The notes: generated by a model from the sequence alone, not told the origin. Numbered from the stretch's first letter, positions 1 through 64,000 are shown. The stretch is DNA of 64,000 nucleotides from a bacterium (GCA_025774935.1 JALGZK010000005.1:269841-333840); one strand, 5' to 3'. Numbers and translations are program-made.

Positions 1-520
1 CGCCGGTCGGGAACCCCGCGCCCCCGCGGCCGCGGAGGCCCGACTCCTTCATGACCGCGATGACGTCGTTGGGGGTCATCGAAGTGAGCGCCTTCTCGAG
101 CGCCGCGTAGCCGCCGGCCTCGATGTACTCGTCGATCGACTCGGGGTCGATCGTTCCGGCGTTCCTGAGAACGAGCCTCACCTGCCTGCTGTAGTAGGCC
201 TCGTCGGGAAGCTCCCTGTCCTCAGCGCGGACGAGCCACTCCTCCACGGGGGTCCCGCCGACCAGATGCTCCTCCACGATCCGCCCGACCTGCTCCGCTG
301 TGATCCCGCCGTAGGTCTGTCTTCCCTCACCCGGGAGGTCGACGTCCACGATCGGCTCGCTGTAGCACATCCCGACGCAGCCCGTGCGTCGGAGACGCAC
401 GTCGAGATTCCTCGCCGCGATCTCGCTCTCGAAGGCGCTCATGACGTCGGCTGCGCCGGCGGCGATCCCGCAGCTCGACAGACCGACCGTCACCTGGGCA
501 AGGGTCCCGGTTTCCGCCAT
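1..520 (-). CDS. nuoF: NuoF/HndC-like NADH-binding flavoprotein, N-terminal part (cut by window edge)
   Basis: This is the first 173 residues of a NuoF-type subunit; the C-terminus lies beyond base 1. It opens with a thioredoxin-fold 2Fe-2S ferredoxin-like domain (Cys17, then Cys48 and Cys52 in the GCVGMC segment), as in the NuoF-like subunits of soluble NAD-linked hydrogenases and formate dehydrogenases. The visible part ends in the glycine-rich GRGGAGFP motif that begins the FMN/NADH domain. The ATG at 520 is 86 bases downstream of nuoE on the same strand, so the two subunits are probably co-expressed and exchange electrons between NADH and ferredoxin or a partner enzyme. Whether it belongs to complex I, a bifurcating hydrogenase or another enzyme cannot be told from this fragment. 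Confidence 0.85.
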
Positions 521-606
521 CTCTCCCTCTTCACGACTTGCGCCGCGCGGGTCTCTGCCCGCCCGGCGCGCCCGAGGTCCGTGCGAACGGACGGAGGCCC
601 GCCCGC

Positions 607-1098
607 TTACTTCCCGTACTTCCTCACGATCCGCCGCGCCTCGTCGGGCGTGAGCCGGCCGAACGTGTCGTCTTCGATCATCATGACCGGGGCGAGGCTG
701 CAGCAGCCGACACAGGCGACGGACTCGACGGTGAACTCACCGTCGGGCGTCGTCTCCCCGTCCTCTACGCCGAGCTCCGCGCAGAGCGCGTCGGTCAGCG
801 CCGGCGCCCCCTGAACGTGGCAGGCGGTGCCGTGGCAGACCCTCGCGACGTGCTTCCCCGCGGGCTTCAGCCGGAACTGCGAGTAGAAGCTCGCAACTCC
901 GAAGACCTGAGACGCGGGGACGCCGGCGCGCTCGGCGATCCGCTCCATCACGTCGGCCGGGAGGTACCCGACCCGCGCCTGCACCCTCTGAAGGATCGGG
1001 ATCAACGACCCCGGCCTCCCGGCGTACTCCGCCGCGATCTCGTCCACGACGGCGAGGTTCTCGTCCGTGGCCTCTCTCGCGTGATGCGTCGCGCCCAT
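607..1098 (-). CDS. nuoE: NuoE-like 24 kDa thioredoxin-like 2Fe-2S subunit
   Basis: This 163-residue protein has the normal length and layout of NuoE/HndA: a helical N-terminal region, then a thioredoxin-like fold with four cluster ligands, Cys88-x4-Cys93 and Cys129-x3-Cys133. It carries a 2Fe-2S cluster and works next to NuoF, passing electrons from NADH-reduced FMN. The ATG at 1098 is preceded by a GAGGAG Shine-Dalgarno sequence. It sits between ndk (38 bases upstream) and the NuoF-like gene. No other Nuo subunits occur in the window, so a soluble NAD-linked complex, possibly an electron-bifurcating one, is as likely as complex I. Confidence 0.92.
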
Positions 1099-1136
1099 CG
1101 GTCTCCTCAGGTGGGCCGTACCGCGGCCCCCGGCCC

Positions 1137-1559
1137 CTATGTGTCCAGCGTCCTCGCGCAGTCGCCGAAGTAGAACGACGACTCGAACTCCACCCTGTCT
1201 GGCGAGTCGGCCGCGTGGACGGCGTTCTCTCTCACGCTCGTTCCGTAGAGCGCCCGTATGGTCCCGGGGGCAGCCTCTCCAGGGTCGGTCGCGCCGACGA
1301 CCTCCCTCAGGAGCGCGACAGCGCCCGGCGCCCTGAGCACGAGCCCGACCGAGAGCCCCGAGGTCATGAACTCGACGAGCCCCTCGAAGAACGGCTTCCC
1401 CTCGTGCACGCCGTAGAGCCCGGCCGCCTCGTCGCGAGTGAGCCTCCTCGAGGCTACGCCCAGGATCTCGAAGCCGGCGCGTTCGAGCTCTGTCACGATC
1501 CCGCCGACGTGTCCCTCGGCGAGCGCCCTCGGCTTGACGATGAGGAAGGTCGTCTCCAT
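1137..1559 (-). CDS. ndk: Nucleoside diphosphate kinase
   Basis: This 140-residue protein moves the gamma phosphate between nucleoside triphosphates and diphosphates through a phospho-histidine. The N-terminal strand ends in the conserved Lys-Pro at 9-10, KPFFEGLVEFMTSG (55-68) matches the family core, and the catalytic His is His115 in NAVHAADS. Asp usually follows the KP motif; here it is Arg11, and GSDS has become AADS, so the protein is somewhat divergent. An in-frame start at 1580 would overlap korC; ATG 1559, one base after the korC stop, gives the proper N-terminus. Downstream of the kor genes, it may recharge nucleotides using the output of succinyl-CoA synthetase. Confidence 0.95.
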   Translation of the reverse strand: METTFLIVKPRALAEGHVGGIVTELERAGFEILGVASRRLTRDEAAGLYGVHEGKPFFEGLVEFMTSGLSVGLVLRAPGAVALLREVVGATDPGEAAPGTIRALYGTSVRENAVHAADSPDRVEFESSFYFGDCARTLDT

Positions 1560-1560
1560 C

Positions 1561-2118
1561 TCACTCCCCCCCGAGGGCATCCCTGGCTGCCTCGCGTCCC
1601 ACGTTCAGGGCCTTCTCGTTCGCGAGCTCGGTGCCCTTGGGTACCCTCGCGAGCACCGCCGAGCGCAGGCTGGGCCAGCTCACGGCTCCCGTGAGCTCTC
1701 CGATCGCCCCCAGCGCGACGACGTTGGCGAAGAGCTTCCGGCCGCACTGCTCGATTGCGAGCATCGTGAACGGGATCCCGATCGCCCCCGGGTGGTCGAC
1801 GTTCTCGACAAGGTACGAGTCGACCACGAGCATCCCGCCGTCAGCCAGCGAGCCGACGTACTCGTCGAGGGCCGGCTGGCTCATGGCGAGGAGGACGTTG
1901 ACCTTCGTCGCCTTGGGGTAATCGATCTCCGTGTCCGAGATCACCACGTCCGTCTTGCTCTTCCCGCCGCGCGCCTCGGGACCGTAGCTCTGCGTCTGGA
2001 CGGCGTTCTTCCCGTCGTAGACCGACGCGGCCTCCGCCAGCAGCTTCCCCGCCAGCATGAGACCCTGCCCCCCCGCGCCCGACAGCCTGATCTCGTACCT
2101 TCCGAGCTTCTCGCTCAT
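1561..2118 (-). CDS. korC: 2-oxoacid (2-oxoglutarate) ferredoxin oxidoreductase, gamma subunit
   Basis: This 185-residue protein is the gamma (catalytic-interface) subunit of a CoA-dependent 2-oxoacid:ferredoxin oxidoreductase. It shows the GAGGQG nucleotide-like loop at 14-19 and the family signature TQSYGPEARGG near residues 42-52. It joins KorA and KorB to turn 2-oxoglutarate, CoA and oxidised ferredoxin into succinyl-CoA, CO2 and reduced ferredoxin. It follows korB by 15 bases and ends one base before ndk. 2-Oxoglutarate is inferred as the substrate from the adjoining sucCD genes; the gamma subunit alone would also fit other 2-oxoacids. Confidence 0.93.
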   Translation of the reverse strand: MSEKLGRYEIRLSGAGGQGLMLAGKLLAEAASVYDGKNAVQTQSYGPEARGGKSKTDVVISDTEIDYPKATKVNVLLAMSQPALDEYVGSLADGGMLVVDSYLVENVDHPGAIGIPFTMLAIEQCGRKLFANVVALGAIGELTGAVSWPSLRSAVLARVPKGTELANEKALNVGREAARDALGGE

Positions 2119-2133
2119 CGCCTCGCGGAACTC

Positions 2134-3039
2134 CTATTCTGCCTTCGCGTTCAGGCGCTCGGCCGTCTCGTCGAAAGACTTGAGGATCGACTTGACGCGC
2201 TCCACGGCCGACGGGCTCGTCGTGAGACGCTCCGCCAGATCGTCGTACGCCTCTATGAACTCCGGAAGCTCGCGCTCGACGATGACGCCGCGCGTGAACT
2301 TCCCCTCGAGCTCCCAGGGCTCCATCGTCTCCGCCTTCCCCACCGGGACCGAGTTCTCCTTCATCCAGCGGAGCATGTCGACCGGCGAGGCGTGCTTGTT
2401 CAGGCGTCCGTAGCTCGTGTAGCAGTTGGAGACGGCCTCGACCACCGAGAACCCCTTGTGGAGGACGGCCTTCTCGATGAGCCTGTCCAGCTCCTGCGCG
2501 TGGTAGACCGACGAGCGCGCGACGAACGTCGCTCCCGCTCCCGCCGCGAGCGCCGCCACGTCGAAGTCGTGCTCGACGTTCCCGTACGGGGCGGTCGTGC
2601 CTCGCTTCCCGTGTGGGGTCGTCGGCGAGTACTGCCCGCCCGTCATTCCGTAGATGTGGTTGTTCGCGACGATGGCCGTCATGTCGATGTTGCGGCGGCA
2701 CGCGTGGATGAAGTGGTTGCCCCCGATCGCGAGCGCGTCCCCGTCTCCCATGGCGGCGATGACCGTGAGCTTCGGCCTCGCGAGCTTGACGCCGGTGGCG
2801 AAGGCGAGCCCGCGCCCGTGGGTCGTGTGGAGCGTGTTGAAGTCGACGTACGTCGGGAGGCGTCCGGTGCAGCCGATCCCCGAGACGACGGCGACGTCGT
2901 TCTTCTCGACACCGAGTCTCGCGAGCGCGCGGGTCATCGCGCTCATGAGTATGCCGAGCCCGCAACCGCCACACCAGACGGTCGGGAGCTTCTTGCTCGG
3001 GCGCAGGAAGGTGCGCGCGTTCTCGATGGCCTCGCTCAT
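2134..3039 (-). CDS. korB: 2-oxoacid (2-oxoglutarate) ferredoxin oxidoreductase, beta (TPP) subunit
   Basis: This is the thiamine-diphosphate-binding beta subunit (301 residues, usual length). Cys23 and Cys26 in the WCGGCG segment begin the set of 4Fe-4S ligands, and GDGDALAIGGNH (97-108) is the metal-diphosphate binding motif for TPP. HGKRGTTAPYG near 155-165 is the usual KorB substrate-pocket segment. The ATG at 3039 overlaps the korA stop by 4 bases, the classic sign of translational coupling. The enzyme lets the cell oxidise 2-oxoglutarate with ferredoxin rather than NAD, or run the step reductively. Confidence 0.95.
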   Translation of the reverse strand: MSEAIENARTFLRPSKKLPTVWCGGCGLGILMSAMTRALARLGVEKNDVAVVSGIGCTGRLPTYVDFNTLHTTHGRGLAFATGVKLARPKLTVIAAMGDGDALAIGGNHFIHACRRNIDMTAIVANNHIYGMTGGQYSPTTPHGKRGTTAPYGNVEHDFDVAALAAGAGATFVARSSVYHAQELDRLIEKAVLHKGFSVVEAVSNCYTSYGRLNKHASPVDMLRWMKENSVPVGKAETMEPWELEGKFTRGVIVERELPEFIEAYDDLAERLTTSPSAVERVKSILKSFDETAERLNAKAE

Positions 3040-4193
3040 CTTCCCGCCTCCTTCAGCACGAACCCCGTGATGTCGTCCGGCTCGAAGAGGTGACCGTCGA
3101 CGCGGCCGAGATGCCTGACGGGCACCTCGCCGCAGACGCCGCGCTCGACCTCGAGAACGAGCTGCCCCAGGTTCATCTCAGGCACGACGATGAGCCTGAG
3201 ATCTCCCGCGAGTTCGCGCAGGCGCTTCGTGGAGAAGGGCCAGATCGTCTTCGCCCGGAGGAGACCGGCCTTGACTCCTTCGCCTCGCAGCGCACGCACG
3301 GACGACTTCGCCACGCGCGCGGTCGAGCCGTACGCGAAGAGGAGCACGTCGGCGTCCTCGGTCATGAACTCCTCGTAGTCGGCGAGGTCGTCGGCGGCGT
3401 CCTCGATCTTGTCGACGATCCGCCTGATCTTCCTGTCGACCTCGTCGGCCACCATCGTGGGGAAGCCGCGCTTGTCGTGCGTCAGTCCCGTGACGTGGAA
3501 GCGGTGCTCGCTCCCGAACGAAGCGAGCGGCGCCACCTCGTCGCAGTCGAACGGGCAGTAGTCCTCCGTGCCGGGGTCGGGCGCCCTCCGCTCGACGATC
3601 TCGTACGAGCCCGGGCGCGGCAGGACCACGGTCTCGCGCATGTGACCGATGACCTCGTCCATGAGGAGCACCGTGGGCGTCCTGAACCTCTCGGCCAGGT
3701 TGACGCAGTCGATGGTCATGGTGAAGCACTCGAGCACGGTAGACGGCGCGAGCGCGATGATCGAGTGGTCGCCGTGCGTCCCCCACCTGGTCTGCTGGAT
3801 GTCCATCTGCGCGGGCTGGGTCGGCAGCCCGGTCGAGGGGCCGGCCCGCTGGACGTTCACGATCGTGATGGGGATCTCGGCGATCGCGGCGAACCCGAGG
3901 TTCTCCTGCATGAGCGAGAACCCGGGGCCGCTCGTGGCCGTCATCGTCTTGGAGCCGGCCAGCGAGGCGCCGATGATCGCGGCGATCGAGGCGATCTCGT
4001 CCTCCATCTGGATGAAGCGGCCGCCCGCGAGCGGGAGGGCCTGCGACATCATCTCGGCGATCTCGGACGAGGGCGTGATCGGGTAGCCCGCGAAGAACGT
4101 CACGCCTCCCGCGAGCCCCCCGAGCGCGCTGGCCTCGTTCCCCTGGAAGACCTGCATCTCCGTGGTGCCGCCGTCGGCCTTCGGGTCCGTCAC
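3036..4193 (-). CDS. korA: 2-oxoacid (2-oxoglutarate) ferredoxin oxidoreductase, alpha subunit
   Basis: This 385-residue alpha subunit has the pyrimidine-binding transketolase-like domain (GYPITPSSEIAE near 36-47, then TSGPGFSLMQENLGFA) and the C-terminal transketolase II region that ends the family. NVQRAGPSTGLPTQ is a strong family signature. The start is GTG at 4193, overlapping the korD stop as GTGA; the end overlaps korB by 4 bases. The separate alpha, beta, gamma and delta genes match the four-subunit KGOR arrangement. Confidence 0.95.
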   Translation of the reverse strand: MTDPKADGGTTEMQVFQGNEASALGGLAGGVTFFAGYPITPSSEIAEMMSQALPLAGGRFIQMEDEIASIAAIIGASLAGSKTMTATSGPGFSLMQENLGFAAIAEIPITIVNVQRAGPSTGLPTQPAQMDIQQTRWGTHGDHSIIALAPSTVLECFTMTIDCVNLAERFRTPTVLLMDEVIGHMRETVVLPRPGSYEIVERRAPDPGTEDYCPFDCDEVAPLASFGSEHRFHVTGLTHDKRGFPTMVADEVDRKIRRIVDKIEDAADDLADYEEFMTEDADVLLFAYGSTARVAKSSVRALRGEGVKAGLLRAKTIWPFSTKRLRELAGDLRLIVVPEMNLGQLVLEVERGVCGEVPVRHLGRVDGHLFEPDDITGFVLKEAGR

Positions 4194-4507
4194 TTCCCAG
4201 CCGCTCCCTTCTCGTCTTCGGTCGTCCCGTCCGACTCGGCCTTCTTCTTGCGTTCCTTGTAGACCGTGATGGCCATGTCGGGGCAGAGTCTCTCACACAG
4301 ATAGCACGAGATGCACTTCTCCGGATGCGCGAGCACGGGACGGCCCGACTTGTCGGCCTCGAACACCCCCGTCGGACAGAGCTCGTAGCAGATCCCGCAG
4401 CACTTGCACCACTCCTGGTGGACGTAGATGTCCACGTCCGGGTGCTCGTCCCTCGACGGGTAGCGCCACTTGCGGGCGGTCCCGCTCACTTTGGCGTTCT
4501 TCGTCAC
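4190..4507 (-). CDS. korD: 2x4Fe-4S ferredoxin subunit of 2-oxoacid ferredoxin oxidoreductase
   Basis: This 105-residue delta subunit has two cluster motifs, Cys34-x2-Cys37-x2-Cys40-x3-Cys44 and Cys65-x2-Cys68-x2-Cys71-x3-Cys75, each followed by the Pro typical of bacterial ferredoxins. The C-terminus is a charged tail rich in Lys and Glu. A longer in-frame reading upstream runs through sucD and is a shadow; the GTG at 4507 overlaps the sucD stop by 4 bases and gives the standard length. The subunit carries electrons from the KorB cluster to free ferredoxin. Confidence 0.92.
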
Positions 4508-5376
4508 GCCTTGAGCGCCTCCTTGATGAGCTCCGGGATCTCGCTTGGGCGGTCGGCCACCGGCACGCCAGCGGCGGTCAGCGCCTCGATCTTCTCCTGC
4601 GCCGTACCCTTGCCGCCCGCGATGATGGCGCCCGCGTGTCCCATGCGCTTCCCGGGAGGAGCTGTCCTGCCTGCGATGAAGCTCACTACGGGCTTCGTCA
4701 TGTTCGCCTTCACGAAGTCCGCCGCCTGCTCCTCGTCCGTGCCCCCGATCTCGCCGATCAGGACGACGGCCTCGGTCTGCGGGTCCTCCTGGTACGCCGT
4801 GAGCGAGTCGATGAAGTTCGTCCCGATGATCGGGTCCCCGCCGATGCCGATGACCGTCGACTGCCCGAACCCGTGTCTGCCGAGCTGGTCGACGACCTCG
4901 TACGTCAGGGTGCCGCTCCGCGAGACGACGCCGATACCGCCTTCCTTGTGGATCCAGCCCGGCATGATCCCGAGCTTGCACTTCCCCGGACTGATGATGC
5001 CGGGGCAGTTCGGGCCGATCATGCGCGTGCCGAGCCTGTCGAGCTTCTGGTAGATCTTCGAGACCTCGAGCGTCGGGACGCCCTCGCTGATGGCGACGAT
5101 CACGCCGACCCCGGCCTCGGCGGCCTCGGTGACGGCGCCGGCCGCGAACTTGGCTGGGACGAAGAGGATCGAGGCGTTCGCTCCCGTCTTCTCGACGGCG
5201 TCCTTCATGGTGTCGAAGACCGGGACCCCGTCGACGTCCTGACCGCCCTTCCCCGGCGTGACGCCCGCGACGACCTTCGTGCCGTACTCGACCATTCCCT
5301 TCGTGTGAAACGCACCGTCGCGCCCGGTTATGCCCTGCACGCAGACGCGAGTGTTTTCGTCGACGAAGATGCTCAA
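4504..5376 (-). CDS. sucD: Succinyl-CoA synthetase, alpha subunit
   Basis: This 290-residue subunit has an N-terminal CoA-binding Rossmann domain ([14 protein letters not shown] near 12-25) and a ligase domain with the phosphorylated His247 in the GHAGAI motif. With SucC it makes succinate and a nucleoside triphosphate from succinyl-CoA. The start is a TTG at 5376 behind a GGAGGCAGGC Shine-Dalgarno sequence, 16 bases after sucC. It is followed by korD with a 4-base overlap, so succinyl-CoA made by KGOR can be used at once. ATP or GTP preference cannot be read from the sequence. Confidence 0.96.
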
Positions 5377-5392
5377 GCCTGCCTCCTGTCGA

Positions 5393-6532
5393 TTAAGCCG
5401 GCTGACGCGCCAGCTCGACTGCCTTCTCGACGGCCTCGTCCATCGTGTCGGCGGAGACGAACTCGGTGCCGGCGAGGACTTCCTTCGCCTCTTCCTCGTT
5501 CGTCCCGGTGAGCCTGACCACGATCGGGAGGCTGATCGACGTCTGTGCCAGTGCCTGGGCGAGACCCCTCGCGACGTCGTCGCAGCGCGTGATGCCGCCG
5601 AAGATGTTGATGAGGATCGACTTGACGTTGGGGTCGCTCGTGATGATCTCGAGGGCGGTGACCACCTTGTCCGGGCTCGAGCTCCCGCCTATGTCGAGGA
5701 AGTTGGCGGGCTCTCCGCCGTAGTGCGCGATGACGTCCATCGTCGTCATCGCGAGGCCTGCCCCGTTCACCACGCACCCGACGTTGCCGTCAAGCTTGAC
5801 GAACGACAGCCCCATCTCGCGGGCGCGCCTGAGCTCGGGCGTCTCCGTCGAGGGATCGCGCATGGCGGCGATGTCCTCGTGCCTGTAGAGCGCGTTGTCG
5901 TCGATGTTCATCTTCGCGTCGACGGCCCAGACCTCCTCGTCGGGAGTGATGACGAGCGGGTTAATCTCCGCGAGCGATGCGTCGCTGCCGACGAACGCCT
6001 CGTAGAGCTTCGAGATGAAGTCCGCGACGCGCTCGGCGACGGCCGGGCGCGACTCGATCTTCGCCGCCAGCTCGAGGGCCTCTTCCTTCGACAGGCCCTT
6101 TTCCGGATCGACGGCGTACTTGTGGATCTTCTCGGGGGTCTTGCTGGCGACCTCCTCGATGTCGATGCCGCCGGCCTCGCTCACCATGTAGACGGGCTTC
6201 TTCGTGGCGCGGTCGACGATCATCCCGATGTAGTACTCGCGGTCGATGTCGACGGCGTCCGAGATCATGATTTTCTCGACCGTGAGGCCCTTGATGTCCA
6301 TCCCGAGGATGGCGCCCGCGTGCTTCTCGGCCTCATCGGGCGTCTTGGCGAGCTTGACGCCTCCGGCCTTCCCGCGACCGCCCACGTGGACCTGCGCCTT
6401 GACCACGACCATGCGGCCGATGTCCTCGGCGGCTGCCCTGGCCTGGGCCTGCGTCGTCGCGATCTCGAATCTCGGGATCGGGACGTCGTAGCCCCTCAGG
6501 ATGTCCTTCGCCTGGTACTCGTGGATCTTCAA
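5393..6532 (-). CDS. sucC: Succinyl-CoA synthetase, beta subunit
   Basis: This is the 379-residue ATP-grasp subunit. The N-terminus ([10 protein letters not shown]) is the family signature, [18 protein letters not shown] lies in the nucleotide site, and the C-terminal half has the flavodoxin-like [13 protein letters not shown] segment that forms the active site with SucD. It starts with TTG at 6532 behind GGGAGG. It is the second gene after the P-loop protein at 6597-7907 (60 bases apart) and heads the suc-kor-ndk-nuo chain. Confidence 0.96.
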
Positions 6533-6596
6533 TGACGCCTCCCTCGGTGATCGCCCGAACGAGTCCGCCGAGGTCGCGTTCCCCGGCGCGCGCCCG

Positions 6597-7907
6597 TCAG
6601 AGCACGTCCTCGAGTACGTCCGCGAGCGTCGGGCTGCCGATGACCTTGATGTCGTAGCGGACGCGGACGCTTGGCTTCTCTATGTCGATGACCTTCCTGA
6701 GATCGATGGGAGTTCCAATGACGACGTAGTCGCAGTCGACCGCGTTCACGGTCTTCTCGAGATCCGAGACCTGCTCGGGGCTGTACCCCGCGGCCGGGAG
6801 GAGCTTCCCGATGTGCGGGTACGTCCGGTACATGTCGGCGATCTTCCCCGTCGCGTGCTCGCGCGCGTCGACGAGAATCGCGCCCGCGGCCTCGGCCGCC
6901 ACCGTCCCGGCGCCGATCTTCATTCCTCCGTGCGTGAGCGTCGGCCCGTCCTCGACGACGAGGACGCGCTTGCCCTTGAGGTCGACCTCCTCCTCGAAGA
7001 CGACCGGCGACTCCGCGTGGATGATCGCAGCATCGGGGTTCACCGACGCGATGTTCGCGAGGAGCTGCTCGACGTCCTCCGGCTTCGCCGTGTCCTCCTT
7101 GTTGATGACGACGACGTCAGCCATGCGGACGTTCTGCTCGCCCGGGTAGTAGCTGAGCTCGTGCCCGACCCGGTGCGGGTCGGCCACGACGATGAGAAGG
7201 TCGGGAGCGTAGAACGACGCGTCGTTGTTGCCGCCGTCCCAGAGGATGACGTCGGCTTCCTTCTCCGCCTGCTCGAGGATGCGTTCGTAGTCGACGCCGG
7301 CGTAGAGCACGTTCCCGCGCTCGATGTGAGGTTCGTACTCCTCCATCTCCTCGATCGTGCACTTCTCGCGGATCATGTCGTCGTACTCGGCGAACCTCTG
7401 CCAGATCTGCTCCCGGAGGTCGCCGTAGGGCATCGGGTGGCGAATGACCGCGACGCGCTTGCCGCGCTCGGTCAGGATCTCCGCGACTCGCCTGGTCGTC
7501 TGGCTCTTGCCCGCGCCCGTTCTCACCGCGCAGATCGAGACGACCGGCTTCTTCGATTTGATCATCGTCTCGTCGGCGCCCATGAGGATGAAGTGCGGCC
7601 CGAGCGCGTTTGCGAGGGCCGCCTTGTGCATCACGTACTCGTACGGCACGTCGCTGTAGGCGAAGACGACGTCCTCGACATCGTAATCGGCGACGAGGGC
7701 TGGAAGATCGCTCTCTTCCCGGATAGGGATGCCCTTGGGATAGAGTGGTCCGGCAAGCTCGGGAGGGTAGACGCGACCGGCGATGTCGGGGATCTGCGTC
7801 GCGGTGAACGCGACGACCTCGATGTCCTCTCGCTCCCGGTAGACGAGATTGAAGTTGTGGAAGTCACGTCCAGCTGCGCCCATGATCAGAACGCGTCGCC
7901 TCTGCAT
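6597..7907 (-). CDS. Cyclic 2,3-diphosphoglycerate synthetase-like P-loop protein
   Basis: This 436-residue protein resembles the archaeal cyclic 2,3-diphosphoglycerate synthetase family and its bacterial relatives of unknown job. It begins with a Rossmann-like unit (RRVLIMGAAGRDFHNFN), followed by a P-loop at 128-135 (VRTGAGKS; the usual first Gly is Val), a metal-site-like DVILWDGGNND, and a VVINKEDTA segment like the GTPase base-recognition NKxD. An upstream start at 7952 exists, but ATG 7907 directly follows an AAGGAGGAGGG Shine-Dalgarno sequence. It leads the sucCD-kor run, which suggests a role tied to central carbon or nucleotide balance. That is inference; the bacterial reaction is not known to me. 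Confidence 0.75.
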   Translation of the reverse strand: MQRRRVLIMGAAGRDFHNFNLVYREREDIEVVAFTATQIPDIAGRVYPPELAGPLYPKGIPIREESDLPALVADYDVEDVVFAYSDVPYEYVMHKAALANALGPHFILMGADETMIKSKKPVVSICAVRTGAGKSQTTRRVAEILTERGKRVAVIRHPMPYGDLREQIWQRFAEYDDMIREKCTIEEMEEYEPHIERGNVLYAGVDYERILEQAEKEADVILWDGGNNDASFYAPDLLIVVADPHRVGHELSYYPGEQNVRMADVVVINKEDTAKPEDVEQLLANIASVNPDAAIIHAESPVVFEEEVDLKGKRVLVVEDGPTLTHGGMKIGAGTVAAEAAGAILVDAREHATGKIADMYRTYPHIGKLLPAAGYSPEQVSDLEKTVNAVDCDYVVIGTPIDLRKVIDIEKPSVRVRYDIKVIGSPTLADVLEDVL

Positions 7908-8099
7908 CCCTCCTCCTTGTGAAATCCTCGTACCCGTCGAGAACGCGCGCATTCGAGCCGTAGGAGCGGACTCTCCGGTTCGACCGGGCCCTGCGCAAGA
8001 GAACCCCCGTGACTACGCCGGTCGGGGCGCTGCCGTGCAGGGATTCCCGTCAAAGAGGGCGGACGTCGAGAACCACCGCCCGAGTCAGCCAAGAGTGCA

Positions 8100-8128
8100 A
8101 TCATAACCTATCGGCTCAGATGAGTCCA
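8100..8128 (-). promoter_or_regulatory. Sigma70-type promoter for the 7907 operon
   Basis: On the minus strand TGGACT (8123-8128) is separated by 17 bases from TATGAT (8100-8105), a 4/6 and 5/6 match to the consensus. Transcription would begin near 8093 and give a leader of about 185 bases before ATG 7907. It lies 43 bases beyond the rfaE2 stop and would let the energy genes be expressed apart from the heptose genes. No clear riboswitch fold was recognised in the leader. Confidence 0.5.
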
Positions 8129-8170
8129 GCAAAAGGGTGAGGAATCGCTCAGGAAAAGGGACCCGCGGGC

Positions 8171-8659
8171 TCATTCCTCGGGCGCGTCCCCGGCGCTCCG
8201 GATGCGCTCGACGATCGACCGGGTCGAGCGTCCTTCGAGGGCCTCGAGGGCGACGACCTTCCCGCCGCGGGCCTCGACGATGTCGGCCCCGACGATCGTG
8301 CCGGGCGTGTATCCCGCGCCCTTCACGATGACGTCCGGCAGGCACTCGGCGACGAGCTCGTGGGGGGTGGGCTCGCCGAAGAGCGTCACGAGGTCCACCG
8401 CCGCGAGGGCCGCGACCACGTGGGCGCGGTCGTCCTCCGGCACGATGGGCCTCGTGGAGCCCTTGAGGTCCCTGACGGACTCGTCCGTGTTGACTCCCAC
8501 CACCAGGAGGTCACCGAGCGCCTTCGCCTGAGTGAGGTACTGGACGTGGCCGCGGTGGATGATGTCGAAACAGCCGTTCGTGAAGACGACCGTGAGTCCC
8601 TCCGACCTGGCGCGCTCGCAGATCCTCGCGAGCTCCTGGCGGTCGACGACCCTACCCAT
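8171..8659 (-). CDS. rfaE2: D-glycero-beta-D-manno-heptose 1-phosphate adenylyltransferase
   Basis: This 162-residue nucleotidyltransferase has the TNGCFDIIHRGH start with the HxGH motif at His35-His38 and the RSTRS segment near 145-150 (the ISSTR-like motif). It adds AMP to heptose 1-phosphate, the step before ADP-heptose for the LPS inner core. In enteric bacteria it is the C-terminal half of HldE; here it is a separate gene overlapping rfaE1 by 8 bases. The ATG at 8659 has GGAGGACGGG upstream. Confidence 0.95.
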   Translation of the reverse strand: MGRVVDRQELARICERARSEGLTVVFTNGCFDIIHRGHVQYLTQAKALGDLLVVGVNTDESVRDLKGSTRPIVPEDDRAHVVAALAAVDLVTLFGEPTPHELVAECLPDVIVKGAGYTPGTIVGADIVEARGGKVVALEALEGRSTRSIVERIRSAGDAPEE

Positions 8660-9662
8660 TCTTCCCGTCCTCCACGGTCTCCCGGAACGAGCGCAGTATC
8701 TCGTCGGGTGTCACCGAAGCCGTACCGATCTCTCTGATGACGATGCCGGCGGCGTGGTTCGAGATGTTGGCGGCCTCCACCATCGTGCCCCCGGCCGCGA
8801 GGGCGACAGTGAGCGCGCTCACGACCGTGTCGCCGGCGCCCGTGACGTCGTAGACCTCGCGAGCGACCGTCGGGAGGCGGACCAGCTCCCCTCCCTTCAT
8901 GAAGAGCGCCATGCCTTGCTCGCCCCTCGTGATCACGACGCACTCCGCGTCGAGCCTCCCCTGGAGCTCCCACCCGACCTTCTCGAGCGACGCTTCGTCG
9001 GTGATCCTGAGCCCCGCTGCGTTCCCGGCCTCCTTCTGGTTCGGGGTGATCGCCGTCACGCCCCCGTAGCTTCCGAAATGGGACTCCTTCGGGTCGACGC
9101 AGACCGTCTTGTCCTCCGACCGGGCCCTCGAGATCGCCGCCGTGACCGTCTCCTCGGTGACGACCCCCTTCCCGTAGTCGGACACCACGAGCGCGTCGGA
9201 CGCGTCGACCGCCCGTTCGAGCGACTCGAGCACGGCGTCGCGTTCGGCCACTGTCAGTTCGGCCGTCGCCTCGCGGTCGGCGCGGACGACCTGCTGGCTG
9301 TGAGCAATGATCCTCGTCTTCGTCGTCGTAGGCCTGTCGGCAAGCTCGACTACGCCCGAGACGTCCACTCCCCGCTCCCGGAGGAGCGACAGCAGCTCGC
9401 GACCGGCGGCGTCTGCGCCCACCACGCCCACGACCGACGCGGACGCTCCCAGCGACGCGACGTTCTCCGCAACGTTGGCGGCGCCGCCGAAGCGCACGGA
9501 GTCCCTCGTCACCTCGACCACGGGGACGGGCGCCTCGGGGGAGATCCTGTTGACGTCCCCCCACACGTAGCGGTCGAGCATGAGGTCGCCCAGGATGGCG
9601 ACCCGCCTCGAGCCGAACCCCCGGACGATCTCTTCCAGGCGATGCGCCTCGATCGTCGTCAC
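8652..9662 (-). CDS. rfaE1: D-glycero-beta-D-manno-heptose 7-phosphate kinase
   Basis: This 336-residue PfkB/ribokinase-fold sugar kinase puts the 1-phosphate on heptose 7-phosphate for ADP-heptose synthesis. The N-terminal GDLMLDRYVWGDV and GGAANVAENVASLG segments fit HldE's kinase half, and the DVTGAGDTV motif puts the catalytic base at Asp278. The start is GTG at 9662, 7 bases after GGAGG. It precedes rfaE2 with an 8-base overlap, so both steps come from one message started at the promoter 9750-9778. With the lipid A-type acyltransferase at 13834 it indicates an LPS-bearing outer membrane. Confidence 0.95.
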   Translation of the reverse strand: MTTIEAHRLEEIVRGFGSRRVAILGDLMLDRYVWGDVNRISPEAPVPVVEVTRDSVRFGGAANVAENVASLGASASVVGVVGADAAGRELLSLLRERGVDVSGVVELADRPTTTKTRIIAHSQQVVRADREATAELTVAERDAVLESLERAVDASDALVVSDYGKGVVTEETVTAAISRARSEDKTVCVDPKESHFGSYGGVTAITPNQKEAGNAAGLRITDEASLEKVGWELQGRLDAECVVITRGEQGMALFMKGGELVRLPTVAREVYDVTGAGDTVVSALTVALAAGGTMVEAANISNHAAGIVIREIGTASVTPDEILRSFRETVEDGKNG

Positions 9663-9749
9663 GTGAGTACCTCCGTTCGCGTGGAACTCGCGCGCCCACT
9701 TCCAGTGCCACCGCCGCGTCGGCCCTGTCGACGGTGCGCGGCGGACTGA

Positions 9750-9778
9750 ATGCTAGAGGAAGACCCGGCGCAAGTCAA
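9750..9778 (-). promoter_or_regulatory. Sigma70-type promoter for rfaE1-rfaE2
   Basis: TTGACT (9773-9778) and TAGCAT (9750-9755) stand 17 bases apart on the minus strand, 5/6 and 4/6 matches to the consensus. The start site would be near 9743, leaving a leader of about 80 bases to the GTG of rfaE1. It lies just downstream of the hairpin that ends the neighbouring gene, a sensible position for a new transcript. Confidence 0.55.
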
Positions 9779-9830
9779 GCTCGTCGCCCGCTGCGGGGCT
9801 CGTCGCGTGCGGCACCGCCGCGCTCGCGTA

Positions 9831-9864
9831 AAGAACCGGCCGGCCCGCGGGCGCGGGCCGGCCG
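9831..9864 (-). terminator. Hairpin terminator after the repeat-protein gene
   Basis: A perfect 13-base inverted repeat (9837-9849 with 9852-9864) is all G and C. On the minus strand it is followed by GGTTCTTTACG, a short and broken U-run. It lies about 30 bases after the stop of the 9893-10756 gene and before the rfaE1 promoter, so it probably ends the former. The weak U-tract makes the efficiency uncertain. Confidence 0.6.
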
Positions 9865-9892
9865 TCGTGAGCGCTCGATCTCTCTCGTCCCG

Positions 9893-10756
9893 CTACGCCT
9901 CGGTCAGCTTCACGGGCTCGATCGTCCTTCTCTTCCTCGGCTTCCTCTTGGGATGCTTCGGAACGATGAGGTCGGGGTAGGCGTTGTGGAGCGCCTGGAT
10001 CGAGGACCCCGAGAAGCACCCGGTCAGCATGCCGCCCAGGCCGTGCTCGCGGAAGAGATGATACGTCACGTCCTGGAACACCTTGTCCTTCGGAACCTCG
10101 AGGATGTCCTCGCAGAGCCAGCGCGTCGCGCGGCGCGCGTTCACGAGCCCCTGCTCCCCCTGCCAGAAGTTCTTCGGCACGTTGCGGAACTCCCAGGGGT
10201 GGAACCTCCCCGGGTACGCGTTCTCGATGGCGCGGAAGAACGAACCGCGGAAGCAGACCGAGAGCATCCCCCGGAGGTTGTACTTGCCGAACGTCGTCGC
10301 CGAGATGCGCTGGGGGATGTCGTCGACCGTCACCCTCTCGACGTCCTCGATCATCCAGCGCGTGGCCTCGGCCGCGAGTCTGAAGCGGTCCGGTCCCTGC
10401 CACATTCCCTTGACATTGAACTGCCACTTGTGGAATCGGCCGGGATACGCGTTGTCGATCGCTTTGTATGGAGACCAGTCGAAGCAGCTCCCGAGCATCC
10501 ATGTGAGACCGTTGTCGTAGAAGAGCTTCTTGTGGATCGCGCGCGGGATGTCGTCGACCTTGATGTTCAGCTTGTCCTCGAGGAGGTAACGCGTGATCAC
10601 GCCGGCGCGTGCGCGTCCGTCAGAACCCCTGAAGAAGTTGTTCGGGAACCTCCGTCGGCGACCCGCGAATACGTCCTCGTACACCTGGATCACCGTGTCG
10701 CGACTGACCTCCGTGGTCCTATCGGGTGTGTCCAGCTTTTTCAGCTCCGTGACCAT
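9893..10756 (-). CDS. Unrecognised protein of three 77-residue repeats
   Basis: I do not recognise this 287-residue protein with certainty; it recalls small bacterial DUF repeat families (possibly DUF4046). It has three units of about 77 residues: 37-113, 114-190 and 193-263. Each holds a helical start (such as ATRWMIEDV), a GML-x-CF core and an end such as NAYPGRFHKWQF; NAYPGRFH recurs exactly 77 residues apart at 102-109 and 179-186. The C-terminus has a very basic stretch (267-277, KHPKRKPRKRR), which hints at nucleic-acid binding. There is no signal peptide or membrane segment. The ATG at 10756 follows GGAGGGG. It is a single-gene unit between an AT-rich upstream region and a hairpin. Confidence 0.7.
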   Translation of the reverse strand: MVTELKKLDTPDRTTEVSRDTVIQVYEDVFAGRRRRFPNNFFRGSDGRARAGVITRYLLEDKLNIKVDDIPRAIHKKLFYDNGLTWMLGSCFDWSPYKAIDNAYPGRFHKWQFNVKGMWQGPDRFRLAAEATRWMIEDVERVTVDDIPQRISATTFGKYNLRGMLSVCFRGSFFRAIENAYPGRFHPWEFRNVPKNFWQGEQGLVNARRATRWLCEDILEVPKDKVFQDVTYHLFREHGLGGMLTGCFSGSSIQALHNAYPDLIVPKHPKRKPRKRRTIEPVKLTEA

Positions 10757-11184
10757 AGCCCCTCCAGTCTACAGCTCGGACAACTGACAAAGCCGCATCA
10801 GCAAAGAAGTTCCGTGTTGTCCTAGTTCACAGTTTTTACCATGTGTCAATCTTTTAAGCCCAAGATATCATCCCAGCCGAAACCTGTCAAGCGAATACTG
10901 CACCAAAGCTGAGTCGCGCTCCTCTCCACGTCGGGGCTCGCGGTGAACGGGCCAGAGTCCGCTTGGCTGGCCGGCCCCCATGGCCGGAAGGGGCCCGCCT
11001 GGGCGCCGTGCTGGCTCCCTCACACAACCTTCGGGCGTCGTCATCCAACGTCCCTCCGCCACAGTGCCCGGCCGTGCGAACACCGCCCCCACCTCCCTCC
11101 GTCGGCTGACACGGCCGACGGGCGGCGCCCGGCGGTGCGTCTCCGGCTGGCACGAGTTCTGCTAAACGCCGCGCCAATATTCAC
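10757..11184. other. Intergenic region with an AT-rich stretch, no gene seen
   Basis: This gap of over 400 bases separates two divergent genes. Bases 10790-10870 are clearly AT-richer than their surroundings and probably hold the promoter of the minus-strand repeat protein; a TTGACA lies at 10844-10849 (minus) but has only poor -10 partners (TAGGAC, 19 bases away). Bases 10880-11160 are GC-rich and contain short inverted repeats such as CCGGCC-GGCCGG near 10970-10985. Open frames there have no recognisable product or ribosome site. Confidence 0.4.
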
Positions 11185-11213
11185 TTGACAACCCTCGCGG
11201 CCCCCCCTATCGT
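11185..11213 (+). promoter_or_regulatory. Sigma70-type promoter for the DUF3467 gene
   Basis: A perfect TTGACA at 11185-11190 is followed after 17 bases by TATCGT at 11208-11213 (4/6). The start site would be near 11220, about 50 bases before the ATG at 11269. It is the first promoter of the plus-strand island and may also serve the outer-membrane protein genes downstream. Confidence 0.6.
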
Positions 11214-11268
11214 TGCGCCGACTTGGCTGTGGCGGGTCGTCGAGGGGGTCCGTGAGGCGGAGGAGCAT

Positions 11269-11559
11269 ATGCCCGAGCAGAAGAAGATCAACATCGAGCT
11301 GAGAGACGAAGAAGCCGAGGGCATCTACTCGAACTTCGCCGTCATCACCCACTCCCCAGCGGAGTTCGTGCTGGACTTCATACGCGTGCTCCCGGGAGCC
11401 AAGAAGAGCAGGGTCCACGCCCGGATCGTCATGGCCCCCCAGAACGCCAAAGCGCTCCTGAGGGCGCTCGAGGGGAACGTCACGAAGTACGAGGACAAGC
11501 ACGGCGAGATCAGCACAACCGGCGACGCCCAGCCCGGCAAGCAGATCGGGTTCCAGTAG
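11269..11559 (+). CDS. DUF3467 family small protein
   Basis: This 96-residue protein fits the DUF3467 family, short cytoplasmic proteins of unknown function. Typical features are IELRDEEAEGIYSNFAVITH (residues 7-26), EFVLDFIRVLPG, and the ARIVMAPQNAKALLRAL block. A longer frame from 11185 starts inside the promoter; ATG 11269 follows GGAGGAG and gives the family's usual beginning and length. It is the first gene of the plus-strand island. The last 20 residues look flexible. Confidence 0.85.
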   Translation: MPEQKKINIELRDEEAEGIYSNFAVITHSPAEFVLDFIRVLPGAKKSRVHARIVMAPQNAKALLRALEGNVTKYEDKHGEISTTGDAQPGKQIGFQ

Positions 11560-11785
11560 GGCGGGCAGCGCCTGGAGGCATAGAGGGTCGAACGAAGGGA
11601 AGGCGGGGCGCTGCCGCACAGGGCAGGCGGACCCCGGGACGAGGATTACGGCTTTCTGGGGGGACCAGGGGGCAGAGACCCTGGATGACCAGAAGGAGGT
11701 GACCAAGGGACATATCGAACCGGGTGCCCGCCGGCGCCTTGGGAACATGTGGAACCGGTCAAACTCACACAGAGGAGACAGTAAA
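11560..11785 (+). other. Structured leader before the first porin-like gene
   Basis: No gene was found in these 226 bases. Two hairpin possibilities stand out: CCAGGG/CCCTGG (11665-11670 with 11679-11684) and CCAAGG/CCTTGG (11703-11708 with 11737-11742), the latter enclosing a GC-rich block. GAACCGG occurs twice, near 11718 and 11752. An AGAGGAGACAG ribosome site lies just before the ATG at 11786. I could not match it to a known riboswitch. Confidence 0.3.
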
Positions 11786-12712
11786 ATGATGCGAGTAGTG
11801 TTGGCAGTACTCATCGCCTTTATGCTGGTCGCGACGGCCAGCGCCTACGACCCGATGTACAGCTACCGGAACGCCGGAACGGCGCCCGCCGGCAGCTTCG
11901 GCCTTGCCGGCCGCTGGGTCTACCTGGCTGCCACCGATTACTACGACGACGAAGGCAACAAGGAGAAGATGGAGGGGTTCGGCTACGAGGAGAAGGACAC
12001 CTGGCAGAGCATCACGTTCGACGCCTACTACGCCACGATGGACCAGTGGACGGCCGGTGTCTTCATCCCCTACACCTTCCTGACCTACAACTACACAGAT
12101 GCGCGGGACGACTCTGAGGACGCCTCCGGAATCGGCGACATCTGGCTCTACACGAAGTACAGGTTCACCGATGCCCCGATGTGGACAGGCCAGTTCGGCT
12201 GGAAGATCAACACGGGCGCTGCGCCGGTCTACTGGGGCCCCTCCGGCTGGCTCTGGTACGACGAGGACGACAACCCGGCCATCGGCAGCGGCCAGATGGA
12301 CCTCGACCTGTCGCTCTGGTTCGGGCTTCCGAGCGAGAGCGGGCGTTTCGACGCCGCGCTCGGATATCGGTATCGTATGGAGGGCGAACTCGACGCCATG
12401 GTCTCCCGACAGGAGAAGATCAAGTACGACCCGGGCGACGAGATTCACTACTACCTGAACTACGTGTACTTCCTGAACGAGGCCTGGTCGCTCGGTCTTG
12501 CGAGTGACGGCTACTTCGGCCAGGACGACAAGCTCGCCGGCGAGACATGGGATGATCCGACGACCGCGCGGAACGCGGTCTACCTCGACCCCTACGTCGG
12601 CCACAACATGATGAACGGGTGGTCGCTCGGTGCCGGCTTCCACTACCCGATCATGGGTCAGAACATCCACGCGAGCTGGGGCTTCGACGCGTACGTCGGC
12701 TGGAACTGGTAG
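11786..12712 (+). CDS. Outer-membrane beta-barrel protein (porin-like), paralog 1
   Basis: This 308-residue exported protein has a signal peptide ending near residue 20 (ATASA-Y), then alternating aromatic and polar strands typical of a beta-barrel and a C-terminal aromatic end (YVGWNW). Short repeats such as GVFIPYTFLTYNY and IGDIWLYTKYRF resemble the PF13557-type putative porin family. It is a close relative of the next gene: both have PGDEIH, DGYFG and the final GQNI-x-A-x-WGF block. The start ATG 11786 is chosen by the AGAGGAGACAG ribosome site and the signal peptide; the frame extends upstream to 11699 without support. Substrate unknown. Confidence 0.8.
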   Translation: MMRVVLAVLIAFMLVATASAYDPMYSYRNAGTAPAGSFGLAGRWVYLAATDYYDDEGNKEKMEGFGYEEKDTWQSITFDAYYATMDQWTAGVFIPYTFLTYNYTDARDDSEDASGIGDIWLYTKYRFTDAPMWTGQFGWKINTGAAPVYWGPSGWLWYDEDDNPAIGSGQMDLDLSLWFGLPSESGRFDAALGYRYRMEGELDAMVSRQEKIKYDPGDEIHYYLNYVYFLNEAWSLGLASDGYFGQDDKLAGETWDDPTTARNAVYLDPYVGHNMMNGWSLGAGFHYPIMGQNIHASWGFDAYVGWNW

Positions 12713-12741
12713 ACCGACACCCAGGAGCGGTGCTGGATCAC

Positions 12742-12766
12742 GGGAGCCACCCCACGGGTGGCTCCC
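12742..12766 (+). terminator. Perfect hairpin between the two porin-like genes
   Basis: An 11-base perfect stem (12742-12752 with 12756-12766) encloses a 3-base loop. It is followed by ATCGCATC, so there is no U-tract. It may partly stop transcription or stabilise the 3' end of the first porin message, setting the ratio of the two paralogs. Confidence 0.5.
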
Positions 12767-12833
12767 ATCGCATCTGGCCTGACGGTTCGCGCGTGGCCGG
12801 CGTGGGCTCCGCGCAGGATCGAGGAGACTTCAC

Positions 12834-13724
12834 ATGAGACGAGTCATCGCGGGTGTTCTGGCCGTCGCGCTCGTTCTGTCCCTCGCGGGAAGCGCCGCAG
12901 CGTATGACGTCCTCTACACGCGCAGGACCGCAGCCACTCACGAGGCGAAGACATTCGGCCTCGACGCGTACTTCTACTACTTCACGGCGGACAGAGAGTA
13001 CGACGAGAACGGGAACAGTGTGGACCTCGAGAGCGGCGAGTCGGTCGGGGTCAACACGGTCCCGGTCGACCTGTACTACAGCTTCACGGACCGGGTCGAG
13101 GTCGGCATCATCCCTCGCCTCGTCATGCCGAGGACAGAACTTCTCGACGACAGCGACGAGATCGTGACAGAGGACGCCGTCGGCGTCGGCGACACGTGGG
13201 CCTACGCGCAGTGGATGTTCAAGACGCAGCCGGCGATCGCGGGGCTCCTCTCAGTCAAGTTCCCGACGGGAAACGACAGACCGGACCCAGGCGAACGCCC
13301 CACCGGAACGGGCCAGTACGACATCGACGCGGCGATCGCCGTCGACTGGCCGACGAGGTCGGGCCTCTTCTACGGGATCGCTGGGTACAGATGGAGGGGC
13401 AGCACGGAGGTCACGGAGGACAGCCAGACCTACAACGTGACGCCGGGCGACGAGATCCACTTCATGCTCGGGTACACGCACTACCTGAGCGAGCGGATGC
13501 AGCTCAGGTTCGACGCCGACGGGTACTTCGGGAGCGACCACGACGTCGAGCCCGCCCGGGACACGGTTCCGAACAGCGCGAGGAACGGCATCTGGATCAA
13601 CCCCGCCTTCGAGTACGTCATGGCGAGCGGGCTCCTTCTCGGGGCCGACTTCCACTACCCCCTCACCGGCCAGAACATCTACGCGCTGTGGGGATTCGGG
13701 CTCTACGTGGGCTGGAGCAGCTAG
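12834..13724 (+). CDS. Outer-membrane beta-barrel protein (porin-like), paralog 2
   Basis: This 296-residue protein begins with a clear signal peptide (VALVLSLAGSAAA, cleavage near 23) and then beta-strand-rich sequence ending in LYVGWSS. It shares with paralog 1 the spacing of VGVNTVPVDLYYSFTD-type strands, PGDEIHFMLGYTHYL, DADGYFGSD and the FHYPLTGQNIYALWGF end, so the pair arose by tandem duplication. VGDTWAYAQWMF and KFPTGN resemble the porin/phenol-degradation-type barrel family. The ATG 12834 follows GAGGAG. It is probably read with paralog 1 through the hairpin at 12742. Function beyond a pore or barrel is unknown. Confidence 0.8.
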   Translation: MRRVIAGVLAVALVLSLAGSAAAYDVLYTRRTAATHEAKTFGLDAYFYYFTADREYDENGNSVDLESGESVGVNTVPVDLYYSFTDRVEVGIIPRLVMPRTELLDDSDEIVTEDAVGVGDTWAYAQWMFKTQPAIAGLLSVKFPTGNDRPDPGERPTGTGQYDIDAAIAVDWPTRSGLFYGIAGYRWRGSTEVTEDSQTYNVTPGDEIHFMLGYTHYLSERMQLRFDADGYFGSDHDVEPARDTVPNSARNGIWINPAFEYVMASGLLLGADFHYPLTGQNIYALWGFGLYVGWSS

Positions 13725-13764
13725 GAGGCATCTCGGGGCCGATCGAAGCGCTGCGAGAACGAGG

Positions 13765-13796
13765 AGAGGGGAACCGTCGCCTGACGACTCCCCTCT
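13765..13796. terminator. Bidirectional hairpin between convergent genes
   Basis: AGAGGGGA (13765-13772) pairs with TCCCCTCT (13789-13796), and inside it GTCG (13776-13779) pairs with CGAC (13785-13788) after a 3-base bulge. It lies between the plus-strand porin-like gene and the convergent acyltransferase and could end both. No U-tract is seen. Confidence 0.5.
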
Positions 13797-13833
13797 TCGC
13801 GTCCGGTGCGTGACCCACTCCTCGCGCTTGCCG

Positions 13834-14745
13834 CTAGCCCGTCTCCGCGGGCGGCCGCGTCTTCCAACGGCGGTGCATCCAGAAGTACTGCTCGGGGTGT
13901 TCGCGGATGAACCGCTCGAAGACCGACGTATACCCCTGTGTGTAGGCCTGCGCGGCCTCGTCGTCCGACGCGCCGTCGGAAGGCCCGTCGACCGGCGCGC
14001 AGACGATGAGCTCGTGGTTTCCCTTCCCGTGCCGGAGGGCGATCCCCGGAAGCACCGGCGCTCCCGTTCTCGCCGCGAACCTGCCCGGTCCGTATGGCGT
14101 CGACGCGGGTAGACCCAGGAAGTCGACGAAGATGCCGTCCCTCCCCGCGTCCTGATCCGAGAGCATCGCGACGATCCGGTTCTTCCTGAGCGCGCGGAGG
14201 ACCCCCATCAGGCTCCCGGTGACGGGAACGGTCTCCACCCCGAATCGCGCGCGGAGCCCGTTCATCAGACGGTCGACCAGGATGTTGTGCTGCTCGCCAA
14301 CGAGGAAGGTGATCGGATAGCCCATCGCGGCCATCGTCGCGGCGAGCTCCCAGTTCCCGAAGTGGCCGGCCACGAGGATGGCTCCCCTGCCGCCGTCGAG
14401 CGCCGCCTTCAGGTGCTCCTCTCCCGTCAGCGTTATCGTGGACTCGATCGCGCGGTCATCCAGCCTCGAGAAGCGCCCGAACTCGAAGGTCATCCGTCCG
14501 AAGTTGCGGTAGGAATCCCGGGCGATCCTCTCGAGCTCGGCCTCCGACCGGTCGTCGCCGAAGATCCTGTCGAGATGCCCGAGGACGATCTTCTTCCTAA
14601 TCCCGATCGCGTACGCGAGGCTCCCGAGGCCCGCGCCGAGCTCGCGGGCGGCGCCCGCCGGGAGCGCGCAGATGAGACTCTGCACGACCCGCACGGCGGC
14701 GTACTCCAGACGATGGACGAAAGTGATCTTCCGCTCGCGCGCCAC
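13834..14745 (-). CDS. Lipid A biosynthesis (lauroyl-type) acyltransferase, LpxL/HtrB family
   Basis: This 303-residue protein belongs to the LpxL/LpxM acyltransferase family, which adds secondary acyl chains to lipid A at the inner membrane. The catalytic HX4E motif is His128-Glu133 in GHFGNWE; MLSDQDAGRDGIFVDFLG and the FWMHRRWKTRP end are typical. A weakly hydrophobic N-terminal segment (about 16-50) may sit on the membrane. The frame extends to 14856 through the preceding gene; the GTG at 14745 has AGAGAGG five bases upstream and lies 10 bases after that gene's stop. The acyl length and lipid target cannot be told. Confidence 0.85.
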   Translation of the reverse strand: MARERKITFVHRLEYAAVRVVQSLICALPAGAARELGAGLGSLAYAIGIRKKIVLGHLDRIFGDDRSEAELERIARDSYRNFGRMTFEFGRFSRLDDRAIESTITLTGEEHLKAALDGGRGAILVAGHFGNWELAATMAAMGYPITFLVGEQHNILVDRLMNGLRARFGVETVPVTGSLMGVLRALRKNRIVAMLSDQDAGRDGIFVDFLGLPASTPYGPGRFAARTGAPVLPGIALRHGKGNHELIVCAPVDGPSDGASDDEAAQAYTQGYTSVFERFIREHPEQYFWMHRRWKTRPPAETG

Positions 14746-14755
14746 GCTCACCTCT

Positions 14756-15901
14756 CTAGGAGAACTTCTTCGCGAGCCAGGAGAGCCTGACCTGCACGGC
14801 GTCGTGCGGACAGACCTCGTGGCAGCAGAGACACTCGACGCAGGGCTTGCGGTCAACGTACGGCGTCCCGTCGCGCATGCTGATGGCGCCCACGGGACAG
14901 CTCCGCACGCAAAGCGCGCAGTCGGTGCCTCGGCACCCCCGCTCCTTCGACATCTCAGGATAGACCCAAATCCACGGACGGAGGGCGTGAATCAGGGGGG
15001 CCGGGATCAAGTTCAGGAGCCCGGCGCGGGGGAGCTTGAAGTCCGCGAGGTCGAACGACGAGGGGTCGGCGCCCACGATCTCGATCTCGCTCCGCCGCAT
15101 CTCCCCGAGCCCCCTCGCGACCGCCGCCTTCGTCACCGGCGCGCGCCCCTCGCGGATCCCGATCATGCCCTCGAGGACCGAGTCGACGGCGACCGGATCG
15201 GTGCCCGCGAGAATCGCCCCGACCTTCCTGGGGCTCCCGCCCGACGGCCCGTCGCCCTCCATCGCGAGGACCGCGTCCACGACGTGGACAGCCGGCCTCA
15301 CGAGGGCGTGGACGTCCGCGATGATGCGACCGAACGGTCCCGGCCTCGGCGCGACGCTGTGGAGCCTCCCCTTCCCGAACCCGGGGACTGCCCCGTACGT
15401 GTTCTTGACGCAGCCGGTGAAGAGGACGAGGACGTGCGTCTTCATCTTGGGCACGTTCACGATGACGTCGGCGTCGAGAACCGGACGCGCGATCATGTAC
15501 GAGCCGAGCTCGCCGCGCGTCTCCACCGAGCCTGCTGCCTCGAACGACACGAGCGGGACGCCCGTCCGTTCCGACAGGTCCTGCATCCCCGTGTTCTCCC
15601 ACACGCGTTCGACCCCGCGGATCGCTCCTCCGGGGCTGTCTCCGATTACCGGAGATCCGCCGGCCTCACGCACGCGCGCGGCCAGAACCTCGAGGACCGA
15701 CGGATGGGTCGTGATCGCCCGCTCCGGGGCCTTCGCCGAGAGGAGGTTGGGCTTCAAGAGCACGTTCTGCCCGGGCCGGACGAAGCTGCCCATCCCGCCG
15801 AACGGCTCGAGCACCTCGTCGACGGCGCGAGCGACCCCGAGGAGGTCGTAGCTCCCGCACCTCGCGATCGCGACCCGTGCGCGTCCGTTCGGATTCGTCA
15901 T
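14756..15901 (-). CDS. DUF362 protein with C-terminal 2x4Fe-4S ferredoxin domain
   Basis: This 381-residue protein has a DUF362 domain (VLLKPNLLSAKAPERAITTHP, PVIGDSPGG, VPKMKTHVLVLFTGCVKN, GTDPVAVDSV), followed by a ferredoxin domain with two four-Cys motifs (CRGTDCALCVRSCP and CVECLCCHEVCP). DUF362-ferredoxin proteins are common in anaerobes and are thought to be redox or radical-related, but no reaction is established to my knowledge. The ATG 15901 overlaps the dprA stop as ATGA, with GGAGAAGAAG upstream. No signal peptide is seen, so it is likely cytoplasmic. Confidence 0.85.
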   Translation of the reverse strand: MTNPNGRARVAIARCGSYDLLGVARAVDEVLEPFGGMGSFVRPGQNVLLKPNLLSAKAPERAITTHPSVLEVLAARVREAGGSPVIGDSPGGAIRGVERVWENTGMQDLSERTGVPLVSFEAAGSVETRGELGSYMIARPVLDADVIVNVPKMKTHVLVLFTGCVKNTYGAVPGFGKGRLHSVAPRPGPFGRIIADVHALVRPAVHVVDAVLAMEGDGPSGGSPRKVGAILAGTDPVAVDSVLEGMIGIREGRAPVTKAAVARGLGEMRRSEIEIVGADPSSFDLADFKLPRAGLLNLIPAPLIHALRPWIWVYPEMSKERGCRGTDCALCVRSCPVGAISMRDGTPYVDRKPCVECLCCHEVCPHDAVQVRLSWLAKKFS

Positions 15902-17046
15902 GGCTTCTTCTCCGCCGCGGCGCCTCTCCGCCTTCCCCGAATGTAGCGTCCCCCAGGGCACGAATCCACCCTCCCACCGAGCTCGAGTTCGAGCAGAGCC
16001 GCGAGGACCTCAGGCACGGGTGCGCCGATCCTCGTGGCGATGTCATCAGCCGTGACCGGCGTGAGCGAGAGGGCGTCGGCGACGGCTTCCGTCAGACGCC
16101 CCGCGCCCGTCGGCGGCTGCCCGTCCGCCGGCGCCCACCCGGGCGCCGTTGCCGCGCCGTCCCCGAACGGACCCCACGCACCCTCGAGCTCGTCCAGGAT
16201 GTCCCCGACGTCCTCCACGAGCTTCGCTCCGGCCTTGATGAGCCCGTTCGGCCCCCTCGATTGAGGTTCGTCGATCGGGCCGGGTACCGCGAACACCTCG
16301 CGCCCCTGCTCGAGCGCCCTGGCGGAAGTGATGAGGGCCCCGCTCCGCTCGGCGGCCTCGACCACCACGACGCCGACCGACAGCCCAGCGATGATCCGGT
16401 TCCGCTGGGGGAAGAGCCCCGGTTTCGCCTGCTGGCCCATGGCGAACTCGGAGACCACCGCGCCCCGGCCCGCGACTCGGTCCGCGAGCTCGGCGTTCTC
16501 GGGCGGGTAGACGCGGTCGAGCCCCGAACCGAGAACGGCGACGGTCGTCCCGCCGACGTCGAGAGCGCCGCCGTGCGCCTCCGTGTCGATCCCCCGCGCG
16601 AGACCGCTCGACACGGCGATGCCGCGCCGCGCCATCTCGGCCGCGAGCTCGAAAGCCACGGCGGCGCCACGCGGCGTGGGCGAGCGAGTCCCGACGACGG
16701 CGACCATCGGTTCGAGCGACTCGAGGGGCGAGCCTCTGACAAAGAGGCCGACCGGCGCCCGCGGGATCTCGGAGAGAACGGCCGGGTAGTCGGGGTCTCC
16801 GGGAACCGCGAACCTGGCCCCGAGCCCGTCCGCGGTCTCGCGCTGCCCGCCGATGGAGCCCGGGGCCGCGCTCGCGCGCAGGGCCGACCGGACCTTCGTG
16901 GCGATCGCCCCGCCTCCCGGCGCCCGTCCGAGCGCCGCGTCGACCGCGCGCCCGTAGGAGCCGAAGACCTCAAGGAGTCTCGCCGCGGTCGCCGGGCCGA
17001 CACCGCGGGCCGTCGCGACGGCGAGCGCCGCATCGCGTTCGTTCAC
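15898..17046 (-). CDS. dprA: DNA processing protein DprA
   Basis: This 382-residue protein has the three-part DprA layout: an N-terminal helical SAM/HhH-like region (RGVGPATAARLLEVFG), the Rossmann-like core (VGTRSPTPRGAAVAFELA, SGLARGIDTEAHGGAL, VYPPENAELA, FPQRNRIIAGLS, SGALITSARALEQGREVFAVPG) and a C-terminal winged helix. DprA loads RecA on incoming single-stranded DNA in natural transformation. A GTG at 17076 is possible, but GTG 17046 lies 8 bases after GGAGG and gives the typical N-terminus. The ComEA-like gene at 24838 supports competence. Confidence 0.93.
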   Translation of the reverse strand: MNERDAALAVATARGVGPATAARLLEVFGSYGRAVDAALGRAPGGGAIATKVRSALRASAAPGSIGGQRETADGLGARFAVPGDPDYPAVLSEIPRAPVGLFVRGSPLESLEPMVAVVGTRSPTPRGAAVAFELAAEMARRGIAVSSGLARGIDTEAHGGALDVGGTTVAVLGSGLDRVYPPENAELADRVAGRGAVVSEFAMGQQAKPGLFPQRNRIIAGLSVGVVVVEAAERSGALITSARALEQGREVFAVPGPIDEPQSRGPNGLIKAGAKLVEDVGDILDELEGAWGPFGDGAATAPGWAPADGQPPTGAGRLTEAVADALSLTPVTADDIATRIGAPVPEVLAALLELELGGRVDSCPGGRYIRGRRRGAAAEKKP

Positions 17047-17132
17047 CCTCCCCACCTCCCCCTCGGGGTCCGCCACCCGTCATCCCGACACACAGGCGGG
17101 GCCGGCCGCGGCGGCTCGACCCGCGCACCCTC

Positions 17133-18103
<971 letters not shown>

Positions 18104-18113
<10 letters not shown>

Positions 18114-19633
18114 GGGGTGCCTTCCTCCGGTGCATCCCCTCCCTCGAGCGTCTCCCACCAGGGGTTGGCACGGTCGGACAGGATCTTGTCGGGGTTCAGG
18201 ATCCCGCGTCGGTCGAGCGCCCTCTTGACGCGCTCGGTCGCCTCGATGGCCCGGTCGTCGAGCTCGAGCCTGAGGTGCTCGGCCTTCGTGATGCCGATCC
18301 CGTGCTCACCCGAGAGCGTTCCGCCCATCCGGATCGCGATCTCGAACAGCCGCCCCACTGCCTCCCGGGCTCGAGAGAGAGCCGCGCGGTCCGAACGGTC
18401 GACCATGATGTTCACGTGGAGGTTGCCGTCGCCCGCGTGGCCGAACGCGTGAATCGCAAGGTCGAGGTCGCTGGCGACCTCCCGCATTCTCTCGACGAAG
18501 TCGGGAATGGAGCTTCGCGGGACGGCGATGTCCTCGTTGATCTTCCCGCTCGCTATCCGCGCGAGCGACGGCGAGATCGAGCGCCTCACCTCCCAGATGT
18601 CGTCGCGCTCCTCGTGTGTCGTCGCCCTCCGGACGTTGGTCGCGCCGCACTCGTCCAGGACAGCGACGAGTTTCTCCGCGCCGCCCTCGACCGCCTCGCG
18701 CGCTCCTTCCACCTCGATGAGGAGCGCGCCCTCAGACACGTGCTCGGGTCGGCTTCCGTGGAAGTACTCGAGCGCACTCGAGAGCGTCTCCCGGTCGAGG
18801 ATCTCCAGGACGCTCACCGGGAGTCCGGTCGCGGTGATCGCCGCGACGCCACGCGCCGCGTCGGAGAGGGAAGGGAACTCGGCCCAGTAGGTTGCGACAG
18901 CCTCCGGAAGCTCCGAGAGTCTCAGGACGATCTTCGTGACGACCGCGAGCGTGCCCTCCGATCCGACGAAGAGCTGGCCGGGGTCCCACCCGCTCACTTC
19001 GTGCGCGTCGGGTCCGGAGCCGCCTTCGCCCTCCGCGAGCAGGCCCGTCGCGACGATCGTCCCGTCGGCGAGGACGAGCTCGAGTCCGACGACGTAGTCG
19101 CGCGTCGTCCCGTAGAGGACCGTCCTCGGGCCGCCGGCACACTCGGCCACGTTCCCCCCGATCGTGGAGACGAGAAGGCTCGCCGGATCGGGCGGGTAGA
19201 AGAGACCCAGCGTCTCCGCCTCGCTCCTGAGGTCGTTGTTCACGACGCCCGGCTCCACGACGGCGACCTGCCGCCGGACGTCGATCGAGACGATCCGGTT
19301 CATCTTCTCGAGGGAGAGCGCGATGCCCCCGTCGATCGGGACGCTCCCTCCCGTGTATCCGGTGCCCGCGCCGCGCGGGACGACCGGGATCCCCTCCACG
19401 TGCGCGAGCCGAATGACCTCCGCCACCTGCTCGGTCGACCTCGGCCACACGACCACGTCCGGGAGCCCCCTGAGATCCGTCGCGTCGAAGGAGTAGCAGA
19501 TGCGGTCCTCGAGCGCCGTCGAGGCCGAGCCTCCGGACGCGCGAGAGAGAGAGCGCTCGAGGCGGCGCGGGAGACGCCGCTCGACACTCGGGCGTGGAGT
19601 CCGGGCAGGATCTCGTGCCTCCTTGTGGCTCAC
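18104..19633 (-). CDS. FAD-linked oxidoreductase, glycolate/D-lactate dehydrogenase GlcD family
   Basis: This protein of about 509 residues has the PCMH FAD-binding domain (VVPRGAGTGYTGGSVPIDGG, then STIGGNVAECAGG) and the C-terminal FAD-oxidase domain with HAFGHAGDGNLHVN and GEHGIGITKA, all diagnostic for GlcD-type 2-hydroxyacid dehydrogenases. It oxidises glycolate, D-lactate or a similar acid, passing electrons to a membrane or Fe-S partner. No GlcE/GlcF partner is nearby. Two starts are reasonable: GTG 19633 behind GGAGGATCC, chosen here, or ATG 19681, which overlaps the pta stop as ATGA. Confidence 0.85.
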
Positions 19634-19677
19634 GGATCCTCCAGGGAGAGCAGGCCGTCCGGGCCCGCTCCAAGGGG

Positions 19678-20679
<1,002 letters not shown>

Positions 20680-20716
20680 CGCCCCTCTTTCTCGTGTCAG
20701 TGTACGACGGTCCGCG

Positions 20717-21199
20717 TCACCGGTTGCGGCGCTTCGTCAGGAGAGCCTCCTGCACCGGCTCCGGCACCAAGCCCTCGACATCGCCGCCGAGCATCACGAC
20801 CTCCTTGACGATCGTGGAGTCGAGGTAGGTGTATCTCTCGCTCGGCATGAGGAAGACCGTCTCGATCTCGGAAGCGAGCCGCCGGTTCATGAGCGCCATC
20901 TGGAACTCGTACTCGAAGTCAGAAACCTCGCGGAGTCCCCTGATGATCGCAACCGCACCGGCGCCCCTCACCACATCGACGAGGAGCCCCTCGAAGGGGA
21001 TCACCTCGACGTCGCCGATCCCCCGGACGGCCGCCCGGATGAACTCGACCCGCTCGTCGATCGTGAACAGCGGCGCCTTGTCGCGCGCGGTCCCCACGGC
21101 GACGATGAGCCTGTCGAAGAGACGGAGCGCCCTCTTGACGAGATCGAGATGGCCGTTGGTGATGGGATCGAACGTCCCTGGATAGAGCGCCGTTCTCAC
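20717..21199 (-). CDS. coaD: Phosphopantetheine adenylyltransferase
   Basis: This 160-residue protein makes dephospho-CoA from 4'-phosphopantetheine and ATP. Family motifs are [15 protein letters not shown] with the TxGH site at 14-17, [23 protein letters not shown], and [15 protein letters not shown] near the end. The frame reaches 21235, but GTG 21199 overlaps the rsmD stop as GTGA and gives the normal length. The rsmD-coaD order is common in many bacteria. Confidence 0.95.
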
Positions 21200-21774
21200 T
21201 CGTTCCCCCTTGAGAGAGGTTCGCCGTCCGTGCACTCGTAGAAGTCTACCATGGTGTCGCCGTAGGTCTTCGCCCGGTGCCTCACGAGCCGACCGTAGGA
21301 GTCCCCGAGGCCCCTCGCTCCGCCGTGCTCCACGATAACGCGCGCGTGAGTCGCGAGACCGGGCCAGTTCCCGAGAAGCGCCAGCGCGTCCTCCGCGAGT
21401 CCGCCGGCGTACGGAGGGTCGACGAACACGACGTCGAACGGCCCGCCGGGGATCGCCGTCTCGAGGAGCCGCACGGCGTCGCCTCTGACGATGCGGCTCC
21501 GTCCTTCGAGCCCGAGGCGTTCCACGTTCCCGCCGAGGACGCCGGCGACGCGGGCGTCGCGTTCTACGAAGGTCGCGGACGCCGCTCCGCGCGAGAGGGC
21601 CTCGATACCGAGCACTCCCGAGCCCGCGAACAGATCGAGCACGCGGGCGCCGTCGAGAAGGGGGTCGATGATGCCGAAGACCGACTCGCGCACCCGGTCG
21701 TAGGTGGGTCGGACGTCTCCCGTCCTCGGGACGACGACGCGGCGTCCCCTGAGCTCACCGGCGATCACCCGCAA
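21196..21774 (-). CDS. rsmD: 16S rRNA (guanine966-N2)-methyltransferase
   Basis: This 192-residue SAM-dependent methyltransferase has VLDLFAGSGVLGIEALSRGA as motif I (46-65), FVERD, and the catalytic DPPY at 119-122. It methylates G966 in the 30S subunit. The N-terminus RVIAGELRGRRVVVP is typical. The start is a TTG at 21774, 8 bases after GAGGAG. It is tied to coaD by a 4-base overlap and follows the regulator gene by about 20 bases. Confidence 0.94.
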   Translation of the reverse strand: MRVIAGELRGRRVVVPRTGDVRPTYDRVRESVFGIIDPLLDGARVLDLFAGSGVLGIEALSRGAASATFVERDARVAGVLGGNVERLGLEGRSRIVRGDAVRLLETAIPGGPFDVVFVDPPYAGGLAEDALALLGNWPGLATHARVIVEHGGARGLGDSYGRLVRHRAKTYGDTMVDFYECTDGEPLSRGNE

Positions 21775-21793
21775 AGGCCGCGCTCCTCGGAGG

Positions 21794-23164
21794 CTACTCC
21801 TCCTCGCCCCCGTCCATGCCGTAGCGCTGGAGCTTCCGGTAGAGGGTCGACGGGTTGATGCCCAGGATCTCCGCCGCCTGCTTCTTCTTCCAGCTCGTCT
21901 CCTCCAGAGTCTGGAGGAGGTATCGCCGCTCCAGCTCGTCGAGAGTGATCCCGGAGACGCCGAGTCCGCCCTCGCCGCCGGACCTCGCCTTCTTCCGCAT
22001 GCGCTCGGGGAAGATCGAGACGTTCAGACTGTCAGCCGTGATCTCGGCGCCGTCCGCGAGGATCACCGCCCTCTCGATGATGTTCTCGAGCTCGCGCACG
22101 TTGCCCGGCCAGTGGTACGCGGTGAGGATCTCCATGGCTTCCGCGCTCACGGTCTTCGCGCCGCCGGCGTAACGCCCGAGGAAGAAGTCCACGAGCCTGG
22201 GGATGTCCTCCTCCCTCTCCCTGAGAGGAGGAATCGTGATGGGGATCACGTTGAGCCTGTAGTAGAGGTCCGCACGGAACTTGTTGTCGTGGATGAGCTT
22301 GTCGAGATCGGTGTTGGTGGCCGCGATGACCCTCACGTCGACCTTGACCGGCTTCGTCCCTCCGACCGGTACCACCTCGCGCTCCTGAAGGACACGCAGG
22401 AGCTTCACCTGGATCGCGGGGGACGTCTCGCTGACCTCGTCGAGGAAGAACGTGCCGCCCTCGGCCACGACGAAGAGACCGCGCTTGTCGCGGACGGCGC
22501 CTGTGAACGATCCCTTGACGTGCCCGAAGAGCTCGCTCTCGAGCAGAGTCTCGGGGAGCGCGCCGCAGTTGATCGAGACGAACCGCTTGTCGGCCCTCGC
22601 GCTCCGGCTGTGGATCGCCCTCGCGACGAGTTCCTTCCCGGTCCCGCTCTCCCCGTAGAGGAGAACCGTGCTCGAGGTCTGCGCCACCCGGTCGATGAGA
22701 TCGAAGACCGACCTGATCTCGTCGCTCTCGCCGACCATCTCGCGGTCGCCCTGCACCTGGAGCGCGCGCTCGAGATCGACGTTGTCGTCTCGCAGCCGTC
22801 TGAGCTCGAGGGCGTTCCGCACGACCTGCTTGAGCTCCTCGTTCGACACGGGCTTCAGGAGGTAGTAGAACGCGCCGAGGTTCAGGGCCTCGATCGCCGA
22901 CTCCTGTGAGGCGTGCCCCGTGACGATGATGACGGGCAACGTCGGGTCGTTGTCCCGGAGGTTCCCGAGTATCTGGATCCCGCCCATGCCGGGCATCTGG
23001 ATGTCGGTGATCACCGCGTCGAAGCTCTCCTGCGAGTTCAGCTTGAGAGCCTTCTTCCCGTCCCCGCTCGCTGAAACCTCGTACCCTTCCCTCTCGAGCA
23101 TCATCGCGAGGTATTCGCGCGTGCTGTCCTCGTCGTCGACGATCAGAATCCTGCCGTGTGCCAT
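21794..23164 (-). CDS. NtrC-family sigma54-dependent response regulator
   Basis: This 456-residue regulator has a receiver domain with phospho-acceptor Asp54 (DAVITDIQMPG) and the LLKPVSNEEL Lys, an AAA+ domain with Walker A GESGTGKE near 168-175, a GSFTGA sigma54-contact loop (usual form GAFTGA), and a C-terminal Fis-type HTH (KKKQAAEILGINPSTLYRKL). It should activate RpoN promoters when phosphorylated. The partner is the histidine kinase 42 bases upstream (23207-24841). A sigma54 with a GSFTGA loop is expected in the genome. Targets are unknown; the ComEA-like gene in the same unit is a candidate link to competence. Confidence 0.95.
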   Translation of the reverse strand: MAHGRILIVDDEDSTREYLAMMLEREGYEVSASGDGKKALKLNSQESFDAVITDIQMPGMGGIQILGNLRDNDPTLPVIIVTGHASQESAIEALNLGAFYYLLKPVSNEELKQVVRNALELRRLRDDNVDLERALQVQGDREMVGESDEIRSVFDLIDRVAQTSSTVLLYGESGTGKELVARAIHSRSARADKRFVSINCGALPETLLESELFGHVKGSFTGAVRDKRGLFVVAEGGTFFLDEVSETSPAIQVKLLRVLQEREVVPVGGTKPVKVDVRVIAATNTDLDKLIHDNKFRADLYYRLNVIPITIPPLREREEDIPRLVDFFLGRYAGGAKTVSAEAMEILTAYHWPGNVRELENIIERAVILADGAEITADSLNVSIFPERMRKKARSGGEGGLGVSGITLDELERRYLLQTLEETSWKKKQAAEILGINPSTLYRKLQRYGMDGGEEE

Positions 23165-23206
23165 CAGTGTCGTCCTTTCCGGGTCAGACCTCAGGTTCCG
23201 CGTGGT

Positions 23207-24841
23207 CTACGAGCGAAGGTACACGACGAACCTGCTTCCCCTGCCAGGCTCGCTCGCGAGAGAGATGCGACCGTCGTGCGACTTCACGATCTTGTCCACG
23301 ATCGCGAGTCCGAGTCCGGTCCCCTCTTTCTTGGTGGTCTTGAACGGCTGGAAGTACTCCTCGCGCTTGTCGGACGGGATGCCGCATCCCGAGTCCTCAA
23401 CGAGAATCGCGACCTCATACTCCGGGCCGCCCTCCAGCCCGCGCGCCCCGAAGTCGTCCTTCCCCACGACCGAGAGCCGAACGCTCCCGTCCGCGTCGAT
23501 CGCCTCGAGCGCGTTGATCGTGAGATTCAGGAGGGCGCGCTTCATCTGCTCGGCGTTGACGTTTCCGATGACCGGTCCCGGCGTCTCCACGTCCATCTCA
23601 ATCCGCTGGTCGTAGCTCGGATGGCCCTTCGCTATCGCCGCCACCTCGTCGAGCAGCGAGTCGAGCCTCACACCGGCGCGATCGGTCGACTCCATCCTCC
23701 CGAACTGCAGCACGTCGTGGAGGAGCTGGTTGAGACGGTCGGCCTCGCGCTGCACGAGTTCGATGAGCTTGAGCTCGTCGTTGGACGGGTCCGAGATCTC
23801 GTTGAGGAGGTCGATCGAGCCCTTGATCGCGTTCAGAGGGTTCCTGATCTCGTGAGCGACGCCCGCCGCGAACTCCCCGAGCGCCGCGAGCCTGTCGTCA
23901 TGTCGCAGCCGCTCCTCGAGCCGGCGCGCCTCGGTCAGATCCTGGAAGATGGCGATCACGCCCCGCTCGCCGCCGGCCTCGTCCCTGAGGATCGACGTCG
24001 ACAGCCCGACCGGCACGCTCGCTCCGTGCTTCCGTCGGACGAAGAACTCGACGCGGTTCTCGGGCTGTCCTGCATCGAGCGCCTTCGCGATCCTCTCGCA
24101 GAACGCCGGGACCTCCGCGAAGACGACGCGGTAGTCCTGCCGCTCGCCCTCCTCCCCTTCGGCCGCGGCCTCCAGCCCCAGGATTTCTCGCCCGGTCCTG
24201 TTGACGTGGATGAGTCTGCCCTCTCGGTCGACGAGAACGATGCCGCTCGTCACGCTCTCAGTCACGGTCGAGAAGCGGAGCTCGCTCGTCTCCAGCCGGC
24301 CCCGCGTCTCGACGAGCGCCGACTCGCTGCTTCGCGCGCGTCTCGCCAGATAGGCCGCGATGATGGCGACGAGGCCGAGCGTGACGAGGAGGCTCGCGGT
24401 GTCGGCCACCGTCTTCGACGCCTCTTCACCCATCCACTCCTGCGGACCGAGTACAGTCAGCACGAGGTGGCCGCCACCGGACGCCGCGGCGAGAACCATG
24501 CCCGAGGCCGCGCCGAGGCGCGCGGACGCGACGAGGACCGGAAGGAAGTAGAGGATCTTGAAGTGGCTGCCAAGGCCGCCGGAGTAGTGAGCGAGTACCG
24601 TGATGAGGACGATGTCGCAGGCGAACTGAACGTGGAGGAGGACCTCCGGGAGGAGACCTGAGCGGTCCCAGAGGAGATAGACGCCGGTGAGGACAGCGAC
24701 GATGACGCCGAGCCAGATGATCGGCGTGCGCTCGATGCCTGCCCCCCCGAGAATCGCGAGAACGACCACGACGACTGCGATGAGGAGTCGCGCCATGATG
24801 ATCGCGCGCGTCTTCGGGAAGTCTCCGGCTCTCTCCGTCAT
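23207..24841 (-). CDS. Membrane PAS sensor histidine kinase (NtrB-like partner of 21794)
   Basis: This 544-residue kinase has about six N-terminal membrane helices (residues about 15-170), a PAS domain (about 190-310), then HisKA with His330 in AGVAHEIRNPLNAIKGS, and a HATPase domain with NLTINALEAI (N box), EDSGCGIP (G1) and GTGLGLAIVDKIVKS (G2). There is no large extracytoplasmic sensor, so it probably senses something in the membrane or via PAS. ATG 24841 overlaps the stop of the ComEA-like gene as ATGA; a longer frame to 25129 is a shadow of that gene. It is the cognate kinase of the downstream regulator. Confidence 0.92.
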   Translation of the reverse strand: MTERAGDFPKTRAIIMARLLIAVVVVVLAILGGAGIERTPIIWLGVIVAVLTGVYLLWDRSGLLPEVLLHVQFACDIVLITVLAHYSGGLGSHFKILYFLPVLVASARLGAASGMVLAAASGGGHLVLTVLGPQEWMGEEASKTVADTASLLVTLGLVAIIAAYLARRARSSESALVETRGRLETSELRFSTVTESVTSGIVLVDREGRLIHVNRTGREILGLEAAAEGEEGERQDYRVVFAEVPAFCERIAKALDAGQPENRVEFFVRRKHGASVPVGLSTSILRDEAGGERGVIAIFQDLTEARRLEERLRHDDRLAALGEFAAGVAHEIRNPLNAIKGSIDLLNEISDPSNDELKLIELVQREADRLNQLLHDVLQFGRMESTDRAGVRLDSLLDEVAAIAKGHPSYDQRIEMDVETPGPVIGNVNAEQMKRALLNLTINALEAIDADGSVRLSVVGKDDFGARGLEGGPEYEVAILVEDSGCGIPSDKREEYFQPFKTTKKEGTGLGLAIVDKIVKSHDGRISLASEPGRGSRFVVYLRS

Positions 24842-25275
24842 GGCGTGTGCTCCCCGCCCGCGGGCGGCTCCCGGGAACCGGTGTCTCGTTGCGCGTCCGC
24901 CGGTGCAGGAGGTCCGGACGCGACGGCGAAGGGGCGGAGCCCGGCGAGCGTCTTCGGGCCGATGCCCTTGACCTCCAGGAGGTCGTCGACGGATGCGAAC
25001 GCTCCACGCTCGCTTCTCGCACGCACGATCGCTTCCGCCTTCACGGGACCGATGCCTGGCAGGCGAATGAGGTCGTCGACGCCGCCCGCGTTGATGTCGA
25101 CCGGCCACTCCTCGACGGCCGGCTCCCACACAGTCGAGTCGGCGGTTCCGGGCCGGGCGGACGGAACGAGCGCAGGGTCGACCCTCCTCGCCGCCAGAAC
25201 CAGCGAACCGACGACCAGAGAGGCCGTGAGGAAGAACACGACTGCCCGCTCGTCCTTCGTAAGAAGTCCCCGCAT
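24838..25275 (-). CDS. ComEA-like helix-hairpin-helix protein
   Basis: This 145-residue protein has one N-terminal membrane segment (AVVFFLTASLVVGSLVLAA, about 10-28), a linker, and a ComEA-type double helix-hairpin-helix DNA-binding domain (VDINAGGVDDLIRLPGIGPVKAEAIV and FASVDDLLEVKGIGPKTLAGL). ComEA proteins bind incoming DNA at the cell surface or periplasm during transformation. ATG 25275 follows GGGGAGG; a longer frame to 25431 consists of low-complexity Pro-Ala sequence. It begins the ComEA-kinase-regulator unit. No ComEC is in the window. Confidence 0.85.
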   Translation of the reverse strand: MRGLLTKDERAVVFFLTASLVVGSLVLAARRVDPALVPSARPGTADSTVWEPAVEEWPVDINAGGVDDLIRLPGIGPVKAEAIVRARSERGAFASVDDLLEVKGIGPKTLAGLRPFAVASGPPAPADAQRDTGSREPPAGGEHTP

Positions 25276-25300
25276 CCCTGCCTCCCCACCCAGCCGTACG

Positions 25301-25329
25301 AATCTAGTGCATTGCGTTTTGCAATGCAA
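25301..25329 (-). promoter_or_regulatory. Promoter with embedded palindromic operator before the ComEA-like gene
   Basis: On the minus strand TTGCAT (25324-25329) and TAGATT (25301-25306) are 17 bases apart, 3/6 and 4/6 matches. The spacer holds the perfect inverted repeat TGCATTGC-GTTTT-GCAATGCA (25308-25328), which also overlaps the -35. A repressor or activator bound here would govern the ComEA-kinase-regulator unit; ATG 25275 is 26 bases beyond the -10. The promoter is modest, the palindrome clear. Confidence 0.5.
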
Positions 25330-25497
25330 ACGAATCTTCACCGGCCGGAAGGCCCCTTGTTTAGGGAGCGTTCCGGGCATTGGGGCAGGTCCAGGTATCG
25401 GAGTCGATGCGGGGACCGGGGCGGGGGCCAAGATGGGCGCCGGCGTGGGAGACGCTAAGACGCGGCCGCGCTCGGCGGGGGCGTCTCGGGACGTCCG

Positions 25498-28002
25498 CTA
25501 GTCCCAGAAATCCCAGGAGAACCCTAGCGCGAACTCACGCTCGCCGGGGGGTTGCCAGGGCACGCTGAGCCCCTCGGTCTCGAAGAGGTCGCGGACGGAG
25601 AAAAAGACGCGTGCCGGTCCTGCGCTCGCGAGTACGGCCGCGTCGACGGCCGTGGAGGTGTCCTCGACCAAGCCGTCCCACGGGCCTCGTGCGAGTCCGC
25701 CCTCGTGTCTGAGAAGTAGTTCCCATCGTGTCGCGAGGAACTCGTTGAGGATCGTCCAGGGCGCCCAAGCTGAGGCCCGGACCGAGTACGAGGGAACGGG
25801 CGCGAGAGCGTTGAGTCCCCCTTCCTCGTCCAGACCGAAGAGATCGATGGCGACGCGGCCGCCAGGCCGGGAGCTGTCGCCGAGCGCCGCCCACAGGCCC
25901 GCCGAGCCGCACGTCTCCGCGGTCCCGTTCCGTGGCGTCGCCGTCCCGTCGTCGAAGTCCGAGAGCACGATCGGCGAGGAGACGCGGGCGACCTCGGCCG
26001 TCGCGCCGAACCCGAACACGCCGTCCCGCCGTTCGTACCCGCCGTACAGCACGAGCACCTTCTCGGGATCGAGCGTGCGGTTCCCTCGAACGAACAGCTC
26101 CTCGCCCAGTCCCCCGCCCTCGATCGGCACCTCCGTCTCGAGGAGCGCCCACTCGATCGCGGTCGGATGGCGCCCGCCCATATCGAAGCCGGCCCAGCCT
26201 GTCGAGCGGCTCCCCGTGAAACTGGCCGCGATCGTCCCGGTAGGGATGACGGCGGGATCGCGGTAGTCGACGCCCGCCGCGAGCGACAGTCGCACGTCCG
26301 GCAGAAGGTCCACGGCTCCGGCGAGTTCGCATGCCAGCCCGAGCGCTTCTTCGCCCGCGAGGAGCGTCCCGCTCGCGGTTCTGTGGTCCGCCCTCCACTC
26401 GATCCGATCGAGCCAGGGCACACCGAGCGAGAGCACGCCCCGCGCGCCGTTGCGCTTGACCTCGCCGTCGGTGCCGAAGTGCCCCGACCTGCGGTCGCCG
26501 ATCCACGACGTCGTGTGGAAGAGCTCCGCATTCGTCGCGCCCCTGGTCGCTCCGAGGGCGACCTCGCTTCGGACGTAGTGGCGGTCGACCTCGGGGACCG
26601 ACGAGTCGGGGAACGGGAGGCCGCGTTCGAGTTCGGTCCTGAGCACCCTGAGCTCCGCGCTCCACCCGGCCGGAAGCGGATACGTCAGACGACCTCCGGC
26701 CGTCTTGATGTCGTAACCGCCGCCCGGTTCAGGTGCGTCTCCCTGCCGACCATCGAACCAGACGTCGAGACCCAGCTTCTCGGCGAGGAACCGCCTGCCG
26801 AATTCCGCCTCGAGCGCGTTCCAGCCGTAGCTCCCGGTCCCCAGCGAGACGCGGGCGAACGGGCGGCTCCCCGGCGGCCGGCCCGGCGTCACGTCGAGCG
26901 CGAGACCGGGTCCGAGGAGCGACGAGCCACGCTGCCCTCGGTCGGGGCGGACCTCCACGCTCGACGCCGCGTACGTCGGCCAGAGCGAGAGGTCGGGACC
27001 GCTCGGAACGTGAGAGCCTCCGGAGGAGAGGACCGAGGCAGCCAGAAGGTCGAGCCCGCCGTCGATCCAGTCGTCGAATTGCATCCCGTGCGCGGACGTG
27101 TTCGTCAGCGCCGGAGGAAGCGCGCCGCGCGCCGCCGAGGAACGATGCCCTCTCCACGCGGAGCCCGCCCTCCTCACGCCCGGGAGCGCACCGACGAGCT
27201 GTCCGAGATCGTCCGTCCGTATCTCGCGGACGTCTCCGGCGAACCCGGGACCCGGGGTGGGCCTGAGACCGACGGCCGGCGTCTCGGGCAGCGCGTCGGC
27301 AGCCGTCGAGTCGGCGAGCGCCGAGCCGCCGGGCATCGGGTCGGGCGCCGCCGCGTCAGCCGCGGCGGCCTCTCCCGTCCCCACGAGCACGAGGGCGCAG
27401 ACGAGAAGGCAGCTCAGCGCGGCGCCTATCCCCCGCCCCGCGGTCGCCCGCTTGAGACGCGGAAGCACGACGGGCGTGAGCACGGCGAAGATGACGGTGT
27501 TCGAAACGAGGTGAATGAGCGAGAAGAAGGCGTTCGCGGCGATCGCCGCCATGATGCCGGTCCTGTACTCGGGGCTCGCGACCGCGATGCCGAGGATGAC
27601 GCCGGACTGGTAGACGGCTGTCAGGACGAAGCCGACTCCCCCGGCCGCGGCAACGCCGCCCGCCGCCGGCAGCCCTCGACGACTCCCGCTCCATAGCCCA
27701 CCGATCGCCCCTCCGGCAAGCCCGATGAGCGCGCCTGCGAGGACCTGGGCCACGTAGAGCGGTGGGAACGCGAGGCCGGAGCCGTAGGGGTTCACACCGG
27801 AGAAGATCGCCCAGGCGAGGGCGCCCACGGTCGCGCCCCGCCAGCGGCCCAGCACGGCCCCCGACACGAAGATCGTGAACGTGATCAGTTCGACGTTCGG
27901 AACGGCCAGGAGCAGCAGGCCGAGCGCGACCGCTAGTGCAACGAGGATCGCCGTGAGGGCGATCCTCGTCGTCCAGAAGGCACGATGGTCGGTGCGCTCC
28001 AT
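25498..28002 (-). CDS. ECF-type S-component fused to a TonB-receptor-like outer-membrane barrel
   Basis: This 834-residue frame seems to hold two complete proteins. Residues 1-178 are a polytopic membrane domain like the ECF transporter S-components (PNVELITFTIFVSGAVLG, NPYGSGLAFPPLYVAQVLAG). Residues about 180-213 are a textbook signal peptide (LKRATAGRG, then a hydrophobic run, then AAAA). The rest begins with a plug-like DDLGQLVGALPGV and runs into a beta-strand-rich barrel ending in FSWDFWD. A GTG at residue 179 (27468) could begin the barrel but has no ribosome site. Together they could import a vitamin across both membranes; the substrate is unknown. A signal peptidase cut would release the barrel; this is inference. 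Confidence 0.75.
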   Translation of the reverse strand: MERTDHRAFWTTRIALTAILVALAVALGLLLLAVPNVELITFTIFVSGAVLGRWRGATVGALAWAIFSGVNPYGSGLAFPPLYVAQVLAGALIGLAGGAIGGLWSGSRRGLPAAGGVAAAGGVGFVLTAVYQSGVILGIAVASPEYRTGIMAAIAANAFFSLIHLVSNTVIFAVLTPVVLPRLKRATAGRGIGAALSCLLVCALVLVGTGEAAAADAAAPDPMPGGSALADSTAADALPETPAVGLRPTPGPGFAGDVREIRTDDLGQLVGALPGVRRAGSAWRGHRSSAARGALPPALTNTSAHGMQFDDWIDGGLDLLAASVLSSGGSHVPSGPDLSLWPTYAASSVEVRPDRGQRGSSLLGPGLALDVTPGRPPGSRPFARVSLGTGSYGWNALEAEFGRRFLAEKLGLDVWFDGRQGDAPEPGGGYDIKTAGGRLTYPLPAGWSAELRVLRTELERGLPFPDSSVPEVDRHYVRSEVALGATRGATNAELFHTTSWIGDRRSGHFGTDGEVKRNGARGVLSLGVPWLDRIEWRADHRTASGTLLAGEEALGLACELAGAVDLLPDVRLSLAAGVDYRDPAVIPTGTIAASFTGSRSTGWAGFDMGGRHPTAIEWALLETEVPIEGGGLGEELFVRGNRTLDPEKVLVLYGGYERRDGVFGFGATAEVARVSSPIVLSDFDDGTATPRNGTAETCGSAGLWAALGDSSRPGGRVAIDLFGLDEEGGLNALAPVPSYSVRASAWAPWTILNEFLATRWELLLRHEGGLARGPWDGLVEDTSTAVDAAVLASAGPARVFFSVRDLFETEGLSVPWQPPGEREFALGFSWDFWD

Positions 28003-28013
28003 CGAATCCCTCT

Positions 28014-28451
28014 CTACTCGAGGCTGTCGCGGGCGTCTTCGAGACGGTCCGGCGTCACGTCGTCGAGCTGCGTGTCCGAGGTGTCTCCCTCACCGATCGG
28101 CTCGATGTACTGCGAGATCTCCTCGCGGTGCTCGGGAGTGAGCCGGTTCCAGTTGCGCTGGACCTCCATGATGAGCGGCGTGCCCGATTTCCCGGGAACG
28201 TCGCTCTCGTACTCGGGAGGCAGGCTCAGCGGATCGAACACTGCGTAGACCTTGTACAGCGTGCCGGTCGAGTAGTCCAGGTCCCCCGAGGACATGGCCA
28301 GGTTGATGAGGGCGAACGAGTCGAGCTGGCTCTCGTCGATCTCGTATCCGGCGCCGCTCGCAGTCCCTTCGTCCGGCGGCGGGGCCTCCGACGCGCACCC
28401 AAGGAGGAGCGCTGCGACAAGCAGAACAGGGACGATCTTCAGACGTTTCAT
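28014..28451 (-). CDS. Small lipoprotein of unknown function
   Basis: This 145-residue protein has a short basic start, a hydrophobic stretch and the lipobox LLGC, so it should be acylated and anchored in the membrane. The rest is acidic and hydrophilic (YEIDESQLDSFALINLAMSS, EVQRNWNRLTPEHREEISQYI), with no family I recognise. ATG 28451 follows GAGGTG; a GTG three codons upstream is the alternative. It lies 11 bases before the fused transporter gene, so it may be part of the same uptake system. Confidence 0.75.
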   Translation of the reverse strand: MKRLKIVPVLLVAALLLGCASEAPPPDEGTASGAGYEIDESQLDSFALINLAMSSGDLDYSTGTLYKVYAVFDPLSLPPEYESDVPGKSGTPLIMEVQRNWNRLTPEHREEISQYIEPIGEGDTSDTQLDDVTPDRLEDARDSLE

Positions 28452-28508
28452 GGCTCTCACCTCACGAGGGCGGCCGCGGCCACCGCGGTCCGCGGTTCGT
28501 CGCTCGCC

Positions 28509-29135
28509 CTAGGAGACCTTCCCGAGCACGATGCCGAAGGACTCGTTCGCCCCGCGGTCCGCCTCCGCGGACATCGCCTCGAGGGCCCGGTTGGCCTTCT
28601 CGACGAACTCACCGTGCTGCTCGGCGTCGATCCAGCCGAGGTTGATCAGGACGTTGAGCCTCGCCGCGTGGGCGCCGGCCCGGCCCATGAGCGCGGCGAC
28701 GCCGGCGTCGGAGACCGCGTTCTTGTTGCCCTTCTCCGCGACGACCTTCGAGAGGCGGATGACGTCGACGCACTTCTCCATCACGGCCAGCGGGACCGTC
28801 GCGGCGTCGATGAGCGAGGCCTGCATCGCGGCCTTCCTCGCCGCCTTCTCCTCGTCGGTCTCCTTCGGGAGCTTCATCGCCGTCATCACCTTGTCGAACG
28901 CGTTTGCGTCCTCGTCGATGAGCTGTGTGAGCTCGAGTCGGAGCGCCTCCGCCTTCTCCAGTGCGTCCTTCATGTCGGCCTCGACGTCGACGTATTTCTT
29001 CTTGCCGATGGTGAGGTTCGCGACCATCGAGTTGAGCGCTGCCCCGAGCGCGCCAGCCAGCGCGGCCACGCTCCCGCCGCCGGGGGTCGGTGAGTCCGAC
29101 GCGAGCCCCGCCAGGAATCCGTTCAGGTCCGCCAT
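28509..29135 (-). CDS. Formiminotetrahydrofolate cyclodeaminase-family protein
   Basis: This 208-residue all-helical protein matches the cyclodeaminase half of formiminotransferase-cyclodeaminase: SPTPGGGSVAALAGALGAAL near 15-34, a GKKKY segment, VPLAVMEKCVDVIRL, and the C-terminal NLGWIDAE block. It frees ammonia from 5-formimidoyl-THF to give methenyl-THF. The ATG 29135 overlaps the ftcD stop as ATGA, while animal FtcD has both halves in one chain. It closes the histidine run. Confidence 0.9.
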   Translation of the reverse strand: MADLNGFLAGLASDSPTPGGGSVAALAGALGAALNSMVANLTIGKKKYVDVEADMKDALEKAEALRLELTQLIDEDANAFDKVMTAMKLPKETDEEKAARKAAMQASLIDAATVPLAVMEKCVDVIRLSKVVAEKGNKNAVSDAGVAALMGRAGAHAARLNVLINLGWIDAEQHGEFVEKANRALEAMSAEADRGANESFGIVLGKVS

Positions 29136-30043
29136 CACTCCTCCTCGTCTTCCGCAAGCAGATTCTCCAGCACCTGTTCGCTCTTGAAGTCCTCGAGCTG
29201 GAGGTAGAAGTCGGCGCACGCAACGAGAGCCTCCGCCGGCACGAGGCCGACGATCTCGCTCCCGACGACGTTCACGCCGTATCGCTGGGCCTCGCGCTTG
29301 ACGGTCTCGAAGACCCGGAAGAGCGGCGACCCCTTATAGTTCACCATGTTGATCGACACCTGCACGATCCCGCGGTCCTTGATCTCGAACCCCATGGCCT
29401 TGACGTATCGGAAGCCCCCCCGCGCGTGTCTGATCGAGTTCGCGATCTTCTTCGCGATCGCGACGTCCGCCGAGTCGAGATTGATGTTGTAGGCGACGAG
29501 GAACGGCCGCGCCCCGATGGCGGTCGCGCCGGCCGTGGGGTGGATCTTCTTGGGGCCGTAGTCGGGGTCCTTCGCCGGGTTCGTTCCGATCTCGTCCCGA
29601 AGTCCCTCGAACTGACCCTTCCTGACCTTGGCGAGGTTCTCGCGCGTCGGCCGCGTCGCCGCGGCCTCGTACAGGAAGACGGGAATCTCGAGCTCACCAC
29701 CCACCCGCTCGCCGAGCCTCTGCGCGAGCTCAACACAGTCGTCCATCGTCACGCCCTTGACGGGTACGAAAGGACAGACGTCGGTCGCGCCCATGCGCGG
29801 GTGCTCCCCCTCGTGACCAGTGAGATCGACGAGCTCACTTGCCTTCTCTATCCCCCTGAAGGCGCCCTCAAGGACAGCCTCGGGCTCGCCTATGATCGTC
29901 ACGACCGCGCGGTTGTGATCGGCGTCCATCTCCTTGTCGAGGAGCCTCACGCCCTCGACGGCGGTCATGGCGCCGACGATCGTGTCAAGCTTCTCGGGGT
30001 CCCTGCCTTCGCTGAAGTTCGGCACACACTCGACGAGCTTCAT
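29135..30043 (-). CDS. ftcD: Glutamate formimidoyltransferase
   Basis: This 302-residue protein moves the formimidoyl group of N-formimidoyl-glutamate to tetrahydrofolate. CVPNFSEGRDPEKLDTIVGA is the N-terminal signature; HPRMGATDVCPFVPV and PVFLYEAAATRPTRENLAKVRKG lie in the active site, and EIVGLVPAEAL is near the end. It works between hutI and the cyclodeaminase and links histidine breakdown to one-carbon metabolism. Spacing to hutI is 15 bases. Confidence 0.95.
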   Translation of the reverse strand: MKLVECVPNFSEGRDPEKLDTIVGAMTAVEGVRLLDKEMDADHNRAVVTIIGEPEAVLEGAFRGIEKASELVDLTGHEGEHPRMGATDVCPFVPVKGVTMDDCVELAQRLGERVGGELEIPVFLYEAAATRPTRENLAKVRKGQFEGLRDEIGTNPAKDPDYGPKKIHPTAGATAIGARPFLVAYNINLDSADVAIAKKIANSIRHARGGFRYVKAMGFEIKDRGIVQVSINMVNYKGSPLFRVFETVKREAQRYGVNVVGSEIVGLVPAEALVACADFYLQLEDFKSEQVLENLLAEDEEE

Positions 30044-30058
30044 CCGCTGCTCCCTTCT

Positions 30059-31315
30059 CTAGCTCACCACCCGCCCGCGCTTCACGACCGCGCGGACGAG
30101 GTTCACGCCATAGTGATACGGAATCGCACGGTGGTCGTCAACCTCCCAGATGACGAGGTCGCAGAGCTTCCCGACACCGAGGCTCCCGACCTCGTCCCCC
30201 AGGGCGACGGCGCACGCAGCGTTCACCGTCGCCGCCGTCATCGCCTCGGCGGGGGTCATGCGGAGCATCATCGACGCGAGCGAGAGGATGATCTGCATCG
30301 ACTCGGTCATCGAGCTCCCGGGGTTGCAGTCGGTCGCGAGCGCGACCGCCACCCCCTCGTCAATCATCTTCCTCGCGGGGGCGAACGCGGTCTTCCCGAG
30401 CGAGAGCGTCGTCCCGGGAAGAAGGACGGCCACGACGCCCGACCGCGCGAGCGCGCGGATCCCCTCGTCGGACGCACAGACGAGGTGGTCGGCCGACACC
30501 GCGCCGAGCTCGGCCGCGAGCTCCGCCCCGCCCGAGGCGTGAAGCTCGTCCGCGTGGAGCTTGGCCCCGAGCCCCACTCTGAGCCCGGCCTCGAGCACCG
30601 CCCTCGACTGGTCGACGGTGAACACGCCTTCCTCGCAGAAGACGTCGCAGAACCTCGCGAGACCGGCCGCTGCGACCGCTGGCATCATCGTGTCCACGAC
30701 GAGCGAGACGTAGCCGTCGCGGTCGTCCCGCCACTCGTCCGGGAACTCGTGCGCTCCGAGAAACGTGGGCGCGACGTCGATCGCGTGGGTCTTCGCCAGC
30801 TCGCGGACGACCTCGAGCGTCTTCACCTCCGCCTCGAGCTCGAGACCGTAGCCGCTCTTCACCTCGGCAGTCGTCGTCCCGTGCGCGAGCATCGCGTCGA
30901 GCGTCGCCCGGCCGCGTGCAAGCAGGTCGTCGCTGGACGCCGCCCGAAGGCTCCGAACGCTCGACCGGATGCCCCCGCCCGCCTCCGCGATCTCCTCGTA
31001 GCTCTTCCCCTCGACCCTCAACGCGAACTCACCCTCACGAGTCCGGGCGAAGACCGCGTGCGTGTGCGGGTCGACCAAGCCCGGCGTCACGACCGCGCCG
31101 GCGGCGTCGAGCACCACGGTGTCCGCCGACGGCGGGAACGCGGAGAGGACTTCGCCCTCGGGACCGGCCGCGACGATCCGCTCGCCGACCGCGGCGACGG
31201 CGCCGCCCGTGACGAGGCCTAGCTCGCGCATGCCCGCCCCGAGCCTGGGGCCCGGAGGCCCGCCCAGGGTCAGGAGCTCGCCTGCGTTCTGTACGATGAG
31301 GTCGGGTGCCGCCAC
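30059..31315 (-). CDS. hutI: Imidazolonepropionase
   Basis: This 418-residue amidohydrolase opens the imidazolone ring to N-formimino-glutamate. Metal-binding DPHTHAVFARTREGEF, the catalytic KSGYGLELE, PTFLGAHEFP and LATDCNPGSSMTESMQIIL all match HutI. The start is GTG 31315 with AGGAAGG upstream. It is followed by ftcD and preceded by hutU, the usual pathway order; the first enzyme, HutH, is not in the window. Confidence 0.95.
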   Translation of the reverse strand: MAAPDLIVQNAGELLTLGGPPGPRLGAGMRELGLVTGGAVAAVGERIVAAGPEGEVLSAFPPSADTVVLDAAGAVVTPGLVDPHTHAVFARTREGEFALRVEGKSYEEIAEAGGGIRSSVRSLRAASSDDLLARGRATLDAMLAHGTTTAEVKSGYGLELEAEVKTLEVVRELAKTHAIDVAPTFLGAHEFPDEWRDDRDGYVSLVVDTMMPAVAAAGLARFCDVFCEEGVFTVDQSRAVLEAGLRVGLGAKLHADELHASGGAELAAELGAVSADHLVCASDEGIRALARSGVVAVLLPGTTLSLGKTAFAPARKMIDEGVAVALATDCNPGSSMTESMQIILSLASMMLRMTPAEAMTAATVNAACAVALGDEVGSLGVGKLCDLVIWEVDDHRAIPYHYGVNLVRAVVKRGRVVS

Positions 31316-31372
31316 GTTCTTCCTTCCTGTTCAGACGCCCTCGGCCGGAACCACCCGCGGGCGCGGAGTCGC

Positions 31373-32908
31373 TCAGTCCAGCATCGGTATCTTGATCCCG
31401 TGCTTCCTCGCCCACTCCTTAGCGACGTCGTAGCCCGCGTCGGCGTGCCTGGCTACCCCGGTCCCCGGGTCGGTCGTGAGCACGCGCCCGAGCCTCGCGG
31501 CGGCCTCGCGCGTGCCGTCTGCGACGATGACCATGCCGGCGTGGAGCGACTTCCCGATGCCGACGCCGCCCCCGTGGTGGTACGAGACCCACGTGGCGCC
31601 GCCGACGGCGTTCAGGAGCGCGTTCAGGACGGGCCAGTCCGCGATCGCGTCGCTTCCGTCGAGCATGCCCTCGGTCTCCCGGTAGGGCGACGCGACCGAC
31701 CCGCTGTCGAGGTGGTCGCGGCCGATGACGATCGGGGCCGAGATCTCTCCGTTCGCGACGAGGTCGTTGATCGCCAGACCGAACCTCGCACGCTCGCCGT
31801 ACCCGAGCCAGCAGATCCGCGACGGGAGCCCCTGGAAGTGCACCTTCTCTCGCGCCATCGTGATCCAGCGCCGGAGTGCCTCGTCCTCGGGGAAGAGCTC
31901 GAGCACGAGATCGTCGGTGCGGTAGATGTCCTCGGGGTCGCCCGAGAGAGCGACCCAGCGGAACGGCCCCTTCCCCTGGCAGAAGAGCGGACGGATGTAC
32001 GCGGGGACGAACCCCGGGTAGTCGAACGCCTCGTCGACGCCCGCGTCCTTCGCCTGGCCGCGGAGGTTGAGCGTCATCCCTCCCGGGACGTACCCGTGGA
32101 GCGCGTCGTGAGCCGACGTCTGGTCGGTGACGACGTCGGGGACGACGCCGCGACGCGCGAGCTCGGGCAGAACGTCCGCGCAGTTCCCGACGAGTCCGAC
32201 CGAGAGGGCAGCACCCTTCGCGACGGCGCCGTCGACAATGTCGAGCGCGGTGTCGAGATCATCGACCATGCGGTCGCAGTACCCGGTGTCGAGACGCTTC
32301 CGGATGCGGTCGCGGTCGACCTCGACGCACAGGCAGACACCCTCGTTCATCGTGACAGCCAGCGGCTGCGCGCCGCCCATCCCACCCATGCCGCCCGTGA
32401 GAACGAGCTTGCCCCGGAGGGTCCCGCCGAAGTGCTGCCGCGCGAGCTCCGCGAGGGTCTCGTACGTGCCCTGGAGGATCCCCTGCGTCCCGATGTAGAT
32501 CCAGCTCCCGGCCGTCATCTGCCCGTACATGATCAGGCCCTTCCGCTCGAGCTCGCGAAACGCCTCCCACGTCGCCCAGTCCCCGACGAGGTTCGAGTTC
32601 GCGATGAGCACGCGAGGAGCGTCCCGATGCGTCGTGAAGACCCCCACGGGCTTCCCCGACTGGACGAGGAGCGTCTCGTCCTCGCCGAGCTCCCTGAGCG
32701 CACGGACGATCGCGTCGAAGGCCTCCCAGCTCCTCGCGGCCTTGCCGCTCCCGCCGTAGATGATAAGCTCGTCGGGGTTCTCGGCGACTTCGGGGTCGAG
32801 GTTGTTCATGATCATGCGGAGGGCCGCCTCCTGGAGCCATCCCTTGCAGGAGAGCTCGGTCCCCCGGGGAGCCCTGACGGCTCTTGCCTCGCCGGTCTTC
32901 CGTTCCAT
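31373..32908 (-). CDS. hutU: Urocanate hydratase with an apparent internal deletion
   Basis: This 511-residue protein is clearly HutU ([22 protein letters not shown] at the start, [17 protein letters not shown] for NAD binding, [31 protein letters not shown]), but it is about 40 residues shorter than the usual 550. Near residues 270-285 the sequence runs directly from the conserved YVPGGMT to [14 protein letters not shown], whereas family members have roughly 40-45 residues between, including a FDYGNN segment. The rest of the chain is intact and in frame. Whether the enzyme still works is unclear. It adds water to urocanate in histidine breakdown. Confidence 0.9.
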
Positions 32909-32955
32909 GCGTGTGTCCTCCGGGTCGCGTCTGTCCGTGTCTCGAGGGGTCCCGG

Positions 32956-35823
32956 TCAGGCCCCCGTCTGCTCAGCGTGGACCGCCCCGATCGCGTTCAG
33001 AAGCTCGCCCTCCGACCCTGCGATGAACGCCCGCGTGGGGAGCTGCTCGAGGAGCCTCGCGCCGTAGCGCTTGGTCTCGAGCCTGCTGTCGAGGAAGACG
33101 ACGACGCCCGTGTCGGTCGTCGACCGGATGAGCCGGCCGAACCCCTGCCGCAGTCGTATCGCCGTCCTCGGGACCATGTAGCGGTCGAACGACCTCTCAC
33201 CGTCCATCTCGTAGCGCTCGCAGTGAGCCTCAACGACGGGGTCGCGCGGGACGGGGAACGGGAGCTTCACGATGATGAGCTGCTCGAGCGAGCGCCCGGG
33301 AACGTCGACTCCTTCCCAGAAGCTGCTCGTCGCGAGGAGGACCGAGTCGGTCTCCCGCGCGAACTGGTCGAGGAGCGCGGACGCCCCTCCCCCGTGGCCC
33401 TGCCCCAGGACGAGCTTACCTCGCGCCGTCAGTGGATCCCGCACTGTCTTGAAGACCGCGTCGAGCGCCGAACGCGCGGTGAAGAGGACGAGCGTGCCCC
33501 CCTCGGCCGGCGCCGCGAGCTTGACGACGAGGTCCGCGACGACCTGATTGAACCCCGAGGACGAGGGCGGTGGCAGCCACGACGCGACGGCGGCGATCGA
33601 CTGGCGGTCGTGGTCGTACGGGCTCCCGACGTCGAGGTCGAGCACCTGCCAGTCCGGGAGACGGTCGAGCCCCACCCTCTCCATGAAGAACCCGAACGAA
33701 TCGTCGACCGTGAGCGTCGCGGAGGTCATCACGATCGAGTCGATCCTCGAGTAGAGGAAGTCGCCCATGAGCTCGGCGACCGAGACGGGCGCGCTCCGCA
33801 TCTCGCACTCGCGTCCCTCCCGATAGGTCCGGACCTCGAGCCAGAAGACGCTCTCCGGGTCCATCGCGGAGGCCACGTAGTCGAGGTCCTGGGCGAACGT
33901 CCTTGCGCGCTCCGAGTGGAACGTGAGGCCCTGGACGATCGAGTCGACGCGGGCGAGATCGGTGTCGGCGACGAGGTTCGCCAGCGCCTCGGCTCCCTCC
34001 GCCACGACCCCGAACGTCCGGACGGCCTCCTCGAGCTCACACGCCAGGAGCGTCCCGGCTGTCTCGTCGTCTTCCCTCTGTCCGTATCTGAGCTTCCCGA
34101 ACTCGACCGGCTTCCCGTCGTTCAGCTCCTCGTGGCGACCGGAGAGCGCGGCGAAGAACGCCTCTGACGCGCTCTGCGCCTCGGAGACGTCGTCCACGAG
34201 CCTCCGCGCGGCCACGACGACCGTCGAGAGGATCCCGGCATCGTCGCCTGCCTCGGCCTCCTCGAGAAGCTCCGCGAGGTCGCCGCTCTCGATCCCGTCC
34301 TTCCGGTACAGGCTGTCAAGGACGGCGCGCGCGCGCCACACGCTGGCACGCCGCCCGAGGTGCTCGGTCGCGACCTGCTCGATGTTGTGCGCCTCGTCGC
34401 AGACGAGGTACGAGTACTCGCCGAGGATGCGGTTCCCCGCCTCGGTGTCGCTGAAGAGGAGCGAGTGGTTGACGATGACGACGTGCGCGGCCTGAGCGGC
34501 ACGCCTCGCGTTCAGGAGGTAGCACCGATCGCTCGAGGGGCAGCGCTGCCCGAGGCACGGGCCGCCGTCCGACGAGACCCTGCTCCAGAGGTATCCGCGC
34601 CTCCGGAAGGCCGCGTTCTCGCTGATGTCGCCGGAGGTTGTCTCTTCTTCCCAGAGCGCGAGAGGCAGAAGCTCGGCCCTCTCCGACGGGGAGAGGCCGC
34701 GCTGGAGGATCCCCAGCCAGCGCTCGACGCAGATGTAGTTGCCGCGCCCTTTCAGGAGCGACACGCTGAACTCGTCGTCCATCGTCTCCTCCAGGAACGG
34801 CACGTCCTTCATGAACAGCTGTTCCTGGAGGTTCTTCGTGTTGGTCGAGACGACGACACGCTCGCCGTTGGCGACCGCGAACGCGATCGACGGCACGAGG
34901 TACGCCAGCGACTTCCCGACTCCCGTGCCCGCCTCGACGACCAGGTGGACGCCCGCCACAAGCGCGTCCCCGACGGCCCTCATCATCTGGACCTGCTCGC
35001 GACGCTCCTCGTAGTCGGTCAGCCTCCGCGAGATGGTGCCGCCGTCCTCGAAGAGCCCCTCCAGAGCGTCCAGGTCGATGTCGATCTTCTCCTCGGTCGG
35101 GAACCGGGGGATCTCGACGCGCCGCGCGTTGTCGTATCTCAGGAGCTCGACCGCCCTGTCGCCGTGGTCGGGGAGCGCGAACGGGTCGAGCCGTCCCTCC
35201 GACCGCTCCTTCGCGGCCTCGAGGAGCTTCGCGACTTCGGGACGCGCGAGCCGGAGCATCCGCCCGACGATCGCCGAGCCGACCTGGTCCAGGACGCCAA
35301 GGAGCTCGAGGAAGAGGAACGCGACCGCCCTCGCGTCGTCTGCGGCCCTGTGAGCGCGCTCGTGAGTGATGCCGAAGAACTCCACCAGCTTGGCGAGCCG
35401 GTGGCTCGGGAGCCGCGGGAGGAGAGCTCTCGAGATCTCCAGGGTGTCGAAGACACCGCCCCGGCCGGCGAGGAGATCCGGGTCGTTGTTCGCCGCCGCC
35501 GAGAGGAAGGCGATGTCGAACCCCGCCGAGTGCGCCACGAGAGGATCGTCTCCGAGGTACGCGATGAGATCGGGAAGGACGTCCTCTATGCGCGGCGCGC
35601 CGGACAGGTCGGCGTCCTTGATGCCGGTCAAATAGACCACGTCAGGAGGGATCGGAATCCCCGGGTCGACGAACGTCTCGAACGTGTCGACGACCTCGCC
35701 GTCGGTGATTCGTGTCGCCCCGATCTCGATGATCCGGTCGACGGACGAGTCGACGCCCGTGGTCTCCAGGTCCAGCCCGATGAACGTGCGGGGGTACTCC
35801 GCGGTCGCGGGAGCGCCGGTCAT
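32956..35823 (-). CDS. DinG-family helicase with N-terminal DnaQ-like exonuclease domain
   Basis: This 955-residue protein begins with a DEDD exonuclease domain ([10 protein letters not shown] with Asp18 and Glu20; [17 protein letters not shown]) and continues with an XPD/DinG superfamily-2 helicase: Walker [10 protein letters not shown] near 293-301, [10 protein letters not shown] (DEAH box), [16 protein letters not shown], and a C-terminal motif [10 protein letters not shown]. Cysteines in NYICVERW and [14 protein letters not shown] fit an Fe-S site. It may process DNA or RNA during replication or repair. ATG 35823 overlaps the thiC stop by 4 bases; a longer frame is a thiC shadow. Confidence 0.93.
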
Positions 35824-37109
35824 CCGCCCTCCCGTTCCCGGACCTGCGTCATCTTCCTGATGGCGCAGAACTCGCCGCACATGGTGCACAGCTCGTCGTC
35901 CTTCGGAGGGGACGCGTCGCGGAACGCCTTCGCCTTCTCGGGGTCGAGCGAGAGCCGGATGACCTCCTCCCAGTCGAGGGATCTCCTCGCCTGAGAGAGC
36001 CTGTCGTCCCACTCGCGCGCGCCAGGGATCCCCTTGCCGACGTCGGCCGCGTGCGCGGCGACCCGGAGCGTGTAGACGCCCTCGCGGACGTCGTCTACGG
36101 TCGGGAGCCTGAGGTGCTCGGCGGGCGTCACGTAGCAGAGGAAATCCGCTCCCGCCATCGCGGCGATGGCGCCCCCGATCGCGGCGCCCACGTGGTCGTA
36201 CCCGGGCGCGACGTCGGTCACGAGCGGACCGAGCACGTAGAACGGCGCCCCGTCGCAGAGCGACTTCTCGAGGTCGACCGACGCCTCGACGAGGTGGAGC
36301 GGCACGTGGCCGGGCCCCTCGACGATCGTCTGGACGCCACGCGCCCTGGCACGGAAGACGAGCTCCGAGATCACGGTGAGTTCGGCGACCTGCGCCGCGT
36401 CGTTCGCGTCGGCGAGCGCCCCCGGCCTCAGACCGTCCCCGAGCGAGATCGTGAGGTCGTACTCGCGACACATGTCGAGAAGGTCGTCGTATCGCTCGTA
36501 GAGCGGGTTCTCCCGGCCGTTGTGGGCCATCCACTCCATGAGGAACGACCCGCCCCTCGACACGACGTCGGCGATCCTGGGCGTCCGCCTGCAGTGCTCT
36601 GCCACCTCGAGGGTGACGCCGCAGTGCACGGTGACGAAGTCGACGCCGTCCTTCGCGTGGTCCTCGACGGCCCCCAGCATGTCGTCGGCCGTCATGCTGA
36701 TCATGCCCCGCCCGTCCCGCCGCGCGCGGACCGCCGCCTGATAGATGGGAACCGTTCCCACCGGCACGGGCGACCGTTCGACGATGGCCCTCCTGATCGC
36801 GTCGATGTCACCGCCGGTCGAGAGGTCCATGACAGCGTCCGCGCCCGCCTCGACGGCCGCGTCGAGCTTCGCCAGCTCAGTCTCGAGGTCCGAAGCGTCG
36901 GCCGACGTCCCGATATTCGCGTTGATCTTCGTCCGCAGGCCCTCTCCCAGCCCCACAGCCCGATGCGAACTCAGACGGTTCTTCGGGATGACGACGGTGC
37001 CTCGAGCGATCTTCTCGACAAGCTCCCGGACGTCGAGCCCCTCCTCGCTCGCGACGCTCTTCATCTCCTCGGTCGCGCGGCCCTCGCGGGCCGCATCCAT
37101 CTGAAGCAT
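35820..37109 (-). CDS. thiC: Phosphomethylpyrimidine synthase ThiC
   Basis: This 429-residue radical-SAM enzyme turns aminoimidazole ribotide into HMP phosphate for thiamine. It has NANIGTSADASDLETELAKL, IVEGPGHVPLHLVEASVDLEK, PGYDHVGAAIGGAIAA and the C-terminal CxxCxxxxC cluster in CTMCGEFC (about 408-415). ATG 37109 lies 50 bases after ligA. No THI-box (TPP riboswitch) is visible in that short gap. It is likely read with ligA and the DinG-type gene. Confidence 0.96.
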   Translation of the reverse strand: MLQMDAAREGRATEEMKSVASEEGLDVRELVEKIARGTVVIPKNRLSSHRAVGLGEGLRTKINANIGTSADASDLETELAKLDAAVEAGADAVMDLSTGGDIDAIRRAIVERSPVPVGTVPIYQAAVRARRDGRGMISMTADDMLGAVEDHAKDGVDFVTVHCGVTLEVAEHCRRTPRIADVVSRGGSFLMEWMAHNGRENPLYERYDDLLDMCREYDLTISLGDGLRPGALADANDAAQVAELTVISELVFRARARGVQTIVEGPGHVPLHLVEASVDLEKSLCDGAPFYVLGPLVTDVAPGYDHVGAAIGGAIAAMAGADFLCYVTPAEHLRLPTVDDVREGVYTLRVAAHAADVGKGIPGAREWDDRLSQARRSLDWEEVIRLSLDPEKAKAFRDASPPKDDELCTMCGEFCAIRKMTQVREREGG

Positions 37110-37159
37110 GAGTGCCTTCCTTTGTTGTCTTCCTCCGAGTCCGGCCGATCGCTCCCCCG

Positions 37160-39235
<2,076 letters not shown>

Positions 39236-41032
39236 TCAGAACTCCCGGACCAGGCCGACGTGCAGACTCCCGTCGAGGACGCCGGCGCCTTCCCGGAGGC
39301 CGTAGTCAACGCCGATTATACCCAAGCGGGTTTCCGCCCGCAACCCGATTCCGTATCCTAACTTAATGTCCTCAGCGGGATTAGACCCGCTGCGCCTGAA
39401 CCAGGCCACGTCGACGAACGCGAGCGCGCGGGAGTAGCGCCCGAGGATGAACCGATACTCGACCTGCCCCATGGCGATCTGGTCGCCACGGATGAACTCC
39501 TCGGGATAGCCGCGGAGGCCCGATGCGCCACCGAGGACGAGAAGCTCATGGAACGGGATCGGATCCTCTGTGCTCACGATGCTCTCGAGTCTCGCCTCGA
39601 AGGCGACGACCTGCCTCGGGCGCGTACTGACGTACGTCGCTCCCCTCAGCTTCACCGTCGCCGAGGTGTACCGGTCTCCCGAGTCGCGCTCTTCCTTCGC
39701 GGCGTACTCCAGGAACCCGATCGCGGAGATTCCCCGCGTGGGGTTCGCAGGGACGTCGGCCGTGTCGTACTCCGTCGTGAGCGCCGTCCTGTAGCTCACG
39801 GACGTCGACTCATCGGCCGCTCCGGGGACGTAGCGCAACGCCCCGACCGACCACGTGACGCGCGTCGCGTCCCCCATGCGCGCCATGACGTATATGTCGC
39901 CCTCGGTCGTCGTGTAGATCGTGTCGCGGATCGACTGACTCCCCCAGAGGCCGACGTCGATCGGCGCGCCCAGCAGCCACGGCTCGCGGTACGAGAACGA
40001 GATGCGCGTCTCGAACGGATTCGGCCTGACCCACTCGGCGGTCGCCTGACGGCCCGTTCCGGCGATGTTCATGAGCGCGATGTCCAACCTGCCGGTGAGC
40101 TCCCCCTCGTCCTGACCCGGAACTGCGATGTACCCGAGCACGCCGGAGATCCTGTTCGACGTGCCCTCCTCGACCTCGATCCCGACCGTCGCCGCGCCCG
40201 TGGCCGGATCGACTGCGACGACCGGCTCGGACACGTGCCTGAAGAGCTCGAGCCGCTCGAGCCGGGGCCTCACTCCCTCGATCGTCGAGGCGCTGTAGAG
40301 CTCTCCCGTCTTGATACCGGACTCGCGCTCGATCACGTAGGGCTTCGTCACGTCATTCCCGCTGACCACGATGTCGGCGAACGTCGTCTCGATCCCCTCG
40401 TCGACGCTGATCCCGAGCCTGAGGCGTCCGTCCTCGCCGAGATTGGCGGAGGCTGGCGTCACGGTGGCAAAGGGGCGACCGCTGTCGGCGTACTCCCGGA
40501 CGAGGGTCTCGATGTCCCTCGCGAGGGCGTCCGCCGTGACGACGTCACCGGGCGAGAGGTCGACGTGCGCGGCGACCCGCTCGAGGGCGATCGACTCGAC
40601 TCCTTCGAGATCGACCGACCCCAGCCTGACCTCGGGCCCCTCGTCGACGGTGACGAGCACTGACACGCCGTCGTCGGCCTCGCTCCACTCGATCCCGACG
40701 CGTGCGAAGGGCCGCCCGACCTCGGCGAGACGCGACACGAGCGAGTCGGCGCCGGCTGAGAGCGCCACCTCGTCGAACGGGAGGTCCAGGTCCGGGACGA
40801 CGATCCCCGCGACCTCGCGGGAGCTCAGGCTCTCGTGGCCCTCGACCTCGACGCGGGCGACGGGTGGACGGACGTCCGGCGACGCGTCCTGCGAGGCGTC
40901 CGGTCCCGAGCCCGGTCCCGTGCCCTGGTCGGCCGCGAGCGCAGGCAGCGCGGGGAGCGCGACAGCGAGGACGAGCAGCGCCAGGGCGCGGCTCGCTGTC
41001 CTCCTGTTCCGCCTCTTGTTCCGCTCTGCCAT
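39236..41032 (-). CDS. Omp85-family outer-membrane assembly protein with three POTRA domains
   Basis: This 598-residue protein has a signal peptide (LVLAVALPALPALA, cleavage near 34), about three POTRA domains (45-118, 119-198, 199-275; GRPFARV and GRPFATV recur), and a barrel with the Omp85 signature GLRGYPEEF near residue 515 and a C-terminal Phe. Three POTRAs and this length suit TamA better than BamA, which has five. It lies 75 bases downstream of the SprA-like gene, at the end of the secretion locus, so it may insert that protein. ATG 41032 has GGGAG upstream. Confidence 0.85.
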   Translation of the reverse strand: MAERNKRRNRRTASRALALLVLAVALPALPALAADQGTGPGSGPDASQDASPDVRPPVARVEVEGHESLSSREVAGIVVPDLDLPFDEVALSAGADSLVSRLAEVGRPFARVGIEWSEADDGVSVLVTVDEGPEVRLGSVDLEGVESIALERVAAHVDLSPGDVVTADALARDIETLVREYADSGRPFATVTPASANLGEDGRLRLGISVDEGIETTFADIVVSGNDVTKPYVIERESGIKTGELYSASTIEGVRPRLERLELFRHVSEPVVAVDPATGAATVGIEVEEGTSNRISGVLGYIAVPGQDEGELTGRLDIALMNIAGTGRQATAEWVRPNPFETRISFSYREPWLLGAPIDVGLWGSQSIRDTIYTTTEGDIYVMARMGDATRVTWSVGALRYVPGAADESTSVSYRTALTTEYDTADVPANPTRGISAIGFLEYAAKEERDSGDRYTSATVKLRGATYVSTRPRQVVAFEARLESIVSTEDPIPFHELLVLGGASGLRGYPEEFIRGDQIAMGQVEYRFILGRYSRALAFVDVAWFRRSGSNPAEDIKLGYGIGLRAETRLGIIGVDYGLREGAGVLDGSLHVGLVREF

Positions 41033-41106
41033 CGTCTCCCGTCCTCTCCCGGGTCGCGCTCGCGCCCGGCAACGGCCAGCCCGCTGGAGCCTGCGGGAAG
41101 AACGCG

Positions 41107-44100
41107 CTAGAAGAACGCGTTGACCTTCATGTCGACGGTGTGCTGCGTCACGCTCTCGGGACGCAGCTCCCCTCCGTAGGTGAGCGATCCCGTGAGCCAT
41201 CGATTGAACCGGTAGTCCCCGATCACGCGCCACTCCGTCGTGACGCCGGGCTGCTTGCCTTCCGCCAGGTAGAGCGGGAGCGTCGACTCCGCCGTGTCGA
41301 TGTCGGTCCGCGTGAGGTTCGCGGTGAGCGTGCCCCGGCCCTTGAGCCGGTAGGTGACGCTCGGCGTGATCCTGGTCAGAGTGACGTCTATGTCCTCGAC
41401 TTCCTCCGTCTGACGGCCGATCGACGCGGTGAGCCTCGCGTCGATTCCGTCGGCCCGGCGCGTCGTCACCTCGCCCGTGAGAGCCTGCTCGTCGATTTCG
41501 TAGTTGTCACCGAGTCCGTCGGAGCGCCGGTCGCTCCGCCCCAGGTCCCCCTGGACCCTGTACGTGATGCCGCCCGAGCGCGAGAGCTTGACGTCGAGTG
41601 TCCCGTGCCTCTCCTTCCTCTCCTCCTTGGCATTCACGTAGGTCCGGTCGAGGTCGTCGCGCGTCGAGAACGTCGCCCTCACGGAGAGCGTGCCGTTCGG
41701 CCGGAGGTAGCGGAGGACGTGCCTCCCTGTGATCTCCCCCCGCACCGTGTCTTCGCCCTGGATCACGGCGGGGTCGAGCAGGTAGAGCGCGCGCTTGTCG
41801 GACGTCGCGGTGAGTTCCCGGAGCTTGATGTCGCTCTCGAACGCGAGCGCGGCCAGGAAGCGCTTCCACGCCGTCGGCTCCGGAAGCTCGCGGCGACCGG
41901 CGGCGCCGCTGAACTTGAGATCCCAGCGCATGCTCGTGGAGAGATCGATGACGGGAAGGTAGCGTCCCGTCGAGATGACCTGCGTGATCTCGACGCCGTC
42001 CTCCTCGAAGACGCGCTTCTCCTTCTCCTCGACCTCGCTCGTCGTGACGGAGTACCGGAACTCGCCCCTGAGCCCACCGTCGAACGACCGGTGGTTGAGC
42101 CGGACCGTGGCGAGATCGTAGCGGGTCCCGGGCTGCGTCAGCCCCTGCGCGATGTCGATCTTCTTGCGCAGGAGGCTCCCCTGGACCGTGAGCGGCTCCC
42201 ACGCGCCGAGACCGAGGCGGTACTCCTGCGTCATCGTCGTCGAGTACGCTCCCCACGCCTCTTCGAGGATCCTCTCGGTCTCCCGGTAGGCGAACCGGGC
42301 CGCCATGGTCAGCGTCCGCTCGCCCGTACGCTCAAGGGACACCTCGTAGTCGTCATACCTCTCGCCGGACGTGTCCTGGGTGCGCGAGTCGTGTGTGAAG
42401 GTGAACCCGGGTCGCCACGGGGTGGGGTTGTACTCGATCCCGGCCCGGTAGACCTCGAGGACGCGGCCCGAGGACGAGTCCGTCCCCGCCGGCGCGTAGG
42501 TGAGGTCGACGTAGCGGCCCGTCACCCACAGGCGGGATCTGTCGGTCGGGCTGCCCTCGACGTCGAACTCCGTCTTCCGCGAGTCGAGCGCGTCACCGCG
42601 CTCGAGGAGCGCGTACGAGAGACCCGCGTGACCGCCTCCCTCGAGCGAGACCGACGTCGACCCCTCGACGAGGAGCTCCTGTCTCGGAAGCTCCAGCCCC
42701 TGGAGCGCCCACCGCTCCTCGTATCCGACCTCGCGGAAGCGAGAGACGCCCTCGAAGTTCCCCCCGACACGCCTCGTGTTGAGGCCGAAGTCGAGCCGGG
42801 CCCGTCGCTCGCGGCCCCACCTGAGCGACGGCAGCGTGGCCGTCACGGTTCCCGCGTTGCCGAGGTTGTCGTCGTCGTCGAGGTCCGAGAGCGTGTTCAG
42901 GTCGAGGTCGGAGAGAGCCGCCTCGCCGACCACGAGGCCGTCGTCCCCGAACGCTGCCTGCCCTTCGAAGACGAGCAGGGAGTGATCGGCGGGCATCGGC
43001 AGCGTCCTCCCGAGCTCGTAGTCGCCGTCGCCCGGTCCGACGTAGACGTAGTAGCCACCCGCTACATCATAGTCGTAGTCGCCCTCGTCGCTCCTCTCGA
43101 AGTGGAGGTCGTAGTCTCCGGAGTCCGCGCCGGCGTACTCGAAGATCTCGGCGACGATCCTCAGGTAGTCGCCGTTTCCCATCCCGACCGAATCGACCCC
43201 GTCGTCTCGCGCCAGCTCAATGTCGTCACCGGCCTCCGCGAGGATGGCCCGGTCCTCGTCGGTCAGGAGCACCGACGACGCGCTCTCGTCGTCGACCTCC
43301 CGGAAGTAGCTCGCGCCGAGCCGGAACTGGTCGCGTGAGAATCCGGCGCCGCCCTGCGCGGCGTAGATGTCGACATCGAAGTCGTCGGTCGTGTATTCGT
43401 AGTCGATCGTGATCTCGCTCTCGAACGTGATCGGCCTGAGCTCGGTGAACTCGATCGTGCCGGCGCCGTAGTCGATCACATAGTGGTTGTCGGCGCCCCG
43501 CCTCAGCCTCTCGCCGTTCAGCCAGACGCGCTCGCTCCCCGGAACGACTGAGACTCCGACACTCCCCAGCCGGTCCGTCAGCAGATACGTACCCTGCTTC
43601 CCCTCGACACCCCGGAAGTTCATGCTCATGAACTCCCCCGCTGTGCGGGCGCCGGCCAGGAGGAGGTTCATCCGCTGAGTCCCCACCTCGACCATCGCCC
43701 CGGCGATGTCGCGCCGATAGCGCGCGAGGCTCCCGCCGTCGACGTCGAGGACGTAGTCGCCCATGAGAGCCGAGAACTGCTCGCCCTCGATCTGGATGAG
43801 GACCTCGTCGATGGCCCGGAGCTCCTCGGTGTCGCCCTCCGGCGTGAGCGGGGTGTTCTGGTCCGTCAGGTACGCGTTGACCGCGACGTCCCGCGTGATC
43901 TGACCGTTGATGTCCAGCCGGAGCGACTGCTCCAGGCTCGGATCCCGGTTCGGTCCCATCGTGATACCGAACGTCTTCGCTCCCCCGACCCGCAGGGAGC
44001 TTCCGGACTCGCTTCCGGACGGCGCGTCGGTGATCTCGACCATCTGCGCGCTCTCCTGGAACCCGGCGGGCAGTTCCTGGAGCGATTCGAGGACCGCGTG

Positions 44101-44520
44101 GCGGTAGACGTCCTCGATCGTCAGGGGAAGATAGCGGTAGGTCACGACGACCCGCGCTGTGTCGGGCCACGACGAGAGAAACGACATGACCGACGCTTCG
44201 GCGTCGAACACGTAGTCCTCTCCCCTCGCTTGGGCGACCGAGTCGACGACGACGGAGTCGGTCCCGGCCACGATCAGGGCGTCGGGGAGCGCGAACTCCC
44301 CGCGCGCCTCGCTTCCCTCGAGAACGATCTCCCGGGTCCCGCCCACGCGGACGAGGCTGCCGGACTCGGCCGCGGACGCGACGCCTGCGGCCGCGCAGAG
44401 CACGGCGGCGGACCCGAGCACGGCCGCAAGCGCCACAAGATGTGAGACCCCGCCACCTGGGCGGGGTCTGGCGCCGGACTGCCTGCCGGCGAGCCTATCT
44501 CTCACTCGGGCAGTCGTCAT
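41107..44520 (-). CDS. SprA-like large outer-membrane protein
   Basis: This 1137-residue exported protein begins with a long basic start and a hydrophobic signal (LVALAAVLGSAAVLCAAAGVASAA). Near residues 190-245 it has the SprA-like pattern GITMGPNRDPSLEQSLRL...TDQNTPLTPEGDTEELRAID..LIQIEG, known from SprA, the T9SS translocon of Bacteroidota. The C-terminal half is beta-strand-rich and probably forms a barrel ending in VNAFF. It is about half as long as Bacteroidota SprA, so it is a distant or shortened relative. ATG 44520 overlaps the NHL gene by 26 bases; its ribosome site is weak. In context it is the candidate translocation pore. Confidence 0.7.
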   Translation of the reverse strand: MTTARVRDRLAGRQSGARPRPGGGVSHLVALAAVLGSAAVLCAAAGVASAAESGSLVRVGGTREIVLEGSEARGEFALPDALIVAGTDSVVVDSVAQARGEDYVFDAEASVMSFLSSWPDTARVVVTYRYLPLTIEDVYRHAVLESLQELPAGFQESAQMVEITDAPSGSESGSSLRVGGAKTFGITMGPNRDPSLEQSLRLDINGQITRDVAVNAYLTDQNTPLTPEGDTEELRAIDEVLIQIEGEQFSALMGDYVLDVDGGSLARYRRDIAGAMVEVGTQRMNLLLAGARTAGEFMSMNFRGVEGKQGTYLLTDRLGSVGVSVVPGSERVWLNGERLRRGADNHYVIDYGAGTIEFTELRPITFESEITIDYEYTTDDFDVDIYAAQGGAGFSRDQFRLGASYFREVDDESASSVLLTDEDRAILAEAGDDIELARDDGVDSVGMGNGDYLRIVAEIFEYAGADSGDYDLHFERSDEGDYDYDVAGGYYVYVGPGDGDYELGRTLPMPADHSLLVFEGQAAFGDDGLVVGEAALSDLDLNTLSDLDDDDNLGNAGTVTATLPSLRWGRERRARLDFGLNTRRVGGNFEGVSRFREVGYEERWALQGLELPRQELLVEGSTSVSLEGGGHAGLSYALLERGDALDSRKTEFDVEGSPTDRSRLWVTGRYVDLTYAPAGTDSSSGRVLEVYRAGIEYNPTPWRPGFTFTHDSRTQDTSGERYDDYEVSLERTGERTLTMAARFAYRETERILEEAWGAYSTTMTQEYRLGLGAWEPLTVQGSLLRKKIDIAQGLTQPGTRYDLATVRLNHRSFDGGLRGEFRYSVTTSEVEEKEKRVFEEDGVEITQVISTGRYLPVIDLSTSMRWDLKFSGAAGRRELPEPTAWKRFLAALAFESDIKLRELTATSDKRALYLLDPAVIQGEDTVRGEITGRHVLRYLRPNGTLSVRATFSTRDDLDRTYVNAKEERKERHGTLDVKLSRSGGITYRVQGDLGRSDRRSDGLGDNYEIDEQALTGEVTTRRADGIDARLTASIGRQTEEVEDIDVTLTRITPSVTYRLKGRGTLTANLTRTDIDTAESTLPLYLAEGKQPGVTTEWRVIGDYRFNRWLTGSLTYGGELRPESVTQHTVDMKVNAFF

Positions 44521-45505
44521 ACTCGATCTCGATAACGAGCACGCGCGGGGCCTCACGATCGAGGACGTAGAGCGTGTCGGTACGTTCGTCGATGGCGAGC
44601 CCCGAGGGCCACACGAGCCCCAGCGCCCGGCCGTCGAGCGATGCGGTGGGCGTCTCCCCTCCCGGAGGGTACGCCAGGATCCTGCCGTGGCGGACGTCGG
44701 CGACGAGGAGGTTGCCGTGCCTGTCGTACAGCACCTCCTCCGTCGCGAGCGTGTCGGCTTCCGACACGGCGTAGAGGTGCGTCCCGAACTCGTCGAACAC
44801 TTCGACCGTCGCGCGGGAGGCGTCCGCGACGGCGATCTCGCGCGAGCGTCCGGATGCCACGTCTCGCGGCTCGGCCAGCCCGCCCGTGCCCAGCCCGAAC
44901 TCGCCCACGGGCTCGAGCAGCTCCGCGAACTGAGTGATCGTGAGGACGGTCTGGTAGTCGGCGTCGACGATCAGGATCTCGCCCGTCCTCCGGACCTCGA
45001 CTCCGACGGGGCTTCCCGACCACGTCTCGAGCCTGCCGAGGTCGATGAAGTTGCCGTTCACGTCGAAGCGCTGGATCCTCCGGTTGTTCGTGTCGAGCAC
45101 GTAGATGAAGAAGCCGGGGACGATCGAGAGGTCGCTGGGGGAGTCGAACTGGTCGGGCTCCCAGCCGAAGCCGCCGAACTCCCGCACGAGCCTCCCCTGG
45201 CTCGTGACGACCATGATTCGGTGGTTGCCCGTGTCGGCTATGACGAGGTCGCCCCGGTGGTCGACGCCGATCGCCTCGGGGGCCGTGAGCCCCCAGAGCT
45301 CCGCCCTCGGCACGTCACGGACGTGCTCGAGGCCGACGACGCAGGGCTCCCCCGAACGCGCGAGGGCGTCTGTCGAGGAGGTCTGCGCCCGGCTGCCCGC
45401 GTGGCCGCCGAGGATAAGCGCCACGGCCACTACGGCGGCGAATGCCGCCACGGACGTGCGCCTCCCACGAATCCAACTGGGTTTCCTGGTGATGCTGATC
45501 TCCAT
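44495..45505 (-). CDS. Exported NHL-repeat beta-propeller protein
   Basis: This 336-residue protein has a signal segment (VAAFAAVVAVALILGGHAGSRA) and about five to six NHL-type blades (APEAIGVDHRGDLVIADTGNHRIMVV, PSDLSIVPGFFIYVLDTNNRRIQRF, SPVGVEVRRTGEILIVD). Such propellers usually bind proteins or sugars outside the cell. It overlaps the SprA-like gene by 26 bases, so the two are made together; it could be an accessory or quality-control part of the secretion locus. ATG 45505 is chosen for a compact signal peptide; GTG 45535 is the alternative. Confidence 0.75.
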   Translation of the reverse strand: MEISITRKPSWIRGRRTSVAAFAAVVAVALILGGHAGSRAQTSSTDALARSGEPCVVGLEHVRDVPRAELWGLTAPEAIGVDHRGDLVIADTGNHRIMVVTSQGRLVREFGGFGWEPDQFDSPSDLSIVPGFFIYVLDTNNRRIQRFDVNGNFIDLGRLETWSGSPVGVEVRRTGEILIVDADYQTVLTITQFAELLEPVGEFGLGTGGLAEPRDVASGRSREIAVADASRATVEVFDEFGTHLYAVSEADTLATEEVLYDRHGNLLVADVRHGRILAYPPGGETPTASLDGRALGLVWPSGLAIDERTDTLYVLDREAPRVLVIEIEYDDCPSER

Positions 45506-45545
45506 CGGTGGGGCTTTCCCGAGAGGGGATCTCACGCCTCGGGGG

Positions 45546-46388
45546 CTAGAAGGAGATCTCGAGCGTCGCCCGGGCCCCGACGGTTCCCTCGGAGAACTCC
45601 GGGACGACCGAGAGACGCGCGTCCGGCCCGCCGGCGGCCCTCTCGTTGTACCGCCTGGCCATCCAGGCGGCGTCGATGGAACTGACGGCGCGGTTGAGAA
45701 CCGCCAGCCCTGTCATGTAGAAGGCGTTCCGTTCGGACTGCTGTTCGAGGCGCCTGAGCTCGCGGTAGTGGTCGAACCTCACCTCGCTCTGCCACTCCCA
45801 CGCCAGCTCGTCGAAGTATCCGTTCGCGGCGAGATACGCGCGCTGCGCGTCGAGGTCGCCCGGGAAGAGGCTCCTGGCCTCGGCGCGGATGTCCTGGTTG
45901 TAGCTCGCGTCGCCCTCGCTCCTGATGAAGTCCGCGATGTCCTGGTAGTAGCTCGAGCTCATGTTGTCGCCGACACCCGCGAAGATCGACGCGTACTCCT
46001 CGTAGTCGTCCCTACGCATGTTGCCCTGGACCGTGTAAGAGGCGTAGCCGAGCCAGATCGCGGCCTCGACGCCCAGGAAGACCTTCGCCTTCGTCGTGTG
46101 GCCGGTGTAGAGCTGGCCCCAGCCGGGAAGGACGGCCGACATCAGGAATGCGAGCATGGGGTTCTTCGTGTCGTCCGGAGGGGACGCGATCGACGCGTCC
46201 GCCTCCGATCCCTCGGCCGCCGCCTGCGAGAGCGGCGCGGACTCGTCCAGTGAGAGTTCGAGCGACTCGAGAGACAGGCGGACCGAGCCCTCGTATTCAC
46301 CCGTCAGCGCGAGCGCCGGGACCGGCGCCGCCGCGAGGAGCGCCGCCAGTGCCGCAATCGCGATGAGTGTCTTCGTCCCTTCAGTCAT
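45546..46388 (-). CDS. DUF5683-like exported membrane protein, paralog B
   Basis: This 280-residue protein has a signal peptide (AALAALLAAAPVPALA) and a two-helix membrane block (LMSAVLPGWGQLYTG and VFLGVEAAIWLGYASY) like DUF5683, a family common in T9SS-bearing bacteria. The rest is acidic and helical, ending with ARATLEISF, a beta-like end. Its start ATG overlaps the previous stop as TAATG, so it is coupled to paralog A, which has the same GWGQLYTG/GTGQLVQG layout. Function unknown. Confidence 0.75.
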   Translation of the reverse strand: MTEGTKTLIAIAALAALLAAAPVPALALTGEYEGSVRLSLESLELSLDESAPLSQAAAEGSEADASIASPPDDTKNPMLAFLMSAVLPGWGQLYTGHTTKAKVFLGVEAAIWLGYASYTVQGNMRRDDYEEYASIFAGVGDNMSSSYYQDIADFIRSEGDASYNQDIRAEARSLFPGDLDAQRAYLAANGYFDELAWEWQSEVRFDHYRELRRLEQQSERNAFYMTGLAVLNRAVSSIDAAWMARRYNERAAGGPDARLSVVPEFSEGTVGARATLEISF

Positions 46389-47233
46389 TAGAACCTCGCG
46401 ACGAGCGCGCCGCGCACACCGCCTCCGCCCCGCGCGACGTCGAACTGGATGCCGAGGTCGCCTCCCGAGAGCCCCTCCTCAGGCGCGTTCCCCTTCGCGA
46501 TCATGAACGCGTCGATGCCGCTCACCACGTGGTTCAGGAGAACGGCCATGAGGAAGTATCGTGCCTGCTCGAGATGCAGGTTGCTCGTCTGACGCATGTC
46601 CCAGTAGTCGTTCCGCACGGCGATGTCGTTGTCGCTGTACTCGTCCCACTCGATGTCCCACTCGTCGCCGTCGTCGTGCCACCAGCGCCAGTAGGTGTCG
46701 TACTTCCCGATGTCCTCGTAGAACTCCGTCGGGTCCTCTTCGGGGTTCGGGAGCGGACGGCACTCGTACCCGCAGTCGGAGCAGCCCTCGCAGTTCGCGA
46801 TGTACCAGGCCTGCCACCCCTCGTAGTCCCAGGTCATGTCCGCGAAGTCCTTGTAGTCCTCCCGCTCCTGGAGACCCTTCTCGTTCAGGACGTAAAACCC
46901 TCCCCAGAACGCGAGCTCCGCGAGGAGGTAGAGGTAGCCGCGCTTCTCGCCCTGCACGAGCTGTCCCGTGCCGGGAATGAGGAGCGACATACCGCCCATC
47001 GCCGCGGGGTTGTGCGCTTTCCCGGCGGAGGCGTCCCCGCTGCCGGCCGTCTCGACCAGCTCCTCCTCGGAGTCGAGCGAGGTGATGAGAACCAGGTCCG
47101 CGGCGGCGACCTCGAGGTCACGGTCGCTCCAGGGCCCGCCCGCGAGAGACGCGCGAGCCATGCCGGAAGCCCCGGCGACCACGAGCGTCGCTGCTGCGAG
47201 AACCAGAGCGGCTGTCTTCCACGGTCTCGACAT
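46388..47233 (-). CDS. DUF5683-like exported membrane protein, paralog A, with a Cys cluster
   Basis: This 281-residue protein has a signal peptide (ALVLAAATLVVAGASGMARA), the membrane block MSLLIPGTGQLVQGEKRGYLYLLAELAFWGGFYV, and a second hydrophobic stretch near 225-245. Between them is the motif NCEGCSDCGYEC (Cys-x2-Cys-x2-Cys-x3-Cys), a likely metal site or set of disulfides that paralog B lacks. It ends with VARF. It is coupled to paralog B by TAATG and follows the M6 protease gene by 44 bases. Function unknown. Confidence 0.75.
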   Translation of the reverse strand: MSRPWKTAALVLAAATLVVAGASGMARASLAGGPWSDRDLEVAAADLVLITSLDSEEELVETAGSGDASAGKAHNPAAMGGMSLLIPGTGQLVQGEKRGYLYLLAELAFWGGFYVLNEKGLQEREDYKDFADMTWDYEGWQAWYIANCEGCSDCGYECRPLPNPEEDPTEFYEDIGKYDTYWRWWHDDGDEWDIEWDEYSDNDIAVRNDYWDMRQTSNLHLEQARYFLMAVLLNHVVSGIDAFMIAKGNAPEEGLSGGDLGIQFDVARGGGGVRGALVARF

Positions 47234-47277
47234 GCCCTTGCCGTCTCCCTCGATCCGCCCTCGCGGCGACGCGAGCG

Positions 47278-50200
47278 TCAGCGTATCACCGCGGCCTTCA
47301 TGACCTTGACCTCGGACCGCTCGCTCCCTGCCTTGCCCGAGCCGCCTCCGTACACCGGCACGCTCGCCTCGACCCGCACCAGGTAGAGCCCGCTCGCGAC
47401 GCCGGAGGTCTCCCAGACGATCTCGTTGACAGTCGGAACTCCGTCGATGTCGAACCGGCGCACTTCCTGCCCAGAGACGTCCATGATGCGGACGTCAAGG
47501 TCCGCATGCTCCTCGAGGTAGACCCGGACCGTGAGATCCGACATCTTCGCCGGGTTCGGATAGCAGTACGTGCGGTCGTCGACGAGGAGCCCCTCGGTCT
47601 CGTCGGGTTCCGCCGGCAGGAGCGAGTCGGGATACGCCCCCGTCCCGGCGGCCGAGCCGGCCTCGGTCGGCCAGATGATGTTCGCGTCCTTGTGTGCGTA
47701 GGGCATCCGGTAGAAGAGCACGCGGCCGGCGTCTCCGGCGACGAGAACGTCGGTCTCGCCGTCGTCGTCCGCGTCGCCGACCCACGGCGAGCCGAGACTC
47801 GGATCCGACGACACCGGCCATCCGGGAATCGACTCGCCGGTCACGGCTCCCCATCCGAAGAGGTTCCCGCCGGGCCCGCCGACGATGACGTCGAGCTCGC
47901 CGTCATCGTCGATGTCGCCGAGGATCGGCGGACAGCCGTTCGTCGAGAGGCTGTCGCCCGGGTCGAGGATGAGTGGCCAGTTCTCGGCCCGCGTTCCGTT
48001 CGCGCGAAGTCCCACGACCGACCTCGAGCCTGCCGAGAGCGCGAGTTCTAGATACCCGTCCGCGTCGAGATCGGCCAGGGCGCCCCTCGCGAGTACCCCC
48101 CTCTCGAGGCGCACGGGCCAGCCTTCGAGCTCGCGGCCCGACCGGTCCCAGACGTGAACCTCCCCGTTCGACCCGACTCCCACGACCTCGGGCGCGCCGT
48201 CGGCCGCGCGATCGATGTCGCCCACGAGCACCCCGGCGGTCCCGTCGACCCACGACGGAACGGTCACCGGCCATCCGGAGACGGACGATCCGTCGGAGTC
48301 GAGAGCGGCCACCCAACCCCTGTTCGTGGTGGAGAGGACGACCTCGTCCAGGAGGTCGCCGTCCAGGTCGCCTGCAGCGAGCGTCACGTCGTTCAGGATG
48401 AGATGACCGAACGAGTACGGCGACGATCCGACCTGGCCCCCGGTGTGGTCGACGAGTGTCAGATACCCGCCCTGCGACGCCGCGGCGATCTCGAGCCTCG
48501 GCCCTCCGTCGAAGTCGGAGGCGACCGGCGGCGAGCTCGCCGCACCGCCGATGTCCACGGGGAAGCCGCTCGAGTGGAGGTCCGCCGATCCGTCGCCGTT
48601 GAGATCGACGTGATCCCACACGAAGAGCTCGCCCCCGGCAGACGACGCGATCACCTCGAGGTCGCCGTTCGCGTCGAGGTCTTCGAGTGCGGGCGTGTAG
48701 GAGAGCCCGCCTGAGGCCTCGGCGAAGAAACCGAAGGGAACCGAGAACGGCAGGACCGGCGTGCCGTCGGCGTGCCAGGCGTAGATGTTCCCGCTCTCGG
48801 CGCCGACCACGATCTCGTCGAGTCCGTCGCCGTCGAGGTCCGCAACCCTCGGAGAGACTGGACCGATGCGCTCGCCGATGTCGATCGGCCAGCCGTCCTT
48901 CCAGCGGTCGAAGCCGACCTTCATCGTCATCACGGTGTCCGGGTCGGAGATGCGCGTCACCGAGACGTACGTTTTCCCGCCGAAGTTGTTGTCGGTCGAT
49001 GGGTACGTGTCCCAGGAGAACGAGTCGTTGTTCGCCGCGTAGAACGGGTCCTCGGCGCTCCCGGTCCAGTAGAAGCTCCCGATGTTCCCGAGGTCCATGA
49101 TGCCGTCGGCTTCCTCGACCGCGACGCCCCGGTGGTACCGGTCGTAGTTGACCGTGTCGTACGGCATGAGCCCTGGGATGACGCGCGTGTCGTCGATATG
49201 CCAGATCATGAGACCCGGTCCCGGCAGGAGGAAGTCGTACTCGTTGTTCACCGGACAGATCTCCTCGCTGCAGTCGGGGTCGACGGGACCGAGAACGACG
49301 CCGCGCTCCTGCTCGATGATGACCGTGCTGTCCTTGTTGAGGTCGTCGAACCTGTTCTCGACGAGGAAGTACTCGCGGCTCGTGAGGGGGATCTTGAGGA
49401 GCTGGTTCCCTCCCCCCCTGAGCACCGCAGCTCTGACCTCGACGTCCTCCTGGTCCTCGAGGATCACGGGCGGATCGAGCCACCCCATGTACTCCTTCGA
49501 CCACGAGCAGGGCGCCGCGGGGATGAGGCCGAACGCGTAGCCCCACGGCGTGTTCATCCCTATGCGGCCCCCGGAGTCCATGATGCTCCAGTAGCCGACG
49601 GCCGGGAAGAAGTTGAACGTGTTGTAGAGGTCGGGAAGCCCCAGGATGTGGCCGACCTCGTGGGCGAGCGTCCCGTTCAGGACGATCTGGAGGCCGTCCT
49701 GGGAGGAGGTCTCCGGCATGATCGCAGACTCCCACACCTCGCACGTGCCGTCGTTGACGAGGATCGGCTCGCCGAGCGAGATGTGTGCCGACGGGATGTC
49801 AAACGGCGAGTCGAGGTAGACGTCGCTCTGCCAGTCGGCCCCGGCGTGGAAGATGATGTACCCGTCGTACTCGCAGAAGTCGAGCGTGTCGGTCGTGTCG
49901 GCCGCGGCGAACGCGTCCCTGACAAACGCCTCCACCTGGCTGACGTACCAGACCTGCTCCTCGGAGTAGTCGTGGTAGTAGCCCATCTCGTGTGGCACGA
50001 CGTACGCGCCGTCGCTGTCGGCGGGAGCTACCGTCCAATCGATCTCGAGGTTCCCGTACGACGCGGAGTAGTAGTAGTTGTGGAGGGCCGTCATGTGGTA
50101 CTCGAAGTAGTCCTTGTCGTGCGGCGTGCCGTCGAAGCTGGCCTCGTCCCACTCCGAGTAGTCGAAGGTCCCGTCACCGGTGCTCCTGGGGTCGTCGTCG

Positions 50201-50481
50201 GGCTGGAACTCGACCCTGAGCGCGAGGAGGCGGATGATGTCGCGGCCGCCTTCGACCTCGCCCCTCGCGCGCGCCCTCCTCGCGGCCTTCTCGAGGGCGC
50301 TCACCCTCGGAAGGTCGTCGACGAAGTGCTTGGTGGAGACCCTCTGCGCGTCCTCGAGCCGGGGCGAGTCCTTCGTGCACTCGAGGCGGGAACCTGCGAG
50401 CGCTGCCCCCCAACCCGAGGCTATGATGAACGCTGCCGGGACCACGAAGAGCCATCGGCCCCGGCGGAGTGTGCGTGTCAT
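47278..50481 (-). CDS. Secreted M6-family metalloprotease with FG-GAP repeats and T9SS-type sorting domain
   Basis: This 1067-residue protein has a signal peptide (LFVVPAAFIIASGWGAALAG), an M6 (immune inhibitor A-like) protease domain with the zinc motif HEVGH at 274-278 and downstream GLPDLYN, then FG-GAP/VCBS-type repeats from about 535 to 930 (DLDGDGLDEIVVGAESGNIYAW, DLDADGYLELALSAGS), and a C-terminal sorting domain from about 975 (CYPNPAKMSDLTVRVYLEE...DVSGQEVRRF...LYLVRVEA). The last is the FlgD-like/T9SS type A domain. It is probably cargo of the neighbouring secretion system. ATG 50481 has GAGGAC upstream. Confidence 0.88.
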   Translation of the reverse strand: MTRTLRRGRWLFVVPAAFIIASGWGAALAGSRLECTKDSPRLEDAQRVSTKHFVDDLPRVSALEKAARRARARGEVEGGRDIIRLLALRVEFQPDDDPRSTGDGTFDYSEWDEASFDGTPHDKDYFEYHMTALHNYYYSASYGNLEIDWTVAPADSDGAYVVPHEMGYYHDYSEEQVWYVSQVEAFVRDAFAAADTTDTLDFCEYDGYIIFHAGADWQSDVYLDSPFDIPSAHISLGEPILVNDGTCEVWESAIMPETSSQDGLQIVLNGTLAHEVGHILGLPDLYNTFNFFPAVGYWSIMDSGGRIGMNTPWGYAFGLIPAAPCSWSKEYMGWLDPPVILEDQEDVEVRAAVLRGGGNQLLKIPLTSREYFLVENRFDDLNKDSTVIIEQERGVVLGPVDPDCSEEICPVNNEYDFLLPGPGLMIWHIDDTRVIPGLMPYDTVNYDRYHRGVAVEEADGIMDLGNIGSFYWTGSAEDPFYAANNDSFSWDTYPSTDNNFGGKTYVSVTRISDPDTVMTMKVGFDRWKDGWPIDIGERIGPVSPRVADLDGDGLDEIVVGAESGNIYAWHADGTPVLPFSVPFGFFAEASGGLSYTPALEDLDANGDLEVIASSAGGELFVWDHVDLNGDGSADLHSSGFPVDIGGAASSPPVASDFDGGPRLEIAAASQGGYLTLVDHTGGQVGSSPYSFGHLILNDVTLAAGDLDGDLLDEVVLSTTNRGWVAALDSDGSSVSGWPVTVPSWVDGTAGVLVGDIDRAADGAPEVVGVGSNGEVHVWDRSGRELEGWPVRLERGVLARGALADLDADGYLELALSAGSRSVVGLRANGTRAENWPLILDPGDSLSTNGCPPILGDIDDDGELDVIVGGPGGNLFGWGAVTGESIPGWPVSSDPSLGSPWVGDADDDGETDVLVAGDAGRVLFYRMPYAHKDANIIWPTEAGSAAGTGAYPDSLLPAEPDETEGLLVDDRTYCYPNPAKMSDLTVRVYLEEHADLDVRIMDVSGQEVRRFDIDGVPTVNEIVWETSGVASGLYLVRVEASVPVYGGGSGKAGSERSEVKVMKAAVIR

Positions 50482-50500
50482 GACGTCCTCACCACCCCAA

Positions 50501-50520
50501 CGGCCTCATCCTCGAGGCCG
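50501..50520 (-). repeat. Second hairpin in the porV-M6 spacer
   Basis: CGGCCTC (50501-50507) pairs perfectly with GAGGCCG (50514-50520) around a 6-base loop. It lies 19 bases before the M6 start and follows the 50529-50555 hairpin on the minus-strand message. No U-tract follows. Confidence 0.5.
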
Positions 50521-50528
50521 GAGTTCAC

Positions 50529-50555
50529 CGCGGCGCGGGCGCCCCCCGCGCCGCG
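50529..50555 (-). terminator. Strong hairpin directly after porV
   Basis: An 11-base perfect stem (50529-50539 with 50545-50555) and 5-base loop lies 6 bases after the PorV stop. There is no U-tract on the minus strand, so it may protect the porV message 3' end or lower readthrough into the M6 gene rather than fully stop it. Confidence 0.5.
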
Positions 50556-50561
50556 TCAACG

Positions 50562-51548
50562 CTAGAACGTCGCGGTCAGCGAGAACCGGAAGGGCCGCTT
50601 GAGCCCCTCGGCCTGCGGGACGTTCGCGAGATCGAACGCCCAGTTCTTGTACTTGAGACCCATGCCGTACGCGAGGCCCTTGACCTCTCCGTCCTTGTCG
50701 TAGACGTAGCCGGCGCGGAGCGCCAGGAGGTTCGCGTAGACGTACTCGGCGCCGGCGTTCAGGATCACGCCGGTGGCGACGTCCGCGATGTCCTCCACGA
50801 TGACCAGCGACTTGTTGTACTCGCCGGACACGAGGAGGCTGTTGGTCTCGTCCCTCATGATGATGTACGTGGCCCCGAGCTTGAGGTTCCTCGGAAGCGG
50901 ATCCGACTGCTCCTCGTCGATGTAGGCGATCTTCGGGCCGACGTGGAGGAGCGCGGCGCCGAGCCTCAGCTTGTCCTCCATGGTCTTCCAGAGAACGCCG
51001 AGGTCGACCGCGAACGTGGACCCCGAGCCCTTCTCCTGGTCCTGCGTGAACTGCGCGGGAGCCAGATCGACGTAGACGAACTTGAGGTTGAGGCCGACCG
51101 CCAGGTTCTCCCCGATGGCGGTCCCGTACGCGATCGACGGGATCACTTCGTAGGAGTTGAACTCGCCGATCGGCTCCGGGCTGTCGGGATCGGTCGCGAT
51201 CTGCGTTCCGTAGGTCAGGTAGATCACCGACGCTCCGATCGTCCCGAGCCCCTCCACCTTCTGAGCGTAGGCGATGTACTCGTAGTACACGTCGTCCCAA
51301 TCCGGGACGAGCTGCGTGTGCATGAGCGTGAAGTTGTACTTCCCCTCGATGAACCCGAGTCCGCCCGCGTTCCACGAGATCGCGCTGGCGTCGTCCGCGA
51401 GAGCGACGAAGCTGTCGCCCATTCCCGCGGGACGCGCGCCCGGCTGGATGTAGAGCGACTGCGCTCCCCCGATCGAGACCTGAGCACCCGCGGCCGATGC
51501 GAGCGCCGCCGTGATGAGGACTACCACCGCGATTCTGATCTTGAACAT
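50562..51548 (-). CDS. porV: PorV/PorQ-family outer-membrane protein
   Basis: This 328-residue protein has a signal peptide (VVVLITAALASAAGA) and the PorV-type start QPGARPAGMGDSFVALADDASAISWNAGGLGF, followed by a FadL/OmpP1-like barrel (GASVIYLTYGTQ, FAVDLGVLWKTMEDKLRLGAALLHVGP) and an aromatic C-terminus (SLTATF). PorV carries T9SS substrates from the translocon to the PorU sortase in Bacteroidota. Its gene follows the PorU-like gene by 34 bases, the same order as porU-porV in Porphyromonas. ATG 51548 follows AAGGAGAG. Confidence 0.85.
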   Translation of the reverse strand: MFKIRIAVVVLITAALASAAGAQVSIGGAQSLYIQPGARPAGMGDSFVALADDASAISWNAGGLGFIEGKYNFTLMHTQLVPDWDDVYYEYIAYAQKVEGLGTIGASVIYLTYGTQIATDPDSPEPIGEFNSYEVIPSIAYGTAIGENLAVGLNLKFVYVDLAPAQFTQDQEKGSGSTFAVDLGVLWKTMEDKLRLGAALLHVGPKIAYIDEEQSDPLPRNLKLGATYIIMRDETNSLLVSGEYNKSLVIVEDIADVATGVILNAGAEYVYANLLALRAGYVYDKDGEVKGLAYGMGLKYKNWAFDLANVPQAEGLKRPFRFSLTATF

Positions 51549-51582
51549 CTGTCGTGACTCTCCTTTCGGTCCCGGGATCGGG

Positions 51583-54500
51583 CTACCTCATGACGACCGC
51601 TCTGCCGATCGCCTCGGCCTTGTCCCCGCTGTACTCCTCGGAGGTGGCCTGGATTCTATAGAGATACACACCGTTAGCGAGCTCGTCGCCCTGCTGGTCG
51701 AGGCCGTTCCAGTAGACCTCGTTGGCCCCGGCCGTCGCAGGGATGTCGGACATCGCCCTGATGAGACGTCCTCCGACCGTGAAGACTTCGATTCTCACCG
51801 TGGCCGCCGCCGGCAGCTGGAAGAGGATCGTCGTGCCCTCCTCGCCGCCCGAGAACGGGTTCGGGTGGTTCGCCACGGCCCTGATCTTGAAATCGGCGGC
51901 CGAGACGACCTCGATCCAGACGTCCTCGGTCGACCGGTTGCCCACGTTGTCGGTGGCTTCCACGATGAGCGTGTGCCCGCCCAGCCCGAGCGAGGGCAGG
52001 GCGTAATCGACCGAGCCAGTCCGGTAGCTCCCGAGGTCGTACAGGAAGGCGCCGGTCAGGCTCGTCGTGTCGGCCGAGCCGGCGACCCTGAGGACGATCC
52101 CGTCCTCGAGGTCGCGGTCGACGAGGTTCACGCCGTGGTCGTCGGTTAGCGAGATGGTGAACTCGGATCCCGGAAGAACCGACGTGCCTCCTCCCTCGAA
52201 GCCGACGTCGATGACGGGCCCCGTCGCGTCGGTCACCGCCACGCTGTCCGAGAGCGCCACGTCCTCGAGGGAGAACGAACCGTCGGAGTCGTCGCTATAG
52301 AAGTACCCGCGGATCCTGGCGTAAGGCCCCTCCTCCGCGAGCGCCGACACGACGAACTCAGCGTCGAACTCGCCGTTCGTCACGACGACCGGTCCGTCGA
52401 ACATCGTCTTGCCCGGAAGCGAGTAGTCGACGTGACGCGGCGGGAAGATCGGGTTCCACTGGTCGTACCCGCTCGTGTCCGCCGAGTCGGTCACCGTGAT
52501 CAGCGCGACGCCGCCCTCGCCCTCGGTCGGGCCTGCGTTCGAGCCCTCGATGGTGATCGTGTCCATCCTCTTCATGGGCTCGAGCCCATCGTCGCCGATC
52601 GTCCCTCCCCCGGAGGGAGAGGCCATGGTAAGCGCCGGGTCGCCTATGAGGGCGAACCGGGTGTTGTTGACCCACTGAGAGTGGCCGGTCCCGGTCGATA
52701 TGAAGGCCGCCTGGAACGCCGAGCCCACGTCGAGCACCGCCGTCGGCATCACCCGCTGGTCGTCGAACGTGTGCGAGAAGAACGCGCGGTTCAGGATCGA
52801 GTTCTGTCCCGCCCCGGAGTCCCTCGTGCTCCCGATCGAGGCGATGGCGCCGCCGATCGACGACTTCACGAGGGTCTCCCCCAGCGAGTCGCCGGTCTTC
52901 ATGTCGAACTTGTTGAGCCTGCAGGACGCCGCGAAGAAGAGCGGGAGCCCGTCGAGGTTGTGGAGCCTCGGGACGTCGTCGAGCAGGAAGACGTTCTCGT
53001 GGGCCATCAGAAGCTCGTTCCCGTGGCCCGTGTAGTTCGCGACGAGAAGACCCTCGTTCCACGCGTCGACGATGTCGCGCCTCGCGCCCGACTTGTTGCC
53101 CGCCGCGTCGTGCTCGTACTCCATCAGGTAGATCTTCTTCCGATCGATCGGCCACGGCAGAATGTCGGTCGAGATCTGCTCGGCCTGCTCGGTGTGGTAG
53201 TACTCGGGGTTCGAGGTGTCGTCCCACCCCTTGAGCTCGTCGTCGCCGACCAGCATCACCGTGTTCTTCCACGTGTCGAGGACCGACTCGGTCTCGTACC
53301 GCTCGACCTTGTCGATCATCGTGGACAGCTCGCTCGTCGACCGCGCGGTCATCCGCCCGAGCGCCATCGCCGGGTCGTAGTCGGACACGCTTTCGAAGCC
53401 CACGAACCACTGGTCGGTGGGCCAGTACCCGCCGCCGGTGTAGACCGTCGGGACGTAGCTCTCGATGCTCGAACTCTGGTAGCGCCTGTAGTCCGACGAG
53501 GCGTCGCCGATGAGGAGGACGTGCGTCGGCGGCAGGTCCGCGTTGTCCCAGGCGTACTTCAGGAAGTCCCTGATCGCAGTCGGATCGAAGATGCCCCAGG
53601 AGAACTCGTCGTAGACGTCCGACGTTCTTACGAGCTGGACGTCGTGGCCGCCTCCCGCCGAGCTCTCGCGGTAGTTCTTGAGCCGGACGGCCTCGCCGTG
53701 GAAACCGTCGTAGACGACGATGATGTAGTCGGCGCCGGACGGGGTGCGGAGGTCCGCGAACGTGCTGACCTCGAGCTCCGGCGAGATGTATCCGTCCGCG
53801 GAAGCCGCGGCGTACGAGGCAGTGTCGGCAACCTCGTCCTGGAAGACGGCCCGGCCCGCCTCGATCGAGACCCCCGGCACCGTCCTGAGCGTCAGCTTGT
53901 CGATGATCTTGTAGACGCTCACGTCGTCCCCGGCGAAGCCGCCGATCGAGTGCTCGATCGTGCCCGTGCGGGCGGAGCTGCCGAAGAGGATGTGGTCGTC
54001 GACCGCCCAGAGCTCCCTCCAGAACTCGAGCTCGAACCAGTCGATCAGGATCGCGTCCTCGCGGTGACCCTGGTCCTCCCTCGGGACCACGACCTTGTAC
54101 GTGTTGAAGCCCTCGCGCATCGGGAGCCCGCCGGCCTCGAAGGTGTAGCGTGAGAATCCGTCCCACTCGCCGATGTGCGCTTCGGTGTCGTTCAGCGAGT
54201 AGATGACGTAGTGGTCCGGGTTGACCGAGAAGACCGACGAGTTGCCGTCCGTTCGGGCGCGGAGAACGCCGGTGGAATCGGTGAGGACGTGGTCGAGTGT
54301 CTCGTGGAAGTACCGCGTCTCCGGGACCCCCACGAGCCTCATCTCGGACCAGTACCAGTTGTCTCCCCTGCCCTGGTACTCGTAGATGTTGCGCTCGAAG
54401 TGCTCCCTGGCGACGTAGTTCTCCACGACGAGCGGGTCCGGTTCGTCCTGGAGATCGTCGGCCGCCATCCTCAGGGGCTCGCCCGCGAACCCCGAGGGCG

Positions 54501-55584
54501 TTCCGTCGTACTCCCAGGTCAACCAGTATGCCGAGTCGTTCGCGAACGGGTTCTCGTAGTAGGGCTCGTCCGGGTTCTCGACCTCGAGCTCGGACGACCA
54601 CCCATCGATCGCGAGCGCGTAGAAGATGACCCGGTCGCCGTCGTCGAACGTCCCGTCCCCTCCGTCGTCCACTCGGATCGTACACTCGTCCATCCAGTCG
54701 GGGCGGGGCTCGGTGACGTTGTCGGGAACAGGAAGGCCCCCGCCCGAGAAGACCCTGAACGTGCCAGGATCGATGTCGTCGGGGCCGAGGCCGGCGTGCT
54801 GGAGGTCCTCGTGGGTGACCGAGTGCATCCCCTGCTCCGTCACCGTCATCTTCACCCAGTTCTGCGAGGTCGTGAAGTAGTCGTCCGGTCGGCTCAGCCG
54901 GCGGGCCACGCGGCCCCTGCGCCATTGCTTTCCGTCCTCGTAGTTCAGAAGGACAGAGCGCAGGAGGCTCTCCCTTCGCGGCAGGTCGGCCCGCTGAGGT
55001 CCGTTGTCGCGGACGCCCAGGAAAGAGAGCGAGACCTCGATCGACTCGTGTGAGAACAGCGTGCCGCTTCCGGGATCGACCTGGCAGGGATAGAACTCGA
55101 CCGCGACAGTCCGCTGCGTGGTCGTCCATCGCGGATCGGTGACGGCCGCCGCGCGGTCGGGCCAGCGGCCCTCCGTCGAGTACACATCGCCCTCGACGAA
55201 CGCGTACGAGCTCACTTCCCCCTCGGCGCCCGGAACGATCGAAGCGGCCGGCAGGACCGGGAGCGCGCGCTTCCGCGCCGTCCCGCCCGTGCCGACGGTC
55301 GAGACGACCCGCTCGCAGTCGGGGACCGCGACGACGACGCGCACCACTGGGAGATCCGGGAATCCGGGGACGGAGAGCCGGTCAGCTCCGGACATCGAGA
55401 GCTCGACGTACTGCCGCCCGTCGAGCTCGACCGACCTCGTGACGAGGTCGCCCGGCACGTACCTGAGCACCATGCCGCTCGAACTCGAGGAGACGATCTC
55501 GACCGGTGAGCGCCCCGCGGCCGCCGACGCGAGAGCAGCGATGAGCGCGAGGGCAGCGAGGGTCCGGAGGACGGGCCGTGCCAT
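51583..55584 (-). CDS. PorU-like C25 (gingipain-family) peptidase with C-terminal sorting domain
   Basis: This 1333-residue protein has a signal peptide (cleavage near 24), a PorU-like N-terminal region (KMTVTEQGMHSVTHEDLQHAGL, then DGGDGTFDDGDRVIFYA), a C25 caspase-like domain with catalytic His about 854 (YTGHGNE) and Cys about 888 (FAASCRLNKFDM), Ig-like domains, and a FlgD-like sorting domain at about 1235-1333 (NHPNPFSGGEEGT...NGVYLYRIQA). PorU is the T9SS sortase that cuts sorting domains and attaches cargo to the surface. Next to porV, this is the best candidate for that role; a secreted C25 protease is the alternative. ATG 55584 follows AGGGGGAA. Confidence 0.85.
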   Translation of the reverse strand: MARPVLRTLAALALIAALASAAAGRSPVEIVSSSSSGMVLRYVPGDLVTRSVELDGRQYVELSMSGADRLSVPGFPDLPVVRVVVAVPDCERVVSTVGTGGTARKRALPVLPAASIVPGAEGEVSSYAFVEGDVYSTEGRWPDRAAAVTDPRWTTTQRTVAVEFYPCQVDPGSGTLFSHESIEVSLSFLGVRDNGPQRADLPRRESLLRSVLLNYEDGKQWRRGRVARRLSRPDDYFTTSQNWVKMTVTEQGMHSVTHEDLQHAGLGPDDIDPGTFRVFSGGGLPVPDNVTEPRPDWMDECTIRVDDGGDGTFDDGDRVIFYALAIDGWSSELEVENPDEPYYENPFANDSAYWLTWEYDGTPSGFAGEPLRMAADDLQDEPDPLVVENYVAREHFERNIYEYQGRGDNWYWSEMRLVGVPETRYFHETLDHVLTDSTGVLRARTDGNSSVFSVNPDHYVIYSLNDTEAHIGEWDGFSRYTFEAGGLPMREGFNTYKVVVPREDQGHREDAILIDWFELEFWRELWAVDDHILFGSSARTGTIEHSIGGFAGDDVSVYKIIDKLTLRTVPGVSIEAGRAVFQDEVADTASYAAASADGYISPELEVSTFADLRTPSGADYIIVVYDGFHGEAVRLKNYRESSAGGGHDVQLVRTSDVYDEFSWGIFDPTAIRDFLKYAWDNADLPPTHVLLIGDASSDYRRYQSSSIESYVPTVYTGGGYWPTDQWFVGFESVSDYDPAMALGRMTARSTSELSTMIDKVERYETESVLDTWKNTVMLVGDDELKGWDDTSNPEYYHTEQAEQISTDILPWPIDRKKIYLMEYEHDAAGNKSGARRDIVDAWNEGLLVANYTGHGNELLMAHENVFLLDDVPRLHNLDGLPLFFAASCRLNKFDMKTGDSLGETLVKSSIGGAIASIGSTRDSGAGQNSILNRAFFSHTFDDQRVMPTAVLDVGSAFQAAFISTGTGHSQWVNNTRFALIGDPALTMASPSGGGTIGDDGLEPMKRMDTITIEGSNAGPTEGEGGVALITVTDSADTSGYDQWNPIFPPRHVDYSLPGKTMFDGPVVVTNGEFDAEFVVSALAEEGPYARIRGYFYSDDSDGSFSLEDVALSDSVAVTDATGPVIDVGFEGGGTSVLPGSEFTISLTDDHGVNLVDRDLEDGIVLRVAGSADTTSLTGAFLYDLGSYRTGSVDYALPSLGLGGHTLIVEATDNVGNRSTEDVWIEVVSAADFKIRAVANHPNPFSGGEEGTTILFQLPAAATVRIEVFTVGGRLIRAMSDIPATAGANEVYWNGLDQQGDELANGVYLYRIQATSEEYSGDKAEAIGRAVVMR

Positions 55585-56058
55585 CTATTCCCCCTGGGAG
55601 GCCGCGGATGCAGCCCCCGTGAAGGCACTTGAGATGTCGCTTCTGTTCAGAACACCGACGAGCCTGCCGTCGTCATCGACGACCGGCACGAACACGAGCT
55701 TGCGATTCAGCATGAGAGCGGCGACCTTCATCATCGACGTCTCGGGCCCGACCGTCACCGGGTCGCCTGCCATCACGTCCTCGGCGAGAAAGAGCGACGG
55801 TTCGATCTCGGCCATGGTCTGGGTCTCGATCGCGCCCAGGTCGTCGAGGAACGCAAGCTCATCGAACATCGTGAGGTAGTGAGGTATGAAGATGTTGATG
55901 AGCTCCTCGTGGGTCACCACCCCGAGAAGGCGCCCCTCCTTATCTGTGACTGGGACGCCGGTTATGCGGTGTTTCTTCAATATGGACGCGATATCGGCGA
56001 CGTTCGCCACCCTCTCGACGGTGACCACGTCGCTGGTCATGTAGTCACGGGCCTTCAT
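55585..56058 (-). CDS. CBS-domain protein
   Basis: This 157-residue protein has two CBS motifs (MTSDVVTVERVANVADIASILKKHRITGVPV and MAGDPVTVGPETSMMKVAALMLNRKLVFVPVVD), separated by an insert of about 40 residues. CBS pairs bind adenine nucleotides and regulate enzymes or transporters; this one has no other domain. Its stop codon abuts the ATG of the PorU-like gene, and it is 96 bases downstream of the PTS IIA gene, so it links the two groups. Partner unknown. Confidence 0.9.
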   Translation of the reverse strand: MKARDYMTSDVVTVERVANVADIASILKKHRITGVPVTDKEGRLLGVVTHEELINIFIPHYLTMFDELAFLDDLGAIETQTMAEIEPSLFLAEDVMAGDPVTVGPETSMMKVAALMLNRKLVFVPVVDDDGRLVGVLNRSDISSAFTGAASAASQGE

Positions 56059-56154
56059 ATCGCAGCCTCGAAACCGCCAAACGGCCGTATTCAGCGCTCC
56101 AGAGGGCCTCAGAGGCTTCCCCAGGCCTCCGAAACGCCGGGGAAAAGAAGCCCC

Positions 56155-56613
56155 CTACCCCACCGAGTCGAGGAGGCTCAGGACCTCCTTGACCGAGTCC
56201 GTATCGAGCAGGAGCTGCCGGTTCCCCTCGTCCTTCATGAGGAACGACAGCCTCGCCATCAGGTTCAGGTAGACCCGCGAGGGTTCCTGGGCCTTCGGCG
56301 CCCCGATGAGAAAGACGAGCCTCACCGGGAGGCCGTCCAGTGCGCCGAAGTCGACGTCCGCCGTCGTCCTTCCGAACGCGAGGACGACCCGCTTCACCGA
56401 GTCGCTCTTCGCATGTGGGAAGGCCACGCCGTAACCGACGCCTGTCGTCACGAGCGCCTCTCTGGCCAGAACGTCGCGCAGAAACGCGTCGCCGTCGCCG
56501 ACGTGCCTCGAGCGGGACAGGAGCTTCACCATCGCCCCGATGACCTCGTCCTTCCCGCCGGGCGCGACCTCGAGGTCGATGTGCTTCGCATCGGTGAACG
56601 CCGAGAGCTTCAT
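56155..56613 (-). CDS. PTS IIA (nitrogen/fructose-type) domain protein
   Basis: This 152-residue protein is a stand-alone PTS EIIA-2 domain with the phospho-His67 in GVAFPHAKSDS and the C-terminal LLDTDSVKEVLSLLDS. It can take phosphate from HPr or NPr and act as a regulator rather than in sugar uptake, as no IIB/IIC genes are near. ATG 56613 lies 16 bases after the DUF457-like stop; the longer frame to 56691 overlaps that gene. Confidence 0.9.
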   Translation of the reverse strand: MKLSAFTDAKHIDLEVAPGGKDEVIGAMVKLLSRSRHVGDGDAFLRDVLAREALVTTGVGYGVAFPHAKSDSVKRVVLAFGRTTADVDFGALDGLPVRLVFLIGAPKAQEPSRVYLNLMARLSFLMKDEGNRQLLLDTDSVKEVLSLLDSVG

Positions 56614-56629
56614 TGTCCTGTCATCTCCG

Positions 56630-57061
56630 TCAGACCGCCCGCCCGGCGACGTTCCGGACCGCGACGAACACGGACATCGCGATGATCGCAACCTGCCACC
56701 ACGCGTGCCGCACCGGAAGCTCGCGGCCGTGTGGGATCACCTTCATCAGTCGCTCGTTGTGCCCAGGGAACAGCTTCCATCTGCCGGGGATCACGCCCTT
56801 CTTCCACAGGAGGTTCTCGATGTCGGGCACGACTCCGCCAAGTGCTCCCCAGAAGACCGTCGAACCGCCGAGGCCGAGCAGAAGCATGGTCGCAAAGACG
56901 GCCGCCAGAACGGACGCCTCGAGCCAGATCTTCTCGAACTCGTAGTGAGGGATCACGTCGAAAGGGATGTGGCCAACGACGCCCAGAGCAAACGCGGTTC
57001 CCTTTCCGTCTACGAACGATCCGGCCGCGGCCCCGATCGCCATGTGGGCGAGGACGGTCAC
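56630..57061 (-). CDS. DUF457-like membrane protein (hydrolase-fold family)
   Basis: This 143-residue protein has the AHMAIGAAAG start, a VVGHIPFDVIPHYEFEK block with possible metal His residues, a membrane segment (ASVLAAVFATMLLLGLGG), GGVVPDIENL, and a final membrane stretch (AWWQVAIIAMSVFVAV). It resembles the DUF457/YdjM-like inner-membrane proteins. The GTG 57061 is 6 bases after accA with GGAGG upstream. Function unknown. Confidence 0.75.
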   Translation of the reverse strand: MTVLAHMAIGAAAGSFVDGKGTAFALGVVGHIPFDVIPHYEFEKIWLEASVLAAVFATMLLLGLGGSTVFWGALGGVVPDIENLLWKKGVIPGRWKLFPGHNERLMKVIPHGRELPVRHAWWQVAIIAMSVFVAVRNVAGRAV

Positions 57062-57066
57062 TCCCC

Positions 57067-58023
57067 CTAGACCTCCTTGAACTCGCCCATGGCCATGAAC
57101 TTCGCCAGCCGCTTCCTCACGAGCTCCACCGAGCCCATCTGCTCGAGCTCCGAGAGGTGTCGCTCGATCGCCTCGCCGACCGCGCGCCCCGCCGCCTCGG
57201 GATCCCGGTGCGCGCCGCCGGGCGGCTCGGGCACCGTCTCGTCGATGACGCCGAGCTCGGAGAGGTCCTTCGCGGTGATCTTCATCGCGTCGGCGGCCTG
57301 AGAAGCGCGCGCCGCGTCCCGGAAAAGGATCGACGCGCAGCCCTCGGGCGAGATCACCGAGTAGATTGAGTACTCGAGCATGAGCACGCGATCGCCCACT
57401 CCGATGCCGAGCGCCCCGCCGCTCCCGCCCTCGCCGATCACGACGATGACGATCGGAACGGGCAGGTGCGACATCTCGAAGAGGTTGACCGCGATGGCCT
57501 CGGCCTGGCCGCGTTCCTCGGCCCCGATGCCGGGCCACGCGCCGGGCGTGTCGACGAACGTGATGATGGGCCGGCCGAACTTCGCCCCCAGCTTCATCAC
57601 ACGCAGCGCCTTGCGGTAGCCCTCCGGGTGGGCCATCCCGAAGTTCCTCTGTATGTTCTGCTTCGTGTCGCGGCCCTTCTGGTGGCCGACGATGACGACC
57701 TTACGGCTGTTCAGGTGTCCGAACCCGGCGACGATCGCCTCGTCGTCCCTGAACCTGCGGTCGCCGTGCAGTTCGGTGAAGTCGATCCCCAGCATCCGAA
57801 CGTAGTCGAGCGTGTACGGACGCCTCGGGTGGCGGGCGATCTGAGTGACCTGCCAGCGCGTCAGCTTGCCGTAGATCTGCTTCCTGAGGTCCTCGGCCTT
57901 CGACTCCAGTCGCGCGAGCTCCTTGGCCACGTCGAGGTTCTGGTCGTCGGCGAAGCTCCGGAGTTCGTCGATCCTCTGCTCGAGCTCGAGGAGCGGCTTC
58001 TCGAATTCCAGCCAGCCTGCCAT
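57067..58023 (-). CDS. accA: Acetyl-CoA carboxylase carboxyltransferase, alpha subunit
   Basis: This 318-residue protein is Acc[17 protein letters not shown] at the start, [63 protein letters not shown], and [20 protein letters not shown]. With AccD it carries the carboxyl group from biotin to acetyl-CoA for fatty acid synthesis. No accD is in the window. ATG 58023 gives the standard N-terminus; a longer frame is unlikely. Confidence 0.96.
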
Positions 58024-58057
58024 CGCTTCGCCCCCGTTCTTCTCTCGTCGTCTTCGG

Positions 58058-58801
58058 CTAGAAGCTCTGGTAGAAGGTGAACGCAATCGCGCGGCTCGAC
58101 AGGTTCGGCGACCCGCTCGGCCCGAGGAGGTTCCGGAAGTAGAAGTCGATCACGATCTGCTCCATGAAGACCCACCTCAAGCCCAGGTTCAGGTATCCGG
58201 TCTTGTCGGTCGGGTCCTCCTTCGTCGCGTCGTTCCCGAGCTGATACTCCGTCAGGACAGAGAACTCCTCGGAGAACCTGGCCGAGAGGCTGATCCAGAA
58301 GTCAGGCCGGGCCCTCTCGAGCTCGAGAGTCCTGCCGATGCCCCCGTGGAGCTGCCAGAACTCGGAGAAGGGCAACGTCTTCGTCAGTACGGCGTAGAAC
58401 CCGAGCGACGGCTTCTCGAAGGTGCCGTCCTCGAGCTGGGCACCGTAGCCCCTCCCATCGTACCCGATAGCGAGGGCCGGGATGGGGTCGCCCTCCGGCG
58501 CCAGCCGGAACTTCGCGTCGACCTCGATCGAGTCGTACCAGTCCGGATTGCCCGAACCTATGACGTTCTCCCCCCCGTACGAGATACCGAGGTAGAAGAA
58601 GTCGGAGGCCCCGACCTGAGCCGAGCCCCGGAGACCGCCGTCACCGACGACCTCGAGACCAAGCGAAAAGTCGCCCTTGAGGTACGTGTGGGCGGTCGGG
58701 GTGTCCACGAGCCTTGCGAAGTGCTCGTCGGCCGCCCGGGCGCCCACGGAAACGGCGAGCAACGCGACGACCAGCGCGACCAGCACGCTCGATCTCCACA
58801 T
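58058..58801 (-). CDS. Outer-membrane beta-barrel protein of unknown function
   Basis: This 247-residue protein has a signal peptide ([18 protein letters not shown]) and beta-strand-rich sequence ([50 protein letters not shown]) with a C-terminal FYQSF, the BAM recognition type. It may belong to a small barrel family near YjbH. ATG 58801 lies 9 bases after GGGAGG and about 43 bases after the start site of the strong promoter 58851-58879. It heads the accA-PTS-CBS run. Confidence 0.8.
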
Positions 58802-58850
58802 CCAGACGGTCCTCCCGACTTCCCGAAAGGCCCTCAAGATCGTGCCGCAG

Positions 58851-58879
58851 AATATAGCAAGTGCGCATGAGGCTGTCAA
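58851..58879 (-). promoter_or_regulatory. Near-consensus sigma70 promoter for the 58801 run
   Basis: TTGACA (58874-58879) is 17 bases from TATATT (58851-58856) on the minus strand: 6/6 and 5/6. It is the best promoter in the window, with a start near 58844 and a leader of about 43 bases. The genes after it are closely spaced down to the secretion locus. Confidence 0.8.
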
Positions 58880-58914
58880 TTAGAAACGCCGGAGGGCCTC
58901 CCGACCCCCCGGCG
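58878..58914 (-). terminator. Intrinsic terminator after dnaE
   Basis: On the minus strand a 10-base stem (58905-58914 with 58887-58896, one G-U pair) and 8-base loop is followed by TTTCTAATT. It ends the dnaE message about 35 bases after its stop, and its U-tract overlaps the -35 of the next promoter. Confidence 0.75.
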
Positions 58915-58950
58915 GGACGCCCGATTCGGCGCGCCCGTAGCGGATCCGGG

Positions 58951-61900
58951 TCAGAACCCGGGATCCGGAGGACGGCTTCCGGCCAGTGCCCCCTGGAGCT
59001 CGACGTTCGACTCCCCGACCATGCTCTCGAGGCCCTCGAGGAGCCCTCGCGACGGCTCGACCTTCAGGCCGCTCGCGCTGATCGTGACGGCTCCGCCGGC
59101 GGCCGGCTGGACGACCAGCTCGACCGGGCACCTCCCCGGGTGCGCCACCAGGAGCTCCTTCAGGTCCTCGAGCGTGGGTTCCTCGAGCCCGGCGCTCGTG
59201 ATGGTGATCGAGACGCGCTCGACGAACCGGGAGTACGCGCCGGTGAGAGGGACGATCTCGTCCGCGATGACCTTCGGCTCCTGCTCCTCACGAGTCGAGA
59301 GCTTCCCCTCGACGATGATCGCCGCGTCCCGACGGATCTCGTCCCGCCGCTTCGCGTAGGTGCCCGGGAAGACCAGCAGCTCCGCCCCGCCGGTGAAGTC
59401 CTCGATCGTCACGAACGCCATCTGCTCGCCCTTCCTGGTGGTCGTCGACTTCACTCCCGTGATGATCCCGGCGAGCCGCACCGGCTCCTTGTCCTCCATT
59501 TCGGCGAGATCGCTGATCGACGCGGTCGCGAACGCCTTCAACTCGCGCTCGTACCGCGCGAGGGGATGCCCGGACACGTAGAGGCCGAGGACCTCCTTCT
59601 CCTTGGCGAGCGTCGTCCCGTCGTTCCACGGGTCGGCGTCGGGGAGCCGCCGCGGTTTGAGCTGCGCGCCCTGCGTGTCGTCGAGGGCTCCCATGAGCGA
59701 CGTCTGTCCGGAGTCGCGCTCGGTCTGGACGCGCTGGCCGAAGTCGAGCGCGGCCCCGACCGCGCGCATCTGCTGTGCCCGGTGGCCGTGCAGGCCATCG
59801 AGCGCGCCGGCCGAGATGAGGCTCTCGAGCACGCGGCGGTTGACGAGCCTGAGATCGACGCGGCTGGTGAGGTCGAAGATGTCCTCGAACGTCCCGTGCT
59901 CCCGCCTGGCCGACGTAATCGACCGGATGGCCGATCGGCCGACGTTCTTGATCGCCCCGAGTCCGAACTGGATGTCGCCCCGCGGCGTCGCGCGGAACTC
60001 CACGTGCCCCTCGTTGACGTCGGGCGGAAGGACGCGGATCCCGCTTCGCCGGCACTCGTTGATGAGCGTGACGACGCGGTCGGAGTTGTCCATCTCGCTC
60101 GTCATCGTCGCGGCCATGAACTCCGTCGGGTAGTGGGTCTTGAGATATGCGGTTCGGACCGCGGTGATCGCGTACGACGCGCTGTGCGCCTTGTTGAACC
60201 CGTACCCAGCGAAGTGAGCCATCTGGTCGAAGACGGCCTTCGCCGTCTTCTCCGGCACGCCCTCCCCCACGGCCCCCTTGACGAAGTCATCGCGCTGCTG
60301 GTCCATCTGCTCGACGATCTTCTTCCGCATCGCGTTCAGCAGGTGGTCGGCCTGACTCATGGAGAATCCGGCCATGGCGCTCGCGGCCTGCATGACCTGC
60401 TCCTGATAGGCCATGACCCCGTACGTCTCGGAGAGGACCGGCTCGAGACACTTGTGCTGGTACCGCACCTTCTGCCGCCCCTGCTTCCGCTTCACGTAGT
60501 CGTCGACCATCCCGGAGCCGAGCGGGCCGGGACGGAAGAGCGCGTTGACCGCGATGATGTCCTCGAGGCGCTCCGGCTTCATCTTGCGAAGGAGGTCGCG
60601 CATGCCCGACGACTCGAGCTGGAAGACGCCGACCGTGAATCCGGTTCCCAGCAGCTCGTAGGTCTCCGAGTCGTCGAGCGGGATGTCCTCCGGCGCCATG
60701 TCGACGCCGCGGTTCTCGTGGATCATCTCGAGTGCGTCGTGGATGACGGTGAGCGTGCGCAGGCCGAGAAAGTCGAACTTGAGGAGGCCGACCTTCGCGA
60801 GCGACCTCATGTCGTACTGCGTCACGATCTCGTCGCGGTTCGTCTTGTAGAGCGGGGTCCATGCGTCGATCCGACCGGGCGCGATGATCACCCCGGCCGC
60901 GTGGACCGACGCGTGACGCGAGATCCCCTCGAGGTTCCTCGCATACTCGATCAGGCGGGCGTAGCGCTCGTCGGAGTCGCGGAGCGTGCGCAGCTCCTCC
61001 ACGCGCTCCAGCGCGTCGTCGAGGGTGATGTTGAGCTCCCTCGGGATCATCTTCGCGATCCGGTCGACCTCGTTGTACGGGAACTTGAGGACGCGCCCGA
61101 CGTCGCGCACGGCGGCCCGGGCCATCATCGTGCCGAACGTTATGACCTGGGCGACCGACTCGCGCCCGTACTTCTCGGTCACGTAGTCGATCACCTCGTC
61201 GCGCCGCTCGTAGCAGAAGTCGATGTCGAAGTCAGGCATCGCCTTCCGGGCCGGGTTCAGGAACCTCTCGAACACGAGACCGAACCTGAGCGGGTCGAGC
61301 TCCGTGATGCCCAGAGCGTAGCTCACGATGCTCGCGGCCGCCGAACCGCGCCCGGGCCCGACGGGGATCCCTCTCCTCTTCGCCTCGTGGATGAAGTCGT
61401 GGACGATGAGGAAGTAACCTGCGAACCCCATCTCGTCGATGAGCCCGAGCTCCTTGGATACCCTGTCCTCGACCTCCGGCGTGACCTCATCGTAGCGCCT
61501 CTCCACTCCGTCGCGCGCGAGCGCCGCGAGGTGCTCAGAGGCGTCGGCGTAGCCCTCAGGGATGGGGAAGCGAGGCATGTGGACGGCGCCGAACTCGAGC
61601 GAGAGGTTGCACTTCTCGGCGACCTCGATCGTGTTCTCGTAGGCTTCCGGGAGATCCGCGAAGAGCTCGCGCATCTCATCGGGGGATTTCATGTAGAACT
61701 CGTCGTTCGGCATCCGCATCCGGTTCGGGTCGTCGATCTCCTTCCCGGTCTGGATGCAGAGGAGAACGTCGTGCGCGGGGGCCGCCTCGCGCGTGAGGTA
61801 GTGGCAGTCGTTCGCGGCCACGAGGGGAACTCCGAGCTCGGCCGAGAGCTCGGCGTAGACCTTCCTGATCTTCGCCTCTTCCGGGAGCCCGTGGTTCTGA

Positions 61901-62433
61901 ACCTCAAGGTAGAAGTTGCCCTCTCCGAAGATCTCGAGGAACTCGATGATCGACTCCCGCGCGGAGTCGATGCTCCCCGAGAGCACGTGCCGGGCGGGCG
62001 CGCCGCGAAGGCACGCGGTCATCGCGAGAAGCCCGGCGTTGTGCTCCCTCAGGAGCTCGAGGTCGATGCGGGGCCGGTAATAGAACCCCTCGAGATAGCC
62101 GACCGTGGAGAGCCTCATGAGGCTCCGGTAGCCATCGAGGTTCTTCGCCAGGAGGACCAGGTGCGTGAGCCCCTCCCACGCCCGGCCCTCGGACCTCGTC
62201 GCGTGCCCTCTCGGGTCGAGGTAGGCCTCCATCCCGATGATCGGCTTGATGCCTCGCTGCGACGCCTTGTCGTAGAAGCGGATCGCGCCGAACATGTTCC
62301 CGTGGTCGGTGAGCGCGAGCGCCGGCATCCTGAACTCGTGCGCGCGCTCGACCATCCGGTCGATGCGGCACGCGCCGTCGAGCAGGCTGTACTCGGAGTG
62401 GTTGTGCAGGTGGACGAAGTCTGAATGCGTCAT
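58951..62433 (-). CDS. dnaE: DNA polymerase III, alpha subunit
   Basis: This 1160-residue replicative polymerase has the PHP domain (HLHNHSEYSLLDG), polymerase core with PVGPGRGSAAAS, catalytic PDFDIDF and FNKAHSASYA, a C-terminal OB fold (VRLAGIITGVKSTTTRKGEQMAFVTIEDFTG) and a C-terminal tau-binding region. Length and domains are typical of DnaE1. ATG 62433 gives the standard start; the frame upstream runs into the lipoprotein gene. The ribosome site is weak. Confidence 0.97.
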   Translation of the reverse strand: MTHSDFVHLHNHSEYSLLDGACRIDRMVERAHEFRMPALALTDHGNMFGAIRFYDKASQRGIKPIIGMEAYLDPRGHATRSEGRAWEGLTHLVLLAKNLDGYRSLMRLSTVGYLEGFYYRPRIDLELLREHNAGLLAMTACLRGAPARHVLSGSIDSARESIIEFLEIFGEGNFYLEVQNHGLPEEAKIRKVYAELSAELGVPLVAANDCHYLTREAAPAHDVLLCIQTGKEIDDPNRMRMPNDEFYMKSPDEMRELFADLPEAYENTIEVAEKCNLSLEFGAVHMPRFPIPEGYADASEHLAALARDGVERRYDEVTPEVEDRVSKELGLIDEMGFAGYFLIVHDFIHEAKRRGIPVGPGRGSAAASIVSYALGITELDPLRFGLVFERFLNPARKAMPDFDIDFCYERRDEVIDYVTEKYGRESVAQVITFGTMMARAAVRDVGRVLKFPYNEVDRIAKMIPRELNITLDDALERVEELRTLRDSDERYARLIEYARNLEGISRHASVHAAGVIIAPGRIDAWTPLYKTNRDEIVTQYDMRSLAKVGLLKFDFLGLRTLTVIHDALEMIHENRGVDMAPEDIPLDDSETYELLGTGFTVGVFQLESSGMRDLLRKMKPERLEDIIAVNALFRPGPLGSGMVDDYVKRKQGRQKVRYQHKCLEPVLSETYGVMAYQEQVMQAASAMAGFSMSQADHLLNAMRKKIVEQMDQQRDDFVKGAVGEGVPEKTAKAVFDQMAHFAGYGFNKAHSASYAITAVRTAYLKTHYPTEFMAATMTSEMDNSDRVVTLINECRRSGIRVLPPDVNEGHVEFRATPRGDIQFGLGAIKNVGRSAIRSITSARREHGTFEDIFDLTSRVDLRLVNRRVLESLISAGALDGLHGHRAQQMRAVGAALDFGQRVQTERDSGQTSLMGALDDTQGAQLKPRRLPDADPWNDGTTLAKEKEVLGLYVSGHPLARYERELKAFATASISDLAEMEDKEPVRLAGIITGVKSTTTRKGEQMAFVTIEDFTGGAELLVFPGTYAKRRDEIRRDAAIIVEGKLSTREEQEPKVIADEIVPLTGAYSRFVERVSITITSAGLEEPTLEDLKELLVAHPGRCPVELVVQPAAGGAVTISASGLKVEPSRGLLEGLESMVGESNVELQGALAGSRPPDPGF

Positions 62434-62450
62434 CGTCGCTCGCGCGGGTC

Positions 62451-63116
62451 CTACTGGCCCCCGTCCTTCCGGTGTGCGTCTTTCGTGTGCCCGTCGTCGG
62501 TGAGCGCGCCCTCGCCGTGCGCCCTCACCATCCAGTCCAGGAGCTCGACCGCGGCCGACTGCATGCGTCTGCTCTTCCTCACCTCGACCAGCGCATCGGT
62601 CATCGCCCGGTCCCAGATCTCCTCCCGGACGCTCACGAGGACGAAGATCTGGCAGACCGGACCCCGCGCGCCAGAGTCTCCCGGTTCCCCGCACGGCCGG
62701 TGGTACTCGTTCTCGCGGACCGCCGCCGCCAGCATCCGCTCGCTGTAAGCGTCTGCGACCTCGGTCTTGATGACCAGACGGTCCTCCGGCATCGTCACGA
62801 CGCCGGACCTGCTCGTGCCCAGAGTGAGGAGGTCGTTCGCCCGTCGGGACGCCTCGTTCGCGATCTGCGACAGGGCGTCGGCGGTCGCGAGCTCGATGCC
62901 CGTCTCGACGTCGGCCGCCATCGAGACGCCGCCCACAAAGCACGTCGCTCCGTTGGCGGACCGCGGCACGATCCTCACCCACTCGGGCGGCGCTCCCGGT
63001 TCGGCCACTGCGGTGTCGATGTCCGTCTCGGACGACGTGCCCGCGCAGCCGGAGACGAACGCGCACGCCGACAGCGCCGCAAGGAGCACGGTGAGCAGGA
63101 GACGGCGGTGAAGCAT
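62451..63116 (-). CDS. LPP20-like lipoprotein
   Basis: This 221-residue protein has a lipobox (VSGC) after a hydrophobic segment and an LPP20-like core: PPEWVRIVP, FVGGVSMAADVETGIELATADALSQIA, IFVLVSVREEIWDRAM. It should be attached to a membrane as a lipoprotein; four Cys in the mature part could form disulfides. ATG 63116 follows AGGAGGA. It is 17 bases from dnaE. Function unknown. Confidence 0.8.
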   Translation of the reverse strand: MLHRRLLLTVLLAALSACAFVSGCAGTSSETDIDTAVAEPGAPPEWVRIVPRSANGATCFVGGVSMAADVETGIELATADALSQIANEASRRANDLLTLGTSRSGVVTMPEDRLVIKTEVADAYSERMLAAAVRENEYHRPCGEPGDSGARGPVCQIFVLVSVREEIWDRAMTDALVEVRKSRRMQSAAVELLDWMVRAHGEGALTDDGHTKDAHRKDGGQ

Positions 63117-63226
63117 CGTGTTCCTCCTTCGCCGAGAGAACGGGGCGGGACCGCGGTCCGATGGGGCGGCGCACGGCCCTGAGCCTGCAGCGCGGGACCT
63201 GGCGCCGCGTTCCGGGCCTTCCTCCG

Positions 63227-63256
63227 AGGGTATCAGGAGCGCGCTCGGAGCGTCAA
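63227..63256 (-). promoter_or_regulatory. Possible promoter before the LPP20-like lipoprotein and dnaE
   Basis: TTGACG (63251-63256) and TACCCT (63227-63232) are 18 bases apart on the minus strand, with TGA just before the -10 (extended -10 type). A start near 63220 would leave a leader of about 104 bases. The -10 match is weak (3/6). Confidence 0.4.
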
Positions 63257-63295
63257 GGCGACACGCCGCGCGGCGCGCCCCGCGGCCGGCGCGAC

Positions 63296-63334
63296 AAAAA
63301 AAGGACCCCTCTCGCCTCTCGGCGAAAGGGGTCC
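63296..63334 (-). terminator. rRNA operon terminator
   Basis: On the minus strand a 14-base stem (63321-63334 with 63303-63316, one G-U pair) closes a GAGA tetraloop and is followed by seven U (63296-63302). It lies 6 bases after the 5S end. This is a strong intrinsic terminator. Confidence 0.9.
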
Positions 63335-63340
63335 GTACGT

Positions 63341-63455
63341 TCCGGCAGCGTCCTACTCTCCCACAAGGTCTCCCAAGCAGTACCATCGGCGCTGGAGGGC
63401 TTAACTACTGTGTTCGAAATGGAAACAGGTGTGACCCCTCCGCCATTGCCACCGA
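63341..63455 (-). rRNA. rrf: 5S ribosomal RNA
   Basis: The minus strand shows the 5S pattern: GGTGGCAATGGCGGAGGGG at the 5' end, ACACCTGTTTCCATTTCGAAC in the middle, the AGTTAAGCCCTCCAGCGCC loop and GGAGAGTAGGACGCTGCC at the 3' end. The ends are accurate to a few bases. About 175 bases separate it from the 23S end, with no tRNA between. Confidence 0.95.
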
Positions 63456-63629
63456 AACAAACATCGGGACAGCACGAAGCGTCCCCGAGTTTGGCACCTG
63501 GCTGGGGCAGGCCGAGGCCAACCCCACGTCAGTCGCTCGCGATCGCATCGCAGACTACGAAAGCCAGGTGCGCATTCCTGAGACAACTCATAGATTCGGA
63601 CGGGTACAAGCGTCTGTCTGTATTCTAAT

Positions 63630-64000
<371 letters not shown>

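What the first reader, a model, noticed from the sequence alone, without database searches (positions are those of the whole stretch)
39236..55584. A type IX secretion-like locus, probably outside Bacteroidota
One strand carries a PorU-like C25 peptidase, PorV, an M6 protease with a T9SS-type sorting domain, two DUF5683-like proteins, an NHL propeller, a SprA-like protein and a three-POTRA Omp85 protein, all closely spaced. Established: PorU, PorV and SprA are the sortase, shuttle and translocon of T9SS. Seen: the porU-porV order and sorting domains. Inference: this is a compact T9SS-like system of a different FCB lineage, with a half-size SprA and extra parts. The motor genes (porK, L, M, N) are not in the window.
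Basis: partly seen in the sequence, partly recalled or inferred. Interest (0 to 1): 0.85.

Follow-up and report, generated by a model that had tools for sequence, protein, structure and literature searches.

The report
Seep bacteria's motorless-looking type IX secretion
An uncultured seep-bacterium phylum carries a genuine type IX protein-secretion system, with its sortase and shuttle genes in this stretch, its full-size export pore elsewhere in the genome and dozens of tagged cargo proteins, but no detectable copy of the motor genes that power the system in Bacteroidota.

Summary
The organism belongs to Ca. Effluviviacota (GTDB VGIX01), not Bacteroidota. The sortase passes NCBI's PorU equivalog cut-off, with its His/Cys pair invariant in 16 loci. 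PorV passes its subfamily cut-off. The genome holds 76 sorting-domain matches (44 over the curated cut-off), 26 C25-peptidase matches and about 8 PorV-family proteins over cut-off. So this is a real T9SS outside Bacteroidota.

One central inference fails: the 1149-aa "half-size SprA" is not the translocon. A full-length SprA (2137 aa, 529 bits, cut-off 200) sits on another contig beside a glutaminyl cyclase, and 17 of 20 phylum genomes pass that cut-off. The window protein is a separate large outer-membrane barrel; its significant sequence link to SprA is one small domain that also scores against phage tail families.

GldM, GldN and GldK are not found above cut-off in 20 genomes, nor GldL in the window's own, although SprA, PorU and PorV models score strongly there. 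No positive control for the motor models could be run. The only pmf motors found are Tol and ExbB-ExbD-TonB.

Gene order is conserved phylum-wide, but so are the flanking housekeeping genes, so synteny does not tie the extra genes to T9SS.

The parts
51583..55584 (-). porU: C25 sortase (1333 aa) with gingipain-type propeptide (24-218), catalytic domain and C-terminal FlgD-like Ig domain; His854/Cys888
   Evidence: NF033707 530.7 bits (cut-off 420), PF01364 293 bits, PF08126 62.7 bits, PF13860 34.4 bits; aligns to P. gingivalis PorU 6za2 over 616-1315; His/Cys motif invariant in 16 loci
50562..51548 (-). porV: shuttle of the PorV/PorQ family (328 aa)
   Evidence: NF033709 231 bits (cut-off 90), PF19572 72 bits (cut-off 27); matches F. 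johnsoniae PorV 6h3i_F, E 5e-22
47278..50481 (-). M6 metalloprotease with FG-GAP repeats and C-terminal sorting domain (1067 aa), a probable T9SS cargo
   Evidence: PF05547, PF13517 and PF18962 over cut-off; TIGR04183 27.2 bits, cut-off 23; HExxHxxG intact in the window and all relatives inspected
46388..47233 (-). First DUF5683-like exported protein (281 aa)
   Evidence: No family match of its own; matches the second DUF5683-like protein's region by tblastn
45546..46388 (-). Second DUF5683-like exported protein (280 aa); overlaps the preceding gene by one base
   Evidence: PF18935 27.2 bits, cut-off 26.7
44495..45535 (-). NHL-repeat beta-propeller, exported; start may lie near 45430
   Evidence: PF01436 71.6 bits, four repeats; gene caller
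41107..44556 (-).
   Evidence: TIGR04189 20.7 bits only; 19 of 20 phylum genomes; AF2 about 30 long strands, pLDDT 62
39236..41233 (-). Omp85 protein with three POTRA domains; start probably 41032
   Evidence: PF07244 three stretches, 81.5 bits; PF01103 58.8 bits; BamA equivalog 119.8 bits, cut-off 297

Best explanation
The window carries the surface-processing module (sortase PorU plus shuttle PorV) and a linked block of envelope proteins of a true type IX secretion system of Ca. Effluviviacota. Cargo proteins cross the inner membrane by Sec, are exported by a full-length SprA encoded on another contig (G000:C1), are received by PorV-family shuttles and lose their C-terminal domain to PorU (these steps are inferred from homology; the presence of the parts is shown). 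The 1149-aa barrel and the Omp85 protein are accessory outer-membrane proteins, not the export pore. How export is powered is open: no GldL, GldM, GldN or true GldK homologue is detectable, so the system uses either a strongly diverged or different motor (the genome's ExbB-ExbD-TonB set is the nearest candidate, pure inference) or no dedicated motor.
For: PorU equivalog cut-off passed, alignment to solved PorU, His/Cys pair invariant. PorV subfamily cut-off passed; 15 PorV-family matches in the genome. Full-length SprA, 529 bits against 200, Pfam SprA_N, similar to F. johnsoniae SprA 6h3i, 17 of 20 phylum genomes over cut-off. 76 sorting-domain matches; in the ten inspected the domain is the C-terminal end of the protein. 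Motor and ring negatives: GldM 0/20 with two models, GldN 0/20, GldK none over cut-off, GldL none in own genome. Only Tol and ExbBD-TonB motors found.
Against: No positive control for the GldLMN models could be run: the only Bacteroidota record reached holds porU, porV and sprA but gave no gldM match. Motor proteins may have diverged beyond detection. The genomes are incomplete MAGs. SprE/PorW, PorT, PorZ, PorQ and Plug were not searched. Synteny extends to unrelated housekeeping genes, so a T9SS role of the accessory genes is not shown.
Confidence: 0.65

Rival explanations
1. An ordinary T9SS with a complete PorKLMN energy chain whose motor genes are too diverged for the HMMs or lie in assembly gaps.
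For: The GldM and GldN models rang in no genome searched here, so their reach is untested. PorU is only 25.5% identical to the Parabacteroides protein, so small motor proteins could fall below detection. Weak GldK-type FGE-domain matches exist in 5 of 20 genomes.
Against: SprA, PorU, PorV and sorting-domain models score strongly in the same genomes. PF12081 and TIGR03523 give nothing even at E<=0.1 across 20 genomes, 13 of them at least 90% complete with at most 5% contamination. GldK-type matches are patchy, absent from the window's genome and far below cut-off.
Confidence: 0.35
2. One reading: a compact second T9SS in which the 1149-aa barrel is a half-size SprA that acts as the export pore for the neighbouring PorU and PorV.
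For: The barrel gene is always beside porU-porV. All 13 aligned members match the SprA model weakly, best E 6.8e-12. SprA 6h3j_A aligns over 499 residues at rmsd 8.4, the longest alignment with the lowest rmsd in the list.
Against: A full-length SprA is present in the same genome and most relatives. The significant similarity is one small domain that also scores against phage tail families. Many unrelated barrels score equal or higher Z. Housekeeping neighbours keep the same order too.
Confidence: 0.12
3. The five genes after the M6 protease are a general outer-membrane biogenesis block that only happens to follow porU-porV and has no part in type IX secretion.
For: The whole region from dnaE to the helicase gene is syntenic across the phylum. 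Omp85 proteins usually serve barrel assembly. No DUF5683, NHL or Omp85 gene is among the T9SS components named in the papers read.
Against: The block consists only of exported proteins (by eye) between cytoplasmic genes, is tightly spaced, and starts with two T9SS components and a sorting-domain protein.
Confidence: 0.4

Closest known systems
Type IX secretion system of Bacteroidota (Porphyromonas gingivalis Por, Flavobacterium johnsoniae Gld/Spr)
   Same: Full-length SprA/Sov, PorU sortase with catalytic His/Cys, PorV-family shuttles, porU-porV gene order (as in Parabacteroides), dozens of proteins with C-terminal sorting domains
   Different: No detectable GldL, GldM, GldN or true GldK; PorU carries a gingipain-type propeptide domain; porUV lies beside a barrel, an Omp85 protein, two DUF5683-like proteins and an NHL protein; sprA lies beside a glutaminyl cyclase gene
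T9SS suggested in other FCB phyla (Fibrobacterota, Cloacimonadota, Ignavibacteriota, Gemmatimonadota; PMC11285876, PMC6851124)
   Same: Sorting-domain proteins outside Bacteroidota
   Different: The Fibrobacter paper argues from sorting domains alone; here translocon, sortase and shuttle are identified over curated cut-offs or by subfamily, and motor and ring genes were searched and not found
SprA/Sov (TIGR04189), for the 1149-aa window barrel
   Same: Small DY-motif domain twice; predicted large outer-membrane barrel; weak colinear N-terminal stretch
   Different: About half the length, far below the equivalog cut-off, coexists with a full-length SprA
NCBIfam NF052323 T9SS-dependent M6-like inactivated metalloprotease, for the window M6 protein
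   Same: 377 bits over the N-terminal half; sorting domain at the C-terminus
   Different: Below the 600-bit cut-off; HExxHxxG motif intact, FG-GAP repeats

Membership tests
Type IX secretion system | SprA/Sov translocon | tested here: met
   Full-length SprA at G000:C1, 529 bits against 200; not in the window
Type IX secretion system | PorU sortase | tested here: met
   530.7 bits against 420; catalytic pair invariant
Type IX secretion system | PorV-type shuttle | tested here: met
   PorV/PorQ subfamily 231 bits against 90; PF19572 over cut-off; the stricter PorV equivalog is missed, 167 against 250
Type IX secretion system | Multiple cargo proteins with C-terminal sorting domain | tested here: met
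   76 matches, 44 flagged over cut-off; C-terminal position checked for ten
Type IX secretion system | Proton-driven motor GldL/GldM (PorL/PorM) | tested here: inconclusive
   GldM 0/20 genomes with two models, GldL none in own genome; no positive control
Type IX secretion system | Ring/track GldK/GldN (PorK/PorN) | tested here: inconclusive
   GldN 0/20; GldK only weak matches below cut-off in 5/20, none in own genome; no positive control
Type IX secretion system | SprE/PorW, PorT, PorZ, PorQ, Plug | not tested
Type IX secretion system | Actual secretion and cleavage of the C-terminal domain | not testable with these tools
   Needs cells or proteomics
SprA/Sov (for the 1149-aa window protein) | Passes the SprA equivalog cut-off, about 2000-2500 aa | tested here: not met
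   20.7 bits against 200; 1149 aa
SprA/Sov (for the 1149-aa window protein) | SprA-type giant barrel fold | tested here: inconclusive
   AF2 pLDDT 62; SprA Z 13.1, rmsd 8.4, 499 aligned, among many barrels at Z 13-17; N-terminal part alone pLDDT 44
BamA (for the Omp85 protein) | Passes the BamA equivalog cut-off | tested here: not met
   119.8 bits against 297.15; three POTRA stretches

The most novel reading that the evidence does not exclude
A type IX secretion system that works without the PorKLMN energy chain: in Ca. Effluviviacota, export by SprA, PorV and PorU is driven by another motor (for example ExbB-ExbD-TonB) or by cargo folding alone, which would suggest that the proton-driven chain is a separate addition known from Bacteroidota.
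Probability: 0.35. Interest if true: 0.78.

Novelty: new variant of a known kind. Interest (0 to 1): 0.6.

Why it matters
Reviews call T9SS specific to Bacteroidota or the FCB group (PMC7463736, PMC12421860), and current models power it by the GldKLMN chain (PMC12635249). A phylum with a clear translocon, sortase, shuttles and dozens of cargos but no recognisable motor would separate the export machine from its motor and make the need for that motor, and its origin, testable. It would also suggest how abundant seep bacteria place many proteases on or outside their cells.

Tried and rejected
Half-size SprA as translocon: rejected after a full-length SprA was found. SprA homology of the window barrel by profile comparison: only the small DY-motif domain is significant. 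PDB sequence search with its profile: nothing at E<=1. PHROGs: nothing. Structure of the N-terminal 470 residues alone: pLDDT 44, not usable, not searched further. In the VIA list SprA does not stand out by Z. Positive control for the motor model on a 388-kb Parabacteroides record: no gldM match. Literature searches found no description of a motorless T9SS in the library held; most subscription journals are not in it. Missing barrel in one genome (G001) is explained by a contig that ends just after porV. My first regular expression for the M6 motif seemed to show losses in some relatives; a second look showed HExxHxxG in all inspected.

Full report
Observation. The minus strand of 39236-55584 encodes eight genes in the order porU, porV, M6 protease, two DUF5683-like proteins, NHL propeller, 1149-aa barrel, Omp85 protein. 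By inspection all eight begin with a Sec signal peptide, and several end in the aromatic residue typical of outer-membrane barrels (no predictor was run). The block lies between cytoplasmic housekeeping genes: CBS-domain protein, EIIA, accA and dnaE upstream; ligA, thiC and a helicase downstream. Spacing is tight, and the two DUF5683-like genes overlap by one base.

Organism. The genome is 3.24 Mb and 96% complete; the window is 67.7% G+C. Relatives returned by the collection scan include 'Candidatus Effluviviaceae Genus IV'; others are labelled Ca. Eisenbacteria or simply bacterium. The held phylum has 20 genomes in one family. I read this as Ca. Effluviviacota (GTDB VGIX01), described from cold seeps and vents, distinct from but sharing a root with Latescibacterota and Eisenbacteria (PMC11323493). 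The main text of that paper does not mention T9SS.

T9SS core. PorU passes the NCBIfam equivalog cut-off (530.7 against 420) and aligns to P. gingivalis PorU 6za2 through the catalytic and C-terminal regions. His854 and Cys888 are invariant in 16 loci. The window protein also has a gingipain-type propeptide domain. PorV passes the PorV/PorQ subfamily cut-off and matches F. johnsoniae PorV. The genome has 15 PorV-family matches, seven over cut-off alone and one more as two pieces of one frame, 26 C25 matches and 76 sorting-domain matches, 44 flagged over cut-off. In the ten inspected the domain is the last of the protein; nine matches end within 10 residues of the stop, the window's M6 protein 28.

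The translocon is elsewhere. The SprA model finds a full-length protein (2137 aa) at G000:C1:152539-158358, 529 bits against a cut-off of 200, with Pfam SprA_N and similarity to solved SprA. Seventeen of 20 phylum genomes pass the cut-off. An M28-type glutaminyl cyclase gene is its immediate neighbour in the window's genome and in the eight others checked. Glutaminyl cyclisation and T9SS were noted to co-occur in Bacteroidetes, although the authors found no link to secretion itself (PMC5837995).

The window's 1149-aa protein. It is found in 19 of 20 genomes; in the remaining one the porU contig ends just after porV. All 13 aligned members match the SprA model weakly, but in the window protein the matching stretch is a small 'DY' domain that occurs twice, and members of the family also score against phage tail families. 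A weak colinear stretch (E 0.011) relates its N-terminal third to SprA 302-413. AlphaFold2 gives mean pLDDT 62 with about 30 long strands in the C-terminal 620 residues. VIA-align lists SprA 6h3j_A at Z 13.1, rmsd 8.4, 499 aligned residues; many TonB receptors, ushers and porins score Z 13-17 with shorter or looser alignments. It is a large outer-membrane barrel, perhaps a remote SprA relative, and not the SprA orthologue.

Motor. GldM was sought with two models in 20 genomes, GldN and GldK in 20, and GldL in the window's genome. Nothing passed cut-off; weak FGE-domain matches to GldK occur in five genomes and not in this one. The same genomes ring strongly for SprA and C25/PorU, and the window's for PorV. 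The tool warned that GldM (TIGR03517) and GldN rang nowhere, and the one Bacteroidota record I could reach carries porU, porV and sprA but gave no gldM match. The absence is therefore suggestive, not proven. The genome has two MotA/TolQ/ExbB proteins: one in a Tol-like locus, one in an ExbB-ExbD-ExbD-TonB cluster about 5 kb from two PorV-family genes. That proximity is a lead only.

Mechanism. Shown by sequence: translocon, sortase, shuttles and cargo tags. Inferred from homology: Sec export, SprA translocation, PorV hand-over, PorU cleavage. Unknown: energy source and surface anchor. The accessory genes could assist barrel or surface assembly, but their conserved position is weak evidence, because unrelated neighbours keep the same order across the phylum.

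Verdict. T9SS beyond Bacteroidota has been suggested before (PMC11285876, PMC6851124), so the system is at most a new variant of a known kind.

Noticed in passing
L062:17410-18294 (G000:C1, downstream of sprA): An M28-type glutaminyl cyclase gene directly follows full-length sprA in this genome and in the eight others checked, placing the enzyme behind the Bacteroidetes 'Q-rule' next to a T9SS gene in another phylum.
   Followed up: partly
L033, L034, L035: Proteins of about 1000 aa or more in two related genomes carry a distant version of the window barrel's core behind a large N-terminal surface region.
   Followed up: no
L077:5578-8782 and 12908-14906 (G000:C22): ExbB, two ExbD and TonB-like genes lie about 5 kb from two PorV-family genes.
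   Followed up: partly
L094:10065-13887 (G001:C125): porU of a same-genus genome is split by a frame change near 13318-13388, possibly an assembly error; the contig ends just after porV.
   Followed up: no
L079:7556-9193: A 545-aa protein whose end matches CHU_C and FlgD_ig over cut-off and Por_Secre_tail below it, next to a PorV-family gene; the sorting-domain classes overlap in this phylum.
   Followed up: no
window 63340-64000: 5S rRNA and the 3' end of a 23S rRNA on the minus strand at the window edge.
   Followed up: no
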